In this document: one piece after another, positions 1 through 64,000 of the stretch
How positions within the stretch are numbered: position 1 is the first letter of the stretch
Layout: each line of letters begins with the position of its first letter
From: Fodinibius salicampi
GTDB taxonomy: Bacteria > Bacteroidota > Rhodothermia > Balneolales > Balneolaceae
DNA length: 64,000 bases
NCBI RefSeq assembly: GCF_039545095.1
Contig: NZ_BAABRS010000003.1
Location: forward strand, 310,001-374,000
Reading direction: 5' to 3'
Notes under the pieces: model-generated
Told to the model about the DNA's origin: nothing
Seen by the model: the letters and a program-made list of their open reading frames with translations, nothing else
The model's database searches: none
Position numbers and translations under genes: made by a program

Positions 1-1
1 G

Positions 2-127
2 CAACTCCATCTGGAAGTTGTACTTGAAGCGCTTAACATCTGCAAAGAAAACTATCCCGAAGGTCTCCCCAATGCCAGCATCCGGGCTATGAACGAACCC
101 CTGATGGGTGGCCCGGATGAAGAATAA
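2..127 (+). CDS. C-terminal end of an unidentified protein (cut by window edge)
   Basis: An open frame enters from the left edge at base 2 and stops with TAA at 125-127, leaving 41 C-terminal residues. The tail is acidic and ends in GGPDEE. I do not recognise a family from this piece. It reads toward the convergent DUF5916 gene, whose stop lies about 70 bases away. No clear terminator hairpin is visible between them. Confidence 0.5.
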   Translation, partial: QLHLEVVLEALNICKENYPEGLPNASIRAMNEPLMGGPDEE

Positions 128-196
128 AGTAGGTTAGGGAAAAGAGACCCAGAAAATATCAACCGCAGTATTCTCCCCGTTTCCCCTTGACTGCCA

Positions 197-2509
197 TTAA
201 CTCCGAATCAAATACTGAAACTTAACGAAAAACTGACGGTCCGTTTCTTTATACCCGTTAAATCCATTGGGTCCGGGCTGGTCAAAATGATTCATATAAT
301 CCGTCATCCCTATATAGAACTTGGTAAACGGATTGGCTTTATAATAAACCAACGGATATACCTGGATCTGTTCGTCAAAAGAATTGTATTGAGTAATTAA
401 TCTTGCAAAAAGCTTCTCAGTAAAATTATATCGACCAGTCATGCGAAAAATATCACCACTGTAGAAGCTCTGGTCATCGTCATACGAAGAGAGCGTTGAA
501 TAATCATAGCTTAAGTTTAATTCCAACCGACTGGTAGGCTTAATTGTAGAACTAGCTGAAATATTATAGCCTTTCCCCATTTCAGGATTGCGCGATCGAT
601 AAATATCTTTTCCGAAACCAACATGACCCTGAAAAGAGAGTGCATCAAGCGGATTTGTTCGTGCATTAATCATTACACGATTCATTTTTGTAAAAAGCCT
701 TCCTCGAAATCGTTCATCATTAAGAGGCAAAAAACTGATCGCTAAATTGGTCTGACCGCCGAAGCTGTTACTAAGCCGAGTAAAAATATATCGCTCCTGG
801 AACTGCCCGTCAAAATCATAACGCCATGTTCCGCTCACACTCAATCTTCCCTGCGATAAGAGTCTTGTATTCGGATAATAAGAGAGACTCTGACTTGCTT
901 CAAACTCCCTGCGGTCTGTCTGATTAATGAAGCCGGCCTGAGTTTGAAATGTCGGTGAATAGGCGGAGTATTCCAGTGAAAAGTCATAATACTTTGCTTC
1001 TCGCGAAAACTCCGTACTGATCAATGAACCGCCGAACTGCTCACCGTTAAAAGCAGCGTCATGAGAACTCTGTCCAAAGTTTCTTGTCTCATCGAACAGG
1101 GTGGTATCACTTAGCTCCTTCGTATCAGAATAAGCCGCCTGACCGCTAAAATAATACTGATCAGTCAGCCGAAAGTTCCAGTCGATACTGCCTACATAAT
1201 TTTCACCGTCTTGTTGGTTTCGGGTCGTTAATAAACCACCAACATATGATTCTGACCCAAAACTGTATTTTCCCCGCAGTACATTACTGTAGGAGTCTTT
1301 TTCTGAACGAATGAGCGAACTTCCATAGCGACCCGGTACTATAAAGGGAGTATCACGATCATAGGCTGTTAAAAAAGCCACACTGTAACTACTCGACTGA
1401 TGGGTAACCTTACCAGCTGCGATAGGATGGTTAATCATTCGGGAATAAAAAAGATCTTCCGAGGTACTAAACAGATCACTTCCCTTCATAAAAAAGGGCC
1501 GTTTTTCGGGATAGTACAGCGCAAATGTTTCATTGGCTCCAATCTGTGCAGCATCCGTTTCTACCTGACTAAAATCAGGATTTAGAACGGCATTCAATGA
1601 GGTAGTTGAGGTTGGTGAGTACATTACGCTCCCGCCAATACGGCCTTCAAGCGGACCATGATCCAGACCAGAAGAAGGATCATCGGGAGTATTGAGTTCA
1701 CTGCTTTGGTAACTCATTCCATAGGGAAGCAACTCAACGGTATTACTGTTTTCTATTCCTTCCATGCCTGTCAAAAGCCCGTTCTGGCACAATAGGCATG
1801 AATTACTGAGCTTAACATCACTCCATGTTAACTGGTAGCGATTACTTCTCGGATAGTTGCGAAGAAACTGTACAGACCAATCCTGAACTTCACGCTTGGG
1901 AAAATTGAGACTTTTGAATGGGATTTTCATTACGGCCGTATATCCAAAATCCGTTATATGAGCCTCCGAACTCCACAGCATATCAAAATTCATATCCTCA
2001 CTGTTTCCGGTTCGCATGCCATCCATCTGTATTCCCAGTGGATTTACAAAGAGTTCATACGCCTGCTGATTATTATTAAAGGGATCTATAAAAACACCTA
2101 TGAAATCATCCTGGAAACTATTGTCCCTGTCAGTGATATTAGCTCTTATGCCCCTGGGATTGGGGTCCTTACAAATAAAACCGATATACAAATTATGCTG
2201 ACTGTATAATACTTTAACTTCAGTTTCTACCGGAGCGGGGGCGTTATCATTGGGTTGTACCTGATGCTCAATAAATACCGACGGGGCTTTGTCCCATGCC
2301 TGGTTTTCCAATCCTGCAGTTATATTAAAATCATTTTCAATTTGAAGCGGACGAACTTGCATCGTAGTATCCATTTGCGATTGAGCCCAAAGCCCAGATA
2401 AAGGAATAATCATTAAAAAAATGACTGCAAATAATATTTTCTCGTTCCAACCTGTTTGATGCATAAAATAAATCAGCTCTGTCTTTTTTAGATATTGTTT
2501 CTTTAACAT
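197..2509 (-). CDS. DUF5916 outer-membrane protein with N-terminal CBM9-like domain
   Basis: This 770-residue protein is probably exported and embedded in the outer membrane. It starts with a long N-terminal hydrophobic signal (about residues 24-42, ending LWAQ). Residues about 55-240 resemble the carbohydrate-binding family 9-like domain that precedes DUF5916 in Bacteroidota; the segment with FIDPFNNNQQAYELFVNP is characteristic. The long remainder alternates aromatic and polar strands and contains the PEKRPFFMKG motif typical of DUF5916, then a predicted beta-barrel to the C-terminus. The role of the family is unsettled; binding or import of a glycan or other surface ligand is a guess. The ATG at 2509 is used; an internal Met about 16 codons in, just ahead of the signal sequence, is an alternative start. 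It is divergent from radC. Confidence 0.8.
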   Translation of the reverse strand: MLKKQYLKKTELIYFMHQTGWNEKILFAVIFLMIIPLSGLWAQSQMDTTMQVRPLQIENDFNITAGLENQAWDKAPSVFIEHQVQPNDNAPAPVETEVKVLYSQHNLYIGFICKDPNPRGIRANITDRDNSFQDDFIGVFIDPFNNNQQAYELFVNPLGIQMDGMRTGNSEDMNFDMLWSSEAHITDFGYTAVMKIPFKSLNFPKREVQDWSVQFLRNYPRSNRYQLTWSDVKLSNSCLLCQNGLLTGMEGIENSNTVELLPYGMSYQSSELNTPDDPSSGLDHGPLEGRIGGSVMYSPTSTTSLNAVLNPDFSQVETDAAQIGANETFALYYPEKRPFFMKGSDLFSTSEDLFYSRMINHPIAAGKVTHQSSSYSVAFLTAYDRDTPFIVPGRYGSSLIRSEKDSYSNVLRGKYSFGSESYVGGLLTTRNQQDGENYVGSIDWNFRLTDQYYFSGQAAYSDTKELSDTTLFDETRNFGQSSHDAAFNGEQFGGSLISTEFSREAKYYDFSLEYSAYSPTFQTQAGFINQTDRREFEASQSLSYYPNTRLLSQGRLSVSGTWRYDFDGQFQERYIFTRLSNSFGGQTNLAISFLPLNDERFRGRLFTKMNRVMINARTNPLDALSFQGHVGFGKDIYRSRNPEMGKGYNISASSTIKPTSRLELNLSYDYSTLSSYDDDQSFYSGDIFRMTGRYNFTEKLFARLITQYNSFDEQIQVYPLVYYKANPFTKFYIGMTDYMNHFDQPGPNGFNGYKETDRQFFVKFQYLIRS

Positions 2510-2684
2510 TGCTAATTAAATCTTACGAAAAAATCTCAAATTGTTACGCCTGAAAAACTGGATATCCATTGAACTAAATATTGATACAACCGATCCTCTT
2601 TGGCAGAATAAATTATTTTTTTTTGTAAGGATTCATCGACAAAACGGTCTTACTATAAATATCAACTTTCAAAGAGACCCTATC

Positions 2685-3404
2685 ATGCCTGACCAAGAAC
2701 AATTCGAGGCCGAAAATTTTTTAAAGCGAACTGTAAAAGAGATGAGTCCTGATGAACAACCACGGGAGAAGCTCATGAACTATGGAGGAGAAAGCCTTTC
2801 AGATGCTGAACTCCTGGCTATTCTGCTGCGTACCGGCAGTCAAAAGATGAATGTTATCCAAATGGCCCAGGCCCTGCTCGATCATTTTGATGGCCTACGC
2901 TATCTGGCCCGCAAAAGCTGGCAGGATCTTAAAGTAATTCCCGGGATGGGTAAAGTAAAATCACTCACCCTTGAAGCAGTATTTGAACTTTCCCGACGCA
3001 TTCAGATGGCTAGCCTCGGCGAGCAAGTACAAATCACCTCTCCGGAAGATGCCGTTTCCTATTTTGGTCCCAAATTACGCGATCTGACCAAAGAGGTATT
3101 CATCGTCGCCTTTCTGAATAACGCCAAAATAGTGATGGGCTATAAGAAAATAAGCTCCGGCGGCTCCACCGCTACCATAGTCGATCCAGCTGAAGTTATG
3201 CGTCAGGCCGTCATGAATGAGGCAAACAGCATTTTACTGCTCCACAATCATCCCAGCGGGCAGAATAAAGAATCCAAAGCCGATATACAGCTCACCAAGC
3301 GAATTGCCAAGTCGGGCAAACTGCTGGGCATTCCGGTGGATGATCACATCATCATCGCCGGCGATGGCTATACTAGTTTTAGGGCTAAAGGGCTTCTCAA
3401 TTAA
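2685..3404 (+). CDS. radC: RadC family JAMM-domain protein
   Basis: RadC-type protein, 239 residues from the ATG at 2685. An in-frame extension to 2541 exists but encodes an unlike, Ile/Asn-rich leader; AAAGAGA lies just upstream of 2685 and the resulting length fits the family. Residues about 25-105 hold the UPF0758 helix-hairpin-helix part (IPGMGKVKS). Residues about 115-239 are a JAMM/MPN metal site: E137, H187-x-H189 in HNHPSG, and D200. The family was once linked to DNA repair, but its biochemical role is not established; the JAMM fold suggests a zinc hydrolase. The stop codon directly abuts the inverted repeat of the next element. Confidence 0.93.
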   Translation: MPDQEQFEAENFLKRTVKEMSPDEQPREKLMNYGGESLSDAELLAILLRTGSQKMNVIQMAQALLDHFDGLRYLARKSWQDLKVIPGMGKVKSLTLEAVFELSRRIQMASLGEQVQITSPEDAVSYFGPKLRDLTKEVFIVAFLNNAKIVMGYKKISSGGSTATIVDPAEVMRQAVMNEANSILLLHNHPSGQNKESKADIQLTKRIAKSGKLLGIPVDDHIIIAGDGYTSFRAKGLLN

Positions 3405-3416
3405 GAATTAGGAATT
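3405..3416 (+). repeat. Left inverted repeat of the four-helix-bundle element
   Basis: GAATTAGGAATT starts at the base after the radC stop codon. Its exact reverse complement lies at 3807-3818. More AT-rich, partly repeated sequence continues inward on both sides. Such inverted repeats commonly flank four-helix-bundle (S23/IVS) genes. Confidence 0.75.
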
Positions 3417-3444
3417 AAAAATTGAAAATTTAAGATTGAGGATA

Positions 3445-3801
3445 ATGAAACGGGAAAATATAGTACAGAAAAAAAGCTATGACTTTGCACTGCGTATCAT
3501 CCATTTATATCAATTAATCATCGAGGGTTCAAAAGAATATATACTGGCTAAACAAGTACTAAAAAGTGGTACTTCAATTGGTGCCAATATTGAAGAAGCT
3601 ATAGGAGCCCAAAGCAGAAAAGACTTCAAAGCTAAACTCTCAATTTCCTATAAAAAACCGGGGAACCCATTACTAACTTCGAATACTTCGGACTCTAAAA
3701 TCATCGAAGACCAACTTTCACAATCACTGATTAATGATTGTGAGGAGTTGCTGAAGATAATTGGCTCAATAATAAAAACTCTAAAAAATTCTCATTCCTA
3801 A
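3445..3801 (+). CDS. Four-helix-bundle protein (S23/IVS family), locally frameshifted
   Basis: Small protein of 118 residues from the ATG at 3445 (a TTG at 3436 is also in frame). It matches the four-helix-bundle family first seen in 23S rRNA intervening sequences: SYDFALRIIHLYQLI, then SIGANIEEAIGAQSRKDF, then ISDC-like LINDCEELLKIIGSIIKT. Its role is unknown. Between about 3655 and 3692 the normal reading is replaced by an unrelated one; the neighbouring frame encodes the expected THY-LRILR with a TAA where Trp normally stands. Two small compensating deletions explain this. The frame stays open overall, but helix 3 is probably destroyed, so the gene may be decaying. It lies between radC and argS, bounded by 12-bp inverted repeats. 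Confidence 0.75.
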   Translation: MKRENIVQKKSYDFALRIIHLYQLIIEGSKEYILAKQVLKSGTSIGANIEEAIGAQSRKDFKAKLSISYKKPGNPLLTSNTSDSKIIEDQLSQSLINDCEELLKIIGSIIKTLKNSHS

Positions 3802-3806
3802 TTCTC

Positions 3807-3818
3807 AATTCCTAATTC
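3807..3818 (-). repeat. Right inverted repeat of the four-helix-bundle element
   Basis: AATTCCTAATTC, the exact reverse complement of 3405-3416. A second imperfect copy of ATTCCTAATT lies at 3794-3803. Together with the left copy it brackets the four-helix-bundle gene within the radC-argS interval. Confidence 0.75.
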
Positions 3819-3866
3819 AACTGCTTATATTTACGGCTAATTTAGAATTCGGTAAATAATTACTCC

Positions 3867-5501
3867 ATGAAGGACTACCTGCGATCTATTATTAAAAATT
3901 CGCTGCAACAATTTGATATCAGCGAAGAAGAAATACCCGAAATCCAGATTGAAAAACCCAATCAGCCCGATCACGGCGATGCGGCAGCCAATATCGCTCT
4001 CAATTTAGCCAGTGTTCTAAAAACTAATCCTCGCGAAATAGCTACGCAGATTGTAGAGGGACTGGAGTACAACCCCAAAAAGATTAAAGCAGTTGAAATA
4101 GCAGGACCCGGATTCATCAATTTTCGTTATGCCGACAATTATCTCTTCAATGAATTAGAAACCATCCTATCGCAGGGAACAAAATTTGGAACAACAACTG
4201 GCCAAGCAGGCAAACGAATACTCGTTGAATTCGTAAGCGCCAATCCTACAGGACCACTTACCGTAGGTCATGGACGTAATGCCGTCTTAGGCGATACCAT
4301 TGCCAATCTGTTGGAATGGACCGGTGCAGAAGTTAGTCGGGAGTATTACTTCAACAATGCAGGCCGGCAAATGCGCATATTAGGACAAAGCGTTCGAGCA
4401 AGATACCTACAGGAACTTGGTCACGATGCGGACCTTCCCGAAGACGGTTATAAGGGTGCATATATAAAAAATATTGCCCGGACGTTAATAGAAGAGCACG
4501 AAGACGCCCTTGTGAATACCGACGATATTACACCCTTCAAAGAAAAAGCGGAGCAGTTGATTTTTAACGACATACAGCAGACCCTTAACCGGATGAACAT
4601 CAAAATGGACTCCTTCTTCAATGAAAAGGAGGTTTATGAGGACGGTACCATTGATGATGTTATTAAAAAATTCCGCGAAAAGGATTTAGCATATGATAAG
4701 GATGGTGCTACCTGGTTCCGAACTACTGAATTTGGAAAAGATCAGGATACGGTACTCATTAAGAGCAGTGGCGAACCGACCTATCGGCTGCCCGATATTG
4801 CCTATCATACCAATAAGCTTGATCGCGGCTATGACCAGTGCATCGATGTTTTTGGAGCAGATCATATTGATACCTATCCTGATGTACTCTCCGGTATAGA
4901 AGCGCTGGGCTATGATTCTCAGAAAGTCGATGTGGTAGTATATCAGTTTGTTACCCTTGTCAAGGATGGCAAACCGTTTAAAATGAGCACGCGCAAAGCT
5001 AACTTTGTAACACTCGATGAACTGATGGATGAAGTGGGTGCAGATGTTACCCGATTTTTCTTTGAGATGCGCGCTCCCAATACCCATCTCGAATTCGATG
5101 TGGGACGAGCCAAGGAAGCCGGGGAAAAAAATCCGGTTTTTTACCTGCAATACGCCCATGCACGTATTCACAGCATCCTGAACAAGGTAGAAGAAAAATA
5201 TAACTTTGAAGAAAAGGCAGACCTTACATTACTGACTCATGAGTCGGAGATTAGCCTGATGAAAAGTCTCCTGCGCTTTCCCGAAATGATTGAAAGCGCG
5301 GCCGAAAGCCGAGAACCCCATCGCTTGATTAACTATCTCAATGACCTGGCCTCTCACTTTACTTCCTTTTACCACGACTGCCGTATTCTGGGAGAGAAGG
5401 AAGAGCTCGTACAGGCCCGCACGGCACTAGCCAGGGCCACGGCACAAGTGCTGGCCAATGGATTAGGCATTTTAGGTATCAGCGCTCCTGAACAGATGTA
5501 G
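3867..5501 (+). CDS. argS: Arginyl-tRNA synthetase
   Basis: Class I aminoacyl-tRNA synthetase of 544 residues, which charges tRNA-Arg in the cytoplasm. The N-terminal Add-1 domain (about 1-85) includes DHGDAAANIA. The catalytic core follows, with SANPTGPLTVGHGR (about 124-137) carrying the HIGH-type signature, and FGADHIDTYP near 330. KMSTRKANFVTLDE is the KMSK-type loop. The C-terminal DALR helical domain includes YLQYAHARIHSI and ends at the stop. Length is normal. No clear Shine-Dalgarno sequence precedes the ATG. The window also holds a tRNA-Arg(UCG) gene, one of its substrates. Confidence 0.97.
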   Translation: MKDYLRSIIKNSLQQFDISEEEIPEIQIEKPNQPDHGDAAANIALNLASVLKTNPREIATQIVEGLEYNPKKIKAVEIAGPGFINFRYADNYLFNELETILSQGTKFGTTTGQAGKRILVEFVSANPTGPLTVGHGRNAVLGDTIANLLEWTGAEVSREYYFNNAGRQMRILGQSVRARYLQELGHDADLPEDGYKGAYIKNIARTLIEEHEDALVNTDDITPFKEKAEQLIFNDIQQTLNRMNIKMDSFFNEKEVYEDGTIDDVIKKFREKDLAYDKDGATWFRTTEFGKDQDTVLIKSSGEPTYRLPDIAYHTNKLDRGYDQCIDVFGADHIDTYPDVLSGIEALGYDSQKVDVVVYQFVTLVKDGKPFKMSTRKANFVTLDELMDEVGADVTRFFFEMRAPNTHLEFDVGRAKEAGEKNPVFYLQYAHARIHSILNKVEEKYNFEEKADLTLLTHESEISLMKSLLRFPEMIESAAESREPHRLINYLNDLASHFTSFYHDCRILGEKEELVQARTALARATAQVLANGLGILGISAPEQM

Positions 5502-5526
5502 TTGGAGCTTACAATTCAGATTCTTT

Positions 5527-5549
5527 CCAGCTTCAATTTCCTAAGCTGG
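5527..5549. terminator. Hairpin between convergent argS and methyltransferase genes
   Basis: CCAGCTT (5527-5533) pairs with AAGCTGG (5543-5549) around a 9-base loop. It overlaps the last codons of the minus-strand methyltransferase and has no long T-run, so it is a weak terminator candidate only. Confidence 0.3.
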
Positions 5550-6347
5550 TATAAGCTTGGTAAAACACACAATGCCCTTACTAAACTGCTCGGCTACTTC
5601 AAATCCCGTTTGACTGAACATCTTATTACTTTCATCGACGGTCCAAAAGGTAAGGCCGCCAAAGCCGGCTGAATCCTGCAACAGACGTGCATACCAGGCA
5701 TCCGCCTTTACAAGGTGCATCATAAAAAAAACGCCATCTTTCTTTATAACACGTCGCGCTTCATACAAAACTTTTGTGGGATCCGTCAGCTCGTTAAGTG
5801 TCCCTCCCATGGTAATACCGTCAAAAGTTGCCCCAAAAAACGGCAAATGTCGGGCATCCGCTCGCAACAAGTACTGGTCTGCCTGCTCCGCTTCTGACTT
5901 TATACGGGCTTCAGCCAACATCTGATGAGAAAAATCAAGAGATACCACTTCACAATTTGGCTCTTCCTTCTTCAGCAACCGTCCATAGAGGGCCGTTGAG
6001 CAGCCAATATCCAGATATAGCTTGCCACGTTCCGGATTCAACCAGTCGGAAAGTAACTGCTGTTCCTTTTGAATTGGAAACTCATCTCCGGTCAATATTG
6101 AAAGAGAGCGCTTTCTCCAGATTTCCTCATACAGCGTGGCTGTTAATCTCCAGTGGTTAGAACTTTGGGCCCACGACATTTCTATCGTTTCCTCATCCAG
6201 TAAATCTGTGATATTATCCCGAATAGGATATTCATCTCCTTTATTAGAGCATACGGTTCCGTTGAAGGACTTCTGCAGCTGTGCTACTTCTGTGGGAATA
6301 GTAATAGCTGCCCGTTCATATTTGGGAGACCTGATTTCAAGAGCCAT
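5541..6347 (-). CDS. Class I SAM-dependent methyltransferase
   Basis: 268-residue cytoplasmic protein with a Rossmann methyltransferase fold. Motif I is LYLDIGCSTALYGRLL (about residues 115-130), followed by VVSLDFSHQMLAEA (acidic motif II) and LRADARHLPFFGATFDGITM (motif III/IV), the pattern of ubiquinone/menaquinone-type (Methyltransf_11) enzymes. The first 50 residues, with a lone Cys (TVCSNKGDEYPI), resemble the short Trm112-like lead-in seen in some of these enzymes, but without a full zinc site. The substrate cannot be told from sequence. It lies downstream of the SAM hydrolase gene on the same strand, about 100 bases away. Confidence 0.8.
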   Translation of the reverse strand: MALEIRSPKYERAAITIPTEVAQLQKSFNGTVCSNKGDEYPIRDNITDLLDEETIEMSWAQSSNHWRLTATLYEEIWRKRSLSILTGDEFPIQKEQQLLSDWLNPERGKLYLDIGCSTALYGRLLKKEEPNCEVVSLDFSHQMLAEARIKSEAEQADQYLLRADARHLPFFGATFDGITMGGTLNELTDPTKVLYEARRVIKKDGVFFMMHLVKADAWYARLLQDSAGFGGLTFWTVDESNKMFSQTGFEVAEQFSKGIVCFTKLIPA

Positions 6348-6453
6348 AAGCTAGGGGATTAATCGATCCTGAATATTGTTAGGAATGATATAGGTTAAAT
6401 ACATTTTATACCTAATACGTTTCCCAGTCGGAAAGTGTTACAGAGAGGCAAAG

Positions 6454-7242
6454 CTATTTTTGAAGAATAATCGAAATTTGAGCCCCCTTCTGGACACCCA
6501 GCATTTTTTGAGCATCCCCCTTATTGATTCCCACTTCCAGCATGCCGGCACTTCCTATGTACGCCACAGGTTCTCCTTCGGTTACAGCGCCAAAAGTGGT
6601 GTTAATTTCATTCAAAATAACATTACCAACATATATCTTAACGTCTTTACCAGCAAGAACTTCATCAATAAGGTCAGCCGAAATATTTGTAACCAGATTA
6701 CCGAACTTATCAATATGGATGATGGTTCCCTCCAAACCGTCCTTATCGGCAATAGGCTGCATCCAACGATAGCTGATTAGTTCATCCAGCGGCTCCCCCA
6801 GCTCTTCCAGAGTCACACCCCGGCTTAAATGCGCGGCAGCCGGAGCAAAAACATCGCGCCCGTGAAAGGTATTAGACCGGCTTTCACGTAAATACTCTTT
6901 CTTATTGAGTTTAACTGCGCTATAGGATCGATCGGTTGTCAATAGCGAAAAAATACCGTTATCCGGGCCCACAAAATACTGATCCTCGATCTTCAAAGCT
7001 ACAGCATTGCGATCGGTTCCCACCCCTGGATCAATAACGACGGTATGCACTGTGCCGGAGGGAAAAAGCATCGCCGAATTTTTAAGCACCCATGACCCAG
7101 CCATAATATCCTGGGATGGAATATCGTGGGAGACATCCACCAAGCGTGCTTCGGGAGCGATACCCAGCATTACAGCCTTCATCGCACTTACGTAATAATC
7201 CTGCAGACCGAAGTCTGTCGTAAGAGTAATTACATTACGCAT
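6454..7242 (-). CDS. SAM hydrolase (DUF62/SAM hydroxide adenosyltransferase family)
   Basis: 262 residues, full-length member of the DUF62 family related to fluorinase and chlorinase. Characterised non-halogenating members hydrolyse S-adenosylmethionine to adenosine and methionine. Visible signatures are TLTTDFGLQDYYV at the N-terminus, VDVSHDIPSQDI, VVIDPGVGTDR, FVGPDNGIFS and TFHGRDVFAPAAAHL. The C-terminal beta domain includes HIDKFGNLVTNI. The 20-odd-residue loop that marks fluorinases does not stand out, so hydrolysis is the likely activity. Its ATG overlaps the last 8 bases of dnaN, so the two are probably co-translated. Confidence 0.9.
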   Translation of the reverse strand: MRNVITLTTDFGLQDYYVSAMKAVMLGIAPEARLVDVSHDIPSQDIMAGSWVLKNSAMLFPSGTVHTVVIDPGVGTDRNAVALKIEDQYFVGPDNGIFSLLTTDRSYSAVKLNKKEYLRESRSNTFHGRDVFAPAAAHLSRGVTLEELGEPLDELISYRWMQPIADKDGLEGTIIHIDKFGNLVTNISADLIDEVLAGKDVKIYVGNVILNEINTTFGAVTEGEPVAYIGSAGMLEVGINKGDAQKMLGVQKGAQISIILQK

Positions 7243-8350
7243 AAGTGTTCAGCATCACCGGCATCACCAGCATGAGCATTTGCTCATTTTCCTCTTCTCC
7301 TGATGGTTTAACAATACCTGCCCTGTTTGGCGTAGAAAATTCGAAGTAGACTTCCTCGTCATCCACATTACCCAATACATCAGCCAGATACTTAGCGTTA
7401 AAACCAATTTCCATCTCTTCGTTATCGTATTCGCATCCAATTGTTTCTTTGGCTTCACTGCTCATATCAATATCTTCGGCCCGAATGGTCAGCTTATCCG
7501 GATGCATTTGAAGACGGATTTGCCGGGTAGTTGAGCTTGAAAATATAGCCACTCTTTTTACCGTAGCTAACATCTGTTCCTTATCAATAATGAGTGTTTT
7601 ATCATTTTCCCGGGGAATTACAGAATCATAATTAGGATACTGTTCATTAATCAGTCGCGTAATAACAATGGTATTCCCACTCTTAAACCGGGCGTGATCC
7701 TCTGTAATGGTAAGTACACACTCATCTGCATGAAGTGCCTTCTGCACCAGGTTTAACGCTTTTTCGGGCACGATAAAGTTCATTTCCTCATCGCTGGTTA
7801 AATCCTTCTTGATATAGCGAACCAACCGGTGACCGTCTGTAGCTACAAACTTGCTTTCTTCGGGACCAATATCAAAATACACCCCCATCATTGCAGGACG
7901 CAGATCATCATTGGATACTGCGAAGAGCGTCTTATCAATAGCTTTGATCATATCCTTTTTTGTGGTCTCTAACTGATGGCCCTCATCCAGATTGGGGACT
8001 TCGGGAAATTCATCAGGATCTTCTCCTACCAGCTTATAGGTCCCTTTATCCGTTCTAAATTTGACATTAAATTTTTCATCCACTTCAAAGGAAACAGGGA
8101 TATCGGGTAGTTGGCGGAGTGTTTCCGTAAGACGTCGTGCCGGTATGGCTACTGCACCATCTTCATCAATATCCGCATCCATATATTCAATAATAGATAT
8201 TTCAAGATCGGTGGCAGTCAGCCGTAAACTTCCATCCTCACTTTTAAACAAAATAGTTTCCAGGATAGGCAGGGTAGCCTTATTTGGTACAGCACCCGAA
8301 ACAGCCGACAGAGCTTTAACTAGTTCACTACTTGATACATTAAATCTCAT
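7235..8350 (-). CDS. dnaN: DNA polymerase III beta sliding clamp
   Basis: 371 residues, the ring-shaped processivity clamp of the replicative polymerase, with three similar domains of about 120 residues. Recognisable segments are PILETILF, ATDLEISI, IPARRLTETLRQLPD and FVATDGHRLVRY, and the C-terminal LMLVMPVML that forms the partner-binding pocket region. Unlike the classic dnaA-dnaN-recF order, no dnaA or recF lies here, and the downstream gene overlaps by 8 bases and encodes a SAM hydrolase. The ATG at 8350 is preceded by an AT-rich 303-base region shared with divergent miaA. Confidence 0.97.
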   Translation of the reverse strand: MRFNVSSSELVKALSAVSGAVPNKATLPILETILFKSEDGSLRLTATDLEISIIEYMDADIDEDGAVAIPARRLTETLRQLPDIPVSFEVDEKFNVKFRTDKGTYKLVGEDPDEFPEVPNLDEGHQLETTKKDMIKAIDKTLFAVSNDDLRPAMMGVYFDIGPEESKFVATDGHRLVRYIKKDLTSDEEMNFIVPEKALNLVQKALHADECVLTITEDHARFKSGNTIVITRLINEQYPNYDSVIPRENDKTLIIDKEQMLATVKRVAIFSSSTTRQIRLQMHPDKLTIRAEDIDMSSEAKETIGCEYDNEEMEIGFNAKYLADVLGNVDDEEVYFEFSTPNRAGIVKPSGEEENEQMLMLVMPVMLNTYA

Positions 8351-8653
8351 AAGAAATTTTTTTTGCTGAGTATTTATCAGGCTTAAAAAAAGCCCGCATA
8401 ATAAGTACCATATACTAATAAATCCTCACTCTCTTAGCAACCACATTAACCGTTCTTTATACGGAAATTTTCATGGCGATTTTACAGATTCTTCATTTTC
8501 TGATTTTAGCACGAAAAACCTTCTTTTTCTTTTATCAGCAACTAATACTTACTCAGTGAGATAGCAACGTCCCAAGAAATATCATTCTCCACCAGAGTAC
8601 ATATTTTCTTATGTTTAAAGGCTTGAAAAATCTTAACCATAATTGATTTATTT
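8351..8653. other. Divergent intergenic region dnaN/miaA
   Basis: 303 AT-rich bases between divergent dnaN and miaA, so promoters for both should lie here. I see a small hairpin (GGCTT/AAGCC, 8380-8394) on the dnaN side but no convincing promoter motif, DnaA-box cluster or RNA gene. Short open frames inside it look random. Confidence 0.5.
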
Positions 8654-9583
8654 GTGCGTATTCTGCTCTTAGGTCCCACTGCAGTTGGTAAAACAGCACT
8701 TTCCGTTAGTCTGGCAAAAAAACTTAGTGCGGAAATCATATCCGTTGATTCCCGTCAATGTTATAAATACTTGAATATAGGAACAGCCACCCCCACGAAA
8801 CAAGAACGTGGAGGCATTCCACACTATAACCTCTCGATTATCGACCCCGCTGTTAAAGATAGTGCTGCAAATTATGCCGAACGAGCCGAACAGTGGCGAC
8901 AAGAAATTGAGGAGCGGGGTAAAAATATTCTTTATGTAGGAGGGAGTACCCTACATGTGCAGTGCACCATTCAGCCGCTGGATGATGTGCCCGAAGCAAA
9001 CGAAGAGAACATTAATAAACTTGAAGCACAAATCGAATCCGATGGAATTGAACCGCTTTATCAAAAGCTTCAATCCATTGATCCGGATTACGCACAAAAA
9101 ATGGACGGTATGAATACCCAGCGTATTGTTCGTGCACTTGATGTATGGATGCAAACAGGGCGCCCGTTTAGTTCTTATCATTCCGACAATAATAGCATAA
9201 GCGTACCGGATGACATGCTGGTATTCGGCCTCAAAAGAGACCGACAAAAGTTATACGATCGCATTAACCTTCGCGTTGACAAAATGTTTGAGCAAGGCTT
9301 TCTGAATGAAGTTAGAGAAATACTGCAGCGCGGATATAGTCTTGAAGATCCTGGTCTGAATACGGTAGGTTACAAGCAAGCCATACAATTTATTAATGGA
9401 AATATGAGTCGTGAAAAGATGATCAAGGATATAAAAACCAAAACACGCAGGTATGCCAAACGGCAGCTTTCCTGGTTCCGCCGATGGGAGTTCATACGCT
9501 GGATTAATTTGGATAATACCCCCGATACAGAGGCTCATAATTTTATCGCACAACAGGTAGCAGCTAAGCTAAATAAAGATTAA
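8654..9583 (+). CDS. miaA: tRNA dimethylallyltransferase
   Basis: 309 residues. MiaA transfers a dimethylallyl group to A37 of tRNAs that read UNN codons. The P-loop GPTAVGKTALS is at residues 7-17, followed by IISVDSRQCYKYLNIGTATP, the family's substrate-binding stretch, then LYVGGSTLHVQ and NTQRIVRALDVW. GYKQAIQF and TRRYAKRQLSWFRR near the C-terminus are also diagnostic. The start is GTG at 8654; the only upstream codons before an in-frame TGA at 8624 are poor starts, and the family begins with this beta strand. It is followed 38 bases later by purS on the same strand. Confidence 0.96.
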   Translation: MRILLLGPTAVGKTALSVSLAKKLSAEIISVDSRQCYKYLNIGTATPTKQERGGIPHYNLSIIDPAVKDSAANYAERAEQWRQEIEERGKNILYVGGSTLHVQCTIQPLDDVPEANEENINKLEAQIESDGIEPLYQKLQSIDPDYAQKMDGMNTQRIVRALDVWMQTGRPFSSYHSDNNSISVPDDMLVFGLKRDRQKLYDRINLRVDKMFEQGFLNEVREILQRGYSLEDPGLNTVGYKQAIQFINGNMSREKMIKDIKTKTRRYAKRQLSWFRRWEFIRWINLDNTPDTEAHNFIAQQVAAKLNKD

Positions 9584-9621
9584 CTTTACCCTCACATTAA
9601 ATCGCACTGATATTTATACCA

Positions 9622-9870
9622 ATGTATAAGGCTACTGTCAACGTTACACTACGAAAATCCATTTTAGACCCACAAGGCAAGGCCGCCCATCACGCACTAA
9701 AAGATTTAGGACTTACCAATATAGAAGAAGTGCGTATTGGCAAACTGATTGAGCTTAATATTGATGCCGATGATAAAGATACGGCCTTTGATATTGCTGA
9801 AACAGCCTGCACCAAACTACTGGCTAATGAGGTCATGGAGGATTTTGAAATTACGATCCACGAAAATTAA
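9622..9870 (+). CDS. purS: Phosphoribosylformylglycinamidine synthase, PurS subunit
   Basis: 82 residues. PurS is the small subunit of the three-part FGAM synthase (PurS, PurQ, PurL) in step four of purine biosynthesis and helps channel ammonia from PurQ to PurL. The family pattern is clear: a short beta strand, KSILDPQGKAAHHAL, then GLTNIEEVRIGKLIEL. Its presence with a separate purQ shows that this organism uses the split rather than the long single-chain enzyme. clpS follows 13 bases later and purQ after that, so the three are likely one transcript. purL is not in the window. Confidence 0.95.
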   Translation: MYKATVNVTLRKSILDPQGKAAHHALKDLGLTNIEEVRIGKLIELNIDADDKDTAFDIAETACTKLLANEVMEDFEITIHEN

Positions 9871-9883
9871 ATGCTTTATTGAT

Positions 9884-10216
9884 ATGTACGATCCGCTTGC
9901 TAACACTTGGGGAGCTAAGCCCGATCAAGAACAAGCGCCTGGTACAGATGTCGATGTTTTAGAAAAAGAAGAGGAAGAAGATGAGGAGAAAACCCCATGG
10001 CGGGTTATTCTCTATGATGATGATATTCATACCTTCGATGAAGTTATCAATCAGCTTATAAAAGCATTAAGCTGTTCACAGTCGCACGCTGAGAAACTGA
10101 CCCGTAAAGTTCATAACGAAGGTAAGGCTGAAGTTTTCGAAGGAAGTTTCGAAGACTGTTTCGAAGTAAACGGCGTACTCAAAGAAATTCAACTTGTCAC
10201 CGAAATAAAAGGATAA
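9884..10216 (+). CDS. clpS: ClpS adaptor of the Clp protease
   Basis: 110 residues. ClpS delivers N-degron substrates to ClpAP (or ClpCP-type) protease. The first 37 residues are a flexible acidic arm (EKEEEEDEE). The core (about 38-108) starts [18 protein letters not shown], where the usual Asn-Asp-Asp of the substrate pocket reads Asp45-Asp46-Asp47, and continues to [18 protein letters not shown], with H77 matching the pocket His. The start is the ATG at 9884; a longer frame to 9749 overlaps purS and is not family-like. It lies between purS (13 bases) and purQ (4 bases), an unexpected place for a protease adaptor. Confidence 0.93.
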
Positions 10217-10220
10217 TACC

Positions 10221-10922
10221 GTGTCTGCTAACTTTGGAGTAATTGTATTTCCCGGTTCTAACTGCGATCATGACGCCTATCACGCTTTGGCGCATGTTAT
10301 GAATGCTAAAGCCCAATTCCTATGGCATAAGGATACCGATCTGTCAAATATCGATTTTCTACTTGTCCCCGGAGGATTTTCCTATGGCGACTACCTCCGC
10401 TCAGGCGCTATTGCCCGCTTTTCCCCTATTATGCAATCCGTAATTGAATTTGCCAATAAGGGAGGTCCCGTCCTGGGTATTTGTAATGGATTCCAGATCC
10501 TGTTAGAAGCAGGACTCTTGCCTGGTGCTATGCTTCATAACGAACAGCTTCGTTTTATCTGCAAACAAACATATTTGCGTTGCGAAACCTCAGATACTCT
10601 TTTTACCCGCACTATCGAAGAGGGAGAAGTACTACAGCTGCCTGTTGCCCATGGAGAAGGAAACTATACTACCGACTCAGATCAACTAAAAGAGCTTCAG
10701 GATAATGATCAAATCGTTTTCCGTTACTGCAACAAAAAGGGCGAAACTACAAAAGAAGCCAATATCAATGGATCAGTTGATCATATAGCCGGTATTTGTA
10801 ATAAAGAGCGTAATGTATTGGGCATGATGCCTCATCCCGAACGTGCTGTCGAGAGCCTACTGGGATCGAATGATGGAAAGCGTATTTTTGAATCTGCCAT
10901 ACAGGAACTTACTGTGGCATAA
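10221..10922 (+). CDS. purQ: Phosphoribosylformylglycinamidine synthase, PurQ glutaminase subunit
   Basis: 233 residues. Class I glutamine amidotransferase that supplies ammonia to PurL in purine synthesis. The N-terminus [14 protein letters not shown] is typical. The nucleophile is C88 in [15 protein letters not shown]; the other triad members are H205 and E207 in [17 protein letters not shown] is also a family motif. It starts with GTG at 10221, 4 bases after the clpS stop, which suggests translational coupling. lptB begins 26 bases downstream on the same strand, so the transcript may continue. Confidence 0.96.
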
Positions 10923-10948
10923 ACCCAACAGCTCTTATAGCTCTTATT

Positions 10949-11707
10949 ATGACGAAACGCTCCAACCAGAAAACGCTTTATAGCAAAGGGCTGAACAAAC
11001 GCTATAAGCGTCGTACGGTTGTTTCGGATGTTTCTATTGAAGTAACGCAGGGAGAAATAGTTGGCTTACTGGGTCCCAATGGGGCAGGAAAAACAACTAC
11101 CTTTTATATGTTTGTGGGACTTGTTACTCCCAACGAGGGACAAATATTCCTTGACGATCGAAAATTAACGACCATGCCGATGTATAAGCGTGCTCGGCTT
11201 GGCATCGGTTATTTGGCACAGGAGGCAAGTGTATTTCGAAATCTGACGGTTCGGGAAAACCTTGAATCTATTCTTCAGTTTAAAAACTTTTCAAAATCAA
11301 AGATTGAAGAGCGTGTAGATGAGTTAATTGAGGAATTTGGACTACAAAGAGTGGTAGATAGCAAAGGATACAGCCTTTCTGGCGGTGAACGCAGGCGAAC
11401 AGAAATAGCCCGGGCCTTAGTAACCGATCCCAATTTTATCCTTCTGGATGAACCTTTTGCCGGCGTAGATCCTATTGCGGTGGAAGATATTCAGGAAATT
11501 GTGGCTCAACTTCGTCATCGTAATATTGGAATCTTTATTACAGACCATAATGTGCACGAAACATTGGCTATCACCGATCGAGCATATCTCATGTTCGAGG
11601 GAAAAATCTTAAAGGAAGGATCAGCCGACCAGCTGGCAAAGGATGAAGAAGCTCGTCGTCTTTATTTGGGGAAACAGTTTCGACTGGATCGTTATGATAC
11701 TGAATAA
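10949..11707 (+). CDS. lptB: LPS export ABC transporter ATPase LptB
   Basis: 252 residues. LptB powers the LptBFG complex that extracts lipopolysaccharide from the inner membrane. Walker A is GPNGAGKTT (about 42-50), the Q-loop is in [12 protein letters not shown], the signature is SLSGGERRR, and Walker B is [19 protein letters not shown], the last being characteristic of LptB. The H-loop is [11 protein letters not shown] basic 18-residue N-terminal lead precedes the core. It implies an LPS-bearing Gram-negative cell. The other lpt genes are outside the window. Confidence 0.93.
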
Positions 11708-11727
11708 TTTTAATTCAAGAATAAACC

Positions 11728-11750
11728 GAACACATAGCGTGTTCTTCTAT
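11728..11750 (+). terminator. Possible terminator after lptB
   Basis: GAACAC (11728-11733) pairs with GTGTTC (11739-11744) around a 5-base loop, followed by TTCTATT. The stem is short and the T-run broken, so it may be a partial terminator before the rhodanese gene. Confidence 0.4.
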
Positions 11751-11765
11751 TATTAATGTAATGTT

Positions 11766-12098
11766 ATGGAAGAAATAACTGTACAAGAGCTCAAACAAAA
11801 AATTGATAATGGCGATGATCGTATTTTTCTACTTGATGTTCGCGAACCCTTTGAACAATATCAATCGAAGATAGAATACAAGAATAGCCAGCTTATCCCT
11901 ATAGGCGAATTAGCGGACCGGGTGGATGAGATTGAAGATCAAAAAGACCAGGAAGTTGTTTGTATGTGCAGGAGTGGGTCTCGAAGTGCCGAAGCGTGCA
12001 AGTTATTGGAAAAGAAGGGATTTTCAGATGTTAAAAATCTAAAAGGAGGTATTAACGAATGGGCTCGCAGTATCGATGACAGCTTGCCAGTCTATTAA
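11766..12098 (+). CDS. Single-domain rhodanese-like protein
   Basis: 110 residues, one rhodanese domain with no signal peptide, so probably cytoplasmic. It starts with the typical ITVQELKQKID, then LLDVREPFEQ, and the active-site loop is CMCRSGSRSAEAC with the catalytic Cys in CRSGSRS (CxxGxR form). GGINEWARSID ends the domain. Such proteins transfer sulfane sulfur in tRNA thiolation, sulfide handling or cofactor synthesis; which applies here is unknown. It is convergent with cutC, whose stop codon is 7 bases away. Confidence 0.9.
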   Translation: MEEITVQELKQKIDNGDDRIFLLDVREPFEQYQSKIEYKNSQLIPIGELADRVDEIEDQKDQEVVCMCRSGSRSAEACKLLEKKGFSDVKNLKGGINEWARSIDDSLPVY

Positions 12099-12105
12099 AT
12101 TATCT

Positions 12106-12906
12106 TCAAAGCTGAGAATTCTCCTCAATCCCTGGTAGCGAACTTTTTTGAGCATCTAGTCCATTCTTACAAATTTCTCTTACCCTCTGTGCACTAACCG
12201 TACTGACCACATACTCTTTACCGGTAGTCGATCCCATACCTTTTATTTTGGGATTTTTATACTCCATCAGACTTTCACGGGTTGTTTCAGCAGACAAGTG
12301 AATCTCATTAATACCAGTGCTACCAACTATCTCTTTCACACTTTCCTCATTCACTCCACAGCCTGCCATAATAGAAATACGTCCCCTGGATTTTTCTACG
12401 AGTTCACCGATCAAAGTCGCTCCTTCTAAAGCCCGGGCCTTTTGGCCTGAAGTCAATATCCGATCAAATCCTGATTCGACACAATCCCCCAGTGCAGCAA
12501 AAGGGTCTTTTGTCATATCAAACGCACGATGACAGGTTACTTGCAAAGGACGAGCTAATTCCACCAATTCCCCACACCGCTTCCTGTCGAGAGTTCCATC
12601 CGGCGAAAGGATACCAAACACCACTCCATCCACTCCAAGCTCTTTACAGTGTGCTATGTCGCGTTTCATAGCTTTAAACTCAAGAGCAGAGTAGCAAAAA
12701 TCCCCTTCCCGGGGACGAATCATTACAAATAGCGAAATATCCAGTGCTTCGCGCAATACCTCAATTGTTCCCAAAGAAGGGGTCGTACCCCCGCCTCCGG
12801 GATTATCACAAAGCTCTATGCGGTCAGCACCGCCTTTTTGGGCATTTAGCGCCGATTCAATATTATATACAACAACTTCCGTTGTCAATGCAGGCTCTCC
12901 ATTCAT
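12106..12906 (-). CDS. cutC: CutC family protein
   Basis: 266 residues, a TIM-barrel protein of the CutC family, historically linked to copper homeostasis, though its real activity is unclear. Diagnostic segments are GGADRIELCDNPGGGGTTPS, VMIRPREGDFCYS, GVDGVVFGILSPDG, VTCHRAFDM and RILTSGQ. The start is the ATG at 12906, 4 bases after the rho stop; an upstream in-frame TTG at 12927 would overlap rho by 17 bases and adds non-conserved residues. It is probably the last gene of a rho-cutC transcript. Confidence 0.9.
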   Translation of the reverse strand: MNGEPALTTEVVVYNIESALNAQKGGADRIELCDNPGGGGTTPSLGTIEVLREALDISLFVMIRPREGDFCYSALEFKAMKRDIAHCKELGVDGVVFGILSPDGTLDRKRCGELVELARPLQVTCHRAFDMTKDPFAALGDCVESGFDRILTSGQKARALEGATLIGELVEKSRGRISIMAGCGVNEESVKEIVGSTGINEIHLSAETTRESLMEYKNPKIKGMGSTTGKEYVVSTVSAQRVREICKNGLDAQKSSLPGIEENSQL

Positions 12907-12910
12907 CCAA

Positions 12911-14107
12911 TTATGCCATCGCTGCAATCTGGTTCAGCAGCTCATCATTGCTGTCAGTATTTGTCAATACCTTCAATAGGCTCTGCATAGACTCTTTGGG
13001 AGACTTCTTGAGCAGATAACGACGGACCATATTACGCTCTTCCAGAGAATCTGTAATAAATTTATCCTCATTTCGCGTACCGGAAGCACTAATATTAATA
13101 GCGGGATATATACGGTCATTCGCTAATTCACGATCAAGCACTAACTCCATATTACCCGTGCCTTTAAACTCCTCAAAAATAAGATCATCCATGCGGGAAT
13201 TTGTCTCAATCAGGCAGGTAGCAATAATAGTTAATGAACCGCCCCCTTCAATTTTTCGCGCTGAGCCAAAAATCTTTTTGGGAATTTCAAGAGCCCGGAT
13301 ATCCAATCCACCGGAGAGCGTTCGCCCACTGCTTTCCTGGGCATTATTATAGGCCCGTCCCAGTCTTGTGATCGAATCAATCAACAGTACGGCATCTTCT
13401 CCCATCTCGGCTTTTCGTTTCACATAGCCAAGAGCCAATTCCGTAATACGGATATGACTTTCCGTTGATTTATCGTTGGAAGAGGCAAAAACTTCGGCAT
13501 CTGTTGTCCGCAGAAAGTCAGTCACCTCCTCTGGACGTTCATCAACCAGCAGTACACCGGTCGTTATATCCGGATAATTTTCAGTAACCGACTCAGCAAT
13601 TTTCTTAAGCAACACCGTTTTACCGGTACGGGGCGGTGCAACAATGAGTGCCCGCTGGCCCTTACCAATGGGAGCTACAAGGTCCATTACCCGCATCTCA
13701 ATATTATTGGGATCCTGGCCCAGTTCAATCTGCTCAATTGGCATAATCGGAGTCTGCAGCTCAAAACGAGTAGCCCGTTGCCATTCTACCGGATCTTTAC
13801 CATTTATTTTTTCTATGGAATGAATATGTCGATGCCCCTGATTATCCTCTTCATACTCACCTTCTATTTCTAAGCCTGGTCTAAGATTGTGATGTTTAAC
13901 CTCATTTGGCTTAAGAAAAGGGTCACTGGGTTCATAACTGAACTCGTGGTCTTTTTTACGGGCGAAACCATATTTTTTGGCATTAATTTCAACAACGCCA
14001 CTATAGTCGCCTGCTACCTCTACATTTGAATTTGCATTAAATCGCGGTACAAACACATTATTGCTTTTATTACCTCCGCGATTTCTGTTGTTTTTTGAAC
14101 GTCCCAT
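12911..14107 (-). CDS. rho: Transcription termination factor Rho
   Basis: 398 residues. Hexameric RNA-dependent ATPase that ends transcription. The N-terminus is short: a basic Asn/Arg-rich lead (about 1-30) and a cold-shock RNA-binding domain (about 35-95, with GDYSGVVEI and EPSDPFLKP). The extra N-terminal SAP-like helix bundle of larger Rho proteins is not evident. The ATPase core has Walker A APPRTGKTVLL, VLLVDERPEEVTDF, LLIDSITRLGRAYN (Walker B) and the Q-loop/R-loop SGGLDIRALEIPKKIFGSARKIEGG region near residue 270. Family length is usually over 410 residues. cutC follows directly. Confidence 0.96.
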   Translation of the reverse strand: MGRSKNNRNRGGNKSNNVFVPRFNANSNVEVAGDYSGVVEINAKKYGFARKKDHEFSYEPSDPFLKPNEVKHHNLRPGLEIEGEYEEDNQGHRHIHSIEKINGKDPVEWQRATRFELQTPIMPIEQIELGQDPNNIEMRVMDLVAPIGKGQRALIVAPPRTGKTVLLKKIAESVTENYPDITTGVLLVDERPEEVTDFLRTTDAEVFASSNDKSTESHIRITELALGYVKRKAEMGEDAVLLIDSITRLGRAYNNAQESSGRTLSGGLDIRALEIPKKIFGSARKIEGGGSLTIIATCLIETNSRMDDLIFEEFKGTGNMELVLDRELANDRIYPAINISASGTRNEDKFITDSLEERNMVRRYLLKKSPKESMQSLLKVLTNTDSNDELLNQIAAMA

Positions 14108-14217
14108 TTAGTTATTCCCGGTTTCTTGAAAACTTACATTCCTGTGCGATAATTAATAACAGCTACAGGAACCGTGTTATGTTAGAACTTTGATTTACAA
14201 TTGAAAGGAAAGATAAA

Positions 14218-14242
14218 CAGTGCAGCTATCACTGCTGCACTG
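14218..14242 (-). terminator. Terminator of the envelope gene cluster
   Basis: CAGTGCAGC (14218-14226) and GCTGCACTG (14234-14242) form a perfect 9-bp stem with a 7-base loop. Read on the minus strand it is followed by TTTATCTTTCC. It lies about 50 bases after the TPR gene stop and separates that cluster from rho. Confidence 0.8.
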
Positions 14243-14290
14243 CTCATCAATTGGATAGAAAGATAAGAATGTTTGTCGATTAATTAAAAC

Positions 14291-15610
14291 CTATCGACGA
14301 ACGGTTGTTGATTCGCCAATCCAGCTGTAACAGGATTTTAGTGATCCATCAACCTGAAGCGACTGACCATCTTCCCAGTTTTTGAAAAACTGTTGTTCCG
14401 TAGTAGGCGTATACGATGCATAAGACTGAATCTTGTTATTAGCTTCATTACTTGCCGAGCTATCCACGCTCTTAGCCCTGTTCAAATAATCAAGCACCAG
14501 CCAGTAAACAACGCGATCCTCGACCTCTAATTCTCCCTCTGAGCACTGGTTAACGGCCTGAGCGTAAGCATCGGCTATAACGATATAGGGTTTACCCCAT
14601 TCACTATCATGTTCTAAAGCTGTCCGTGCAAATTGACGAGCACTTTGCAAGCGGTCACTGTTAAGGTATGCATTTGCAATATTCAAAGCGATTGATGCCT
14701 TCTTATCCGAATCATCCGCTTTGTTCAGCGCTTCTTTAAAGTATTTAATTGCTTCATTATACCTGGCATCACCGATAGCTGCCTCAGCGAGTGCAAGACT
14801 ATTTTCGTAGTTAGGATTAATCTCGTACAGCTTCTGACTAATCTCACTAAGTTTATCATTCATCCCTGCCTGCTCATACAGGTCCTGTAATTGAGTAAGT
14901 AACTCTTCATTCTCAGGATCATCTTCTAATTCACCCTCAAGAAAAGTGATACGTTCTTCCGGTGAATCAAACAGTTCATTGCGGGCACTGGATATATATT
15001 CAGAAAGCTGATCCGGTGCATAGGGCTCTACCTTCTCAATCATTGCTAACGCTTCATCTTTTTCGCCTTCCGAGACGAGGTGCCGGAGTAAAACCTGCAC
15101 GTAATAACCGTCATTCATCTTCGTAAACTCTTCGGGCTTCATCTCAAACGCTTTTTGATATTCGGCAGCAGCCTTTTCAGTAGAACCGTCAATATAATCG
15201 GAATGACGTTGATAGAAGCGTCCCTTTCTTACCGCCCATTCAAATTGGTCCAGATCTTCGCCAAAGTGTTTATAGACTTTATCAAAAATCGTTAGAGCCG
15301 TATCGGTATACGCTTCTGCGACCGCCGGATCTTCCGCTTGCCCGGCAAGACCTCCGTAAGCGGTAATCAAACGCTGTAGATTTCTCTCCAAATCGAATTT
15401 GGAATAGCCTTCAATGGTTTCAGGCATCCCTTTCCAAATCCAACGACCGAAATCAATGGCGCTTCCATAGGATTCACTCTTGTAGTTTTCGTAATATATA
15501 GAATAGGCCTGTATCTCACTCATGCCACTTGGTGGCTCTTGCGACGATTGGGCCATGGTCCAACTACTGCCAGCCAACAGCAAAGCAGATAAAAGAAGTA
15601 GCTTTTTCAT
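14291..15610 (-). CDS. Exported tetratricopeptide-repeat protein
   Basis: 439 residues with a cleavable signal peptide (LLLLSALLLAGSSWTMAQ, about 3-20), so periplasmic or outer-membrane associated. Several TPR-type helical repeats can be seen at about 85-130, 145-175, 215-330 and 330-360 (e.g. EAIKYFKEALNKADDSDKKAS, IALNIANAYLNS, SARQFARTALEHD). Two Cys residues near 353 and 425 could form a disulfide. No enzyme motif is seen; it is probably a scaffold. It is the last gene before a strong terminator and follows the beta-barrel gene by about 60 bases, which suggests a shared envelope role. Confidence 0.8.
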   Translation of the reverse strand: MKKLLLLSALLLAGSSWTMAQSSQEPPSGMSEIQAYSIYYENYKSESYGSAIDFGRWIWKGMPETIEGYSKFDLERNLQRLITAYGGLAGQAEDPAVAEAYTDTALTIFDKVYKHFGEDLDQFEWAVRKGRFYQRHSDYIDGSTEKAAAEYQKAFEMKPEEFTKMNDGYYVQVLLRHLVSEGEKDEALAMIEKVEPYAPDQLSEYISSARNELFDSPEERITFLEGELEDDPENEELLTQLQDLYEQAGMNDKLSEISQKLYEINPNYENSLALAEAAIGDARYNEAIKYFKEALNKADDSDKKASIALNIANAYLNSDRLQSARQFARTALEHDSEWGKPYIVIADAYAQAVNQCSEGELEVEDRVVYWLVLDYLNRAKSVDSSASNEANNKIQSYASYTPTTEQQFFKNWEDGQSLQVDGSLKSCYSWIGESTTVRR

Positions 15611-15668
15611 AATTCTGTTTTTAACTATGGTTCAAATTATAAACTGTTTCGGCGCCGTTTTATTTTGC

Positions 15669-16970
15669 CTACTGCAATTTTGGCCGGAAAAACATAATTT
15701 CTGCCAAATTGAGCGATAATCGTACGCCCCATATTTGTTCTTTAACTAAATTGGCACTATTTGTTCCGCGCAATCCATATTCAAGACTCAAATCCATGGA
15801 AGAATTTGAGTTTGGGCCCGGTGATAATATCCCCAAACCAAACGAAAATTTCAGCGTATTTATTTTTTGCCCCTGCATTTCTAAATGACCGGTATCGTAA
15901 GAGGCGCCTAACCGGTACTTAAACTGCGACAAAAATTTGTTCGACCCTGTAATGTAAGGAAAATATTGAAATCCCAAACCCATCTTATAGCGATCAGTGA
16001 AAAGATCTTCTTCAGATGGTTTAAAATCATTTTTAAAATCTGACCAACCTTCATAGGATCCCTCAGCTGCCAACATCGTTAACTGACCGGGTTGATAGCT
16101 AACTCCTGCTGTAATATTTAAAGGTAATCTTATATCACCGTTACCTAATTGCGGTCCATCAGATATAGCTATCGTTCTACCTCCCTGTGTTGATGTCTGT
16201 TCGCGTTGTGCACCAATAGTTACAGGTAAACTTACGCTGGCACCTATTCCTAATTCGTCATCTTCATTAAATAATTCAGACTGACGGAAAAAAGCTCCAA
16301 AACGGTTTCCAAAGCTATAACCGCTGGTTTCTAACTTATAAGTAACCGATTGATACCCCGTATTGGCAAATGCACCAGTAAATTGATCATCCAGAGAAAT
16401 AAATACAGCTGAAGCGGCATATCCAACTGAAAACTGCGGAGAGATCTGCCAGCCAACTCCTATTTCAGCACGATTTGCACCGCCACTTCCACGATTTTCA
16501 ATTCCGTATACTAAAGTATCCTGTGCAGCTCCCTCTCCAACATAACGAACATTTTCCTGGTAATTGCGAAAAGTTGATTGTGTGACAGGACTGAAGGATG
16601 CTGATAACCCAAGTTTTCCACGAATAACAGGAAACTGCAGCTGAAATTGATCAATAGAAAAATGAGTATTTTGCGCGGTATTATCGCCCTGACTTGCATC
16701 GAAGGACTCAAGGCCTACACCTCCGGCTCCCAAGCCATATACCAAATTCCCCCAATGTGCCGGATTTGCCAGGTTGGCAACATTTATTTCATTATAGGAA
16801 ACACCCGAAAGTCCCAAGGACCGGGCTGAGGTGCTTGCTATATCTACCGGAAAACCAATGCCCAGCTTGGAATAGACAGATCCGCTTTTAGCTTTCCTGT
16901 CCTCCGATTGAGCCATTGCAACGGTGCTTCCGACGCAGAAAAGAAGTGCTATAAATACGACTTTTTTCAA
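15669..16970 (-). CDS. Outer-membrane beta-barrel protein (FadL/PorV-like)
   Basis: 433 residues with a signal peptide (MKKVVFIALLF...AMAQ). The mature part shows many amphipathic beta strands with Gly/aromatic spacing (KLGLSASFSPVTQ, GYSFGNRFGAFFRQSE, YGLRGTNSANLVKEQIWGVRLSLNLAE) and resembles Bacteroidota proteins of the OmpP1/FadL/PorV type. The N-terminal segment with ARSLGLSGVS and LANPAHWGN fits these. It begins with TTG at 16970, 2 bases after the stop of the DUF4270-like gene; no ATG is available in frame nearby, so translation is likely coupled. Ligand unknown. Confidence 0.7.
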   Translation of the reverse strand: MKKVVFIALLFCVGSTVAMAQSEDRKAKSGSVYSKLGIGFPVDIASTSARSLGLSGVSYNEINVANLANPAHWGNLVYGLGAGGVGLESFDASQGDNTAQNTHFSIDQFQLQFPVIRGKLGLSASFSPVTQSTFRNYQENVRYVGEGAAQDTLVYGIENRGSGGANRAEIGVGWQISPQFSVGYAASAVFISLDDQFTGAFANTGYQSVTYKLETSGYSFGNRFGAFFRQSELFNEDDELGIGASVSLPVTIGAQREQTSTQGGRTIAISDGPQLGNGDIRLPLNITAGVSYQPGQLTMLAAEGSYEGWSDFKNDFKPSEEDLFTDRYKMGLGFQYFPYITGSNKFLSQFKYRLGASYDTGHLEMQGQKINTLKFSFGLGILSPGPNSNSSMDLSLEYGLRGTNSANLVKEQIWGVRLSLNLAEIMFFRPKLQ

Positions 16971-16972
16971 TG

Positions 16973-18181
16973 TTAGTTACTGCTGTTTTTTAAATATGTA
17001 ATTTCAAGTTTGGGCGGATTTATATCCGAAGTGGAACTATATATTAGATCTGTCTTTACAGAACCATTCATTGGCAATGTAATATAAAATTGTTGTTCCT
17101 CAGGTAGTCCGTCTATCAATCCACTTTGAAGGAGTGAGGTCACATCGAAATGATAGGCCTGATCTTTTTCTGAATAGGTCCCATTTACTACCGGATTACC
17201 TGGTACAAGATTATCGGGGGCATCTTTCGGATCAACAAAGTGCAGGTTTGCTCTTTGTACATCCTGCCTTTTTACCTGAGGACCAGGATCGGGCATAGAC
17301 ACATCCCTATAAAATACCAGCTCGGCCTTTGAAATATTGGGTCCGCTAATCTCAATTCCTGAAAGATCCAAATCAAAGGTTAGGGTATTTTCGAGCATAT
17401 TATATGCTTTAACTACACCATCAGGAGTTTCTCCCTCGTTATTTCGATCTAAATGATAGGCCCATCGGTTATTTGATACTTCAAAAGTATCTGACTCCGG
17501 GTTTTCAATTACAAAACGAGTTGAAGAAGAATTTAATGGCAAAATTTTACCACCTCCAGTGGGTACCAAAGCTAAGCCAAAGACTTCATTCTCATAAAGT
17601 GAGTCAGCATTTTCTGCATCAATATATGGACGATAGTTATTATCAACCCAATCACTGTTTAGAATAACATCTAACGAATCCTCTTCTTCAACTGTAAATG
17701 AAGCCACTTTAGTATTTTCATCAATCTGGATTTCCTCCTTTAACTTAAAGGCATTTCCTCTCCAAAATTCCTGTATAGGATAAACATCAAACGTTTGTTC
17801 GGCCAGAGTATCTCCATAAACATGTTCCCAATCAAACAACAACCGCATCTTCATTATCGCATTTTCTTGCAGGCTGTCATCATTTGATACCGGAAGAGAA
17901 GGCTTTAACAATCCGGTGGCCGCTATCTCGCCAAAAATGGGATCGTTATAAGCTCCGGCAGAAAAGTAGGTGAAATTTCCTGAATATGAGTTAAAAGAGA
18001 TGGTTTCAACCCCCTCCACTGGTATATCCACGACTTCGACCTCCGCTCCCGACTCAGAAAGGTTGCTTCCCACGGAGCCAGGATTTTCACAACCGGTAAT
18101 AATTCCAAATGCGATTAATACCAATAAAATGGTTAAACTACCAGTATAATCAAGAAAATTTCCAATTTTACTTTGAAACAA
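16973..18181 (-). CDS. DUF4270-like outer-membrane lipoprotein
   Basis: 402 residues. A hydrophobic segment (about 15-30) leads to a lipobox-like GIITGC, so a lipid anchor at Cys31 is likely. The body resembles the DUF4270 family of Bacteroidota: GSVGSNLSESGAEVEVV at the start, AAGA-type YNDPIFGEIAATGLLKPSLP, long beta-rich stretches, and a C-terminal FYITLPMNGS and KLEITYLKN. Function unknown. The only start in frame is TTG at 18181, 18 bases after the stop of the GT5 gene. In other Bacteroidota, as I recall, DUF4270 genes also sit next to this short GT5 gene, which supports the call. Confidence 0.65.
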   Translation of the reverse strand: MFQSKIGNFLDYTGSLTILLVLIAFGIITGCENPGSVGSNLSESGAEVEVVDIPVEGVETISFNSYSGNFTYFSAGAYNDPIFGEIAATGLLKPSLPVSNDDSLQENAIMKMRLLFDWEHVYGDTLAEQTFDVYPIQEFWRGNAFKLKEEIQIDENTKVASFTVEEEDSLDVILNSDWVDNNYRPYIDAENADSLYENEVFGLALVPTGGGKILPLNSSSTRFVIENPESDTFEVSNNRWAYHLDRNNEGETPDGVVKAYNMLENTLTFDLDLSGIEISGPNISKAELVFYRDVSMPDPGPQVKRQDVQRANLHFVDPKDAPDNLVPGNPVVNGTYSEKDQAYHFDVTSLLQSGLIDGLPEEQQFYITLPMNGSVKTDLIYSSTSDINPPKLEITYLKNSSN

Positions 18182-18201
18182 GATACCACTTACTTTTTTG
18201 G

Positions 18202-19020
18202 TTACGATTCTTCCTCTTCTTCCTCCGTTCCCGCAATCTCATCATAATAAGAAGCGAACTTATCAGAAACAGTCTCCGGAGATCCCTGAATTTTCTTTGG
18301 CGAAATGCCAAGATCTTCAAAAAGGTCATCCAACTGATCGGTCAGATGATTACCGGTTACAACATGATCGCTGTATTTTAGACCAAGGGTACGCAAGTCA
18401 ACGTTGCCACCCTCTATAAGATTGCCCCTGTCGAAAGAATCAGGAAGCCCAACCAAATCAAGCAGTTTTTTATCAAATACCCCGTTATTCTCGGGATGGT
18501 GGATATTATAAATTATCTGAGTATCCTTAAACAAGCCTTCATTATTATATTTTTCTTTGACCAAAAGCGGGATCAACCCTGAAGGCCAGTCGTGACAGTG
18601 AATAATATCTGGCTCCCAGCCTAGCTTTGCAACGGTTTCGAGCACGCCTTTGCTGTAAAACACAATACGCTCATCATTATCATCATAATGCTCTCCGCTA
18701 TCCGGATTCATAAACATCGCCTTACGATTGAAATAAGTATCATTATCCAGAAAATAGACCTGTAGCTTGGCATTGGGAATGCTAGCTACCTTAATGCGCA
18801 TACTCTCTATTTTGTCGCCAATCTCTACTTCAATTCCCGAAAGACGAATAACTTCATGTAATCGATTCCTTCGATCATTAATGGTCCCATATTTAGGCAA
18901 AAGAAGACGTATTTCATATCCTTTATCCTGCAAAGATGCCGGCAAAAAGCGTAGCATATCTGCGGTGTGTGTCATTCGAGCAAAGGGAGAAATCTCAGCT
19001 GCAGCGTATAAAACTTTCAT
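18202..19020 (-). CDS. Short GT5-type 'glycogen/starch synthase' N-domain protein
   Basis: 272 residues matching only the N-terminal (Glyco_transf_5) half of glycogen synthase: MKVLYAAAEISPFARM, RLLLPKYG, VYFLDND, FYSKGVLE, PDIIHCHDWPSGLIPLLVKE and YNIHHPENNG. Two things argue against a normal synthase. The C-terminal GT-B half is absent, with an acidic tail (EEEEEES) in its place, and the KxGGL ADP-glucose motif near residue 15 reads RMTHTAD. It is probably a non-catalytic or altered protein, though glgB lies 1 kb upstream. The DUF4270 lipoprotein gene follows, an arrangement I recall from other Bacteroidota. Confidence 0.75.
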   Translation of the reverse strand: MKVLYAAAEISPFARMTHTADMLRFLPASLQDKGYEIRLLLPKYGTINDRRNRLHEVIRLSGIEVEIGDKIESMRIKVASIPNAKLQVYFLDNDTYFNRKAMFMNPDSGEHYDDNDERIVFYSKGVLETVAKLGWEPDIIHCHDWPSGLIPLLVKEKYNNEGLFKDTQIIYNIHHPENNGVFDKKLLDLVGLPDSFDRGNLIEGGNVDLRTLGLKYSDHVVTGNHLTDQLDDLFEDLGISPKKIQGSPETVSDKFASYYDEIAGTEEEEEES

Positions 19021-19060
19021 AAATTTTGTTTAAAACCTTCGTTGATGTTTTACTGTATTA

Positions 19061-19879
19061 TTAATCCTCAGATTTGCCATTTTCTTTGTCCGCATATAAC
19101 TGATTCATATCCTCATCGTCTAAAGAATAAAAATCAAAAAGCGTATCTCCCCGAAGCCCTAAGCGTAGTGTTTCAACCGGAATAACTTCTGAGGGTTTTA
19201 CATTCCCCAAATTAACATTACTGCCGAATTTACGGATAAACCACACTTGCTGTTCTTTTTTAGGTGCCTCGAAAATCAGATTTTCAACAGGAACCTGGTC
19301 AGCGATCTCGTCAATAAGTCCCGATCGAACCTCACCGTTGGGTCGAAATACACCCACGGTTCCGCTTTCACGGGCCTCACAAATAACTTTCCAGGCACCG
19401 GCCTCAAGCTCGTTCTCTATCATTTTCACCCATTTATAGGGAGGAATAATATCATTAGGATTTTTACTGCCTATTTCTGACAGAATAGTAAAATGCTTAC
19501 TCATGAGCTGAATGATTTCAATTTTTCGCTGATCAGACAGCCAAATAGTTCCATTAGAGACCTCAGCGTGACCAATATTAAAACGATCCAGCAGTTCCAT
19601 ATAAGCATCCAGCTGATCACGGAGTACATAGGCTTCAAATAATGTTCCGCCAAAATAAACCGGGATATCAGCATTGGAATATACTGCTAATTTATCCTCC
19701 AAATTTTGCGTGACATAACTGGTTCCCCATCCTAGCTTCACAATATCAATATAGTTAGAGCAGGACTCACAAAAATCTTCGACCTGACGAACACTTAATC
19801 CCTTATCAAGGATTAGCGTCATTCCTTTTTCGCGGGGTTTTTCAGTTCGTTTAGGGAGATGATTAAGCTTAAAAGCCAT
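19061..19879 (-). CDS. Phosphosulfolactate synthase (ComA) family protein
   Basis: 272 residues. ComA joins sulfite to phosphoenolpyruvate to make phosphosulfolactate, the first step of coenzyme M synthesis in methanogens; bacterial homologues also exist. Family segments visible are MTLILDKGLSVRQVEDF, YIDIVKLGWGTSYV, VYFGGTLFEAYVL, AEVSNGTIWLS, LSEIGSKNP and VICEARESGT. The TIM-barrel core looks intact and of normal length. No comB or comC partner is in the window. In a Bacteroidota relative a link to sulfonate or sulfonolipid metabolism is a guess. It lies between glgB and the GT5 gene on the same strand. Confidence 0.85.
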   Translation of the reverse strand: MAFKLNHLPKRTEKPREKGMTLILDKGLSVRQVEDFCESCSNYIDIVKLGWGTSYVTQNLEDKLAVYSNADIPVYFGGTLFEAYVLRDQLDAYMELLDRFNIGHAEVSNGTIWLSDQRKIEIIQLMSKHFTILSEIGSKNPNDIIPPYKWVKMIENELEAGAWKVICEARESGTVGVFRPNGEVRSGLIDEIADQVPVENLIFEAPKKEQQVWFIRKFGSNVNLGNVKPSEVIPVETLRLGLRGDTLFDFYSLDDEDMNQLYADKENGKSED

Positions 19880-19973
19880 TGAGCATTATAATTTTGACAA
19901 ATTAAACGAACAAATATACTAAAATGCAGCTTGTTAATAAAATTAAACCCGGTCTTTCTTTTAGATCGTATTC

Positions 19974-21836
19974 CTAATCCAGATAAGCCGGCTTTAAGAT
20001 AAGTCCTGTAAAGGGGGGAACAGACATATACTGTTTGCCCATCTTACCATAATGCCCCCCTCTGTTTCCACCTCCATAATACTCCGAATCGCTGTTAAAC
20101 ACAACTTGGTACTGCACGCCGTCGAAGGGTCCTAAGTGATAATTTACAATCTCATGCTCATTAAAATTTAATACAGCGAGTGTATGGTTGGCAGGATCTT
20201 TCGCTTTTCGCAGATAAGCAAATAATCCTCCTGTTTCCCGTCCCAGTTCTATCCATTCAAATCCTTCACTCTCTCTGTCAATCTGGTGTAAGGATTGCTC
20301 CTCACGATATAAGCGATTTAAATCGCCTACCAGCCTTCGCACTCCTTCATGGCGCGAGTGGTCTAGCAAGTGCCAATGCAAGGCATGATCCTCAGCCCAT
20401 TCACTAGTTTCCGCGAATTCATTGCCCATAAACATCAGCTTTTTGCCAGGATGTGTATATAAGTAGGTATAAAGAACACGCAGATTCGCAAATTGCTGGG
20501 CTTCATCCCCAGAGCTTTTCCAAACCATTGGATTTTTTAGGTGGACAACCTCGTCATGAGAGAAAGGCAGTAAAAAATTCTCTGAATAATTATACATCAT
20601 CGGGAAAGTAATTTTATCCGGATCCTCCCGGCGCTGATTCGGACTTTTCTTTATATAACTAAGAGTATCATTCATCCAGCCCATATTCCACTTATAATCA
20701 AATCCCAACCCTCCGTGATGTACAGGGGTTGTAACCCCTTCCCAGGAAGTGGATTCTTCGGCGAATGTTAATATTCCCGGAAATTCGCGATGAATGATGG
20801 TATTAAAACTTTTTAGGAAATCAATGGCCTCCAGATGTTCATTCCCTCCATATTTATTAGGAGCCCAGTCGCCGGAACCTTTGGCATAATCCAGATATAA
20901 CATAGAAGCCACCGCGTCAACACGGAGTCCGTCTATATGGAATTTTTGACACCAATAATAAGCATTAGAAATTAGGAAGTTACGTACCCCCGGCTTTCCG
21001 TAATCAAAAATATACGTTCCCCACTCTTTCTGCTCCCGCTTTCGTGGATCGTTGTACTCATAAAGCGGTTCTCCGTCAAACATCTGCAATCCCTGCTCAT
21101 CTTTGGGAAAATGACCGGGCACCCAATCCATAATTACCCCAATCCCAGCCTTATGAAATTCGTTAACGAGGTACATGAAGTCTTTGGGTTCTCCAAACCG
21201 ACTGGTAGGAGCAAAGTAGCCGGTTATCTGGTAACCCCAGGAGGGATCATAAGGATGCTCTGCTACAGGCATAAGTTCTACATGCGTATATCCCGATTCT
21301 TTTACATAGGGTACCAGTTCCTGGGCCAGTTCCCGGTAGGTCAAATATTCATTATTATCCGGACCTTTTCGCCGCCACGAAGCCAAGTGAACCTCATAAA
21401 TAGATATGGGTTCGCGAAATGACTGATGATCTTCCCGGCTGTTAAGCCAGCTTTCATCATCCCATTCAAACTCACTTAAATCATATACCAGAGAAGCGGT
21501 TTTGGGCCGCACTTCTCTCACCGTAGCATAGGGATCAGATTTTAAAAACGGAGGAGCATCTTCTGCTGTTTTGAGCTCAAACTTATAGAGCGCCCACTGG
21601 CCAACATCCGGTACAAAGATACTCCATATTCCCGTATCATCGTCTCTTTCCATGGGATGTTTGCGTCCATCCCAATCATTAAATTCTCCAACAACGCTTA
21701 CCGAATGAGCATGGGGAGCCCAAACTGCAAAATGCGTGCCTTCATCTGTGGGATGTGCTCCCAGCGTTTTGTGTGCACGATGAAACGTTCCTTCTTTCCA
21801 CTGATGTATCTGCTCTGTCTTTAATGGTTTTTCCAT
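19974..21836 (-). CDS. glgB: 1,4-alpha-glucan branching enzyme
   Basis: 620 residues, GH13 enzyme that makes alpha-1,6 branches in glycogen. A CBM48 domain lies at about 25-115 (GEFNDWDGRKHPM). The (beta/alpha)8 catalytic domain has IYEVHLASWRR, DWVPGHFP, GLRVDAVASMLYLDY with the nucleophile D307, FAEEST with the acid/base Glu near 360, and LPFSHDEVVH with the third carboxylate. The C-terminal beta domain follows LMFMGNEFAE. The length matches the short bacterial form lacking an extra N1 domain. No glgC, full glgA or glgP is in the window. Co-oriented with the ComA-like gene 94 bases downstream. Confidence 0.97.
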   Translation of the reverse strand: MEKPLKTEQIHQWKEGTFHRAHKTLGAHPTDEGTHFAVWAPHAHSVSVVGEFNDWDGRKHPMERDDDTGIWSIFVPDVGQWALYKFELKTAEDAPPFLKSDPYATVREVRPKTASLVYDLSEFEWDDESWLNSREDHQSFREPISIYEVHLASWRRKGPDNNEYLTYRELAQELVPYVKESGYTHVELMPVAEHPYDPSWGYQITGYFAPTSRFGEPKDFMYLVNEFHKAGIGVIMDWVPGHFPKDEQGLQMFDGEPLYEYNDPRKREQKEWGTYIFDYGKPGVRNFLISNAYYWCQKFHIDGLRVDAVASMLYLDYAKGSGDWAPNKYGGNEHLEAIDFLKSFNTIIHREFPGILTFAEESTSWEGVTTPVHHGGLGFDYKWNMGWMNDTLSYIKKSPNQRREDPDKITFPMMYNYSENFLLPFSHDEVVHLKNPMVWKSSGDEAQQFANLRVLYTYLYTHPGKKLMFMGNEFAETSEWAEDHALHWHLLDHSRHEGVRRLVGDLNRLYREEQSLHQIDRESEGFEWIELGRETGGLFAYLRKAKDPANHTLAVLNFNEHEIVNYHLGPFDGVQYQVVFNSDSEYYGGGNRGGHYGKMGKQYMSVPPFTGLILKPAYLD

Positions 21837-22055
21837 TGGCGGCCCTATTCAATTAGAATGCAAGATATAAGGATTTTCTTTTCCTCTGACAAGATAGAAA
21901 GATATCTTAAAATGCTCAGCAGAGGTTACTGTAAGCAATATGTTTTACATCTAAGCTGCAACTTCTTTCTTAAAATATTTGAAAAACTCGTATCGGAAAA
22001 TTATAAACCTTTATAAAACAACCGATCCCCTAAGCTTTTATATTAATCAATTCAA

Positions 22056-23459
22056 TTATGGGAAAATACCCATTTGCTCATACATTACTCCAACTTTTTC
22101 TATAGCACTTAAAAAAGCGGCCGTACGTAAATCAATATCATGTTTTTTACGGAGCTCATTCAGTTCTTCAAAAGCATTAATCATGGTTTCTTCAAGCCCG
22201 GAATCAACCAAATCATACTCATCGGCCCCCTTAGCTAGCTCCTTCATTTCTTCTTCGGTAAAAGTTCGGTCAGAGCTATTTTCAATGACATTCAGAATTT
22301 TACGATAGCTCCCTTCTTCAAACCGTTTTTCCATTCGCCCAAAACGGACATGCGATAAATTCTTCAACCACTCGAAATAGGACACCGTAACGCCTCCTGC
22401 ATTAAGATAACTGTCGGGAAGAATCAGTTTTCCTTTTTCTTTTAGCATATTATGGGCTGTTGCAGTGGTTGGGCCATTCGCTGCTTCACCAATAATTTTC
22501 GCTTTTATATTTGCGGCATTCTTTTCATTAATTTGATTTTCAAGCGCTGCTGGTATAAGGATATCACACTCCGCTTCTAAAACAGCGGTATTATCCTTCA
22601 TTTTTTTAGTATTTTTAAAATCCAGAATAGATCCCGTTTCTTTACGAAAGGTCATCAGTTCTTCCAGATCAATACCATCGGGGTCGTAAATCGAACCTTC
22701 TATCTCTGCAACCCCCACCATTTTAGCACCTCCTTCTATCATGTATTTTGCGGTATGATATCCGACATTCCCCAAGCCCTGTATAACAAAAGTTTTACCT
22801 GCAAGCCCGGTCTCCAGACCTACCTCTTCCATACTATGCTTATCATTGCAAGCTTCCCGAATACCAAAAAACACACCACGTCCCGTAGCTTCTGTTCGTC
22901 CCCGCACTCCTCCCTGGGGAATCGGCTTACCCGTAACACAAGCCTCAGCATTAATATCAGACTTTAACTGGCGATAGGTATCTAAAATCCATGCCATCTC
23001 CTCAGCACCTGTTCCATAATCCGGCGCTGGCACATCCGAACCCGGACCTAAGAAGTCTTTTTTAATCAGCTCATAAGTATATCGGCGTGTAATACGCTCA
23101 ATTTCAGCCTTCGAAAAATTAGTGCGATCTATCTTAATTCCACCTTTTGCGCCACCGAAGGGGACATCTACGACCGCGCATTTATAGGTCATAAGTGCTG
23201 CCAAAGCCATAGTCTCGTCTTCGTTGACGGTCATACTAAATCGTATACCCCCTTTAGTAGGTAATTTATGATGACTATGCTCAACTCGCCAGCCCTGAAT
23301 AACCTCTATGGTTCCATCATCCCGTTCCAACGGAAAAGTAATATGATAAACGTTGTTACAAATTTTTATTTGATCTAATAGCCCTCTGTCATACCGGGAA
23401 TACTTTGCTGCCGCATCAAAAGCCCGGTTAACCTGCTTAAAAAATTTATAGTCAGACAT
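22056..23459 (-). CDS. Glu/Leu/Phe/Val-type dehydrogenase (glutamate dehydrogenase)
   Basis: 467 residues, NAD(P)-dependent oxidative deaminase of glutamate or a related amino acid. The substrate domain has QGWRVEHSHHKLPTKGGIRF and the Lys-rich PFGGAKGGIKID. DVPAPDYGTG follows. The dinucleotide domain has FVIQGLGNVGYHTAKYM, with an Asp/Glu in VGVAEIEGSIY, and IIGEAANGPTT. Length and the ATA/NAPT pattern fit hexameric glutamate dehydrogenases of about 420-470 residues; the coenzyme preference cannot be set with confidence. The 2H phosphoesterase gene lies about 90 bases upstream on the same strand. Confidence 0.9.
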   Translation of the reverse strand: MSDYKFFKQVNRAFDAAAKYSRYDRGLLDQIKICNNVYHITFPLERDDGTIEVIQGWRVEHSHHKLPTKGGIRFSMTVNEDETMALAALMTYKCAVVDVPFGGAKGGIKIDRTNFSKAEIERITRRYTYELIKKDFLGPGSDVPAPDYGTGAEEMAWILDTYRQLKSDINAEACVTGKPIPQGGVRGRTEATGRGVFFGIREACNDKHSMEEVGLETGLAGKTFVIQGLGNVGYHTAKYMIEGGAKMVGVAEIEGSIYDPDGIDLEELMTFRKETGSILDFKNTKKMKDNTAVLEAECDILIPAALENQINEKNAANIKAKIIGEAANGPTTATAHNMLKEKGKLILPDSYLNAGGVTVSYFEWLKNLSHVRFGRMEKRFEEGSYRKILNVIENSSDRTFTEEEMKELAKGADEYDLVDSGLEETMINAFEELNELRKKHDIDLRTAAFLSAIEKVGVMYEQMGIFP

Positions 23460-23551
23460 AAATTAATAGTTATTAAATATTGAACTCTCACTTAGCTGAT
23501 AAATGAGAATCGGAATATTATAGAAGAGTATCAACTGCAATTAATACTGCC

Positions 23552-24070
23552 TTATCCTTTAAAAACGGCAGCTTCCTTTTTTTTCCAGTGCCGGGGTTCT
23601 CCATCAGTACGCATTAGAACCAAACTCTTGACGGAAAACGAAATATAAAACTCCCTCCCGATTGTATTTAAGATGCGCTCCTTTTCGTTTTGAGAAAGAT
23701 CACCATACAAGAGACTCAAGTGAGGGCTGTAACTGTTTGTATCAGGACAATCGAAGAGGTGACAACTTCGTTTCCGCAGTTCATCCAACACTTTATTCTT
23801 CTGAACATAAATAAACAGAGACTGATAAAACGTATCTCGATAACCAGCCTTGCTCAAAGTTAGCTCAAACGGAGATACCGATGCTGCCAGTGTATTGAGC
23901 AGAGCCTTCATCTCCGTTTCCGATCTTTTCAATCCGCTAATGAGCGTTACATGTGGTTCAAACGAAGGAGTATCATACTTTTTACTTAACTTATTGATAC
24001 GTTCTTGTAATTGATAAGCGATGTCGCCGCTGGGTTGCAACCATATTGTATAAACCGGTGATGCTGACAT
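23552..24070 (-). CDS. 2H phosphoesterase / cyclic phosphodiesterase-like protein
   Basis: 172 residues with the two His motifs of 2H phosphoesterases: PHVTLISG (H40, T42) and PHLSLLYG (H117, S119), about 77 residues apart as in plant-type cyclic phosphodiesterases and LigT-like enzymes. It probably acts on 2',3'-cyclic phosphates of RNA or nucleotides; the natural substrate is not known. The start is the ATG at 24070, with a good GGAGG about 9 bases upstream (24078-24084 region); an upstream TTG at 24091 also reads in frame but lies before that site. Downstream is glutamate dehydrogenase. Confidence 0.82.
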   Translation of the reverse strand: MSASPVYTIWLQPSGDIAYQLQERINKLSKKYDTPSFEPHVTLISGLKRSETEMKALLNTLAASVSPFELTLSKAGYRDTFYQSLFIYVQKNKVLDELRKRSCHLFDCPDTNSYSPHLSLLYGDLSQNEKERILNTIGREFYISFSVKSLVLMRTDGEPRHWKKKEAAVFKG

Positions 24071-24392
24071 AAGGCAAGGCCTCCATACCAATACTAGTTT
24101 ATGAATTACCCATGAAAGTTATAATAAAGGGATATTAATATCCTTTAATCAAACATAAATAATTAAAACAATTTTAGGAACTAGTACATATTGGGACCGG
24201 ATTTCAACTATAAATGACAGAGCATATAGAAATTTTATGCCCGAACCCTAGCAAAAAAATAAAAGGGCCCCGACAAAAGCCGGAACCCTTTTTGTACAGC
24301 TCATCACAATCCCTGACCCTAACATTATAAAAATTGTTAAAAGATGCCAGAAAGTCTTCAAGAAAAGTAATAATTAATTATAGGAGCTAAAA
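24071..24392. other. Intergenic region between YeaQ-like and 2H phosphoesterase genes
   Basis: About 320 bases between two minus-strand genes. It holds the strong hairpin at 24261-24293 (listed separately) and, on its left side, what should be the promoter of the 2H phosphoesterase gene. I see no other RNA gene or repeat. Confidence 0.5.
24261..24293 (-). terminator. Terminator of the YeaQ-like gene
   Basis: AAAAGGG-CC-CCG pairs with CGG-AA-CCCTTTT around ACAAAAGC. Read on the minus strand the stem is followed by TTTTATTTTTTT, a good T-run. It lies about 100 bases after the stop of the small membrane-protein gene. Confidence 0.8.
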
Positions 24393-24653
24393 TTAGTGCG
24401 CCTTTTGACCTTCTACATGAAAAACATTAACAATAAAGACAACCCCCAGGCTTCCCAGAAAAGCAAACACTAATCCAAAAGGCAAATCCATCGCTACCAT
24501 AATGCTACCCACAACGATTGATCCTATTATACCCGACAATACATTGGGGACTAATCCTATCGTTGTATTATACATTGCCAGCTTAGCAACAGCTCCTACT
24601 ACCATCCCAAGAGCTAATAGCCAAAAAATTGTTGTCCCGTCTAAAACTTCCAT
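24393..24653 (-). CDS. Small GlsB/YeaQ/YmgE-like membrane protein
   Basis: 86 residues with three hydrophobic segments (about 8-26, 35-52 and 58-78) rich in Gly, typical of the GlsB/YeaQ/YmgE ('transglycosylase-associated') family: LLALGMVVGAVAKLAM, SGIIGSIVVGSIMVA and GSLGVVFIVNVFH. It is an inner-membrane protein of unknown role; relatives are often induced by stress. The charged tail is short (VEGQKAH). It is transcribed alone, divergent from dinB, with its own terminator. Confidence 0.7.
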   Translation of the reverse strand: MEVLDGTTIFWLLALGMVVGAVAKLAMYNTTIGLVPNVLSGIIGSIVVGSIMVAMDLPFGLVFAFLGSLGVVFIVNVFHVEGQKAH

Positions 24654-24746
24654 TCGTTTTTCGTTGTTTTATAGTTACAATTACAGATTAATAAAATAAC
24701 TTTTTTTCATCATTTTTGGAATCATGATCTTTCTTTCATTTAAACT

Positions 24747-25856
24747 ATGTCCGATCAACCTGTTCGAAAAATAATTCATATCGATATGGATGCATTTTAT
24801 GCATCCGTCGAGCAGCGTGATTTTCCCAAATATCGGGACAAGCCGGTTATTGTTGGCGGTTCGCCCGATGGACGGGGAGTAGTAGCTGCTGCCAGTTATG
24901 AGGTGCGCAAGTTTGGAGTTCATTCTGCCATGCCAGCGGCAAAAGCAATCCGGCTCTGTCCCCATGCCATTTTTGTAAAGCCAAGATTTAAAGTTTACCG
25001 AAAAGTTTCAAAACAAATTCGGGAAATATTCTTTCAATTCACTGACCTGGTCGAACCGCTTTCCCTCGACGAGGCCTATCTGGATGTAACCGAAAATCAT
25101 ATCGATCTTCCTTCTGCTACCCTCATTGCTCAAAAGATACGGAAACTAATAAAAGAAAAGACTAATCTTACTGCCTCTGCCGGCGTAGCTCATAATAAGT
25201 TCTTAGCTAAAATTGCTTCCGATCTTGACAAGCCAGACGGGCTGAGTGTCATCCTTCCTGCAGATGCTAACGATTTTTTAAAAAAATTGAATATCGGAAA
25301 ATTCCACGGTGTGGGAGAAGCTACAGAAGCCAAAATGAACGCCCTCGATATTTATACCGGAGAAGATCTGCTACAGTGGTCTGAGGTAGATCTGGTTCAA
25401 GAGTTCGGAAAAGTAGGACGACATTACTATCGTATTGTGCGCGGTATTGATCACCGGGAGGTAAAACCACATCGCATTCGAAAGTCTATTGGAAAAGAGC
25501 GAACATTCACTGAGGATATAAACGATTTAGGCTGGGTTAACAACTTTTTAAGTGAACTTGCACAGGAAATATCCGAGAGTATGAAAAACAAAGAAGTGGC
25601 CGGCAAAACAGTAACGCTCAAAGTCCGATACGCTGATTTCGAAACCATTTCCCGAAGTACCTCTTTCAGTCATTACATCAATGAAGCGGAAGATATTAGC
25701 AAAACTGCTATTCAGCTACTTGAGGAAACCGAAGTAGGAGATCGCAAAGTACGCCTGCTGGGCATTACCCTTTCCAATCTAAATCTGGGTCAGGCCGGTC
25801 GCTATAAACAGCTGGAAATTCCCTTTAATAATACAACGACAGATCCACACAAATAA
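24747..25856 (+). CDS. dinB: DNA polymerase IV (Y family)
   Basis: 369 residues, translesion polymerase. The palm motif IIHIDMDAFYASVEQRD carries two metal-binding Asp (D13 and D15), PVIVGG and VVAAASYEVRKFGV follow, and PLSLDEAYLDVT holds the third carboxylate and its neighbour Glu. SAGVAHNKFLAKIASDLDKPDGL is the thumb boundary. The little-finger domain has RKSIGKERTF. The C-terminal QLEIPF is a beta-clamp-binding motif, consistent with use with the DnaN encoded at 7.2-8.4 kb. It is divergent from the YeaQ-like gene. Confidence 0.96.
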   Translation: MSDQPVRKIIHIDMDAFYASVEQRDFPKYRDKPVIVGGSPDGRGVVAAASYEVRKFGVHSAMPAAKAIRLCPHAIFVKPRFKVYRKVSKQIREIFFQFTDLVEPLSLDEAYLDVTENHIDLPSATLIAQKIRKLIKEKTNLTASAGVAHNKFLAKIASDLDKPDGLSVILPADANDFLKKLNIGKFHGVGEATEAKMNALDIYTGEDLLQWSEVDLVQEFGKVGRHYYRIVRGIDHREVKPHRIRKSIGKERTFTEDINDLGWVNNFLSELAQEISESMKNKEVAGKTVTLKVRYADFETISRSTSFSHYINEAEDISKTAIQLLEETEVGDRKVRLLGITLSNLNLGQAGRYKQLEIPFNNTTTDPHK

Positions 25857-25941
25857 ACACTGGATATTTTTTTATCTTTTGAGGCCAATTTGTAATCAGT
25901 AATTATCCGAGAATCCTAAAAGCGGTTTATATATATCTGAA

Positions 25942-26955
25942 ATGTCTTCCTATACACTCTCTGATTTTGAATATGACCTACCTGAGAAATTAATAGCCCA
26001 GGAACCCTCCAATCCACGCGACCATGCCCGCCTGTTAATCTATGATCGGAAGACAAAAAAAATAACCGACGATGTTTTTTATAACATCCAGGAATATCTA
26101 CCTGAGTACACCACCCTGGTTCTTAATAACAGCAAGGTGGATAAATGCCGTCTGCTTTTCGATGAGGGGAAAAAAGAAATTTTTATTCTGGATACGGTCA
26201 ATGATACTACTGTCCGGGCACTGGTGCGTCCCGGTAAAAAATTTAAAAAAGGGAAGACCGTTCAGCTAACTGACGAAATTAAAGCGACGGTATTAAATAT
26301 TGACGAAGAGGGCATCCGAACTCTGCAGTTAGAACCTTCGCTTAACAGTAATGTATATAAATCCCATCGGCATACTCCCTTCCCTCCATATATAGAGCAA
26401 GACGAATCTCTTTCTAAAGAATATCAAACTGTATATGCCCGCAGCCATAAATCAGGGGGGAGTAAAGCGGCCCCTACTGCCGGACTCCATTTTACCGATG
26501 GACTGCTTGAAAAACTCCAGGAATCCGGTATAGAACAAGCCGAGGTAACGTTGCACGTTGGACTGGGAACCTTTGCTCCGGTCAAAACTGAAACTATTGA
26601 GGAACATACGATGCATTCCGAGTGGTTTAAGCTTACCGCACAAACAGCTCAGCAGCTCAACCGTTCAAATCATATTACAGCCGTAGGTACTACCAGCGTC
26701 AGGGTATTGGAAAGCTGCCTGCAAGATAGCAGCCAATTTTCCTCTACCACAATGGATACCGACATATTTATCCGGCCCGGCTATCATTTCAAGGCTACAG
26801 ATGCGTTGATCACTAATTTCCATCTGCCTAAAAGCACTTTACTAATGCTGGTTGCCGCCTTCACCGGATATGATGAAATGAAAAAAATATATCAGCATGC
26901 CATCGACGAAGAATATCGTTTTTACTCCTTTGGCGATGCCATGCTGATACTGTAA
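25942..26955 (+). CDS. queA: S-adenosylmethionine:tRNA ribosyltransferase-isomerase
   Basis: 337 residues. QueA transfers and rearranges the ribose of SAM onto preQ1 in tRNA to form epoxyqueuosine. Motifs are SDFEYDLPEKLIAQEP at the start, DHARLLIYDR, YQTVYARSHKSGG with SKAAPTAGLHFTDGL, VTLHVGLGTFAPVK, and the C-terminal TNFHLPKSTLLMLVAAF and YRFYSFGDAMLI. In this copy the usual GSVAAPTAGLHF reads GGSKAAPTAGLHF. The family length is normal. It lies 85 bases after dinB on the same strand; I see no preQ1 riboswitch fold there. Confidence 0.95.
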   Translation: MSSYTLSDFEYDLPEKLIAQEPSNPRDHARLLIYDRKTKKITDDVFYNIQEYLPEYTTLVLNNSKVDKCRLLFDEGKKEIFILDTVNDTTVRALVRPGKKFKKGKTVQLTDEIKATVLNIDEEGIRTLQLEPSLNSNVYKSHRHTPFPPYIEQDESLSKEYQTVYARSHKSGGSKAAPTAGLHFTDGLLEKLQESGIEQAEVTLHVGLGTFAPVKTETIEEHTMHSEWFKLTAQTAQQLNRSNHITAVGTTSVRVLESCLQDSSQFSSTTMDTDIFIRPGYHFKATDALITNFHLPKSTLLMLVAAFTGYDEMKKIYQHAIDEEYRFYSFGDAMLIL

Positions 26956-26989
26956 ACTATTCGATAATTAAAATGAAACAGAATCCTAC

Positions 26990-27367
26990 TTATTGCTTAT
27001 CTGGATTTTGTTCCTGCTCCATTTGATTCATCTGTTCCTGCATGTCGTTACTGTCAACCATTTTCACCTGGTTTTTAAGTGATGTTGCAAGCTCTTCTAC
27101 ATCATCTTCTGACAGCACTTCATTCAAATCTTCGATACCAACCTTTTGCAGCAGATTATAAACCATGCGATTGAAGAGCATTTGTTGTGCTGCAGAGCTA
27201 AGCTGCATCAACTGCTCCTGAGGAACCTGTGCGCCGGAAAGCTTCACTTTATTCATGACTGGCTCCAGCAATGCCTCAATCTTTTTCGACATCTGCTTTT
27301 CCAGCTCTTTAGCATCTTGGTTTTCTTTACTGGTTACTTCATTGCCCTGTGGGTCAACTAATTTCAT
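26990..27367 (-). CDS. Small hydrophilic Gln/Met-rich protein of unknown function
   Basis: 125 residues, no signal peptide or membrane segment. The sequence is highly charged and helical, with coiled-coil-like stretches at about 15-45 and 90-120 and a C-terminal QEQMNQMEQEQN-type tail rich in Gln and Met. I recognise no family. It could be a small chaperone-like or DNA-associated protein, but nothing in the sequence decides. The ATG at 27367 follows an AT-rich leader; the gene is convergent with queA, whose stop is about 35 bases away. Confidence 0.6.
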   Translation of the reverse strand: MKLVDPQGNEVTSKENQDAKELEKQMSKKIEALLEPVMNKVKLSGAQVPQEQLMQLSSAAQQMLFNRMVYNLLQKVGIEDLNEVLSEDDVEELATSLKNQVKMVDSNDMQEQMNQMEQEQNPDKQ

Positions 27368-27544
27368 GTCAGTATTTAGTTTTTTAGCATTTTCTTCAAT
27401 TGTTTAACAATGTACAATAGGATATCGTTTATATTGGGAAACGGCAAATTATCCAAAGATTCACTGTATAAGGTTTTTTGATCATGTTTTATGATTATAA
27501 GACATAGTCATTCTTTCACCTTGAAATCGCCTTTTAATAAATGT

Positions 27545-30367
27545 TTAATCAGATAATGACTCGATATATAAAATAATTGCCTCGATCTCCTGATCAGACA
27601 AAACACCCAAAAATGAAGGCATTTCGGCTTCGTATCCCTCAGCAACTTTTTCGTTAGGCTCCAGAATAGATTCCTTGATATAGTCTGCATCTGCTACGAC
27701 GGTTGTGCTGTCTTTTAGCATGCGCTCAGAATTAAACAATCCTTGTACAGTAGGGCCAACTTTGCCCTCTGCTGTGCCGTCAACAGAGTGACATGCAATA
27801 CAGCCCGTCTCCTGGAACAATTCTTTTCCGCGCTCAACTGTTACCGGTATTTCTTCCTGTTGTCCATCAACCTGGCGATATTTTTCACTGAGTAACTCTT
27901 CTGTATTCACCTCTGGAAAGCCTTCCGCAGAAAAATCTGCAGGACGGACCTGATTCACCGTAAACCAAAGCTTGTCCTCAATAGTAGAATCATTTTCTGT
28001 CTTAAAATTGTACGAAACTTCCATCTGCATAACTTCCTGCATATCAGGAACTGCTAAAAATACACCTTGTTGATCTCCAGATAGATGAGCTGAGAATACA
28101 GGAAGCATCTCTTCGCCCGGAGAACCATCCAGTTTATAATGTCCTGACCCATACTTTTCTGTGCGCTGATAGTTCCACCGCTTAACCTGGTAATTTGCTA
28201 TATTCGCAACTGTTTCCTCATCCAGTTCTTCCCCAAAACGAATAAGAATACCACTCTCATATACTCCGAATCTTTCTGGCAGCAAGCTATTCTCACCAGT
28301 ATCCCGAAGCCGGATAAGCGCACTAATTTCTTCAGAGTTAGATCCCCAAAGCGAAAAGCCCCCTACATATAATTGTCCATCTACAGGATTTATATCTCCT
28401 TTCTGGGTTGGAGCAGGATAATATCCCGGTATAACCGAAACAGCTCCCTGTGCAGCCTCCCCGTCAATACTATCAATAAGCACTTTAAATAATCCAGGCC
28501 GACCATAGGATAGATGGATCATCTGCTCATTTAATGATCCCATTTTATCACTGTCAATCCATACCTGGCCGGCTCCCGAACGATCTACGCTATGGGGAAT
28601 CCAGGTAAGGGGTGGCGTTGTCTCCTGCGGCACAGGATCGCGATGGGCGGTAGCTGGCACTCCGTAATAGTCTCCTTCATCTACCAGCATAATTGGGGTT
28701 GAAGGCATCGAATGTCCCTGTTGGTCGGAAGCAGACAAAATACCCTTCTCAGGATGCATACCCAGGTACGGCCCCCGGAAACCCGTAGCATAATGATCAA
28801 TCTCCTGCCCATCTGAAGATATTTTTGATATAGATCCTGCATACTGCGAACCCACCCGAAAGCCTGCCAGTTCCTGTCGAACGGTAGTTGCTGTTTCAGG
28901 TCCCATGTCCAGCGCCCCAAATTTGGACACATAAAAGGATCCATCGGGAGACACAACCATATCGCTTGCCCATTCCCTGGTTTCCATGGACTGTTCCATC
29001 AGGCTGGAGAAATTTTCGTAATAATCTGCGTTCCCGTCATTATTTTTATCGTTAAATCGCACAATTCCTTCCTTCCCAAAAGTATAAATAGTATCCTGTA
29101 CAATCTCGATGCTTTGAGGCTCATACAAGCCGGAGGCGTATCGGTTCCACTCGAGAATTTCCTCTTCCTGACCGATGCCCTCGACGATCCAAACGTCCCC
29201 TTCAAAGGTTACAACGGCTGCACGCCCGTCACTAAAGAAAGCCACATCTACAACGCGCACATTTCGGTCCCAGGGATTAGGCAGAGGCAGCGTTAACTGG
29301 TCGACAGCATAGGCTGCAGTGTCCGGTGCGAGCTGGGCTTTTGTACGTACCGTCTGCGTCCAATAGGACGATCCTCCATCGCTTATCTCTGGAACTTCTA
29401 ACGACTGAGATTGTGCTTCGTTCATCAGCTGCGTAAAAATATCTCTTTCTGCTTGTTCTCCCTTCCAAAGGATCAGGCTAAATGTCGTATTTTCAGATGC
29501 AGCCTCCGCAGAAACCTGAACAGTTACATAGCGATCATCAATCACTTCAATGGAAATGCCCGGAGCTTCTGAAACCATCCCAACTGCTGTTACCATGTTT
29601 TCTTCCTGATGTATCCAGGCAGTGCTATCGGTTACCTCACTATTTTGAGCATTCGTGACCTCTGCGGCAGCCAGCGAAAGCGATTCATTGGAAGCGCCAA
29701 CTTCAAAGGTTCTAAGAAAAGCCGTTTCATCATTGGATTGAACACTGCCCGGTAGTTCAAGAATATCAGTTCCACCGATCGTATAATCCAGAACTACATC
29801 CTCGCCTTCCACATGAACCCCATTCCAGCTTCCGATTTCACTGGGTAATGGACCCCAGGCAGAATTTTCCGAATCAGTAGAAGAGGAACGAGGATCACTA
29901 AACTGATGGGTCCCAGCCATCCAGCCGGGATATAACCCCGTTGCAATTTTTGGATCACCCTCTATTGTGGGGATTTCATTATCCTTATTATGAAAATCGT
30001 GATATGAAATCTGGGCCATATTAACCATGGCAATAAAATCTCCGGTCCAGGCTGCCGACCATCGCAACATATCCGTATCGAAGCAGCTATAGGCTTCCGA
30101 TCCCAGTTGAATTGCCAAGCAACGCGGGGCAACATTTTCTTCAGGAAAACTATTGCCTAATTCACGAGCATCCAGAGAGGTAGTAATAAAAGGGAATTCA
30201 GGCTCTACAAAAGGAGCAAGGTCTTCCGCGTTAAGTTCCTGAGAAGTAATAACATCTCCTTGCTCTTCCTCATTACTGCAACCAGTCAATAGTATTACAG
30301 CAGAAAAGAACGCACAAATAATGAAGATGGAATATGGTTTAGATTCTGATATAAAACGAGCCCTCAT
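27545..30367 (-). CDS. Lipoprotein with DUF6797-like body and C-terminal cytochrome c domain
   Basis: 940 residues. An N-terminal hydrophobic stretch leads to lipobox LLTGC (Cys30), so it is likely lipid-anchored. The N-terminal half has no firm identity, but resembles the domain often fused to sugar-oxidising cytochrome proteins (DUF6797-like). The middle (about 350-620) has beta-propeller-like repeats such as VWIVEGIG and DGSFYVSKFGALDMG. A mono-heme cytochrome c ends the protein: CIACHS (about 855-859), with PTVQGLF and EMPSFLGVLSDQEI, where Met is the likely axial ligand. The start is the ATG at 30367; a GTG at 30373 also reads in frame. It probably passes electrons from a substrate oxidation. 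It is the last gene of the cassette, 143 bases after DUF6807. Confidence 0.72.
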   Translation of the reverse strand: MRARFISESKPYSIFIICAFFSAVILLTGCSNEEEQGDVITSQELNAEDLAPFVEPEFPFITTSLDARELGNSFPEENVAPRCLAIQLGSEAYSCFDTDMLRWSAAWTGDFIAMVNMAQISYHDFHNKDNEIPTIEGDPKIATGLYPGWMAGTHQFSDPRSSSTDSENSAWGPLPSEIGSWNGVHVEGEDVVLDYTIGGTDILELPGSVQSNDETAFLRTFEVGASNESLSLAAAEVTNAQNSEVTDSTAWIHQEENMVTAVGMVSEAPGISIEVIDDRYVTVQVSAEAASENTTFSLILWKGEQAERDIFTQLMNEAQSQSLEVPEISDGGSSYWTQTVRTKAQLAPDTAAYAVDQLTLPLPNPWDRNVRVVDVAFFSDGRAAVVTFEGDVWIVEGIGQEEEILEWNRYASGLYEPQSIEIVQDTIYTFGKEGIVRFNDKNNDGNADYYENFSSLMEQSMETREWASDMVVSPDGSFYVSKFGALDMGPETATTVRQELAGFRVGSQYAGSISKISSDGQEIDHYATGFRGPYLGMHPEKGILSASDQQGHSMPSTPIMLVDEGDYYGVPATAHRDPVPQETTPPLTWIPHSVDRSGAGQVWIDSDKMGSLNEQMIHLSYGRPGLFKVLIDSIDGEAAQGAVSVIPGYYPAPTQKGDINPVDGQLYVGGFSLWGSNSEEISALIRLRDTGENSLLPERFGVYESGILIRFGEELDEETVANIANYQVKRWNYQRTEKYGSGHYKLDGSPGEEMLPVFSAHLSGDQQGVFLAVPDMQEVMQMEVSYNFKTENDSTIEDKLWFTVNQVRPADFSAEGFPEVNTEELLSEKYRQVDGQQEEIPVTVERGKELFQETGCIACHSVDGTAEGKVGPTVQGLFNSERMLKDSTTVVADADYIKESILEPNEKVAEGYEAEMPSFLGVLSDQEIEAIILYIESLSD

Positions 30368-30510
30368 AAACACAATATTTAGACTTTCAAATTAAAAGTG
30401 TACTATCCACAAATTTTAGCTTTATATATTTATTAAAAAATAAAAGAACGACTCTTTCTTCTTTTAATAACCACTTGTATAGTATTTTTACCGTATCCAA
30501 AAACTCTAAT

Positions 30511-31746
30511 TTATTCTGAAGATACCGTAACGCCTGGTGGATAGGCATAATCATTCCACAGTCTATCAAGTTCTTCGGGATCAGGTTCGCCATCCAATGT
30601 AATATATCGATAACGCATTACATAGGGAGACCCTGGTTCTATAACCATATCACCAAGCTGCATGGGTGCATATACAAAATAGGGAATATCCGGATGGATA
30701 CGCACCGGTTGTGGGGACCGATAATTGTCGGGATGACTTAAAATAGCAATTCCTGCTTTCTCACCTTCGACCCTTCCCCCCATATAGCTCCATTTAGCAC
30801 GGGTGGCATTAGCATCTTCCCGATCAAGCCCTTTAGAAGTCAAAAAGCTAACATTCTCCGGGTTGCTCCAGTTCTCATGTCCCCGGAATGCCGCTCCGCC
30901 ATAATGGTATTCCGGAAGTACCAAGGGTTGGGCGGTATTGGCCGTATGGGTCATTGTGATATCAAAGATGTGATATGGGCTTTCATCCGGATTATTATAT
31001 GTTCGCAATTTCCACTCTTCGTTGAGAGCAATGACAGGAGCCGACGAAGACAGATCTACATAATAATTTTTAGCCTTTAAACCACTGTGTACAGGCCCCT
31101 GCCAGGCCGTCTCTACCGAATCGGCATGATCCACTCGTGCCGTATTATTGTGTGCATTCCAAAAGTCGGGAGTTCGTCCCTGAAATTCCGTATTGGTCCA
31201 CGCCGACCAGATACCGTAATGGTGCGGATGTTGTTCGGTATCCAGATGGCCGGTTACGCGTACGCCATTGGGCGAATAGACCGGATGGATATAGCCCCCG
31301 CGTTTATATCGCTCATCTAACCCTTCTGGCAGGATATTCTCTTTATAATAAAAAGACAAGATCGACTGATTTCCCTTTTCAAAGGAGAGCGTTCTCTCAT
31401 TAAAAGTATAGGTAACCTCTTTTCCAACAGATGAAGCCGGAACCGGAGATTCCTCCATTCGGTATTTTCTTGTTGCCTTAGCCTCCAGGCTTTCTATTAT
31501 AAACCACCCGGTATTATGGGCATCAACCTGAATAAGAGTGCTCCCTTCCGACTCACTTTCCAATTTATAGACGCCTGATCCTACAGAATCTGTAAGCGCA
31601 ACGGATACTACCGTATTCAGACGATCAAATCCACCGGCCGAAACTGTAATATTATATTGAGCCTTTGCTTCCGAAGGAATAACACATCCAACAAAGAACG
31701 CCACAAAAAAGCCAACTAAAAAAGAAATGCTGTATTTTCTAAACAT
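30511..31746 (-). CDS. PmoA/DUF6807 family exported protein
   Basis: 411 residues with a signal peptide (about 1-30, ending SEAKAQ). The body matches the DUF6807 ('PmoA') family of Bacteroidota and Planctomycetes: YKENILPEG, GGYIHPVYSPNGVRVTGH, HPHHYGIWSAWTNTEF, the long middle with YHIFDITMTHTANT, and YHYGGAAFRGHENWS and FVYAPMQLGDM. Despite the PmoA name it shows no relation to methane monooxygenase. The activity is unknown; its clustering with dehydrogenases and glycan genes suggests sugar-derivative processing. The start is the ATG at 31746, 10 bases after the transporter stop, so they are co-translated. Confidence 0.78.
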   Translation of the reverse strand: MFRKYSISFLVGFFVAFFVGCVIPSEAKAQYNITVSAGGFDRLNTVVSVALTDSVGSGVYKLESESEGSTLIQVDAHNTGWFIIESLEAKATRKYRMEESPVPASSVGKEVTYTFNERTLSFEKGNQSILSFYYKENILPEGLDERYKRGGYIHPVYSPNGVRVTGHLDTEQHPHHYGIWSAWTNTEFQGRTPDFWNAHNNTARVDHADSVETAWQGPVHSGLKAKNYYVDLSSSAPVIALNEEWKLRTYNNPDESPYHIFDITMTHTANTAQPLVLPEYHYGGAAFRGHENWSNPENVSFLTSKGLDREDANATRAKWSYMGGRVEGEKAGIAILSHPDNYRSPQPVRIHPDIPYFVYAPMQLGDMVIEPGSPYVMRYRYITLDGEPDPEELDRLWNDYAYPPGVTVSSE

Positions 31747-31756
31747 AGTCAAGAGG

Positions 31757-33325
31757 TTAACTTAAAAGTGTACTAATTCCTTCCGGCACTACTCCTATAT
31801 CGATCCCCAGAAACAGCGTAAAGAGGAAATAAGTGAGGAGTGTAATCAACATTGCAAAGAATAAATTCAGAACCAGTCCGGCCCGTACCATTTGTGGTAT
31901 GTTCATAACGCCACTACCATATACAATAGCATTGGGCGGGGTAGCCACCGGAAGCATAAATGCACAACTCGCTACCATCGTTATCGGAATGGCAAAGAGC
32001 AATGGATCCTGACCAATACCAATAGCTACCGAAGCGATAACCGGTAAGAAAGCGGCGGCAGTGGCAGAATTACTGGCCAGCTCAGTAAACATGATAATAA
32101 TAATTGCAATAACAAATATGGCTAAAATTACAGGCCAGGTCCCTAAAATTGAGAAATACCCTCCGACCCATTCGGCCAAACCAGTACGCTGAATGGCTCC
32201 TGCTAGTGAAAGGCCACCACCGAATAAGATCAAGACTCCCCAAGGCACTTCTTCTGCATCCTTCCAGCGCATAATAAATACCGATTTGCCCATATTAACA
32301 GGAATAAGGAATAAAAGAAGTGCTCCGAATATAGCGATACTAGCATCGGAAAGGCCAGGTATGTATGATTCCAAAAGCGGACGGGTCATCCAGAGTGTAG
32401 CGACAAGAGTAAAAACTGACCCCACAATCATTTCTGGGCGAGTAATATTACCTAACCGCTCCATCTCCTCATCAATATATTTCCGTCCTCCTGGAATTGT
32501 TTTTAGTCGCACAGGAAATACGATACTTGTTAGAGAATAGAAAATAATGGGGAGTCCTAAAATAACCACGGGAACACCCAACCCCATCCATTGGGCAAAC
32601 GTAATTTCCATATTGTAAGCATCGCTCACAAAGGCAATCATTAGGGCATTTGTGGGCGTACCAATTACGGTCCCCAATCCACCGACATTGGCCGCATAGG
32701 CAATTCCTAGCATTAAGGCCAAAGCAAAGTTCCTGTTTTGCCGCAGCTTTTCTGGGTCCTGGGTTCCGGTTTTAGTCAGCTGAATAACCGAAAGGCCAAT
32801 AGGTAACATCATCATGGTAGCGGCGGTATTGCTAACCCACATACTCATAAAAGCGGATGAAATAATAAACCCAGCAATAATATTTCGGGGCTTTGCGCCA
32901 ATAAAACTGATAATTCCCAAAGCAATGCGTCGATGCAGATCCCATCGTTTCATTGCAATTGCAATAATAAATCCTCCCAGAAACAGATAGATCATCGGAT
33001 CGGCATAGGGAGCCGCCGCGGTATCTATATCAGTAATTCCAAAGATTGGAAACAGAACAAGCGGCAAAAGAGCGGTAGCAAAAATCGGAATCACTTCTGT
33101 TACCCACCAAGTAGCCATTAACAGTGCAACCGCCGCTGTTCGCCAGCCTGCAAGACTTAAATTTTCCGGCGGACTTGAAAAAAGCATGAGGACAAAGACT
33201 AATAGTCCTCCAAAGAATCCAATCCATTTAGTTAACGGAATGGGTTTTCCCTCGGCCTCTCCCATCCCAAATTGTGCTTCCTCACCTGATTGTTCTGCCT
33301 TTTTCTGTGAATCTGTTTCTTCCAT
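31757..33325 (-). CDS. SLC13/DASS-family anion:Na+ symporter
   Basis: 522 residues, inner-membrane transporter with about 11-12 hydrophobic segments. The paired SNT-type motifs that bind sodium and substrate are visible: VSNTAATMMMLPIG (about 170) and ASNSATAAAFLPV (about 420). LGIAYAANVGGLGTVIGTPTNAL is another family signature. The first 40 residues are cytoplasmic and charged. Characterised members carry di- or tricarboxylates, sulfate or related anions; here a sugar acid such as a uronate or its breakdown product is a guess from context. It leads directly into the DUF6807 gene. Confidence 0.9.
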   Translation of the reverse strand: MEETDSQKKAEQSGEEAQFGMGEAEGKPIPLTKWIGFFGGLLVFVLMLFSSPPENLSLAGWRTAAVALLMATWWVTEVIPIFATALLPLVLFPIFGITDIDTAAAPYADPMIYLFLGGFIIAIAMKRWDLHRRIALGIISFIGAKPRNIIAGFIISSAFMSMWVSNTAATMMMLPIGLSVIQLTKTGTQDPEKLRQNRNFALALMLGIAYAANVGGLGTVIGTPTNALMIAFVSDAYNMEITFAQWMGLGVPVVILGLPIIFYSLTSIVFPVRLKTIPGGRKYIDEEMERLGNITRPEMIVGSVFTLVATLWMTRPLLESYIPGLSDASIAIFGALLLFLIPVNMGKSVFIMRWKDAEEVPWGVLILFGGGLSLAGAIQRTGLAEWVGGYFSILGTWPVILAIFVIAIIIIMFTELASNSATAAAFLPVIASVAIGIGQDPLLFAIPITMVASCAFMLPVATPPNAIVYGSGVMNIPQMVRAGLVLNLFFAMLITLLTYFLFTLFLGIDIGVVPEGISTLLS

Positions 33326-33400
33326 TATATTTTACCCACAAAATTATTATTAATTTAAAATAAATTATTTAATCCCCTTCTATTTCTATTGTCTTTAGTC

Positions 33401-34171
33401 CTATAGTCGTTGTAAACTGAGTCCCCCGTCAACCATCATTACCTCACCTGTTGAATAGGGAAAATCTCCGCTCACAAGCGAGAGAACTGCTTTGCCAACA
33501 TCTTCCGGATATCCCCACCGTGGCTGAATTGTTAGTCCTTCTGCAATCAATTTATCATATTTTTCTTCTACACCAGAGGTCATATCAGTTTTAATAATAC
33601 CCGGGCGGACTTCATAAACCGGGATATCGTATTCGGCCATACGTGCAGCCCAAATCTTATTATGCATGGCTATCCCGGCCTTTGATATACAATACTCTCC
33701 TCGTTTGGGCGATACAATGGTTGCCGAAATAGATCCGATATTTATAATGCTTCCCTTAAATGAATCATCAGCTTTTTTTTGCTCTGCCAACCATCGTGCC
33801 ACGGCCTGCGTGAGAAAATAAGGACCCTGAAGATTGATACGCATTAGGCGTTCAAAACTTTCTTCGCTAGCTTTTAGCGGATCCTGACGCTCTTTGGGAG
33901 CTACACCTGCATTGTTAACGAGAACATTGAGTCGCCCAAAATGCGAACGGATCTTATTAACAATAGCTTCGCGATCTTTAGCTAATCCTATATCTCCCTG
34001 GCAATAGATTACCTCAGCTCCCTCCGAACTCAGCTCCTCTATAACATCCTGTACCTTTTCCTCCCCGCGGACACCGTTAAAAGCAATATTATATCCGTTT
34101 TGGCTAAGTTTTTTGGCAATTCCCAATCCAATTCCCCGTGATCCACCGGTTACCAATGCAACAGGTTTCAT
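33401..34171 (-). CDS. SDR-family oxidoreductase (FabG/KduD-like)
   Basis: 256 residues, classical short-chain dehydrogenase. The NAD(P)-binding motif is TGGSRGIGLGIAK (about 8-20), NNAGVAP follows near residue 90, and the catalytic set is Ser in INIGSIS and Tyr/Lys in YCISKAG (about 165-170). The end MMVDGGLSL is typical. The sequence is like 3-ketoacyl-ACP reductases, but its place in a sugar-acid cassette suggests it oxidises or reduces a sugar acid such as a keto-deoxy sugar. It starts 2 bases after the GH88 stop and precedes the transporter by 75 bases. Confidence 0.85.
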   Translation of the reverse strand: MKPVALVTGGSRGIGLGIAKKLSQNGYNIAFNGVRGEEKVQDVIEELSSEGAEVIYCQGDIGLAKDREAIVNKIRSHFGRLNVLVNNAGVAPKERQDPLKASEESFERLMRINLQGPYFLTQAVARWLAEQKKADDSFKGSIINIGSISATIVSPKRGEYCISKAGIAMHNKIWAARMAEYDIPVYEVRPGIIKTDMTSGVEEKYDKLIAEGLTIQPRWGYPEDVGKAVLSLVSGDFPYSTGEVMMVDGGLSLQRL

Positions 34172-34173
34172 AG

Positions 34174-35565
34174 TTATACCTCAGACTTTATTCCATTAAA
34201 AAAAGTGTAATAAGGAGCCTCATTGTAGATGCGTGTCAGATAGAGAGCCAGTTCGCGCATGTGATAATCCCCCCACATACTCGACTCTCCGCAGGGTATG
34301 CTTTGTCCTTCCGGTATATAATCCCAACCGTTCGGCCGGTGATACACCGAATGAAGTAATAGTCCCTGATGGGATTCGTCGGTACTCAGATAGGGTTCAT
34401 CCAGCAAAGTACGGCCAACGGTTAAGCCCGCCTGCCAATAACGACTTCCATCTTCCTGTTCATTATTTGTGTTTAGATAATGTCCAAGGCGTAACAAGCC
34501 CTGGGCGCCAATAGCTGCGGCTGAGCTGTCTACCGGCTCAAAATCGTTATACGGATCCGCCGGCACCTGGGTGTAGTCTCCGAGCTTATGCAGTTGGGGA
34601 GCTCCGGTATCCCAGTAAGGAATGCCATCCAGAGAGGTATGGTCAATATAAAAATCACATGTAGCCTTAGCTGCCTCGAGCATCATCTTTTCAATAGCAG
34701 ATCGTCCTCCAAAAGGCTCAAGTTCCTCATCATCAATTGTTTCCAGCCATTCCAGCTGTTCGGCAAACCCACACATCGCCCAGGCCAATCCCCGTGTCCA
34801 TGTGGAAAAGGGGGAGTAGCCCTGCTGGGAATTCGGGCAGCGATACTGGCCGTCTGTAACATTAAACACCGATTCATGAGCAGTTCGTCCCCGAATATCG
34901 TAGGGGGCATCCGTTGATCCATAATAGATATTATAGCGGGCCGTCTTACGAGCATGCTGTATCAAACGCTCCAGCAGGGAAATGGGTTCATCGTGCTCTC
35001 CATACAAAGTATGCCCAAGCTGATGGCTAATTGCCAGAGCCCTAAGGGTTCGAACGGTATCAACGAACAGGGAGTGCGGACCATTAAACGAGTGAATAAA
35101 CCCTTCTCCATCTTCAGTGGTAGTCCAACGGGCAGCCTGTACCGCCCCGGTGCTTTTCAGGGCTAAATCATAAAACTCATTTTCCCATTTATCCGCTTCT
35201 ATTCGTCCTTCATGGCTAAGTCGGCGGAGAGCGCCGTATGTACTTACGTTATTGAATCCATGGTCATGAACTCCTATATGCGTAATATGAGGAGCCATTT
35301 CATTAATGGTAGCCTCCCGGGCCATATCCAGAAACTCCGTATCATCGGTTACATCGTACTGTAAGATCTCTGATCCGAATTGAAATCCCTGCGTCCACTC
35401 GGTCCATCCACGTGAAGTGTATTTTCCTCTTTTGGTAAAAACCGGTGACCCTTTAGCGGTATCGTATTCATCTCGAATCAATCGTATTTTTTGACCCGAA
35501 AGTTTCCAAAACCTATTGAGTAATTCCTGAAGATCTTCAGCTACAAGATCATCTTTTATTTTCAT
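34174..35565 (-). CDS. GH88-like unsaturated glucuronyl hydrolase
   Basis: 463 residues, no signal peptide, so cytoplasmic. The (alpha/alpha)6 barrel of GH88 is supported by QFGSEILQY, HDHGFNN with D101, SLFVDTVRTLRAL with D169, and FSTWTRGLAWAMCGFAEQLEWL. D101 and D169 align with the two catalytic Asp of UGL (Asp88 and Asp149, spacing similar). Such enzymes remove a 4,5-unsaturated uronic acid from oligosaccharides left by a polysaccharide lyase; no lyase is in the window. It is flanked by a Gfo/Idh/MocA gene (50 bases upstream) and the SDR (2 bases downstream), so the unit looks like one operon. Confidence 0.85.
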   Translation of the reverse strand: MKIKDDLVAEDLQELLNRFWKLSGQKIRLIRDEYDTAKGSPVFTKRGKYTSRGWTEWTQGFQFGSEILQYDVTDDTEFLDMAREATINEMAPHITHIGVHDHGFNNVSTYGALRRLSHEGRIEADKWENEFYDLALKSTGAVQAARWTTTEDGEGFIHSFNGPHSLFVDTVRTLRALAISHQLGHTLYGEHDEPISLLERLIQHARKTARYNIYYGSTDAPYDIRGRTAHESVFNVTDGQYRCPNSQQGYSPFSTWTRGLAWAMCGFAEQLEWLETIDDEELEPFGGRSAIEKMMLEAAKATCDFYIDHTSLDGIPYWDTGAPQLHKLGDYTQVPADPYNDFEPVDSSAAAIGAQGLLRLGHYLNTNNEQEDGSRYWQAGLTVGRTLLDEPYLSTDESHQGLLLHSVYHRPNGWDYIPEGQSIPCGESSMWGDYHMRELALYLTRIYNEAPYYTFFNGIKSEV

Positions 35566-35615
35566 TATAGTGCCTGCTTCTATTTCTTTGTTCTAAATAT
35601 TTGCGGTGATTATAA

Positions 35616-36776
35616 TTACGTTAAAGATGGTATATCCATCCACTCACGCTGTTGAGATGCTTTATATCCAATCTCAGCAAGCTGAACTCCTTTGGCTGCT
35701 TCCAGCAGATCCCATCTGAAAGGCTCATCCTTGACGACGTGGCGCAAGAAAAGCTCCCACTGCACTTTAAATGCATTATCAAATTCCTGTTGATCCGGCA
35801 TTTTAATCCAGTCCTCATTAAAATTGTGATCTGAATCCACATCCGGATTCCACACTGGCTTGGGTGTAGCGGAATGCGGTTGAATCCACGCTTCCCGCAG
35901 CCCAGCAACAGCCGATCCATCCGTTCCGTCTACCTGGAATGTAACTAAATCATCGCGGCGGACCCGGGTGGTCCATGAGGAATTAAACTGAGCCACCACA
36001 TTATTTTCCAATTCAAAAATCGCATAAGCCGCATCATCGGCCGTAGCCTCATAAGGCTTTCCATCTTCATCGTACCGCTCATCCAGATGCGTTGCGCCCA
36101 GACAAGATACTCTTTTAACCTCCCCGAAAATATTATCGAGTACGTATCGCCAGTGGCAAAACATATCTAGGATAATTCCCCCGCCATCTTCTTTGCGATA
36201 GTTCCAGGAAGGACGTTGAGCGGGAATGGTATCTCCTTCAAAAACCCAGTACCCAAAGTCGGCCTTTACCGAAAGAATTTTACCAAAAAAATCCTGTTCT
36301 TTCAGCTGCTGTAATTTAGCCAGTCCCGGCAGCCAGAGCTTATCCTGAACCACCCCGTGTTTAACACCCCCATCCTCAGCTATATGATATAGTTTTACAG
36401 CTTCTTCGGTGGAAACCGCCGTGGGCTTCTCACAATAAATATGCTTGCCTGCAGCCACCGCTTTTTTTACACTGTCGAATCGTAAATCCGTACGCTGGGC
36501 ATCAAAATAGATTTGATAGTCATCATCCTCCAATACGGAATCCAGGTCAGTAGTCCATTTTTCAATACCGGTTTGATCCTGTAGGTTTTGCAGCTTTACC
36601 GGGTTACGGCCAACCAGTACCGGGTCAGGAATGATTACTTCATCTTCACTTATTTTAACACCTCCTTGCCGAATGATCGGCATAATGGAGCGCAACAAAT
36701 GCTGATTTGTACCCATACGGCCCGTCACGCCATTCATTATAATACCGACCGTATGCTTTGTTAATTCGTCACTCAT
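35616..36776 (-). CDS. Gfo/Idh/MocA-family oxidoreductase
   Basis: 386 residues, NAD(P)-dependent sugar dehydrogenase or related enzyme. The Rossmann start is longer than usual: IIMNGVTGRMGTNQHL (about 11-26). The family catalytic Lys motif is YCEKPTAVS (near residue 120), and KHGVVQDKL follows. The C-terminal half is typical (GGIILDMFCHWRYVLDNIFG), with conserved His in the substrate pocket. The substrate cannot be read from sequence. It lies between the cupin and GH88 genes on the same strand, 31 and 50 bases away respectively. Confidence 0.9.
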   Translation of the reverse strand: MSDELTKHTVGIIMNGVTGRMGTNQHLLRSIMPIIRQGGVKISEDEVIIPDPVLVGRNPVKLQNLQDQTGIEKWTTDLDSVLEDDDYQIYFDAQRTDLRFDSVKKAVAAGKHIYCEKPTAVSTEEAVKLYHIAEDGGVKHGVVQDKLWLPGLAKLQQLKEQDFFGKILSVKADFGYWVFEGDTIPAQRPSWNYRKEDGGGIILDMFCHWRYVLDNIFGEVKRVSCLGATHLDERYDEDGKPYEATADDAAYAIFELENNVVAQFNSSWTTRVRRDDLVTFQVDGTDGSAVAGLREAWIQPHSATPKPVWNPDVDSDHNFNEDWIKMPDQQEFDNAFKVQWELFLRHVVKDEPFRWDLLEAAKGVQLAEIGYKASQQREWMDIPSLT

Positions 36777-36807
36777 CTTATCAATACTTTTACGCTTTTA
36801 TATAATT

Positions 36808-37278
36808 TTATTCAGATTCATTATCACCATTACCAGCTGCCGATTTCGTACATTGCGGCCAGGCTCCTTCGGGCAGGGGAGGAACATCTTCTCCTTCTTT
36901 AGGTAGCGTTCCGTCCAGTTCCTGTCGCCAGTGGTCTACATCGCCGGCAGGACCGTAGCAATAGATCATTTTAAGGGGTTCTTCTCCCACGTTCGTCAAT
37001 TGATGAAACTTTCCGGATGGAATGTAAACCGTCTGTCCACCATAAATTTTTTGTCGCTCATCATCGACACACATTTCACCGGTCCCTTCCAGGATATGAT
37101 ATATTTCTTCTTGAGGATGATTGTGCCATGGGACCTGTCCACCTTTAGGATCAAGCACTACTAATCCAAGTGAAAAGTTCTCCGGTTGAATGAGAGCACT
37201 TCCCCCTGCAATATTTTTTGTAAGACGCTGGGCAGGAAATCTACGTCCATCGGTCTCTTTTAAATCAGATATAATCAT
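36808..37278 (-). CDS. Cupin-domain protein
   Basis: 156 residues with one cupin barrel. Metal-binding signatures are PWHNHPQEEIYHILEG (HxH plus Glu) and PSGKFHQLTN with the last His. The N-terminal 30 residues and a C-terminal extension (PPLPEGAWPQCTKS) lie outside the barrel. Cupins in sugar-acid loci often isomerise or open unsaturated uronates (KdgF type), but the length and extension differ from KdgF, so this is only a possibility. As first gene of the downstream cassette its promoter should lie in 37279-37586. Confidence 0.85.
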   Translation of the reverse strand: MIISDLKETDGRRFPAQRLTKNIAGGSALIQPENFSLGLVVLDPKGGQVPWHNHPQEEIYHILEGTGEMCVDDERQKIYGGQTVYIPSGKFHQLTNVGEEPLKMIYCYGPAGDVDHWRQELDGTLPKEGEDVPPLPEGAWPQCTKSAAGNGDNESE

Positions 37279-37656
37279 TCCTTTATTCTATTGTTTAAAT
37301 AATTTGAATATCTATTTCTCAATCGCTTTTAACATAAAAACAAATTCTAAATAAGCAATTTATTTAAAGCTGTCTTCAAATAGCATGAATTCATTAGATA
37401 ATAATTTTCATCAGCATACTCCAACTGAATATGAATGATTATAAGAGTTTATAAACATTCAGTTTAGCAAAGTAATAGATTTGAAATACGATCGCTGACC
37501 CGCAAGCTGCATTGCATATAAAGACGGTGAGTTTTATATCCCGTAAAATGCCCTGATATAAAAACAAATATATACTCGCTTTTATTAAAAATTGCCGGCA
37601 AGAAAAATCCTTACCGGCAATTTTGAAAACCTGATTTACTTCAACTCAATTTTCCG
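37279..37656. other. Intergenic region between cupin cassette and susD
   Basis: 378 bases containing the susD terminator (37587-37624) and, on its left half, the likely promoter region of the cupin-led cassette. The sequence is AT-rich. I see no TAACCGGTTA operator here, so this cassette may answer to another signal. Confidence 0.5.
37587..37624 (-). terminator. Terminator after susD
   Basis: AAAATTGCCGG (37587-37597) pairs with CCGGCAATTTT (37614-37624) across a 16-base loop. On the minus strand the stem is followed by TTTTTAATAAAA. It ends the susC-susD transcript about 35 bases after the susD stop. Confidence 0.85.
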
Positions 37657-39339
37657 TTAATAGCCCGGATTCTGCGGGAAGGCACTTTCACCGCCTTCAG
37701 TGCGATCAATCTGTGCCTGTGGAATCGGTCTGAGCCTATGGAATTCCTGCAGATTTCCTAAAGGAGGAACCGCATCGGGATTATGTGCTGTAGTTCTTTC
37801 GACCAGCTTCCCGGTCCGTTTCAGATCGAACCAGCGGAAACCCTCACCAAGCAATTCCCGACCACGCTCATCCAGAATAAAATCTATGCCATCTTCCGCA
37901 AGAGCCTGAGGTGTTCTTGAGACAACCGTTGCTTCTTCGCCAGGCCATGCTGCACGCTCCCTGACTGCATTAAGATGACTTATAGCATCAATCGAAGCCG
38001 CACCATCCATATAATAATAGGCCTCAGCAGCAATCAAATGCGTTTCTGCAAGGCGGAATGCAAGCCAGTCACGTGAACCAGCAGTTACATTTACCCCAGC
38101 CCGATTGGGATCCATATGCTTCCAAAGAGGAGGAAAGTTGATAGAGTTATACTCCTCAGGAGTAATTACCTGCATATTATACTCCTGCTGTTCTTCTATA
38201 GGCATATTATAGCCTGGGAACCAGATAGCCGTATCACCTTCCGCCAGCGTTGTTTCGACACCATCTATCTCATAAGTGCCGGGATCGATAACCCGGAATG
38301 CATCCTTAAAGGTTTTTTTGTACCGTGAATCTACATCCCGGTCCTCTAAATCATACATCTCCTGGGTAGTAAACTGGGTGGGACGGAAACGACGGAAAGG
38401 CCTTCCAAACTCAACCGTCCGGAATAAGCCAGGCTCCTGATCATAGGGGAAATTAAAATAGAGATGAGAGGAATTCCCATTCTTGCCATCTGCGGATACG
38501 TTAGCCAGCGTATTCTCAGAAAACTGCACTGCCCAGATCACTTCGGCATTACGCTCATTCCCAACGGCATGGACGTCACCAAAATCCTCCAGCAGTTCAA
38601 AATTGTAGTCATCGATAACCGTTTCGGCCAAATTAGCAGCCTGTTGGTAATCATCAGATCCGGCCGCATCCGTAGTCGCACGGGTTAGATATACTCGGGC
38701 CAGCAGATGCTCAGAGGCAGGTTTGGTTGCCCGCCCATACTGTCCTGCTTCTACCGGAAGGTTGGCAATAGCGAATTCCAAGTCCGAAATAATCTGATTA
38801 TACACCTGATCAATCGGTGCCCTGGAAGCCTCCAGTTCTACTCCTTCGGTTTCCTCAGTAGTGAGATGGACAGGACCAAACAACTGGACCAGGATGAAGT
38901 AATAGTGGCCACGCAGGAACCGCGCTTCAGCTGCTCTTCGTGTCGTTATCTCCTGGCTAACACCATCTACACCACCCTCAGCCCGCTGAACTACCGTATT
39001 GGTAATATTGATTCCCTGATACATATTTTGCCATATCCACTCGCTAATGTAATCGAAGGAATCGAACTCATTGCTGTAACGGTTCATATATTTAAAATCG
39101 CCATCAGCGCCCTCACGGTACGTATCAGTTCCAAAGACTGTAGCTGTTAGTCCCTGCTCCGTACCATAAAAACTTCGCAGAGGATAATAAGCTGCATTAA
39201 CAGCCTCCTCAAAACCGTCAGGTGTATTATAACGGCTATCACTTACCTGGGTATAGACCTCCTCCTCCAATAAATCAGAGCATGAGGCAAACATCCCAGC
39301 CACCAACACTAATGCAATTATTTTAAGATACTTAAACAT
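37657..39339 (-). CDS. SusD/RagB-family nutrient-binding lipoprotein
   Basis: 560 residues. Surface lipoprotein that binds glycans or other nutrients and feeds them to its SusC partner. The lipobox MFASC gives Cys20. SusD signatures include SDLLEEEVYTQ near the start, EARFLRGHYYFILVQLFG (about 140-157), LARVYLTRA, and the C-terminal WFDLKRTGKL and LGNLQEFHRLRPIPQAQIDR. Several TPR-like helices form the core. It follows susC by 17 bases and ends in a strong terminator, so susC-susD form one transcript. Confidence 0.95.
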   Translation of the reverse strand: MFKYLKIIALVLVAGMFASCSDLLEEEVYTQVSDSRYNTPDGFEEAVNAAYYPLRSFYGTEQGLTATVFGTDTYREGADGDFKYMNRYSNEFDSFDYISEWIWQNMYQGINITNTVVQRAEGGVDGVSQEITTRRAAEARFLRGHYYFILVQLFGPVHLTTEETEGVELEASRAPIDQVYNQIISDLEFAIANLPVEAGQYGRATKPASEHLLARVYLTRATTDAAGSDDYQQAANLAETVIDDYNFELLEDFGDVHAVGNERNAEVIWAVQFSENTLANVSADGKNGNSSHLYFNFPYDQEPGLFRTVEFGRPFRRFRPTQFTTQEMYDLEDRDVDSRYKKTFKDAFRVIDPGTYEIDGVETTLAEGDTAIWFPGYNMPIEEQQEYNMQVITPEEYNSINFPPLWKHMDPNRAGVNVTAGSRDWLAFRLAETHLIAAEAYYYMDGAASIDAISHLNAVRERAAWPGEEATVVSRTPQALAEDGIDFILDERGRELLGEGFRWFDLKRTGKLVERTTAHNPDAVPPLGNLQEFHRLRPIPQAQIDRTEGGESAFPQNPGY

Positions 39340-39356
39340 AATATTATCCGGTTATT

Positions 39357-42350
39357 TTAAAATGTTAAATTGATTCCAAAATTCATTTGCCAACGTGCCG
39401 GCGTCCCTGTTCCGGGATTTTCCGGATCAATTCCACCATGGTCTTGCACATAGGATGAAAAGATAAACGGCTGATCTGCACTTGCATAGATGCGAAGTGA
39501 CTGGGCTCCCAACACATTTTGAACCGCTTCAACAGGAAGAGTATATCCCAACTGAATATTACGTACCTTTATAAAGCTCCCGTCAAAATAAAGCCGAGAA
39601 TCATTATAAATAGGATACTCTCTGTTTATTGTAGGCCTTGGATGTCTGTTTGCAGGATTACTAGGTGTCCAGTAGTTAACATCATGCTCGTTATACCTAC
39701 CGACCAAGGCCGTATCATGGATTCCGCTGTCAATAGTTCTTCCAAAGACTGCGTATAAAAAGATGGATAAATCCACTCCCTTATAACTGACACGATTGGT
39801 CATACCGCCGCTAAGCTTTGGCATCTGCTGGCCAATGATAGTCCGGTCTGCGGCATTTATCTGTCCGTCACCATTTAAATCATAGGGACGAATTTCTCCC
39901 GGAATCTGATTGTATTCTGCGGCCAGATCTGCCTCATCCGATTGCCAGACTCCACGCTGCTCGTAGTCATAAAATACGTTAATGGGTTCGCCTATAAACC
40001 ATTCGTTACCGACATCATCTTCGCCCTCCCCATAGAGTTCTACTATTTCCTCCTTATTGGAAGCGAAATTCAGATCAGTCGTCCATTGGAAACCATCATT
40101 TCCTCCCGCTTCAACGTTTACTGTAGAAAGCGATACCTCGATACCCGTGTTACGGGTAGAACCTATGTTCTCCAGGATACTTCCATAACCACTGGTAAGA
40201 GGCAACTGCCGCTGCAATAAGAGATCACTGGTATTTTGCTGATAAACATCAACGCTACCAGTAACACGTGAATCAAGAATACCAAATTCTAATCCGATAT
40301 TCGTGGTTGCAGTGGTTTCCCATTTCAGATCTTTATTGGAAATCTGAGAGGGTTGATACCCATAAGCTAAATCACTTCCATAATTGTAGGCTGTTCGATC
40401 CAGAAGTGCCAGCGTCTGGTAAGGGTCAATCCCCGTCTGTCCGGTTTTACCCCAGCTAACGCGTAATCTTAGATCACTAAACAAACCGTCGCTGTTAAAG
40501 AAGTCTTCGTTGGCAATATTCCAGGAAAAAGCCGCTGAAGGGAAAACGCCATATTTATTATTGGCTCCAAAACGTGAGGACCCATCCACACGTCCGGTTA
40601 CCGTTAACAAATAGCGGTCATCGTAGTTATAGTTGGCTCGAAGCATACTGGAAACCAAACTCCATTTTTCAAAGCCGGTGTCTGAACCCAAAATGTCCTG
40701 GGCTGCCCCAAAATTATGATGCTTCATAGTCTCAATAGGGATACCCCTGACCGACATACTGGATACTTCCGTCTGCCGCTCCTGAACACTGAACAGACCT
40801 GTTAAACCCAGGGAATGCTTCTCCGCAAATGTCTGCTCATACTCGACAATATTTTCCCAGGTATATTCGAAAATAAAATCTTCAGCCTTTTGACCGGCAG
40901 CAGGACCTAAAAACTGTGCCCGTGACCGAGAAGCCTGAAAATCGCTGTTCCGCTCATATCGAATATCCGGAGCAAAGTTCATACGAAAGCTCAGATTATC
41001 GAGCAGATCATACTCGGCATAAACATTACTCAGAAGCCGTTGTCTTTTTTCTTCATCTATATAGGTTTCGGGAAGAACTTCAATCAGTGGGTTTGAGCGC
41101 TGACCATCGTTGATCGGCTGAAACACTAAATTCCCTTCTTCGTCATAGGGTGATCCAAGGGGACTATTATTAACGGCTTCGCTATAAAAATTGCGATCGC
41201 CGCCATTCCTAATACTATAACTACCCAATGTAGTCGTCCCAATGGTAAGCTTATCCGTCACATCCATATCCAGATTAATCTGAATATTGTAGCGACTAAA
41301 ATCTTCGGGAGCCAGAATACCCTGTTCCTGCAGACCACCAAAGGAGACATGAAATCTCGTATTCTCATTTCCTCCTGATATTCCCAGGTTATGGTTATGC
41401 CTTACGCCCGTTTGAAGAATCATTTCCTGGTAATCTACCCATTCTCCATTATTTAGTTTTTCAAGCTCACCGGGTTCGAGGAATTGGGAATCATCTTCAT
41501 ACTGACCGGCAGCACGATGTGCTTCCCGGTTAAGTTCCGCATACTCTTCTCCGTTCATTCGGTCTATCTTCGATAAAGCCTTAGAAAAACCGACAGATCC
41601 GTTATAACTGACGGATAAATCACCATCGTAACCCCGGCTGGTAGTTACAATAATCACACCATTAGAGCCACGGGCACCATAAATTGCCGTAGCGGAGGCA
41701 TCCTTTAATACCTCAATCGACTGTATAGTTGACGGATTTATATCTCGAAGTCCACCTGATATTGGTACTCCATCTATCACATAAAGCGGATCATTGCCTG
41801 CATTAATAGATCGATTTCCACGAATACGAACACTGGCACCTGAGCCAGGCTTCGTTCCACTTTGGCTAACCGTCACACCGGCCGTTCGTCCCTGTAGTCC
41901 CTGATCAATGGATGTGATCGCAACTTCATTCATCTCTTCTGCCGTAACTGAGGATACAGAACCGGTTACATCTTCCCGCTCCTGGGTACCGTAACCAACA
42001 ACGACGACATCTTCTCCAATTATTTGACTTTGGTTGAGTTCTATATTGAACTCAACGGACTCACCTTCGTCTACCTGTAGTGTTGTTTCAAACCGTTCAT
42101 AGCCTACATAAGTAGCTACCAGAGTATAGGTACCCGCCTCATCAAGCGTAATGTTATAACTCCCATCGGCGCCCGTTGCAGATCCCGTTTCCAATTCCGG
42201 AATGTATATGTTTGCACCCGGTATCGGATTATCGGTTATAGCATCTGTAACGATTCCGCTAATTTGTTGCGCAAACACTGATGGTGCGCAGAACACACTC
42301 CCAATTATACCAATTAAGAGTGCCAAAAAAGTCTGTCTTATTTTTCTCAT
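39357..42350 (-). CDS. SusC/RagA-family TonB-dependent outer-membrane transporter
   Basis: 997 residues from the ATG at 42350 (an upstream GTG at 42392 also reads in frame). A signal peptide ends APSVFAQ. A CarboxypepD_reg-like domain follows (about 29-110; SGIVTDAITDNPIPGANIYI). The TonB box region is VVVVGYGTQ, then the plug domain has LQGRTAGVTVSQS and VRIRGNRSINAGNDPLYVIDGV. The remainder is a long beta barrel ending GINLTF. Typical SusC length. It pulls in substrate bound by the SusD gene product 17 bases downstream. Operator-like palindromes lie upstream. Confidence 0.96.
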   Translation of the reverse strand: MRKIRQTFLALLIGIIGSVFCAPSVFAQQISGIVTDAITDNPIPGANIYIPELETGSATGADGSYNITLDEAGTYTLVATYVGYERFETTLQVDEGESVEFNIELNQSQIIGEDVVVVGYGTQEREDVTGSVSSVTAEEMNEVAITSIDQGLQGRTAGVTVSQSGTKPGSGASVRIRGNRSINAGNDPLYVIDGVPISGGLRDINPSTIQSIEVLKDASATAIYGARGSNGVIIVTTSRGYDGDLSVSYNGSVGFSKALSKIDRMNGEEYAELNREAHRAAGQYEDDSQFLEPGELEKLNNGEWVDYQEMILQTGVRHNHNLGISGGNENTRFHVSFGGLQEQGILAPEDFSRYNIQINLDMDVTDKLTIGTTTLGSYSIRNGGDRNFYSEAVNNSPLGSPYDEEGNLVFQPINDGQRSNPLIEVLPETYIDEEKRQRLLSNVYAEYDLLDNLSFRMNFAPDIRYERNSDFQASRSRAQFLGPAAGQKAEDFIFEYTWENIVEYEQTFAEKHSLGLTGLFSVQERQTEVSSMSVRGIPIETMKHHNFGAAQDILGSDTGFEKWSLVSSMLRANYNYDDRYLLTVTGRVDGSSRFGANNKYGVFPSAAFSWNIANEDFFNSDGLFSDLRLRVSWGKTGQTGIDPYQTLALLDRTAYNYGSDLAYGYQPSQISNKDLKWETTATTNIGLEFGILDSRVTGSVDVYQQNTSDLLLQRQLPLTSGYGSILENIGSTRNTGIEVSLSTVNVEAGGNDGFQWTTDLNFASNKEEIVELYGEGEDDVGNEWFIGEPINVFYDYEQRGVWQSDEADLAAEYNQIPGEIRPYDLNGDGQINAADRTIIGQQMPKLSGGMTNRVSYKGVDLSIFLYAVFGRTIDSGIHDTALVGRYNEHDVNYWTPSNPANRHPRPTINREYPIYNDSRLYFDGSFIKVRNIQLGYTLPVEAVQNVLGAQSLRIYASADQPFIFSSYVQDHGGIDPENPGTGTPARWQMNFGINLTF

Positions 42351-42401
42351 AGTATCACAATCCCTTTTCTCAAAAATCAAAATTAAAACCACAGAATCAT
42401 G

Positions 42402-42411
42402 TAACCGGTTA
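42402..42411. promoter_or_regulatory. LacI-type operator ahead of susC, site 1
   Basis: TAACCGGTTA, a perfect 10-bp palindrome, about 50 bases upstream of the susC ATG. A candidate Bacteroidota-type -7 element TAATTTTG lies on the minus strand at 42378-42385, so the operator would fall in the -33 region. Same sequence as at 50383. Likely bound by the LacI-family protein encoded at 46.4-47.4 kb. Confidence 0.6.
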
Positions 42412-42428
42412 AGTAATATACTTTTAAA

Positions 42429-42438
42429 AAAACGGTTA
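42429..42438. promoter_or_regulatory. LacI-type operator ahead of susC, weak site 2
   Basis: AAAACGGTTA matches TAACCGGTTA at 8 of 10 positions and keeps one full half-site. It lies 27 bases from site 1 on the same side of susC. Weak on its own. Confidence 0.35.
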
Positions 42439-42514
42439 CTCAGTTTCTATAGGGCAGATGATTTTTGAATAATTAGCATTATTTTTTGATTAAGTTAGAT
42501 TATCCCCTATTACT

Positions 42515-42524
42515 TCACCGGTTA
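42515..42524. promoter_or_regulatory. LacI-type operator ahead of susC, site 3
   Basis: TCACCGGTTA matches the palindrome at 9 of 10 positions, about 113 bases from site 1. Spaced sites of this kind could allow looping by a dimer-of-dimers or act as separate sites. Confidence 0.5.
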
Positions 42525-42606
42525 ATTAAAAAAAATCCCAAACAAATACAAACAAACATCGAAAGTATTGGTATTTTATTTCAATAATCTTTCAAAAACT
42601 TTCAAA

Positions 42607-45600
42607 TCATTTTTCTTCATAAGGTAATATATAATCTTTTTGCCCCTCAACTACCTCTAACTCTTCGGTTTTACCGTCAAACCATATCACTCTTATTTTT
42701 TCTACCTTTGCTTCATTATCAGCACCAATAATTTGGGTGAAGCTATTTTGCGACCAGTATCCGACACCGGCCTGTACCTCTCTTAATGGTCCCTTAGAAT
42801 TCTTATCTTTATAGATCAATTGAATGCCTGACCCGATCGCATTTCTATTCCGGGACGGCCCCACTAGTGTGATCCGGTAGCCTCGGCTCTCCGTTTTATT
42901 CTCATAAAGCTTTGTATCATAACCATTTTGCGATACAGCCAGATCTACTTTCCCATCTTTATTGAAGTCACTGAATGCCGCCCCCCGCTGCTCGCCATAA
43001 ATCTTAATGCCCGATTTGCTACCGGATACCGCCGAAAAGCCTCCATTTCCATCTCCTTTGAGCCATACCCCCCGGCCTGCATCCTGACGGGGAGACTGAC
43101 GAGGGACCCCAAATAAATTTTGACTTAAAAACAGATCTTCATTTCCGTCATTATCCATATCTGCAACCCCGGCATGAAAAGATATACTAAATTGTGATTC
43201 TATGGGTAGCTTACGTCCTTCAAATCCATCGCCTGTATTTAAAAATACCATATGTTCCAGCGTATTAATCTCTTTATATGGCATGCGATCATATTTCCCC
43301 CTAAACAGATCACGCAGCGTACTGTTTGCGAACTGCTCATGACTGTTTATTTGATTGGCTATATCAGGGATCGATCCAAAATGAAATAGTTGTCTCCGCG
43401 GCACATACTCTTCATCAGCATTTGAATAAGCTTCAATAATCTCAACCCAGGGATCACGGTTAAGGTAGTCGTAGTACATTCGTATAGGGTTATCATAGGT
43501 GAGTTTATATGGACTGTTTAATCCACGGTTCGTAACAACAAGATCCGGCCGGCCGTCATTGTTAAAGTCACCACTTGCAATTCCATTCCACCAGCCCTTC
43601 AGATCGGCAAGCCCAACACTTGCCGTCACGTCCTTGAAATTTCCACCTTCATTCTCCAATACCAGTATTGAATCCCAAGCCCGGCTTAAAACCAGATCCG
43701 GATCGCCATCCCGGTCATAATCGGTAAATACTGCTCCTATTACCATTCCTATTTCCTGCAACTTAGCCGAATTGGTTCGGTCAATACTAAATGAACCTCT
43801 TTCATTGAGCAACAATCGCGAAGTAGCATTTTTTGGATAATGTCCGGGAATAAACCGTCCTCCCACAAAAAGATCTATATCTCCATCAGCGTCATAATCG
43901 GCTGCGGCCATAGGTCCAGTGGCAGACATGTTAGCCGGAATAGAATCCAAATGAACATTATTAAGATCATTAACCTGGTATTGGTAAGCAGATGGTGCCT
44001 GGGCATTTCCCTGCTCATAATTTACATTTCCAACAAGAATATTCGTGCCCTGACCTTCCTCCCAACCCAGAATTGTAGCTTGGTCTCCCGGCGCAGCCTG
44101 GCTTAAAAGAGGCAGGGTGATTTCACGAAACTCACCATCTCCCAAATTTTCAAACACTCCGATTGCTCCTCCTTTACCCGAACCAATCAATAAATCATCA
44201 TCTCCGTCCTGATCGATGTCAATCCATGAAATGCCCGGCCCTAACTGACTGAGGCGCAGGGGCAAGAGGGATTGAAAATCGAAATCATTAAAATTGTTTT
44301 CATGGTGACTGTGATTAATCCGGGCAGACACATCTTCAAAAATCGGGTCATTAATTTCTTCCGTATCCTTTATTTTCTTTTTCTCTTTCCGGACCTCTGC
44401 TTCATATACTTCGTAGATGCGATTTGCGGGGATACTATCCAGACGGCTTTCTGTCCCGTCCGGCCAGGTAATCACCAGCTGGTGATTTTCGTTTTGGCCA
44501 TCCGCTGCAAATATCACCATGGGATCAGAACCCGAAAGATAGCTCCCCCCGGAAGCCAGCTCCTTTTTTTGTTCTACCTCAGCTCCGATTAGCTTAATTT
44601 TTGCCCCAATTGCCTGCGTATTCGGTGACTCTCCAATAAGCCTGACTCCGATACGGGGAGCGCGGCCAATATTTTTATAAATGGCCGCTTCTTCATTCAT
44701 CCGGTTAATAGCCAGGTCCAGCGTGCCGTCATTATTTAAGTCTGCTACAGCCATTCCGTGGGAAATATCCTTCCCTTCAATTCCCAGGTCAGTTCCCCTT
44801 TCCCGAAATGTCAGGTCTCTGTTATTCATAAATATCTGATTACGCAACTTCAGAGATGGAGCACCTCTCATAAATTCAGTAAAGTGCTCATCCATGTTTT
44901 TTCCCTTGCGCACCATATTTAGCTGCGCATCTATATCCAAAATATGATACAGGTACCCATTATTTACAATAAGGTCCTCATAGCCATCCAAATCGATATC
45001 CATAAACGTTGCATCCCATGACCAGCCGCTGCCTTCTACGCCACTCAAATATGCAATTTCAGCATAGGTAAGATCCTCTCTTTTCAGGAATAATGAGTTC
45101 CTATTATTTGTCGGGCGGGCTTCAACGTTTCTGTATTGCTCGGGATTCGGATCATCGGAACCTACTTGTCGAAGCCTTTCGCTATGTTCAGGACTTAGCA
45201 TCTCTGCGGTAAAGATATCTGTTTCACCATCCCTGTTGACATCCGAAAAATCTACTCCCATACATGCAAAGCTAATATTTCTAATCGCCCACTGATCTAT
45301 TTGTTTGAATGTTCCCTCACCCTGATTTATCCATATTTTATCTTTGGTAAAGAAATCATTACATACATATAAATCAGGCAGCCCATCGCCATTCAGATCC
45401 TGGAATTTAGCCGTCAATCCCCAATCCCTTGCTAAGCCTGAGGAATCTCCATCCTCGTCAAGAAACATCTCTTCCGGATTAGAGATCTTTTTAAATGAAC
45501 CCTGCTGATTAATATATAACTCATCTTCTTCACCGGTTTCCGCTAAGCCCCCAAGACGATTATCGTCTGTCATAAAAATATCGTAGTGTTCATCAAAAGG

Positions 45601-46314
45601 GGAAGTCAGTGAAAACGGACCCGTTTGGTTTTGCCTGTTATAGGGTTCGTTAAGAACATTATTCATTGCAAGCTCTTCGGTGGAATACATATCCTTAACG
45701 GTTTTCTCCTTGTACTTGGCCACATAAAGATCCAAATACTGATCCCCGTTAATATCTGCCAAAGCCATGGTCGTACTGCCTTCTCCTGCTCCCAGACCAC
45801 TCTCATCATGCAGCTTAAAATTTCCGCTCCCATCATTAAGATATAGAGCATTATTTTTACCTATAGAGGTAACCAGGAGATCTAAATGCCCATTACCATT
45901 TATATCCGCGAAGGCAACCCCGGTTGAGTGGTGATCCTCGTGGGCTACGCCGGCTTCATCCGTAATATCCCTGAACTCCATTCCCCCTAAATTCTTATAC
46001 AATTTGTTAGAGTTTTTGAGTCCGGCAAAATATAAATCCACCAAGCCATCCCCGTCTATATCCCCGGCGGCAACCCCGGAACCAAGCAAGTAATGACGGT
46101 TTTCACTTAATTCCTCTTCTGTGATATGATTTCCAAACTCAATACCGGTGTCCGAGGGAGATTGCAGTTCAAAGCCATATTCATCCGCTGAGCCGGAGGG
46201 AATTTGTGCCCAGTGATATTCACTCTCCTGATGCCATTCTAGTTCCGGTGCAGTGTTACAAGCCGTCAATATTGATAAAACAAAAACAAGAAAACCCTTC
46301 TTATAAGAAGCCAT
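42607..46314 (-). CDS. Very large VCBS/FG-GAP lipoprotein with ASPIC/UnbV domains
   Basis: 1235 residues with lipobox LTACN (Cys19), so probably surface-exposed and lipid-anchored. It contains many FG-GAP/VCBS beta-propeller repeats with Ca-binding DxDxDG loops (for example DIDGDGLVDLYFAG, DINGNGHLDLLVTS, DVNRDGETDIF). Two ASPIC/UnbV-type segments appear: IGAKIKLIGAEV near residue 568 and RNAIGSGIQLIYKD near 1155. These domains occur in CRTAC1-like proteins, which often accompany SusC/SusD in marine Bacteroidota and may bind glycans. It shares the strand with susC/susD, whose promoter lies just downstream of its stop, so it is probably on a separate transcript. Confidence 0.88.
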   Translation of the reverse strand: MASYKKGFLVFVLSILTACNTAPELEWHQESEYHWAQIPSGSADEYGFELQSPSDTGIEFGNHITEEELSENRHYLLGSGVAAGDIDGDGLVDLYFAGLKNSNKLYKNLGGMEFRDITDEAGVAHEDHHSTGVAFADINGNGHLDLLVTSIGKNNALYLNDGSGNFKLHDESGLGAGEGSTTMALADINGDQYLDLYVAKYKEKTVKDMYSTEELAMNNVLNEPYNRQNQTGPFSLTSPFDEHYDIFMTDDNRLGGLAETGEEDELYINQQGSFKKISNPEEMFLDEDGDSSGLARDWGLTAKFQDLNGDGLPDLYVCNDFFTKDKIWINQGEGTFKQIDQWAIRNISFACMGVDFSDVNRDGETDIFTAEMLSPEHSERLRQVGSDDPNPEQYRNVEARPTNNRNSLFLKREDLTYAEIAYLSGVEGSGWSWDATFMDIDLDGYEDLIVNNGYLYHILDIDAQLNMVRKGKNMDEHFTEFMRGAPSLKLRNQIFMNNRDLTFRERGTDLGIEGKDISHGMAVADLNNDGTLDLAINRMNEEAAIYKNIGRAPRIGVRLIGESPNTQAIGAKIKLIGAEVEQKKELASGGSYLSGSDPMVIFAADGQNENHQLVITWPDGTESRLDSIPANRIYEVYEAEVRKEKKKIKDTEEINDPIFEDVSARINHSHHENNFNDFDFQSLLPLRLSQLGPGISWIDIDQDGDDDLLIGSGKGGAIGVFENLGDGEFREITLPLLSQAAPGDQATILGWEEGQGTNILVGNVNYEQGNAQAPSAYQYQVNDLNNVHLDSIPANMSATGPMAAADYDADGDIDLFVGGRFIPGHYPKNATSRLLLNERGSFSIDRTNSAKLQEIGMVIGAVFTDYDRDGDPDLVLSRAWDSILVLENEGGNFKDVTASVGLADLKGWWNGIASGDFNNDGRPDLVVTNRGLNSPYKLTYDNPIRMYYDYLNRDPWVEIIEAYSNADEEYVPRRQLFHFGSIPDIANQINSHEQFANSTLRDLFRGKYDRMPYKEINTLEHMVFLNTGDGFEGRKLPIESQFSISFHAGVADMDNDGNEDLFLSQNLFGVPRQSPRQDAGRGVWLKGDGNGGFSAVSGSKSGIKIYGEQRGAAFSDFNKDGKVDLAVSQNGYDTKLYENKTESRGYRITLVGPSRNRNAIGSGIQLIYKDKNSKGPLREVQAGVGYWSQNSFTQIIGADNEAKVEKIRVIWFDGKTEELEVVEGQKDYILPYEEK

Positions 46315-46388
46315 GCCTTTTTTCCAAAAAACAAGAGTATATATGATAAATTATTTATTAAAAGCCTTAATCCACAATAGGAAATAGA

Positions 46389-47378
46389 TTACTTAATTAT
46401 ATCGGTCTGCATTGAAATAAGTTCGGGTTTAGCCTTGCCATCGGATTCAATCTCCATCACCAATCGCTTGAAAGCTCGATACCCTAAATCAAAAGTAGGC
46501 TGGTCGATACATATAAATGGGTGTGAGAGGTATTGATTAAATTCACTGCTTCCAAAGGAAAGAATAGTGATCTCACCTGGATCAATATCATGTTCTTTCA
46601 TATATTTCAGTGCACCCAATCCCACAGGATAGGTTGCACAAAAAACAGCTTCCGGCTTTCCGTATCCTTCCATTAATTTCCCAAATCCCCTGTAACCATC
46701 TTCTTCACTGAACCCTGTTTCTACAACTGCATTTTCATCTATATCTATGCCTGCTTCAGTTAAAGCTTCCCGGTAACCAAGATTCCGGTCTCTTCCGATT
46801 TCCACGCTTAAATATCCAGACAGATGGGCAATATTCATATAGTTCCGATCTATGAGATACTGAACCCCTTTTTTAGCTTGTTTCTTATCATCCACCCTCA
46901 AATAGGTATAGTTAGCATCAGAAAAGCCCCGGTCAAAAAATACTAATTGCGCATTCATGTCTTTAACTCGCTCAAAGTATTCGGCCTCTTTTGTTTTCTC
47001 AGAAATGGATATCAATAGCCCCTCCACTCTCATATTGAGCATTGATTCGACATGCTTTTTTTCCAGCTTGTCATCTTCCAGTGATACCCCAAGAATAACT
47101 TCATAATCACTTTCAAGAGCAGCTTGATATATGCCATCAATGACTGAGGAAAAGAAGGAGTGAGCAATTTTAGGGACGATAACTCCAATAATCTGAGTTT
47201 TTTTGGATGTCAGAGAACGGGCTACAAGATTGGGTCGATACCCCATCTTTTGCGCCATTTTCTTAACTTTTTTCTTCGTCTCCTCTGATATATCCGAATG
47301 GTCCCTGAGAGCCTTGGACACACTAACTTTCGTTAAATCAAGTTTTTTAGCAATATCCTCCAATCGTACATTTTTCAT
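46389..47378 (-). CDS. LacI-family transcriptional regulator
   Basis: 329 residues. The N-terminal helix-turn-helix (about 4-45: VRLEDIAKKLDLTKVSVSKA, then LRDHSDISEETKKKV) includes a hinge helix (RPNLVARSLTSKKT). The periplasmic-binding-protein-type sensor domain follows: IGVIVPKIAHSFFSSVIDGI near 60, LVFFDRG, VEGLLISISE, and IDQPTFDLGYRAFKRLV. The start is the ATG at 47378; a TTG just upstream also reads in frame. Its likely targets are the TAACCGGTTA palindromes near 42.4 and 50.4 kb, which have the CG-centred form typical of LacI-family operators. No such site lies directly ahead of its own gene. The inducer is unknown. Confidence 0.92.
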   Translation of the reverse strand: MKNVRLEDIAKKLDLTKVSVSKALRDHSDISEETKKKVKKMAQKMGYRPNLVARSLTSKKTQIIGVIVPKIAHSFFSSVIDGIYQAALESDYEVILGVSLEDDKLEKKHVESMLNMRVEGLLISISEKTKEAEYFERVKDMNAQLVFFDRGFSDANYTYLRVDDKKQAKKGVQYLIDRNYMNIAHLSGYLSVEIGRDRNLGYREALTEAGIDIDENAVVETGFSEEDGYRGFGKLMEGYGKPEAVFCATYPVGLGALKYMKEHDIDPGEITILSFGSSEFNQYLSHPFICIDQPTFDLGYRAFKRLVMEIESDGKAKPELISMQTDIIK

Positions 47379-47680
47379 CAATCCTTTTTTGCATTAGTAT
47401 TTATATTTAGAACTGCAAAACTCCAAATATGACATATACCCTAAAGTCATAATTAAAAAATATAATATCCTTATACTGACTGAAAATTAATTTTTTATAT
47501 ACTTCTTCCCACTCTCTATCCTATTAATTAATATATAATATATCTCCTTCCTGTCTTTAGTTAGGAATTATTGTTACACCTACGCGGCGAAAACCCGGAC
47601 ATATAATTCCTCCAAAAGATCAGGTTCAACCATCATACTAGCCTTCCCCAATAAGCAACAGGAAGGAGACTCATTATCTG
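47379..47680. other. Intergenic region ahead of the LacI gene
   Basis: About 300 AT-rich bases between the 474-aa oxidoreductase and the LacI gene, both on the minus strand. It should hold the LacI promoter. I see no palindrome matching the operator and no clear terminator. Confidence 0.45.
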
Positions 47681-49105
47681 TTAGCTTCCTCGAGTTGGAT
47701 GAGGAGTGATAGAGGTTAAATCCTCAATGCGCACTGGCTTACCCGATTCAATACTATTACGTGCCGCAATACCTACCAGTATGGACATGGCACCGTCTCT
47801 TTTTCCGGCAGAATGCTCAAGAGGATCCTCCATATCAGGATTCCGAAAGATTTGATCCTGCAGACGCCTGTCTCCACCTCCATGGCCGCCGCTTTCCTGG
47901 CGTACCTTAATTTGTTCGTGCTGACTGCTAAAGTTATCCATGACCATAATTTCTTCGTAGTCGATGGCTTCCTCCCGCTCTTCCTGGGACATTTCCTGCT
48001 GATGCAACTCAGCCTGATTTGCCTTTTCCTCTTCTCTCCATGGAATTCCATGCCAGGCATCAATACGTCCGTCAAAACCATTGAAACCGATTTTCATTCC
48101 TTCGTAGGGCGAATAAGTAGTGAGGGAGTAATTTACCTGCACATCATTGGCATATTTTATTTGCAGCGACATCTTATCATAAATATCGATTTCATGTCTC
48201 CATAGGCAGTTATCCCGGATATAGCCATCATGTTCTTCATTGGCTACATAGAGATCCATATACGTATCATTATTCGTTATATCCCAGTAGAAATCACACT
48301 TATCCTTATGGGGACAGGTACGGCATTTATTGCCCCGAAACGGATGATTGCTTCCGTAATGCTCTAAGGAGCCTTCAGCATAGACTTCCACCGGATCGGA
48401 ATCCAGCCACCAGTTCAAAAGGTCAAAATGGTGCGTAGCCTTGTGAACCAACAGGGTTCCACTGCTGGCTTCAATGCCGTGCCAGCGTCGGAAATAGGAG
48501 GCACCGTGATATACGTTCAGATACCAATCAAAGTCAACCGAAGTAATTTTCCCAACTCTCCGGTTCACTAACATCTCTTTCAATTTCGTATGGTGTGGAC
48601 TATAGCGGTAGTTAAATCCTACAATGAGTTCTCCATCCGACTTTGCCTCTGCATCCAAAATTGCCTGACACTTATTCTCATCTGTAGTCATGGGCTTTTC
48701 GGTTAACACATCAATGCCCCGCTCCAATCCCTTAATAATAAACTGGTGATGGGTAGCATCCACTGTAGTAACAATGAGCATTTCAGGTTCTGTGGTATCC
48801 ATCATCTCATCAAAATCAGTAAATGTGGGACAATCAGCCCCGATGAATTCCTTTCCGTACTCCAGTCGGCCGGGATTTATATCACATAGCCCAACAAATT
48901 CAGCAATATCCCCATATTGTTCTCGTACTGTTCTGCCCCAGAAGGTAATTCCCCGGATGCCGGTTCCAACCAAGGCAATTTTCCTCTTTTCAGCTGAAGC
49001 AAACTTATCCGCAAAAGCGCCCATGGGCCTAGCAAACATGCCTCCCGCCATTGCCCCTGTTGCACTTTTTAAGAAATCTTTTCGTGTTATATTATTTGAT
49101 GCCAT
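47681..49105 (-). CDS. Exported Gfo/Idh/MocA-family oxidoreductase with Cys cluster
   Basis: 474 residues. The N-terminus carries a Tat-like signal: TRKDFLKSATGAMAGG, with RK in place of RR, so export is likely but not certain. The NAD-binding motif is VGTGIRGITFWGR (about 46-58), EKPMTT is the family Lys motif, and IVGFNYRYSPHH follows. An unusual CRTCPHKDKC (Cx2Cx4C) near residue 265 suggests a metal site. Similar exported members have been linked to glycoside or sugar-derivative oxidation. It lies 92 bases downstream of a second, cytoplasmic Gfo/Idh/MocA gene. Confidence 0.85.
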   Translation of the reverse strand: MASNNITRKDFLKSATGAMAGGMFARPMGAFADKFASAEKRKIALVGTGIRGITFWGRTVREQYGDIAEFVGLCDINPGRLEYGKEFIGADCPTFTDFDEMMDTTEPEMLIVTTVDATHHQFIIKGLERGIDVLTEKPMTTDENKCQAILDAEAKSDGELIVGFNYRYSPHHTKLKEMLVNRRVGKITSVDFDWYLNVYHGASYFRRWHGIEASSGTLLVHKATHHFDLLNWWLDSDPVEVYAEGSLEHYGSNHPFRGNKCRTCPHKDKCDFYWDITNNDTYMDLYVANEEHDGYIRDNCLWRHEIDIYDKMSLQIKYANDVQVNYSLTTYSPYEGMKIGFNGFDGRIDAWHGIPWREEEKANQAELHQQEMSQEEREEAIDYEEIMVMDNFSSQHEQIKVRQESGGHGGGDRRLQDQIFRNPDMEDPLEHSAGKRDGAMSILVGIAARNSIESGKPVRIEDLTSITPHPTRGS

Positions 49106-49197
49106 AATGCTACCCTTATCTTATTTTAAGTTAACTATCGTTTTTAAATCCCTTATTACTGTCCCGCCCGATTTAAGGTTATCCTCTGAGGGACCTT

Positions 49198-50256
49198 TTA
49201 CCCAGCCAGCAGCGTATCAGGATATACGGCCCTTTTTTCGTCTGCAGAAAGATAGAGTCCTTCTACAAAGGCCAGTGACTTCAAACTATCTTCTCCCGAT
49301 ACAACAGGCTTATCATCATTCAAAAATGCCGGTAATATCTGGTCGTATTGTTTCTTATGATTATTATTGGACATCCCTGCCATGGGGCTCGAAGCACCGG
49401 CCCCGGAACTTTCTTCAGTTTTTGTCTCCTCCTCATCATTAAGATCCGTTCCCCTGAGCTTTAACCGATCTCCATCAAGGTGAGCCGTCCCGTTTTCTGC
49501 ATGAATTTCAATAGCTCGATTTTGAGGGGGAACAATAGACGTAGACGCCTTGAAAACCCCGATGGCCCCATTTTTAAATCGCAGGGACGCAACGGCATTA
49601 TCTTCGCCTTCTATTCTTTTATGCGTCAATGTATCTTTGTAGGCCTGCAGCGATTCTACCTCTCCACAAAGCCACAACAATAAGTCCACAGTATGGATGG
49701 CCTGATTAATTACCGCGCCACCCCCGTCCAGCGAAAGTGTACCTCGCCACCCGGCACTGTCATAATACTCCTGATCCCGGAACCATTTTACAGAGGCGTC
49801 TACCATGACTATCTTTCCCAACGCCCCTTCATCAATAATACTTTTCAGCTTTTTGACATCTTCGATAAACCGGTTTTGATATATAACCGCCAGCTTCACC
49901 TCGTTCTTTTGACAGCGGTCAACCAACCGGCGGGCGCGATCCAGAGAAACCTCTATTGGTTTCTCAATAATTAAATGCTTTCCCGCCTCTGCAGCTTTTT
50001 CACCGTAATCTAAGTGGGTGCCGCTGGGCGTACAGACAACTACTACATCAAGATCACCGTCGGCAAGAAATTTCTGGTAATCACTGTAACCCTTAACCTC
50101 AAATTTATTGCAAAAAGTAGCCAGATTTGATTCAGTTCTACTGAAGGCCGATATAAGTCGCCCGTATTCTGTCTCTGCTATCGCTTCAGCATGAGTGTCG
50201 GCAATAGTTCCACAGCCAACAAGTCCGATATTAAATTCTTTTTTCGGTTTCGCCAT
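49198..50256 (-). CDS. Gfo/Idh/MocA-family oxidoreductase (cytoplasmic)
   Basis: 352 residues, no signal peptide. The Rossmann motif is GLVGCGTIADTHAEAI (about 12-27), VVVVCTPSGTH follows, and IIEKPIEVS carries the catalytic Lys. GGGAVINQAIHTVDLLLWL is the typical substrate-domain stretch with a conserved His. It is probably an inositol-, hexose- or uronate-type dehydrogenase. The gene heads a minus-strand run with the 474-aa oxidoreductase and has a perfect TAACCGGTTA palindrome 127 bases upstream, so it is likely in the same regulon as susC. Confidence 0.9.
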   Translation of the reverse strand: MAKPKKEFNIGLVGCGTIADTHAEAIAETEYGRLISAFSRTESNLATFCNKFEVKGYSDYQKFLADGDLDVVVVCTPSGTHLDYGEKAAEAGKHLIIEKPIEVSLDRARRLVDRCQKNEVKLAVIYQNRFIEDVKKLKSIIDEGALGKIVMVDASVKWFRDQEYYDSAGWRGTLSLDGGGAVINQAIHTVDLLLWLCGEVESLQAYKDTLTHKRIEGEDNAVASLRFKNGAIGVFKASTSIVPPQNRAIEIHAENGTAHLDGDRLKLRGTDLNDEEETKTEESSGAGASSPMAGMSNNNHKKQYDQILPAFLNDDKPVVSGEDSLKSLAFVEGLYLSADEKRAVYPDTLLAG

Positions 50257-50382
50257 TCAACTACGTATCTAAAAATCTAATCTGATATTAAATTATGTCT
50301 AAAAATTATTGCACTTCTTTCCAAAAAGAAATCTCTATCCCTATTTAAAGAAAGTCATGGATATAGACCTATAAAGCCAATT

Positions 50383-50392
50383 TAACCGGTTA
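50383..50392. promoter_or_regulatory. LacI-type operator ahead of the 352-aa oxidoreductase
   Basis: TAACCGGTTA, a perfect 10-bp palindrome identical to the site ahead of susC 8 kb away. It is about 127 bases upstream of the oxidoreductase ATG in an AT-rich intergenic stretch. Likely a target of the LacI-family protein. Confidence 0.6.
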
Positions 50393-50518
50393 CTTATATA
50401 TATAATAAAAAAAACGAAAAGACAATTTTTATTATACTTCCCATAAGCAAATCATAGATCATACCATTCATTCAATTATTTTGCGAAAAAATTTAGACTG
50501 ATTACAAATAATTTAGGG

Positions 50519-51316
50519 CTATAAGCTTATCAAATTGAGTTGATAGCCATCGACTGTTTTATGGAAATCGGCGGGGTAAAGCGATCGATACTCATGATCA
50601 GCACTCTCCAGATCTATTATTTTAAGCACATCAATTGTCGGAAACCTTTTTTCTAATTCATGAATATCTTCAATTGACCATTTTATTTTGGCATCACAGT
50701 ATTTTAGCGCATCATTATCCTTTTCCAGTCCTTCCAAAAAAGCAGGCTCAGCACTGTCGAACAGATAATAACTTCCGGAAAAATGCTCGCACAGCGATTG
50801 AAACAGTTGTTGTACCTCTTTTTCGGGGAAGTAGATAACAGATGCCTCGGAAATAAATAACCAAGGACCTTTACTTTCCTGCTTAACTTTTGTGATCCAC
50901 TGCTCATCAAAGGCGGAAAAGGGGAGGAAGGTACGCCTGTCCGTTTCCACAAAAAATTGCTTCCACACCTCATACACTTCGGGAACATCCAAGTCATACC
51001 ACCGAACTCTGCCATTATCCAGTCGTTCGAATCTTGAATTGAGTCCACCCCCCAACTCGACGACTGTAATAGAAGGATTTTCTTTTAGGATATTTTCCAC
51101 CAGCCGGTCTATGATAGTGGTACGAATAGTGGTACGCAGCATACTCCGCTTCGAATCGGGATCGAGAAATTTTTTAAAATCATAATCCAGTGATTCAAAA
51201 ACTTCCACCGATTTCTTATCCTTTAGAATCCCATCAGTCTTCTTTGATTCCAAAGCTCGTCCCATTAGTGGGATAAGCAGTGTTTCTGATACCCCGCTTA
51301 GTTTCAGATCGCTCAT
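50519..51316 (-). CDS. LCM/TcmP-family O-methyltransferase
   Basis: 265 residues, class I SAM-dependent methyltransferase of the leucine-carboxyl-methyltransferase (PPM1/TcmP) family. Diagnostic parts are LSGVSETLLIPLMGRALESK at the start, RTTIIDRL, the SAM motif TVVELGGGLNSRFERLD (about 84-100), WYDLDVPEV, and LFISEASVIYFPE near 145. Family members methylate carboxyl or hydroxyl groups of small molecules; here the substrate is unknown. It stands alone on the minus strand between the carbohydrate locus and a flavin reductase. Confidence 0.88.
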   Translation of the reverse strand: MSDLKLSGVSETLLIPLMGRALESKKTDGILKDKKSVEVFESLDYDFKKFLDPDSKRSMLRTTIRTTIIDRLVENILKENPSITVVELGGGLNSRFERLDNGRVRWYDLDVPEVYEVWKQFFVETDRRTFLPFSAFDEQWITKVKQESKGPWLFISEASVIYFPEKEVQQLFQSLCEHFSGSYYLFDSAEPAFLEGLEKDNDALKYCDAKIKWSIEDIHELEKRFPTIDVLKIIDLESADHEYRSLYPADFHKTVDGYQLNLISL

Positions 51317-51543
51317 ATTTATAATAATCCCGTGTTAAGGTTGTGAACTAAAACACCATATATAATATATATTAGGTATAGTTCCTCCCCAATCTATTCT
51401 AACTACGGATAACTTTATAGTTACCATTCATCTTAGACGTGTATTATAAATCTAGTATCCTATTTAATAAACTATTTATTTACCGTAGGTATTATCAAAG
51501 ATTCCCAAGTTATGGCTTACCTACGTCAAATTAATTAATTCAC

Positions 51544-52215
51544 TTACTCCTCAAAGACCAATGCATCGGGTTCAGCACCTAGCTCTTTCAGATATTCTAT
51601 CATTGCCTCATTAAAAGGCATGGGACCGCATACATAGAACGGTTGGTCAAAATCGTCGATCTGCTCTTCCAAAAAGGATTTGTCAATAAATCCATCCAGA
51701 TAGATATGTTCATCGGTTGGCTCATCGGTAATCACATTGATAAAATCATCGCCCAGCATCGCCTCAAATTCATCTTTGAGGATGATATCTTTCTCTGTTT
51801 TGTTGGAGAAAATAAGCTGATTCCCCTCAATTTTTTCCTCACGGGCCAATCGGCGCAGGATCGCAATAAAGGGAGTGACGCCCGCACCGCCGGCCAAAAA
51901 GATACCGGGTCCCTTATATTGAATGGTTCCCCATGGATCATCAATAATCAGTTGATCTCCTACATTAAGGCTATCCAGTTTATGCGTTACCCCATTATGA
52001 TCGTCATAAATTTTTATTACGAATTCTAAATCAGGTTCACCGTTCAGGCTCGTAAAGGTAAAAGGGCGCTTTTCCTCTCTCCAGTCGGGTTTATCAATGG
52101 CTACTTCCGTAGCCTGTCCCGGGATAAACTCAAACCCCTCGGGCTTATCGACCTTAAACCGTTTGACATCGTGAGTGACCTGCTGAATATCTCGAATTGT
52201 TACGTTGTAACTCAT
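51544..52215 (-). CDS. FAD/NAD(P)-binding ferredoxin-reductase-type flavoprotein
   Basis: 223 residues. FAD-binding motif RPFTFTSL is at about 49-56 and EFVIKIYDDHNGVT follows; the NAD(P)-binding domain has IFLAGGAGVTPFIAIL (about 107-122) and FYVCGPMPFNEAM near the C-terminus. It lacks any fused iron-sulfur or globin domain. It is a flavodoxin/ferredoxin-NADP-reductase-type electron transfer enzyme; the partner is not evident. It is divergent from the nitroreductase gene. Confidence 0.9.
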   Translation of the reverse strand: MSYNVTIRDIQQVTHDVKRFKVDKPEGFEFIPGQATEVAIDKPDWREEKRPFTFTSLNGEPDLEFVIKIYDDHNGVTHKLDSLNVGDQLIIDDPWGTIQYKGPGIFLAGGAGVTPFIAILRRLAREEKIEGNQLIFSNKTEKDIILKDEFEAMLGDDFINVITDEPTDEHIYLDGFIDKSFLEEQIDDFDQPFYVCGPMPFNEAMIEYLKELGAEPDALVFEE

Positions 52216-52383
52216 AATTATTACTTAATGATTTCCGGATGTTCGTTATATGGAATGCATTTCTGCTTCGCTTCATTCAAATATCAATAAAACTCTAATA
52301 TAAATGGAATGAAAGCTCTACCCGTAACGTTATTTAGTTCAATATTAAACTAATTTGGAACAGAAAAATCTATTTTCTCTTAT

Positions 52384-52995
52384 ATGAGTACTATTGAAGC
52401 TGAAATAACAGCTAAAAAAGCAGCCACTGATTATCCCATACACACATTATTAAAAAACAGGTGGAGTCCCCGTTCTTTTTCGAATGAAACTGTTGATACC
52501 GAATTGATTAATCAACTTTTTGAAGCAGCACGCTGGGCTCCTTCCTCTTACAATGAACAGCCCTGGCGATTTATCGTAGCACAAAAAGAAGATGAAGAGG
52601 CGTTCAAAAAGCTCTCAAAAGTAGCGAATGATTTCAACCGAAACTGGGCAACAGGCGCGCCGGTTTTAGCACTGGGAATTGCGAAAAAAAGCTTTGATCG
52701 AAATGGACGCACCAATAAACATGCCAGTCACGACTTGGGTCAGGCGATTGCCCATTTAACATTTGAAGCAACCCGCCATGATCTGTTTGTACATCAGATG
52801 GCAGGCATATTACCCGATAAAGCCCGCGAACTGTATGAAATCTCTGATAAATTTGAACCCTTCACCATGTTTGCCATCGGCTACAGAGGAAATCCACAGT
52901 CACTGCCCGACAAATTAGCGGAGCAGGAAATGAATTCCCGCAGCCGCAAAGAACTCGATGACATTCTTTTTGACGGAGAATGGCCAGAAGAGTAA
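52384..52995 (+). CDS. Nitroreductase-family protein
   Basis: 203 residues, FMN-dependent NAD(P)H oxidoreductase. Motifs are NRWSPRSFSNETVD with the Arg/Ser FMN contacts (about 26-39), FEAARWAPSSYNEQPWRFIV, and the C-terminal EPFTMFAIGYRGNP. HDLGQAIAHLTFEATRHDLFVHQMAG is the dimer-helix region. The natural substrate may be a quinone, nitro compound or flavin. It is divergent from the flavoprotein reductase, 168 bases away, and has a terminator right after it. Confidence 0.92.
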   Translation: MSTIEAEITAKKAATDYPIHTLLKNRWSPRSFSNETVDTELINQLFEAARWAPSSYNEQPWRFIVAQKEDEEAFKKLSKVANDFNRNWATGAPVLALGIAKKSFDRNGRTNKHASHDLGQAIAHLTFEATRHDLFVHQMAGILPDKARELYEISDKFEPFTMFAIGYRGNPQSLPDKLAEQEMNSRSRKELDDILFDGEWPEE

Positions 52996-53002
52996 CACGG
53001 AG

Positions 53003-53048
53003 GGTGCCAGCTATTGTGTTAATAGCTTAACTCTGGCTGGCGCCTTTT
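53003..53048 (+). terminator. Terminator after the nitroreductase gene
   Basis: GGTGCCAGC (53003-53011) pairs with GCTGGCGCC (53036-53044), one G-T pair, around a loop that itself forms a small CTATT/AATAG hairpin. TTTT follows at 53045-53048. Confidence 0.8.
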
Positions 53049-53280
53049 ACTTTCCCCTATCTAGTCTTCCAATAAATGATTAGGTCCTCTTCCCCCCATC
53101 TTTTTGAGCCCATTGTCTCCAGCTTTACGTATATATAGATAGCTATAAGGTGTTGGGATTATGATCACAGTATAAAAAGGGGTACAAAACAATTTACGTT
53201 TTTATTGATAGACCTACCCTTTCACAGGCATCCGAAATACCTGGCTATTTACTTATTTAACCTAATTACATCAATAGACT

Positions 53281-54303
53281 ATGGGCTTTGATTTTAAAAA
53301 GGCAGAACAATCACTGGATAATTTATCCTTTCCGGACCGACTGAAATCAGTAGGTCATCTCGTTAAACACACCTTCACCATCATCGGGGAAGATGAAGAT
53401 ATCATCAAACCGTGGATACGGATGCTGATTTATAACCTGGTCATGGTCAGCGGACTTTTTTATGCCTGGCTGGGCTGGTGGTATGATCTTCCATTAGAAG
53501 GATGGGGACTTTTTCTTGCTATCATTCTTTTCATCTACAAATACTTCTACTATAACAAGCAGGAGATGCGGATGAGTCATATCGTTTATGAAACGATTAT
53601 AGGCAACGATCCATCCTACAAATCGGCGGTAACAGCCTGCAAACCCGTACAATCCCAAACACGAAAAATTGCCTGGCTGGATATCGGCATGTCTTTTATC
53701 AACAAAGCAAAATTTACGGGTGGGGGCTTCCTGATGATGCTCATCCGGTTTTTTATTGCCGGCATTGGTGAAGTCTGGGATTTAGTTAATCATTACCTAT
53801 TGCCCTCTGTGGCCGTTGACCGACTGGATATCAAGCCGGCTGTCAAGAAAATGAAAAAACTTAAAAGCCAGGTACCCGAATCGCTGGTGGGCGTGTTTGG
53901 CATTGACTTCCTCGGCAGTGTAACCCGGCAGATTGTAGTACCCATCTACATTGGACTGGCTATTATTTCCATTGGGCTCGGTATTTGGCTGTCAGGATAT
54001 CTCCCCTCCACCGAGATTCAAGGGTCCGAGACACCTACCGAATACTGGTTTACCACCCTGCAGTTCAGCTGGGTACCCGTTATTATCGGTTTGTGGATTG
54101 GGAAGATAATTAGCAGCGCCATCGAACGGACCGTAACCGGTGTTAAAGTGATTTACTTCACTATTTTCTACACCAAAATCACTCATCCGGAACGTATTAT
54201 GGATAAAATGCAGGACGACCTTTTAGATTACCTAAAGCTCAAAGAAGTGGATGAAGTCAAAGATTTAGACAAACAGGAAACGGAAGATTCAGATTCGTCC
54301 TGA
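53281..54303 (+). CDS. Multi-pass membrane protein of unknown family
   Basis: 340 residues. Hydrophobic segments lie at about 48-66 (LIYNLVMVSGLFYAWLGWW), 75-90, 155-172, 222-240 and 262-280. The N-terminal 40 residues and the C-terminal 50 are charged, and the C-terminus is very acidic (DKQETEDSDSS). I recognise no family and no catalytic motif. It has its own upstream region (about 285 bases after the nitroreductase stop) and shares a bidirectional terminator with the dienelactone hydrolase gene. It is probably an inner-membrane protein. Confidence 0.65.
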   Translation: MGFDFKKAEQSLDNLSFPDRLKSVGHLVKHTFTIIGEDEDIIKPWIRMLIYNLVMVSGLFYAWLGWWYDLPLEGWGLFLAIILFIYKYFYYNKQEMRMSHIVYETIIGNDPSYKSAVTACKPVQSQTRKIAWLDIGMSFINKAKFTGGGFLMMLIRFFIAGIGEVWDLVNHYLLPSVAVDRLDIKPAVKKMKKLKSQVPESLVGVFGIDFLGSVTRQIVVPIYIGLAIISIGLGIWLSGYLPSTEIQGSETPTEYWFTTLQFSWVPVIIGLWIGKIISSAIERTVTGVKVIYFTIFYTKITHPERIMDKMQDDLLDYLKLKEVDEVKDLDKQETEDSDSS

Positions 54304-54333
54304 TGCAACAACTTTCAATCGATAAGAGAAAAG

Positions 54334-54366
54334 AAAAAGCCCGGCTAAATTGATCCGGGCTTTTTT
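54334..54366. terminator. Bidirectional terminator
   Basis: AAAAAGCCCGG (54334-54344) pairs with CCGGGCTTTTTT (54355-54366) around a 10-base loop. A-rich on one side and T-rich on the other, it can serve both the membrane-protein gene and the convergent hydrolase gene. Confidence 0.9.
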
Positions 54367-54378
54367 ATTTTTACAGGC

Positions 54379-55221
54379 TTACTTCAAATTTTCCTCAAAG
54401 AACGATACTGTTTTTTGCCAGGCATCCTTAGCAGCCTCTTCCTGGTACCGTGTTCCCGAAGGATTCGCAAATGCATGCCCCGCTCCATCATAAATATGGA
54501 TAGAATTGGACACATCTACTTCATTTAATGCTGATTCAAAGGCTTTTACTTCTTTGGGAGGAATTCCCTGATCTTCGGCGCCAAATATTCCAAGAACCGG
54601 CATCTGAAGCTCGGCAAGCTGCTCGGTATCGGTCACCAGACGCCCGTAATAGATAACGGTTGCATCAATTTTATCGGGATGGGCCAGTGCCGTTTGCAGC
54701 GACCATGCCCCTCCAAAGCACCAACCAATAACTCCAATATTGCCGGCATTTTGCTCTTTCGTTAAATAATTGTAGGCCTGGGTCAAGTTATCAATTGCTT
54801 CCTCATCATTCACCGAACCCGCATAGCTCCCGGCGCTGTCGGGGGATTCCGCTACCTTGCCTTTATAAAGATCCACTGCCAGAACGGTGTATCCTTCTCC
54901 CGCCAGTTTATCTGTCATATTGCGAATATTATCATTGAGTCCCCACCATTCGTGAATAACAATGATACCGGGCGTATTTTCATCCGCATTGTCGGCCTTT
55001 GCCAGGTAACCGGTGATCTCAGTACCGTTAACCGTAGCATAGTTCACTTCTTCTCCGGATACTTCACCCGACTGGGCTAAATCCGATGAGGCATTCTCAA
55101 CCGGACGATCGCCTTCATGCTCCATTGACATCCGGTCTAAGAAATCCTCTTTTTCTCCGCTGCAGGCCGCTATAAATAGTCCCAGAACAAAAATCCATCC
55201 AGTCTTTATTACTTTATCCAT
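54379..55221 (-). CDS. Dienelactone-hydrolase-family lipoprotein
   Basis: 280 residues with lipobox FIAAC (Cys20), so it is exported and lipid-anchored. The alpha/beta hydrolase core has IIVIHEWWGLNDNI (Glu91 region), GVIGWCFGGAWSLQ with nucleophile C168, GAEDQGIP with D217, and DGAGHAF with H249, a complete Cys-Asp-His triad of dienelactone hydrolase type. A 50-residue polar linker separates the anchor from the core. It may act on lactones or esters outside the cytoplasm, which could suit the PQQ dehydrogenase encoded 100 bases upstream, whose products may be lactones. Co-oriented with that gene. Confidence 0.9.
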   Translation of the reverse strand: MDKVIKTGWIFVLGLFIAACSGEKEDFLDRMSMEHEGDRPVENASSDLAQSGEVSGEEVNYATVNGTEITGYLAKADNADENTPGIIVIHEWWGLNDNIRNMTDKLAGEGYTVLAVDLYKGKVAESPDSAGSYAGSVNDEEAIDNLTQAYNYLTKEQNAGNIGVIGWCFGGAWSLQTALAHPDKIDATVIYYGRLVTDTEQLAELQMPVLGIFGAEDQGIPPKEVKAFESALNEVDVSNSIHIYDGAGHAFANPSGTRYQEEAAKDAWQKTVSFFEENLK

Positions 55222-55323
55222 TTTTTATCCCTCTTATTTATTTTATTATTTCTAATATGATGTGATGCACAGACTTACATAACCGAAATGCTGAGAAATC
55301 CGTTTAGCATCTGTTATATTTTT

Positions 55324-57525
55324 TTAAAGCATTGAATCGGGAAGTACAAAAGCCACATATTCATCTCCCGAAGTCGCTCCCAGCTTACCGCCACCACAGG
55401 CAATCACCAGGTACTGTTTCCCGTCAATCTCATACACGCTGGGCGTTGCAAAACCCGCTGCCGGGAGGTCGTGCTCCCACAGCAGTTCACCGGTTTGTTT
55501 ATCAAAGGCACGTATCTTTTCATCCAGGGTAGCCGCAATAAAAACAAGTCCGCCGGCCGTAACCACCGGTCCCCCGTAGTTTTCAGTCCCCGTCGGAGCA
55601 ATCCCTCTTTCACGCAGGTCGGGATATTCTCCCAGTGGAATACCCCATTCATGTTCCCCGGTATTCAGATTAATGGCATTGAGCGTTCCCCACGGCGGAC
55701 TGTTGGCCGGATAGCCTTCGGGCCTCCGGAATTTCTTATAGCCAGCCATCACATAAGGAGACGAATTTTCCTCATCCGTAACCTCTTCTTTATCCGAGAC
55801 TTCCTCCACCTGGTAAAACTCATCCCCAATAATAAAATTAATAATAGCTTTCTTTTTTGACTCGGAAAGATGGGCAAACCCGGGCATCATCCGTCGTCCG
55901 CTTTCAATCAAATCAAAAAGTTCCTCGGGACTATACCGCTCTTCAACATCAACCAGCGATGGATTATTCCCGCCGCCCTCTCTGTCCGGACCGTGGCATG
56001 ACATACAATTCGTCATATAGGCCTTTTCGCCGGCTAAAAAGGACGATTTTTGCCCGGAATAGGAGGTAGTATCCCCATACTGATCTGTCGGGACCATCGT
56101 CATAATCCAGGGCACCTCGTTGCTATTAACGTATAAAACGCCCGTTTCCGGATCAAAAGCGCTGCCGCCCCACTCGGCCCCGCCGTCAAAGCCCGGGAAC
56201 ATCAGGGTTCCCCGCAAGGAGGGAGGCGCAAACATGTGATCGCTATTCAGGCTTAGGAGCTGCTTTTTAAGCTCGGCCTGCACCTCCTGCGATACATATG
56301 GGTTGATATCCGTAGTGTCCATGTGCTGCCGGACAAACGGTTCCGGCTTTGTCGGCATGGGTTGCGTTGGCCATACCTCTTCTCCATCCAGGTTACTGTT
56401 GGTTGGTACCTCAACTTCTTCAACTGGGAATAAGGGTTCTCCGGTCTCACGATCAAACAAAAAGAGAAACCCGCTTTTGGTCGTCTGCGCCACCGCATCG
56501 ATCTCCTCTCCCTCGTGCGTAACCGTTACCAGGGCCGGCGGCGAGGGCAGATCGCGATCCCACAAATCGTGATGAATAGTCTGATAATGCCAGACTCGAT
56601 CACCCGTGGCCGCATCCAGCGCTAAAAGGGTATTAGCAAATAAATTCTTTCCTTTTCGATCACCACCGTAAAAATCGGGGGAGGCCGATCCCGTCGGGAT
56701 ATACACTATTCCGCGCTCGTTATCCACCGACATGCCGGCCCAGCTGTTGGCTCCACCAATCCGCTTCCAGGCATCGGGATCGTCCCAGCTTTCATATCCG
56801 AATTCACCGGGCCGGGGAATCGTATGAAAAGTCCAGGCCAGCTCCCCTGTGCGCACATTAAAAGCACGGATACCACCCGGGGCTGCATTGTCGCCTTCCG
56901 AGACCCTGGAGCCGATGATAATCAGATCCTCAAAAATTACGCCGGGGGAGGTCGCCGTAACGGAAAGATCCTCAGCCCGCTCACCCAATCCCTGTTTTAA
57001 GCTTGCCTTCCCCTTATCTCCAAAACTTTCTACCAGGGTCCCAGTTTTAGCATCAAGCGCATAAAGTTCGGGTCCGGCTGTAAATAAAATTCGCTGATCT
57101 TCCCCATCCTCCCAATAGGTCACGCCCCGGTTTACATTGAGCCAGTGGACAATATCCGTTGAATCAGGGAAAGGATTGAAGACCCACTGCTCCTCTCCCG
57201 TTGCAGCATCCAGGGCAAAAACTTTCAAGCCTGGAGAAGTGGCATAGAGCGTTTGATCAATGACAATGGCGTTCGCCTGGATTTGGGAATTTTTAGCCGT
57301 ATCGGCATCCTCAGTTGAGTAGCTCCAGATTTGTTGAAGCTGATCCACATTAGTGGTATCGACCTGATCGAGTGACGAATAGCGAATGGAAGCGGCATCC
57401 CCGCCGCGAACCTCCCAGCTCTGATATGTTCTATCCATTTCCGACGAACAACTCAAGCAGAAGATCAATAATCCCAAACAAATGATGTTCGTTGTTTTAA
57501 AACTACCCCATTTTCCTTGTCCCAT
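55324..57525 (-). CDS. PQQ-dependent dehydrogenase with cytochrome c domain
   Basis: 733 residues. Lipobox CLSC (Cys26) gives a lipid anchor. An eight-bladed quinoprotein propeller is supported by LQQIWSYSTEDAD, ALDAATGEEQWVF, VYIPTGSASPDF, LLALDAATGDRVWHYQT and HDLWDRDLPSPPALV. An inserted mono-heme cytochrome c has CMSCHG near 505-510 and GRRMMPGFAHL with the likely Met ligand. The propeller then resumes (GTLNAINLNTGEHEWGIPLGEYPDL) to the end. It resembles quinoprotein glucose or alcohol dehydrogenases; the substrate is unknown. No PQQ synthesis genes are in the window. Confidence 0.9.
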   Translation of the reverse strand: MGQGKWGSFKTTNIICLGLLIFCLSCSSEMDRTYQSWEVRGGDAASIRYSSLDQVDTTNVDQLQQIWSYSTEDADTAKNSQIQANAIVIDQTLYATSPGLKVFALDAATGEEQWVFNPFPDSTDIVHWLNVNRGVTYWEDGEDQRILFTAGPELYALDAKTGTLVESFGDKGKASLKQGLGERAEDLSVTATSPGVIFEDLIIIGSRVSEGDNAAPGGIRAFNVRTGELAWTFHTIPRPGEFGYESWDDPDAWKRIGGANSWAGMSVDNERGIVYIPTGSASPDFYGGDRKGKNLFANTLLALDAATGDRVWHYQTIHHDLWDRDLPSPPALVTVTHEGEEIDAVAQTTKSGFLFLFDRETGEPLFPVEEVEVPTNSNLDGEEVWPTQPMPTKPEPFVRQHMDTTDINPYVSQEVQAELKKQLLSLNSDHMFAPPSLRGTLMFPGFDGGAEWGGSAFDPETGVLYVNSNEVPWIMTMVPTDQYGDTTSYSGQKSSFLAGEKAYMTNCMSCHGPDREGGGNNPSLVDVEERYSPEELFDLIESGRRMMPGFAHLSESKKKAIINFIIGDEFYQVEEVSDKEEVTDEENSSPYVMAGYKKFRRPEGYPANSPPWGTLNAINLNTGEHEWGIPLGEYPDLRERGIAPTGTENYGGPVVTAGGLVFIAATLDEKIRAFDKQTGELLWEHDLPAAGFATPSVYEIDGKQYLVIACGGGKLGATSGDEYVAFVLPDSML

Positions 57526-57626
57526 ACTTTAACTTATATCCCTAAGGTTAAACAAATAAACCGATTATTTGCCACTCCCATCAGCAATAACATACATATC
57601 CATTCAGAAACTATCAGCAATAAAAA

Positions 57627-57671
57627 AGCGGGCACGGAAATTAGTGTTTGACCACCAGCTCCATGCCCGCT
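57627..57671 (-). terminator. Terminator after the aldose dehydrogenase-type gene
   Basis: AGCGGGCA (57627-57634) pairs with TGCCCGCT (57664-57671) around a 29-base loop. On the minus strand the stem is followed by TTTTTTATT. It lies between the two PQQ-type genes, so they are probably separate transcripts. Confidence 0.7.
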
Positions 57672-57699
57672 CTTTAAAAATAAGAATTAGTTCCAGCGG

Positions 57700-58845
57700 C
57701 TATTCCTCTTCGCGTACAATACGCTGGATGCCCTTTCCTTCCGTTGCAACATAAATATGACCGTCAGGCGCCTGCTCTACATCCCGAACGCGGCCAATAT
57801 CCTCAAAGATGATCTCCTCTTCTATTATGCTGCCATCGTTAATTTTGCACCATACCAGGTAGTTGAACTTCAGCGAACCCACCAACAGATCGCCCTGCCA
57901 GTTGGGATATACGTCGCTGGTAACAAAAGCCATGCCCGAAGGCGCAATGGAAGGATCCCAATACCATTCGGGCTGTTCCATTCCGGCTTTGGCGGTATCT
58001 TCAGTAAAAGAAGTACCGTCGTAGTTGATGCCAAAGCTGATCTCCGGCCATCCATAGTTGTTACCCGGCTCAATGATATTCACTTCGTCGCCGCCGCGCG
58101 GACCGTGCTCGTGAACCCATATTTGTCCCGTTTCGGAATTAAAATCCATACCCTGCGGATTTCGATGCCCATACGAATAAATTCCTTCCTTGGCATTTTC
58201 CTCGCCTACAAACGGATTACCTTCCGGAATAGAGCCGTCATCATTCAGGCGATAGATTTTTCCGCCGTCCCGCGTAATATCCTGCGGATTTTCATCGCGG
58301 TTGCCTCGGTCCCCGATACTAAAGTAAAGGTACCCTTCATCATCAAATTTAATACGGCTTCCGAAATGCTGTCCCCGGTCGGTATTGGGCACGGCTTTAT
58401 ACAACACCTCGTTTTCGACCAATCCGGTACGGTCGTCATTTAGTTGGGCACGCATCAATGCGGTATTAGCGCCCTCACCTTCGCCTTCCACGCTGGAATA
58501 GGTAATATAAACCCAACCGGTTTCCTCATAATTCGGATGCAGTTCGATATCCAGCAAACCACCCTGACTGTTCGCCCACACTTCCGGCACGCCGTCGAGA
58601 GGCTCGGAGCGCTGACCATCACTAACCAGGTACAACTCGCCATCCCGATTAGTTACCAGCATATCTCCATCGGGCAGCCAGGCCATGCCCCAGGGAAGCG
58701 GAATATCGTCGCCGCTGATCACCGTTTCTGTGGTATATTCTGGGCTGACAGGCTCTTCAGCCTCCGTATTTTCATTCATCTCTGAACCGTTGCTGCATCC
58801 CACAAACAGCACGAGTAAAAAGTATATTGCTAATGATTTATCCAT
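57700..58845 (-). CDS. PQQ-dependent aldose sugar dehydrogenase-type lipoprotein (YliI/Asd family)
   Basis: 381 residues. Lipobox LFVGC (Cys17). The six-bladed glucose/sorbosone dehydrogenase propeller is recognised from LPWGMAWLPDGDMLVTNRDG, GLLDIELHPNYEETG, QHFGSRIKFDDEGYLYFSIGDRG, YSYGHRNPQGMDF with the catalytic-type His region, VHEHGPRGGDEVNI and NYGWPEISFG. It probably oxidises aldoses in the periplasm or at the outer membrane. PQQ as cofactor is inferred from the family. It lies upstream of the large quinoprotein gene and has its own terminator. Confidence 0.9.
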   Translation of the reverse strand: MDKSLAIYFLLVLFVGCSNGSEMNENTEAEEPVSPEYTTETVISGDDIPLPWGMAWLPDGDMLVTNRDGELYLVSDGQRSEPLDGVPEVWANSQGGLLDIELHPNYEETGWVYITYSSVEGEGEGANTALMRAQLNDDRTGLVENEVLYKAVPNTDRGQHFGSRIKFDDEGYLYFSIGDRGNRDENPQDITRDGGKIYRLNDDGSIPEGNPFVGEENAKEGIYSYGHRNPQGMDFNSETGQIWVHEHGPRGGDEVNIIEPGNNYGWPEISFGINYDGTSFTEDTAKAGMEQPEWYWDPSIAPSGMAFVTSDVYPNWQGDLLVGSLKFNYLVWCKINDGSIIEEEIIFEDIGRVRDVEQAPDGHIYVATEGKGIQRIVREEE

Positions 58846-59095
58846 AGTTATTATTCCTTACAAATGACCATTTAAATTTAAAGTTTTTGATTGAGCCGAT
58901 ATAATGCACTTTTTTTTGTAGGGATACCAATTTTTGAACGCTTTTTTACACTTTGATTCTCTTTTGTCGAATATTCTGCTGTTATTCGTCTAACAGACTT
59001 TGTATATTAAGCGCTTTGAAATGGCAGGTGGGTATTTCCAAGATCTGGCTTCCACCCAGATATTAAAAAACGCCTGTCTCATACAACTGTTTCTT

Positions 59096-59169
59096 GCGCC
59101 CGTAGCTCAACTGGATAGAGCGTCTGACTTCGGATCAGAAGGCTGAGGGTTCGAATCCTTCCGGGCGTA
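59096..59169 (+). tRNA. tRNA-Arg (anticodon TCG)
   Basis: 74 bases fold as a cloverleaf: acceptor GCGCCCG/CGGGCGT (G1-T72 wobble), D stem GCTC/GAGC, anticodon stem TCTGA/TCAGA with loop CTTCGGA (anticodon TCG), variable AGGCT, T arm GAGGG-TTCGAAT-CCTTC, discriminator A. No CCA is encoded. It reads CGA and other CGN codons. It sits alone on the plus strand. Confidence 0.93.
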
Positions 59170-59603
59170 CATCTATCCGTCATTTTCGCCGGACATATTA
59201 TATTTTATTTCCTTTCTATTTTGAATAGAATTGAGCTGGTGATATAAATACTACTACATTAATGACTGTTTAGATTATTTCACGCAGATTTTACCAAAGA
59301 GTCGGACAAAGCTGGCCTTTATGGCGGACTTGAGTTTAGCCAGATTTTTTGGTGATAAATAATGCATAATGCTGCCCTAATGTATGAATTCAATTAACTG
59401 CTGCTTAAATGTGTTCACACAGTTAATTTTATTATATCGATCTATCAATCAGGCCAAATAAATTAAATATTTCATTGGGACGTTTTCACTCTTTTTTTAT
59501 CTCCTAAATGCTGATAGATTATAGGACAGCAAATGAACTACTCCCTTAGAGGTGCATTACCACTATTATCTGTTTAAAATTCAGTTCACAATCATCGAAA
59601 ATA
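59170..59603. other. Gene-free stretch downstream of tRNA-Arg
   Basis: About 430 AT-rich bases between tRNA-Arg and the serine hydrolase gene. I looked for a repeat of the tRNA 3' end, integrase remnants and hairpins and saw none that stands out. It should contain the serine hydrolase promoter. Confidence 0.5.
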
Positions 59604-60566
59604 ATGAAACAAGCAAAATTGGTTGTAATTCTGATTCTCCCATTGCTGGTTTGGGGATGGGCTGCATGTGGCCAGCAAGCACAGCAAAGTAATGGATTTA
59701 GCTCTTTTCAGAATAAGAATGATCTGCCCGTTGTACTGCCTGACAGCTCCATAAAGCCGTTGCGGAATCTGGTCAATTCCAAACTTGAGAGCCAACTCCA
59801 AAAAACGATTACTGCCAATAAAAAATGGAAACGGCTTGTCAGCCAGAAAAAGATGGCTATCGGCTTAGTTGATCTGCAGGATGTGTACAACATTAAATTT
59901 GCCCGCATTAACGGCAACCACATGATGTATGCCGCTAGTCTTCCCAAAATTTCCATTCTGCTGGCTACTATGGATGCCTTTGAAAAAGGGGAAATGGAGG
60001 AAACCGACGAGATATATGCAGATTTGAATGCCATGATCAGCAAATCAGATAACCTGGCATCGACCCGGATGATCGACCGACTGAGCTTTAAAAAGATAGA
60101 ATCCGTGATGACCGATCCACAATACGAGTTTTACGATGAAGATTTCGGAGGAGGCCTGTGGGTGGGCAAGCGCTACGCCAGTGCTGGCCAGCGGTACCCA
60201 GAACCAATCAAGGGGCTGAGCCACGCTGCCACCGCTTCCCAAGTCAGCCGTTTCTATTACCTGATGGCAACCGGTCGTCTGGTCAACCCAGAGCGCTCAC
60301 GGCAGATGCTCGAGATTATGGATAATCCTGCGTTGCATCATAAATTTGTAAATATACTAGAAAAAAAAGCCCCCAAAGCGCGGCTCTTCCGCAAATCGGG
60401 GAGCTGGCGGACTTACCACTCCGATTCTATTTTAGTGTGGGGACCGTCCCGGCGCTATATCCTGGTAGCCATAGTTGATGACCCAAACGGTGAAAAGATC
60501 ATTCGCCAGCTAGTTGAACCCGTGGAAGGGGTGCTAAATGATTATATAAAATCACGGAATAATTAG
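59604..60566 (+). CDS. Class-A-beta-lactamase-like serine hydrolase lipoprotein
   Basis: 320 residues. An N-terminal hydrophobic stretch ends WAAC (Cys22), a lipobox. The active-site set of class A serine enzymes is complete: SLPK (S112, K115), SDN (S148-N150) and KSG (K264-G266). Between them is a domain of about 110 residues. The sequence around these motifs is not that of a classic resistance enzyme, so a peptidase, esterase or cell-wall role is at least as likely. The transporter-HEAT gene starts about 30-40 bases downstream on the same strand, so both are probably co-transcribed. Confidence 0.85.
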   Translation: MKQAKLVVILILPLLVWGWAACGQQAQQSNGFSSFQNKNDLPVVLPDSSIKPLRNLVNSKLESQLQKTITANKKWKRLVSQKKMAIGLVDLQDVYNIKFARINGNHMMYAASLPKISILLATMDAFEKGEMEETDEIYADLNAMISKSDNLASTRMIDRLSFKKIESVMTDPQYEFYDEDFGGGLWVGKRYASAGQRYPEPIKGLSHAATASQVSRFYYLMATGRLVNPERSRQMLEIMDNPALHHKFVNILEKKAPKARLFRKSGSWRTYHSDSILVWGPSRRYILVAIVDDPNGEKIIRQLVEPVEGVLNDYIKSRNN

Positions 60567-60608
60567 ATTATCCTCGCCTACTACTTCAAAAATTGATTGG
60601 AGACAACG

Positions 60609-63437
60609 TTGATCAAAAAACTGCTTCGGAATTTGTTTGATATCCGTGAGGGAGAGTACCGGACGGCCTTTCTCATGCAGCTTAATATCTTCCTGTTAAT
60701 TTCCACTCTGCTGATTGTCAAGCCAGCTGTTAATGCACTGTTTCTTTCAAAATTTGGGGCAGAGCGGTTGCCGGAAGCGTTTATCTTGGTGGCTGTTGCA
60801 GCCCTTCTGATTTCAACCCTTTATGCGCGACTACTGGACCGGTTGTCCCTCAATAAAATTATTGAGGGAACGCTTGTTATCTCCTTTGTCGCTCTGGTGA
60901 GTTTTGTAATTCTCCTTCAGTTGAATGTTCCCGACGGTTTGATTCTGTACCTGTTTTACGTTTGGACAGCCATTTTTGCGGTACTGGCCGGTTCACAATT
61001 CTGGGTGCTTGCCAATCTTGTCTATAATGTACGGGAAGCCAAAAGATTGTTTGGTTTTATCGGCTCCGGTGCCATTGCAGGTGGAATTTTCGGGGGATAC
61101 CTAACTTCGGTGCTGGCCCCGGTAATCGGCAGCGAAAATGTGCTTTTTTTAGGTGCCTCACTGCTGTTGATCTGTATTCCGGTTAGCCGGACTATCTGGA
61201 CCGAGAATGTCAGTCACTTATCACTGTACCGACGCAAAAAACGATTCCAGGGCATCGGGGAGCATCCTATCAGAACCATTATAAACTCTCGGCACCTGAC
61301 TTATCTGGCATGTATTATCGGTATTAGCGTAATTGTAGCAAAGCTGGTTGATTTTCAATTCAACGACATGGCACACCGGGCCATCACCGATCCCGACGAG
61401 CTGGCGGCATTCTTGGGATTCTGGTTTTCCAATCTGAATTTACTATCACTTTTTGTCCAGCTTTTCTTTACTGCGAGGGTGGTTGGTACGCTCGGGATAG
61501 GTATCTCCCTGCTGTTCCTGCCACTCGGAATTTTGCTCGGAGCAACAACACTCCTCATCTTTCCTGAACTATGGGCAGCTGTACTGTTAAAAACGGCCGA
61601 CGGCAGCCTCAAACAATCGATTAATAAATCTGCCACAGAACTGCTAGCTCTTCCTATTCCCCAGGACATCAAGAATAAGACCAAAACATTTATTGACGTC
61701 GTAATAGACAGCACGGCAACCGGGGTGGCAGGGGTGCTCTTAATATTTATCGTAAATGCTATCGACTTCTATTCGTGGGTAATTAGCCTGAGCATTATAC
61801 TGCTGATCGGAGTGTGGATCTATCTGGCTTACAAAGTCAGAATTGAATATTTGAGATCGTTCAAATTACAGGTACAAAATGTATCTAATGAGCAAGATAT
61901 ATCCCAAATAACAGATCCCGATTCTATTTTACAGGGTATTGAAGACGTGCTGAAGGCCGGCTCAGAAAAACAAATTTTGTATATCCTGAGCAAAGTTCAG
62001 AATATACAAAGTGATTCCCTCGCGGACCATATTTATCCACTCTTGGAGCATGATTCTCCACAAGTGCGGGCAGAGGCAATAAGAACGCTTTACTTTTTGG
62101 GAAGCCAGCACATGGTCGAAAAGATCAGACCTCTGATATACGACCCTTCGTATGAAGTCAAAATGGCCGCTTTTGAGTACCTTTTTGAATATTCATCGGA
62201 AGAAACTATAGTTATACTGGACCGCTATTTGGATCACAATAATCTTGAAATATCGGATGCCGCACTGGCAAGCCTGGCGCTTGAAACCCGAAATAATCCA
62301 ACATTGAAAAACATCTACAAGCTGGAGCAACGGATTGACGAGCGACTGGGTGCATTGGAGCTTTCGTCAGATTCAGATGCATCCCTTTCAAAGGGAGCCA
62401 AACTTCGACTGCTGGATATCGTTAGTAATGCGGGCATCTCGGATTATTATTCATACATAGAAACAATGTTGGCACATGAGGACCCAGAGGTAAAGCGGAA
62501 AGCAATCCTGAGCGCCGGTAGAACACTCAATCCCGATTTTATCGATCCCCTGATCTCATTCCTGGCAGATAAAAAGTATCTCGATACCGCCCGAAAAGCA
62601 CTCATCAACTATAACACGCCGGCTATAGACCCTTTTATCTCTGCAATTAAAAACCGGGCCTACCCAATCAGAGCGCTGCGGAATCTGCCCTCTGTAATCG
62701 AAAAGTTTGATTCCCAGCAGGCAGTAGTGGCCCTTTTCGATCTCCTTGATGACCAAGACCAGAAGCTGCGTGTGAAATCAGTTCGTGCACTGAACAATAT
62801 GAAAACCTCACATCCCGAACTCGTTTTCAACAGCAAGGAAATTGCTCGCCACCTTCTGCAGCAAGGGAAGCTCTACCTAGAAACGCTCTCAGCTATGTAT
62901 GCCCAGATTATCGTTAACTACCGTAGAAGCCAGAAAGAAGGATTACCAGAACAAGAGGATGGGCAGAAAAGAGCACGGCGAGAGCTGATCGATCTGCTGG
63001 AAAAAAGGCTGGATATGGATCTGGAATTAATTTTCGGGCTTCTGGAGTTGAAGTATCCCGCTGAGGAGGTTAACCTGATTTACAATGGCGTCCGCAGCAA
63101 CAAACCCGAGCAGCAGAACAACGCCATCGAGTTTTTGGATAACCTGCTGGAACCCGACCTGAAACGTGTATTGATTCCCGTAGTTGAAATGACCGTGCTG
63201 GATTCGGTTTCCGAAGAGGTATTGCGCTCGCACAGACTTAAAATTCCCAGTGAAAAAGAGTGCTTCGAGATGCTGCTGGAGGAAGGAGATCTCCAAATAA
63301 AGCTAGCGGTACTAAAATTGATATCCGAGCTGGAGGATAAAAAGTATCTCACTATTGTAAAATCCTATTCAAAAAACAACAATACCCAAGTACGCCAGAT
63401 TGCGAATAAGGCACTCAGCAAAATACTTGAAAGGTAG
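60609..63437 (+). CDS. ADP/ATP-carrier-like membrane transporter fused to HEAT repeats
   Basis: 942 residues from the TTG at 60609, which has GGAGA about 5 bases upstream; a TTG at 60597 would add four residues. The first half (about 1-420) has some 11-12 hydrophobic segments and resembles the NTT/ADP-ATP-carrier-like part of MFS, with FGFIGSGAIAGGIFGGYL and LLKTADGSLKQSINKSATELLALP. The second half (about 435-942) is cytoplasmic-looking and made of HEAT/armadillo-type helical repeats (DSPQVRAEAIRTLYFLGSQ, DPEVKRKAILSAGRTLNP, DDQDQKLRVKSVRALNNM). The substrate is unknown. The HEAT part may bind a partner or regulate transport. Confidence 0.8.
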   Translation: MIKKLLRNLFDIREGEYRTAFLMQLNIFLLISTLLIVKPAVNALFLSKFGAERLPEAFILVAVAALLISTLYARLLDRLSLNKIIEGTLVISFVALVSFVILLQLNVPDGLILYLFYVWTAIFAVLAGSQFWVLANLVYNVREAKRLFGFIGSGAIAGGIFGGYLTSVLAPVIGSENVLFLGASLLLICIPVSRTIWTENVSHLSLYRRKKRFQGIGEHPIRTIINSRHLTYLACIIGISVIVAKLVDFQFNDMAHRAITDPDELAAFLGFWFSNLNLLSLFVQLFFTARVVGTLGIGISLLFLPLGILLGATTLLIFPELWAAVLLKTADGSLKQSINKSATELLALPIPQDIKNKTKTFIDVVIDSTATGVAGVLLIFIVNAIDFYSWVISLSIILLIGVWIYLAYKVRIEYLRSFKLQVQNVSNEQDISQITDPDSILQGIEDVLKAGSEKQILYILSKVQNIQSDSLADHIYPLLEHDSPQVRAEAIRTLYFLGSQHMVEKIRPLIYDPSYEVKMAAFEYLFEYSSEETIVILDRYLDHNNLEISDAALASLALETRNNPTLKNIYKLEQRIDERLGALELSSDSDASLSKGAKLRLLDIVSNAGISDYYSYIETMLAHEDPEVKRKAILSAGRTLNPDFIDPLISFLADKKYLDTARKALINYNTPAIDPFISAIKNRAYPIRALRNLPSVIEKFDSQQAVVALFDLLDDQDQKLRVKSVRALNNMKTSHPELVFNSKEIARHLLQQGKLYLETLSAMYAQIIVNYRRSQKEGLPEQEDGQKRARRELIDLLEKRLDMDLELIFGLLELKYPAEEVNLIYNGVRSNKPEQQNNAIEFLDNLLEPDLKRVLIPVVEMTVLDSVSEEVLRSHRLKIPSEKECFEMLLEEGDLQIKLAVLKLISELEDKKYLTIVKSYSKNNNTQVRQIANKALSKILER

Positions 63438-63544
63438 AACAATAGGATCTTTACCAAATGCTTAGCTATATAACAGGAACCTCTCCGACACTCAGTTCTT
63501 GTAGACAACTAGATTACACCGGACGCGGAAGGTACCAACAGGTA

Positions 63545-64000
63545 CTACTTAATAAGCCTGTCAATCCTGGTTGCAAGTGTGTAGTGATCTGAACTTGAAT
63601 TCTGTCTCAGCACATTTGACATCAACACAGCCAGATAGGTCCGGCCATCCGGATGCTCTACAATGGCTACCGAATTCATGTAATTATAGACGTTACCCAT
63701 ATATTTTCCGCACTTAAAACCTTCTTCCTGCTGGCATTTATACAAGCTTCCTGACTTAAAATAGACGGCGGCGTTCGTCAGCGCCGGGGAAGCCGCATAC
63801 CGGATTCGCCGATCTGTTTGGTACAGGATCCTTTTCATCTCAAGGCTGGATTTTGGATCGACAATTTCACCTTTCTCCATAGAAACCAAGAACTTCATCA
63901 TGCCCAGTGTAGTGCCGGTACTTCCACCACTCGGAGGCACAATATTCGCTGCCTCACGGGTAAAAAACCGGCCCAACCGCCATTCATTTGTTGTAATCCC
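63545..64000 (-). CDS. Serine hydrolase, class-A-beta-lactamase-like (5' end outside window)
   Basis: 151 C-terminal residues of a gene whose frame stays open to the right window edge; a TTG at 63976 is not a convincing start because coding continues past it. The segment PPSGGSTGTTLGMMKFLVSMEKGEIV resembles the C-terminal half of class A serine enzymes. KSGS in YFKSGSLYKC matches the KTG motif. NSVAIVEHPDGRTYLAVLMSNV is the conserved final strand. The Ser-x-x-Lys part lies outside the window. It is convergent with the transporter-HEAT gene and may be a relative of the serine hydrolase at 59.6 kb. Confidence 0.8.
   Translation of the reverse strand, partial: GITTNEWRLGRFFTREAANIVPPSGGSTGTTLGMMKFLVSMEKGEIVDPKSSLEMKRILYQTDRRIRYAASPALTNAAVYFKSGSLYKCQQEEGFKCGKYMGNVYNYMNSVAIVEHPDGRTYLAVLMSNVLRQNSSSDHYTLATRIDRLIK

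Follow-up and report, generated by a model that had tools for sequence, protein, structure and literature searches.

The carbohydrate locus

The window, a stretch of 64,000 nucleotides of the Fodinibius salicampi genome, contains a carbohydrate locus in which susD, susC, the gene of an FG-GAP/ASPIC protein, lacI and two Gfo/Idh oxidoreductase genes are all encoded on the minus strand (Table 1). The lacI product is composed of a helix-turn-helix domain (PF00356, 37.4 bits with a cut-off of 27) and a C-terminal periplasmic-binding-protein-like ligand domain, to which PF00532, PF13407 and PF13377 all match above cut-off. Over nearly its full length it matches the structures of CcpA and PurR; PurR acts as a dimer, and the window LacI, with its 330 residues, is close to it in length. 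The recognition helix region, LTKVSVSKALRDH, is almost invariant among orthologs.

Table 1 Genes, predicted operators and other features of the locus (window coordinates).
Feature	Position	Strand	Description
Cupin-led cassette	27545..37278	-	Cupin, Gfo/Idh, GH88-like, SDR, DASS symporter, DUF6807, DUF6797-cytochrome c
Intrinsic-terminator-like hairpin	37588..37624	-	Follows susD immediately; 17 pairs, 3' arm rich in T
susD	37657..39339	-	Surface glycan-binding lipoprotein; PF07980, PF14322
susC	39357..42351	-	TonB-linked outer-membrane transporter; TIGR04056
Predicted operator O1	42399..42414	.	ATGTAACCGGTTAAGT; exact core, matrix score 21.4, rank 2 in genome
Predicted operator O2	42512..42527	.	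ACTTCACCGGTTAATT; matrix score 20.2, among the genome's top four places
FG-GAP/ASPIC-UnbV repeat protein	42607..46314	-	1235 aa; PF13517, PF07593
lacI	46389..47381	-	LacI/GalR-family regulator, 330 aa; PF00356, PF00532, PF13377; presumed reader of the sites
gfoA	47681..49105	-	Gfo/Idh/MocA oxidoreductase; PF01408, PF02894
gfoB	49198..50256	-	Gfo/Idh/MocA oxidoreductase, first gene behind O3; PF01408, PF22725
Predicted operator O3	50380..50395	.	ATTTAACCGGTTACTT; exact core, matrix score 22.7, the window's best

Located between lacI and susC is the FG-GAP/ASPIC-UnbV gene, which has the same place in relatives L043 and L044, and orthologs of gfoA (77–89%) lie close to lacI in five relatives. The Gfo/Idh fold is also that of GH109 enzymes. 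The start of susC is best placed at ATG 42351, not at the mechanically listed GTG 42392, because the leader GTGATAC...ATG is common to the relatives. Separating gfoA from lacI is a 298-bp gap with a strongly folded leader (47510–47665, minus strand) and an inverted repeat whose 12-base arms, TCTCCTTCCTGT ... ACAGGAAGGAGA, are separated by about 120 bases; this stretch was rejected as a repeated element, being present in a single copy in the genome.

Palindromic sites ahead of susC and gfoB

Exact matches to the palindrome TAACCGGTTA lie at 42402–42411 and 50383–50392, ahead of susC and of an oxidoreductase gene as the initial annotation had described, and between them is indeed the LacI-family gene, whose domains confirm the family. 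A 9/10 match (TCACCGGTTA at 42515) and an 8/10 match (AAAACGGTTA at 42429) had been taken to flank the 42402 site; both exist, but on one and the same side of it, upstream of susC.

Extending beyond the ten-base core, the putative operator is a 16-bp palindrome with the consensus ACTTAACCGGTTAAGT and a central CG. LacI-family operators are even palindromes with a central CG, situated in promoter regions (PMC4052901); ACTTAACCGGTTAAGT is likewise even, has the central CG and is intergenic. The half-site ACTTAACC is specific here; the site is otherwise of the same kind as LacI-family operators in general (PMC4052901). Scanning of the window with a matrix built only from ortholog loci, the window's own excluded, gave exactly three standouts (50379, 42398 and 42511, scoring 22.7, 21.4 and 20.2), referred to here as O3, O1 and O2, with the next-best place at 13.1. 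For random sequences matched in dinucleotide composition the matrix maximum averages 12.2, with a 95th percentile of 16.2. Of the four sites originally put forward, three are thus upheld; the 8/10 site, with a score of 6.2, is inside the random range and was rejected as an operator.

O1 is centred about 55 bp ahead of the susC ATG (42351), a position kept in relatives L043 and L044. O2 lies upstream of O1, at 113 bp centre to centre; as a conserved looping partner it was discarded, the spacing differing among relatives (two sites 35 bp apart in L045). O3 lies about 131 bp ahead of the gfoB start, and its equivalent precedes gfoA in L043, L044, L046 and L048 and a more distant gfoA homolog (47–48%) in L053, L057 and L058.

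At many loci a T-rich stretch is found 16–25 bp upstream of the operator centre, compatible with an operator overlapping a putative promoter. Several gfo promoters also have in common a AATTGTCTTTT-like element that lies some 40 bases further upstream than the operator centre (window 50405–50430; near 8200 in L053, 13690 in L057 and 12100 in L058), perhaps a part of the promoter or the site of a second regulator. Bacteroides-type -7 boxes were also looked for in the stretch from operator to start codon; there was one good match (TAATTTTG, susC) but no consistency in relatives, and these boxes were not retained.

Conservation beside orthologous regulators

The bare 10-mer carries no genome-wide significance: the 3.94-Mb genome has 8 exact copies of TAACCGGTTA, the same as a reversed-sequence control, and several of them fall in coding sequence. 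Allowing 0–2 mismatches, the window has 44 matches with 26 expected from shuffling, and the bare 16-mer with up to 3 mismatches shows no enrichment genome-wide (12 compared with 22 in the reversed control). Genome-wide statements here are drawn from pattern and profile searches. In the literature, TAACCGGTTA as a literal word was met in unrelated papers only. As the 10-mer count is uninformative, recurrence beside LacI orthologs was examined, and it is conservation beside orthologous regulators that makes the window sites significant.

Protein searches of 92 genomes of Balneolaceae identified, in addition to that of the window, 20 LacI ortholog loci with 56–76% identity, a group clearly set off from the next (39% and below). 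When each of the 1,024 possible ten-base palindromes was counted with at most one mismatch in the intergenic DNA of these loci, excluding the window, TAACCGGTTA ranked first, with 37 intergenic sites, 12 of them exact, in 19 of the 20 loci; the coding DNA of the loci, although 7.6-fold larger, has only 12 sites. The site is absent from the ortholog locus L056, a contig fragment. The same count in 20 LacI paralog loci (35–39% identity) gave 2 TAACCGGTTA sites, none exact. Frequent in these paralog loci (L079–L098) are two different palindromes with a central CG, TTATCGATAA and TTAACGTTAA, candidate operators of the paralog group.

Genomes with an ortholog (n=20, the window's included) contain a mean of 2.9 near-consensus 16-mers, compared with 0.63 in those without (n=72), an excess with a Mann–Whitney P of 7.5e-10 that includes no correction for relatedness; for the reversed control the means are 2.05 and 1.58. 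All sites with a score of at least 15.5 in the ortholog loci and the pectin clusters are intergenic. Beyond Balneolaceae, the motif remains in families of the same class next to regulators with 45–50% identity; next to 40–44% relatives in other families of the phylum it drifts to a TAAYCGRTTA-like form.

Pectin and uronate genes behind the sites

When the whole genome was searched with a profile whose training set contained none of its own sites, the four highest-ranking places were O1, O2, O3 and C1:274562 (18.4 to 15.1 bits); the best match in four genomes of the genus without an ortholog reached 15.4 bits. O2, the weakest of the four at 15.1 bits, is no stronger than this best chance match and therefore rests equally on position and score. 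C1:274562, the best-scoring site in the genome, is on a contig other than the window's and precedes an operon of VOC, GDSL esterase, GH28, pectin esterase, 3-keto-disaccharide hydrolase and Gfo/Idh genes. The substrate class is therefore predicted to be pectin/galacturonate. The sites mark a carbohydrate regulon, as had been proposed, but it is not confined to one locus.

A weaker site (matrix 17.3, profile 11.1 bits) lies ahead of a gene of the UxaE-family tagaturonate epimerase, so that this genome has both uxaE and the GH28–pectin esterase operon behind sites. In relatives, orthologs of the pectin genes (GH28 64–67%, GDSL 59–66%, pectin esterase 50–64%, 3-keto-disaccharide hydrolase 61–63%) have a site ahead of them or lie near the LacI ortholog. 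Further genes that sites precede or adjoin there encode pectate lyase, UxuA, UxaC and a TRAP binding protein, and SusC too is among those preceded by a site.

A second uronate cluster, G000:C1:233881-243557 (L133), has its own LacI paralog (C1:242568) and contains uxuA, together with a TRAP transporter, two kdgK-like kinases and uxaC named by eye from the sequences. Scanning of this cluster found no strong TAACCGGTTA site and nothing above 12.8, so uronate use appears to be split between two regulators.

The cupin-led cassette

Downstream of susD is the cupin-led cassette, whose 942-aa protein (27545–30373, minus strand), with DUF6797 and a C-terminal cytochrome c domain, is encoded beside the DUF6807 gene. 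The initial annotation had set this cassette apart from the regulon, and in this genome the sequence agrees with the split: the best matrix score in the gap between susD and the cupin gene is 5.3, with no operator, and the hairpin that parts susCD from the cassette is strong (-28.1 kcal/mol for the RNA fold of minus strand 37580–37660). In two relatives the picture differs. In L053 the orthologous run cupin–Gfo/Idh–GH88-like–SDR–DASS–DUF6807 adjoins the orthologous lacI and has its own operator, scoring 18.8, 44 bp ahead of the cupin gene, and in L045 the cassette directly follows susCD. Thus the cassette is likely to be functionally tied to the regulon, though operator-less here.

Discussion

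We consider it probable, at about 85%, that O1–O3 are operators of the LacI encoded at 46389–47381, which would repress a pectin/galacturonate regulon wider than the window locus. A LacI dimer would bind the 16-bp palindrome, repressing susCD from O1 and O2 and gfoB–gfoA from O3, and a metabolite derived from pectin or galacturonate would release it. The same LacI would also control the distant VOC–GDSL–GH28–pectin esterase–3-keto-disaccharide hydrolase–Gfo/Idh operon and would probably act on uxaE. The sequence itself shows the predicted sites, the genes that follow them and the conservation of the sites next to orthologous regulators; LacI binding and the identity of the inducer are what we infer. 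Repression, rather than activation, is most likely by analogy with the LacI family (PMC4052901). Whether lacI would be autoregulated from O3 is uncertain, owing to the 298-bp folded gap that parts it from gfoA.

The sites could instead be operators read by, or shared with, another LacI paralog, such as that of the uxaC–kdgK–TRAP–uxuA cluster (C1:242568). Seven LacI-family matches in the genome (six besides the window's) make cross-binding possible, and related LacI proteins often have central-CG palindromes in common. We regard this as unlikely: the uxuA cluster, with a LacI of its own, has no site above 12.8, loci of the 35–39% paralogs are without the motif and have candidate palindromes of their own, and across the 92 genomes the sites track the presence of the window-LacI ortholog.

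Less likely still is a regulon restricted to one carbohydrate locus that has four sites and leaves the cupin cassette out, despite three of the four best genome places lying in the window and the terminator after susD with no site ahead of the cupin gene; the single best place precedes a pectin operon elsewhere, the 8/10 site scores 6.2, and in L053 the cassette does have an operator. That the palindromes arose by chance and regulate nothing would accord with the equal numbers of exact copies in the genome and its reversed control, but they recur independently at 19 of the 20 ortholog loci, which together with the matrix and profile results makes this reading extremely improbable.

A pectin/galacturonate switch under this LacI would be of a familiar kind. 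The Bacteroides regulators KdgR (BT0487), UxaR (BT0824) and UxuR (BT1434) are LacI-family proteins of uronate catabolism (PMC3878776, PMC4052901), which the window LacI resembles, by description, in family and in its predicted uronate targets. UxuR2 of Algoriphagus marincola HL-49 is a predicted LacI-family regulator of galacturonate and glucuronate loci (PMC5507952), and shares with the window LacI its family, its occurrence in Bacteroidetes and uronate loci with a GH109-family gene and a TRAP transporter; unlike UxuR2, again compared by description, the window LacI has susCD and pectin hydrolases in its predicted regulon as well. In Bacteroides thetaiotaomicron the loci for rhamnogalacturonan polymers are under hybrid two-component systems (PMC3878776, PMC4052901), whereas here a LacI appears to control susCD and pectinases directly. 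The switch seems undescribed in Balneolaceae: papers in which this family and pectin both occur are, judged by title or abstract, not about regulation, and no regulon reconstruction was found.

One LacI co-regulating the pectin backbone enzymes (GH28, esterases, uxaE), the SusCD importer, Gfo/Idh dehydrogenases and 3-keto-disaccharide hydrolase might, tentatively, point to an oxidative 3-keto-glycoside route by which Balneolaceae break down pectin oligosaccharides, in which the FG-GAP/ASPIC protein would be a component not described so far, although we consider this doubtful. The analysis provides a well-supported operator sequence and substrate class for a Balneolaceae regulator, and the predicted co-regulation links uncharacterised Gfo/Idh, FG-GAP/ASPIC and cupin–GH88-like–SDR–DASS genes to the use of pectin or uronates.
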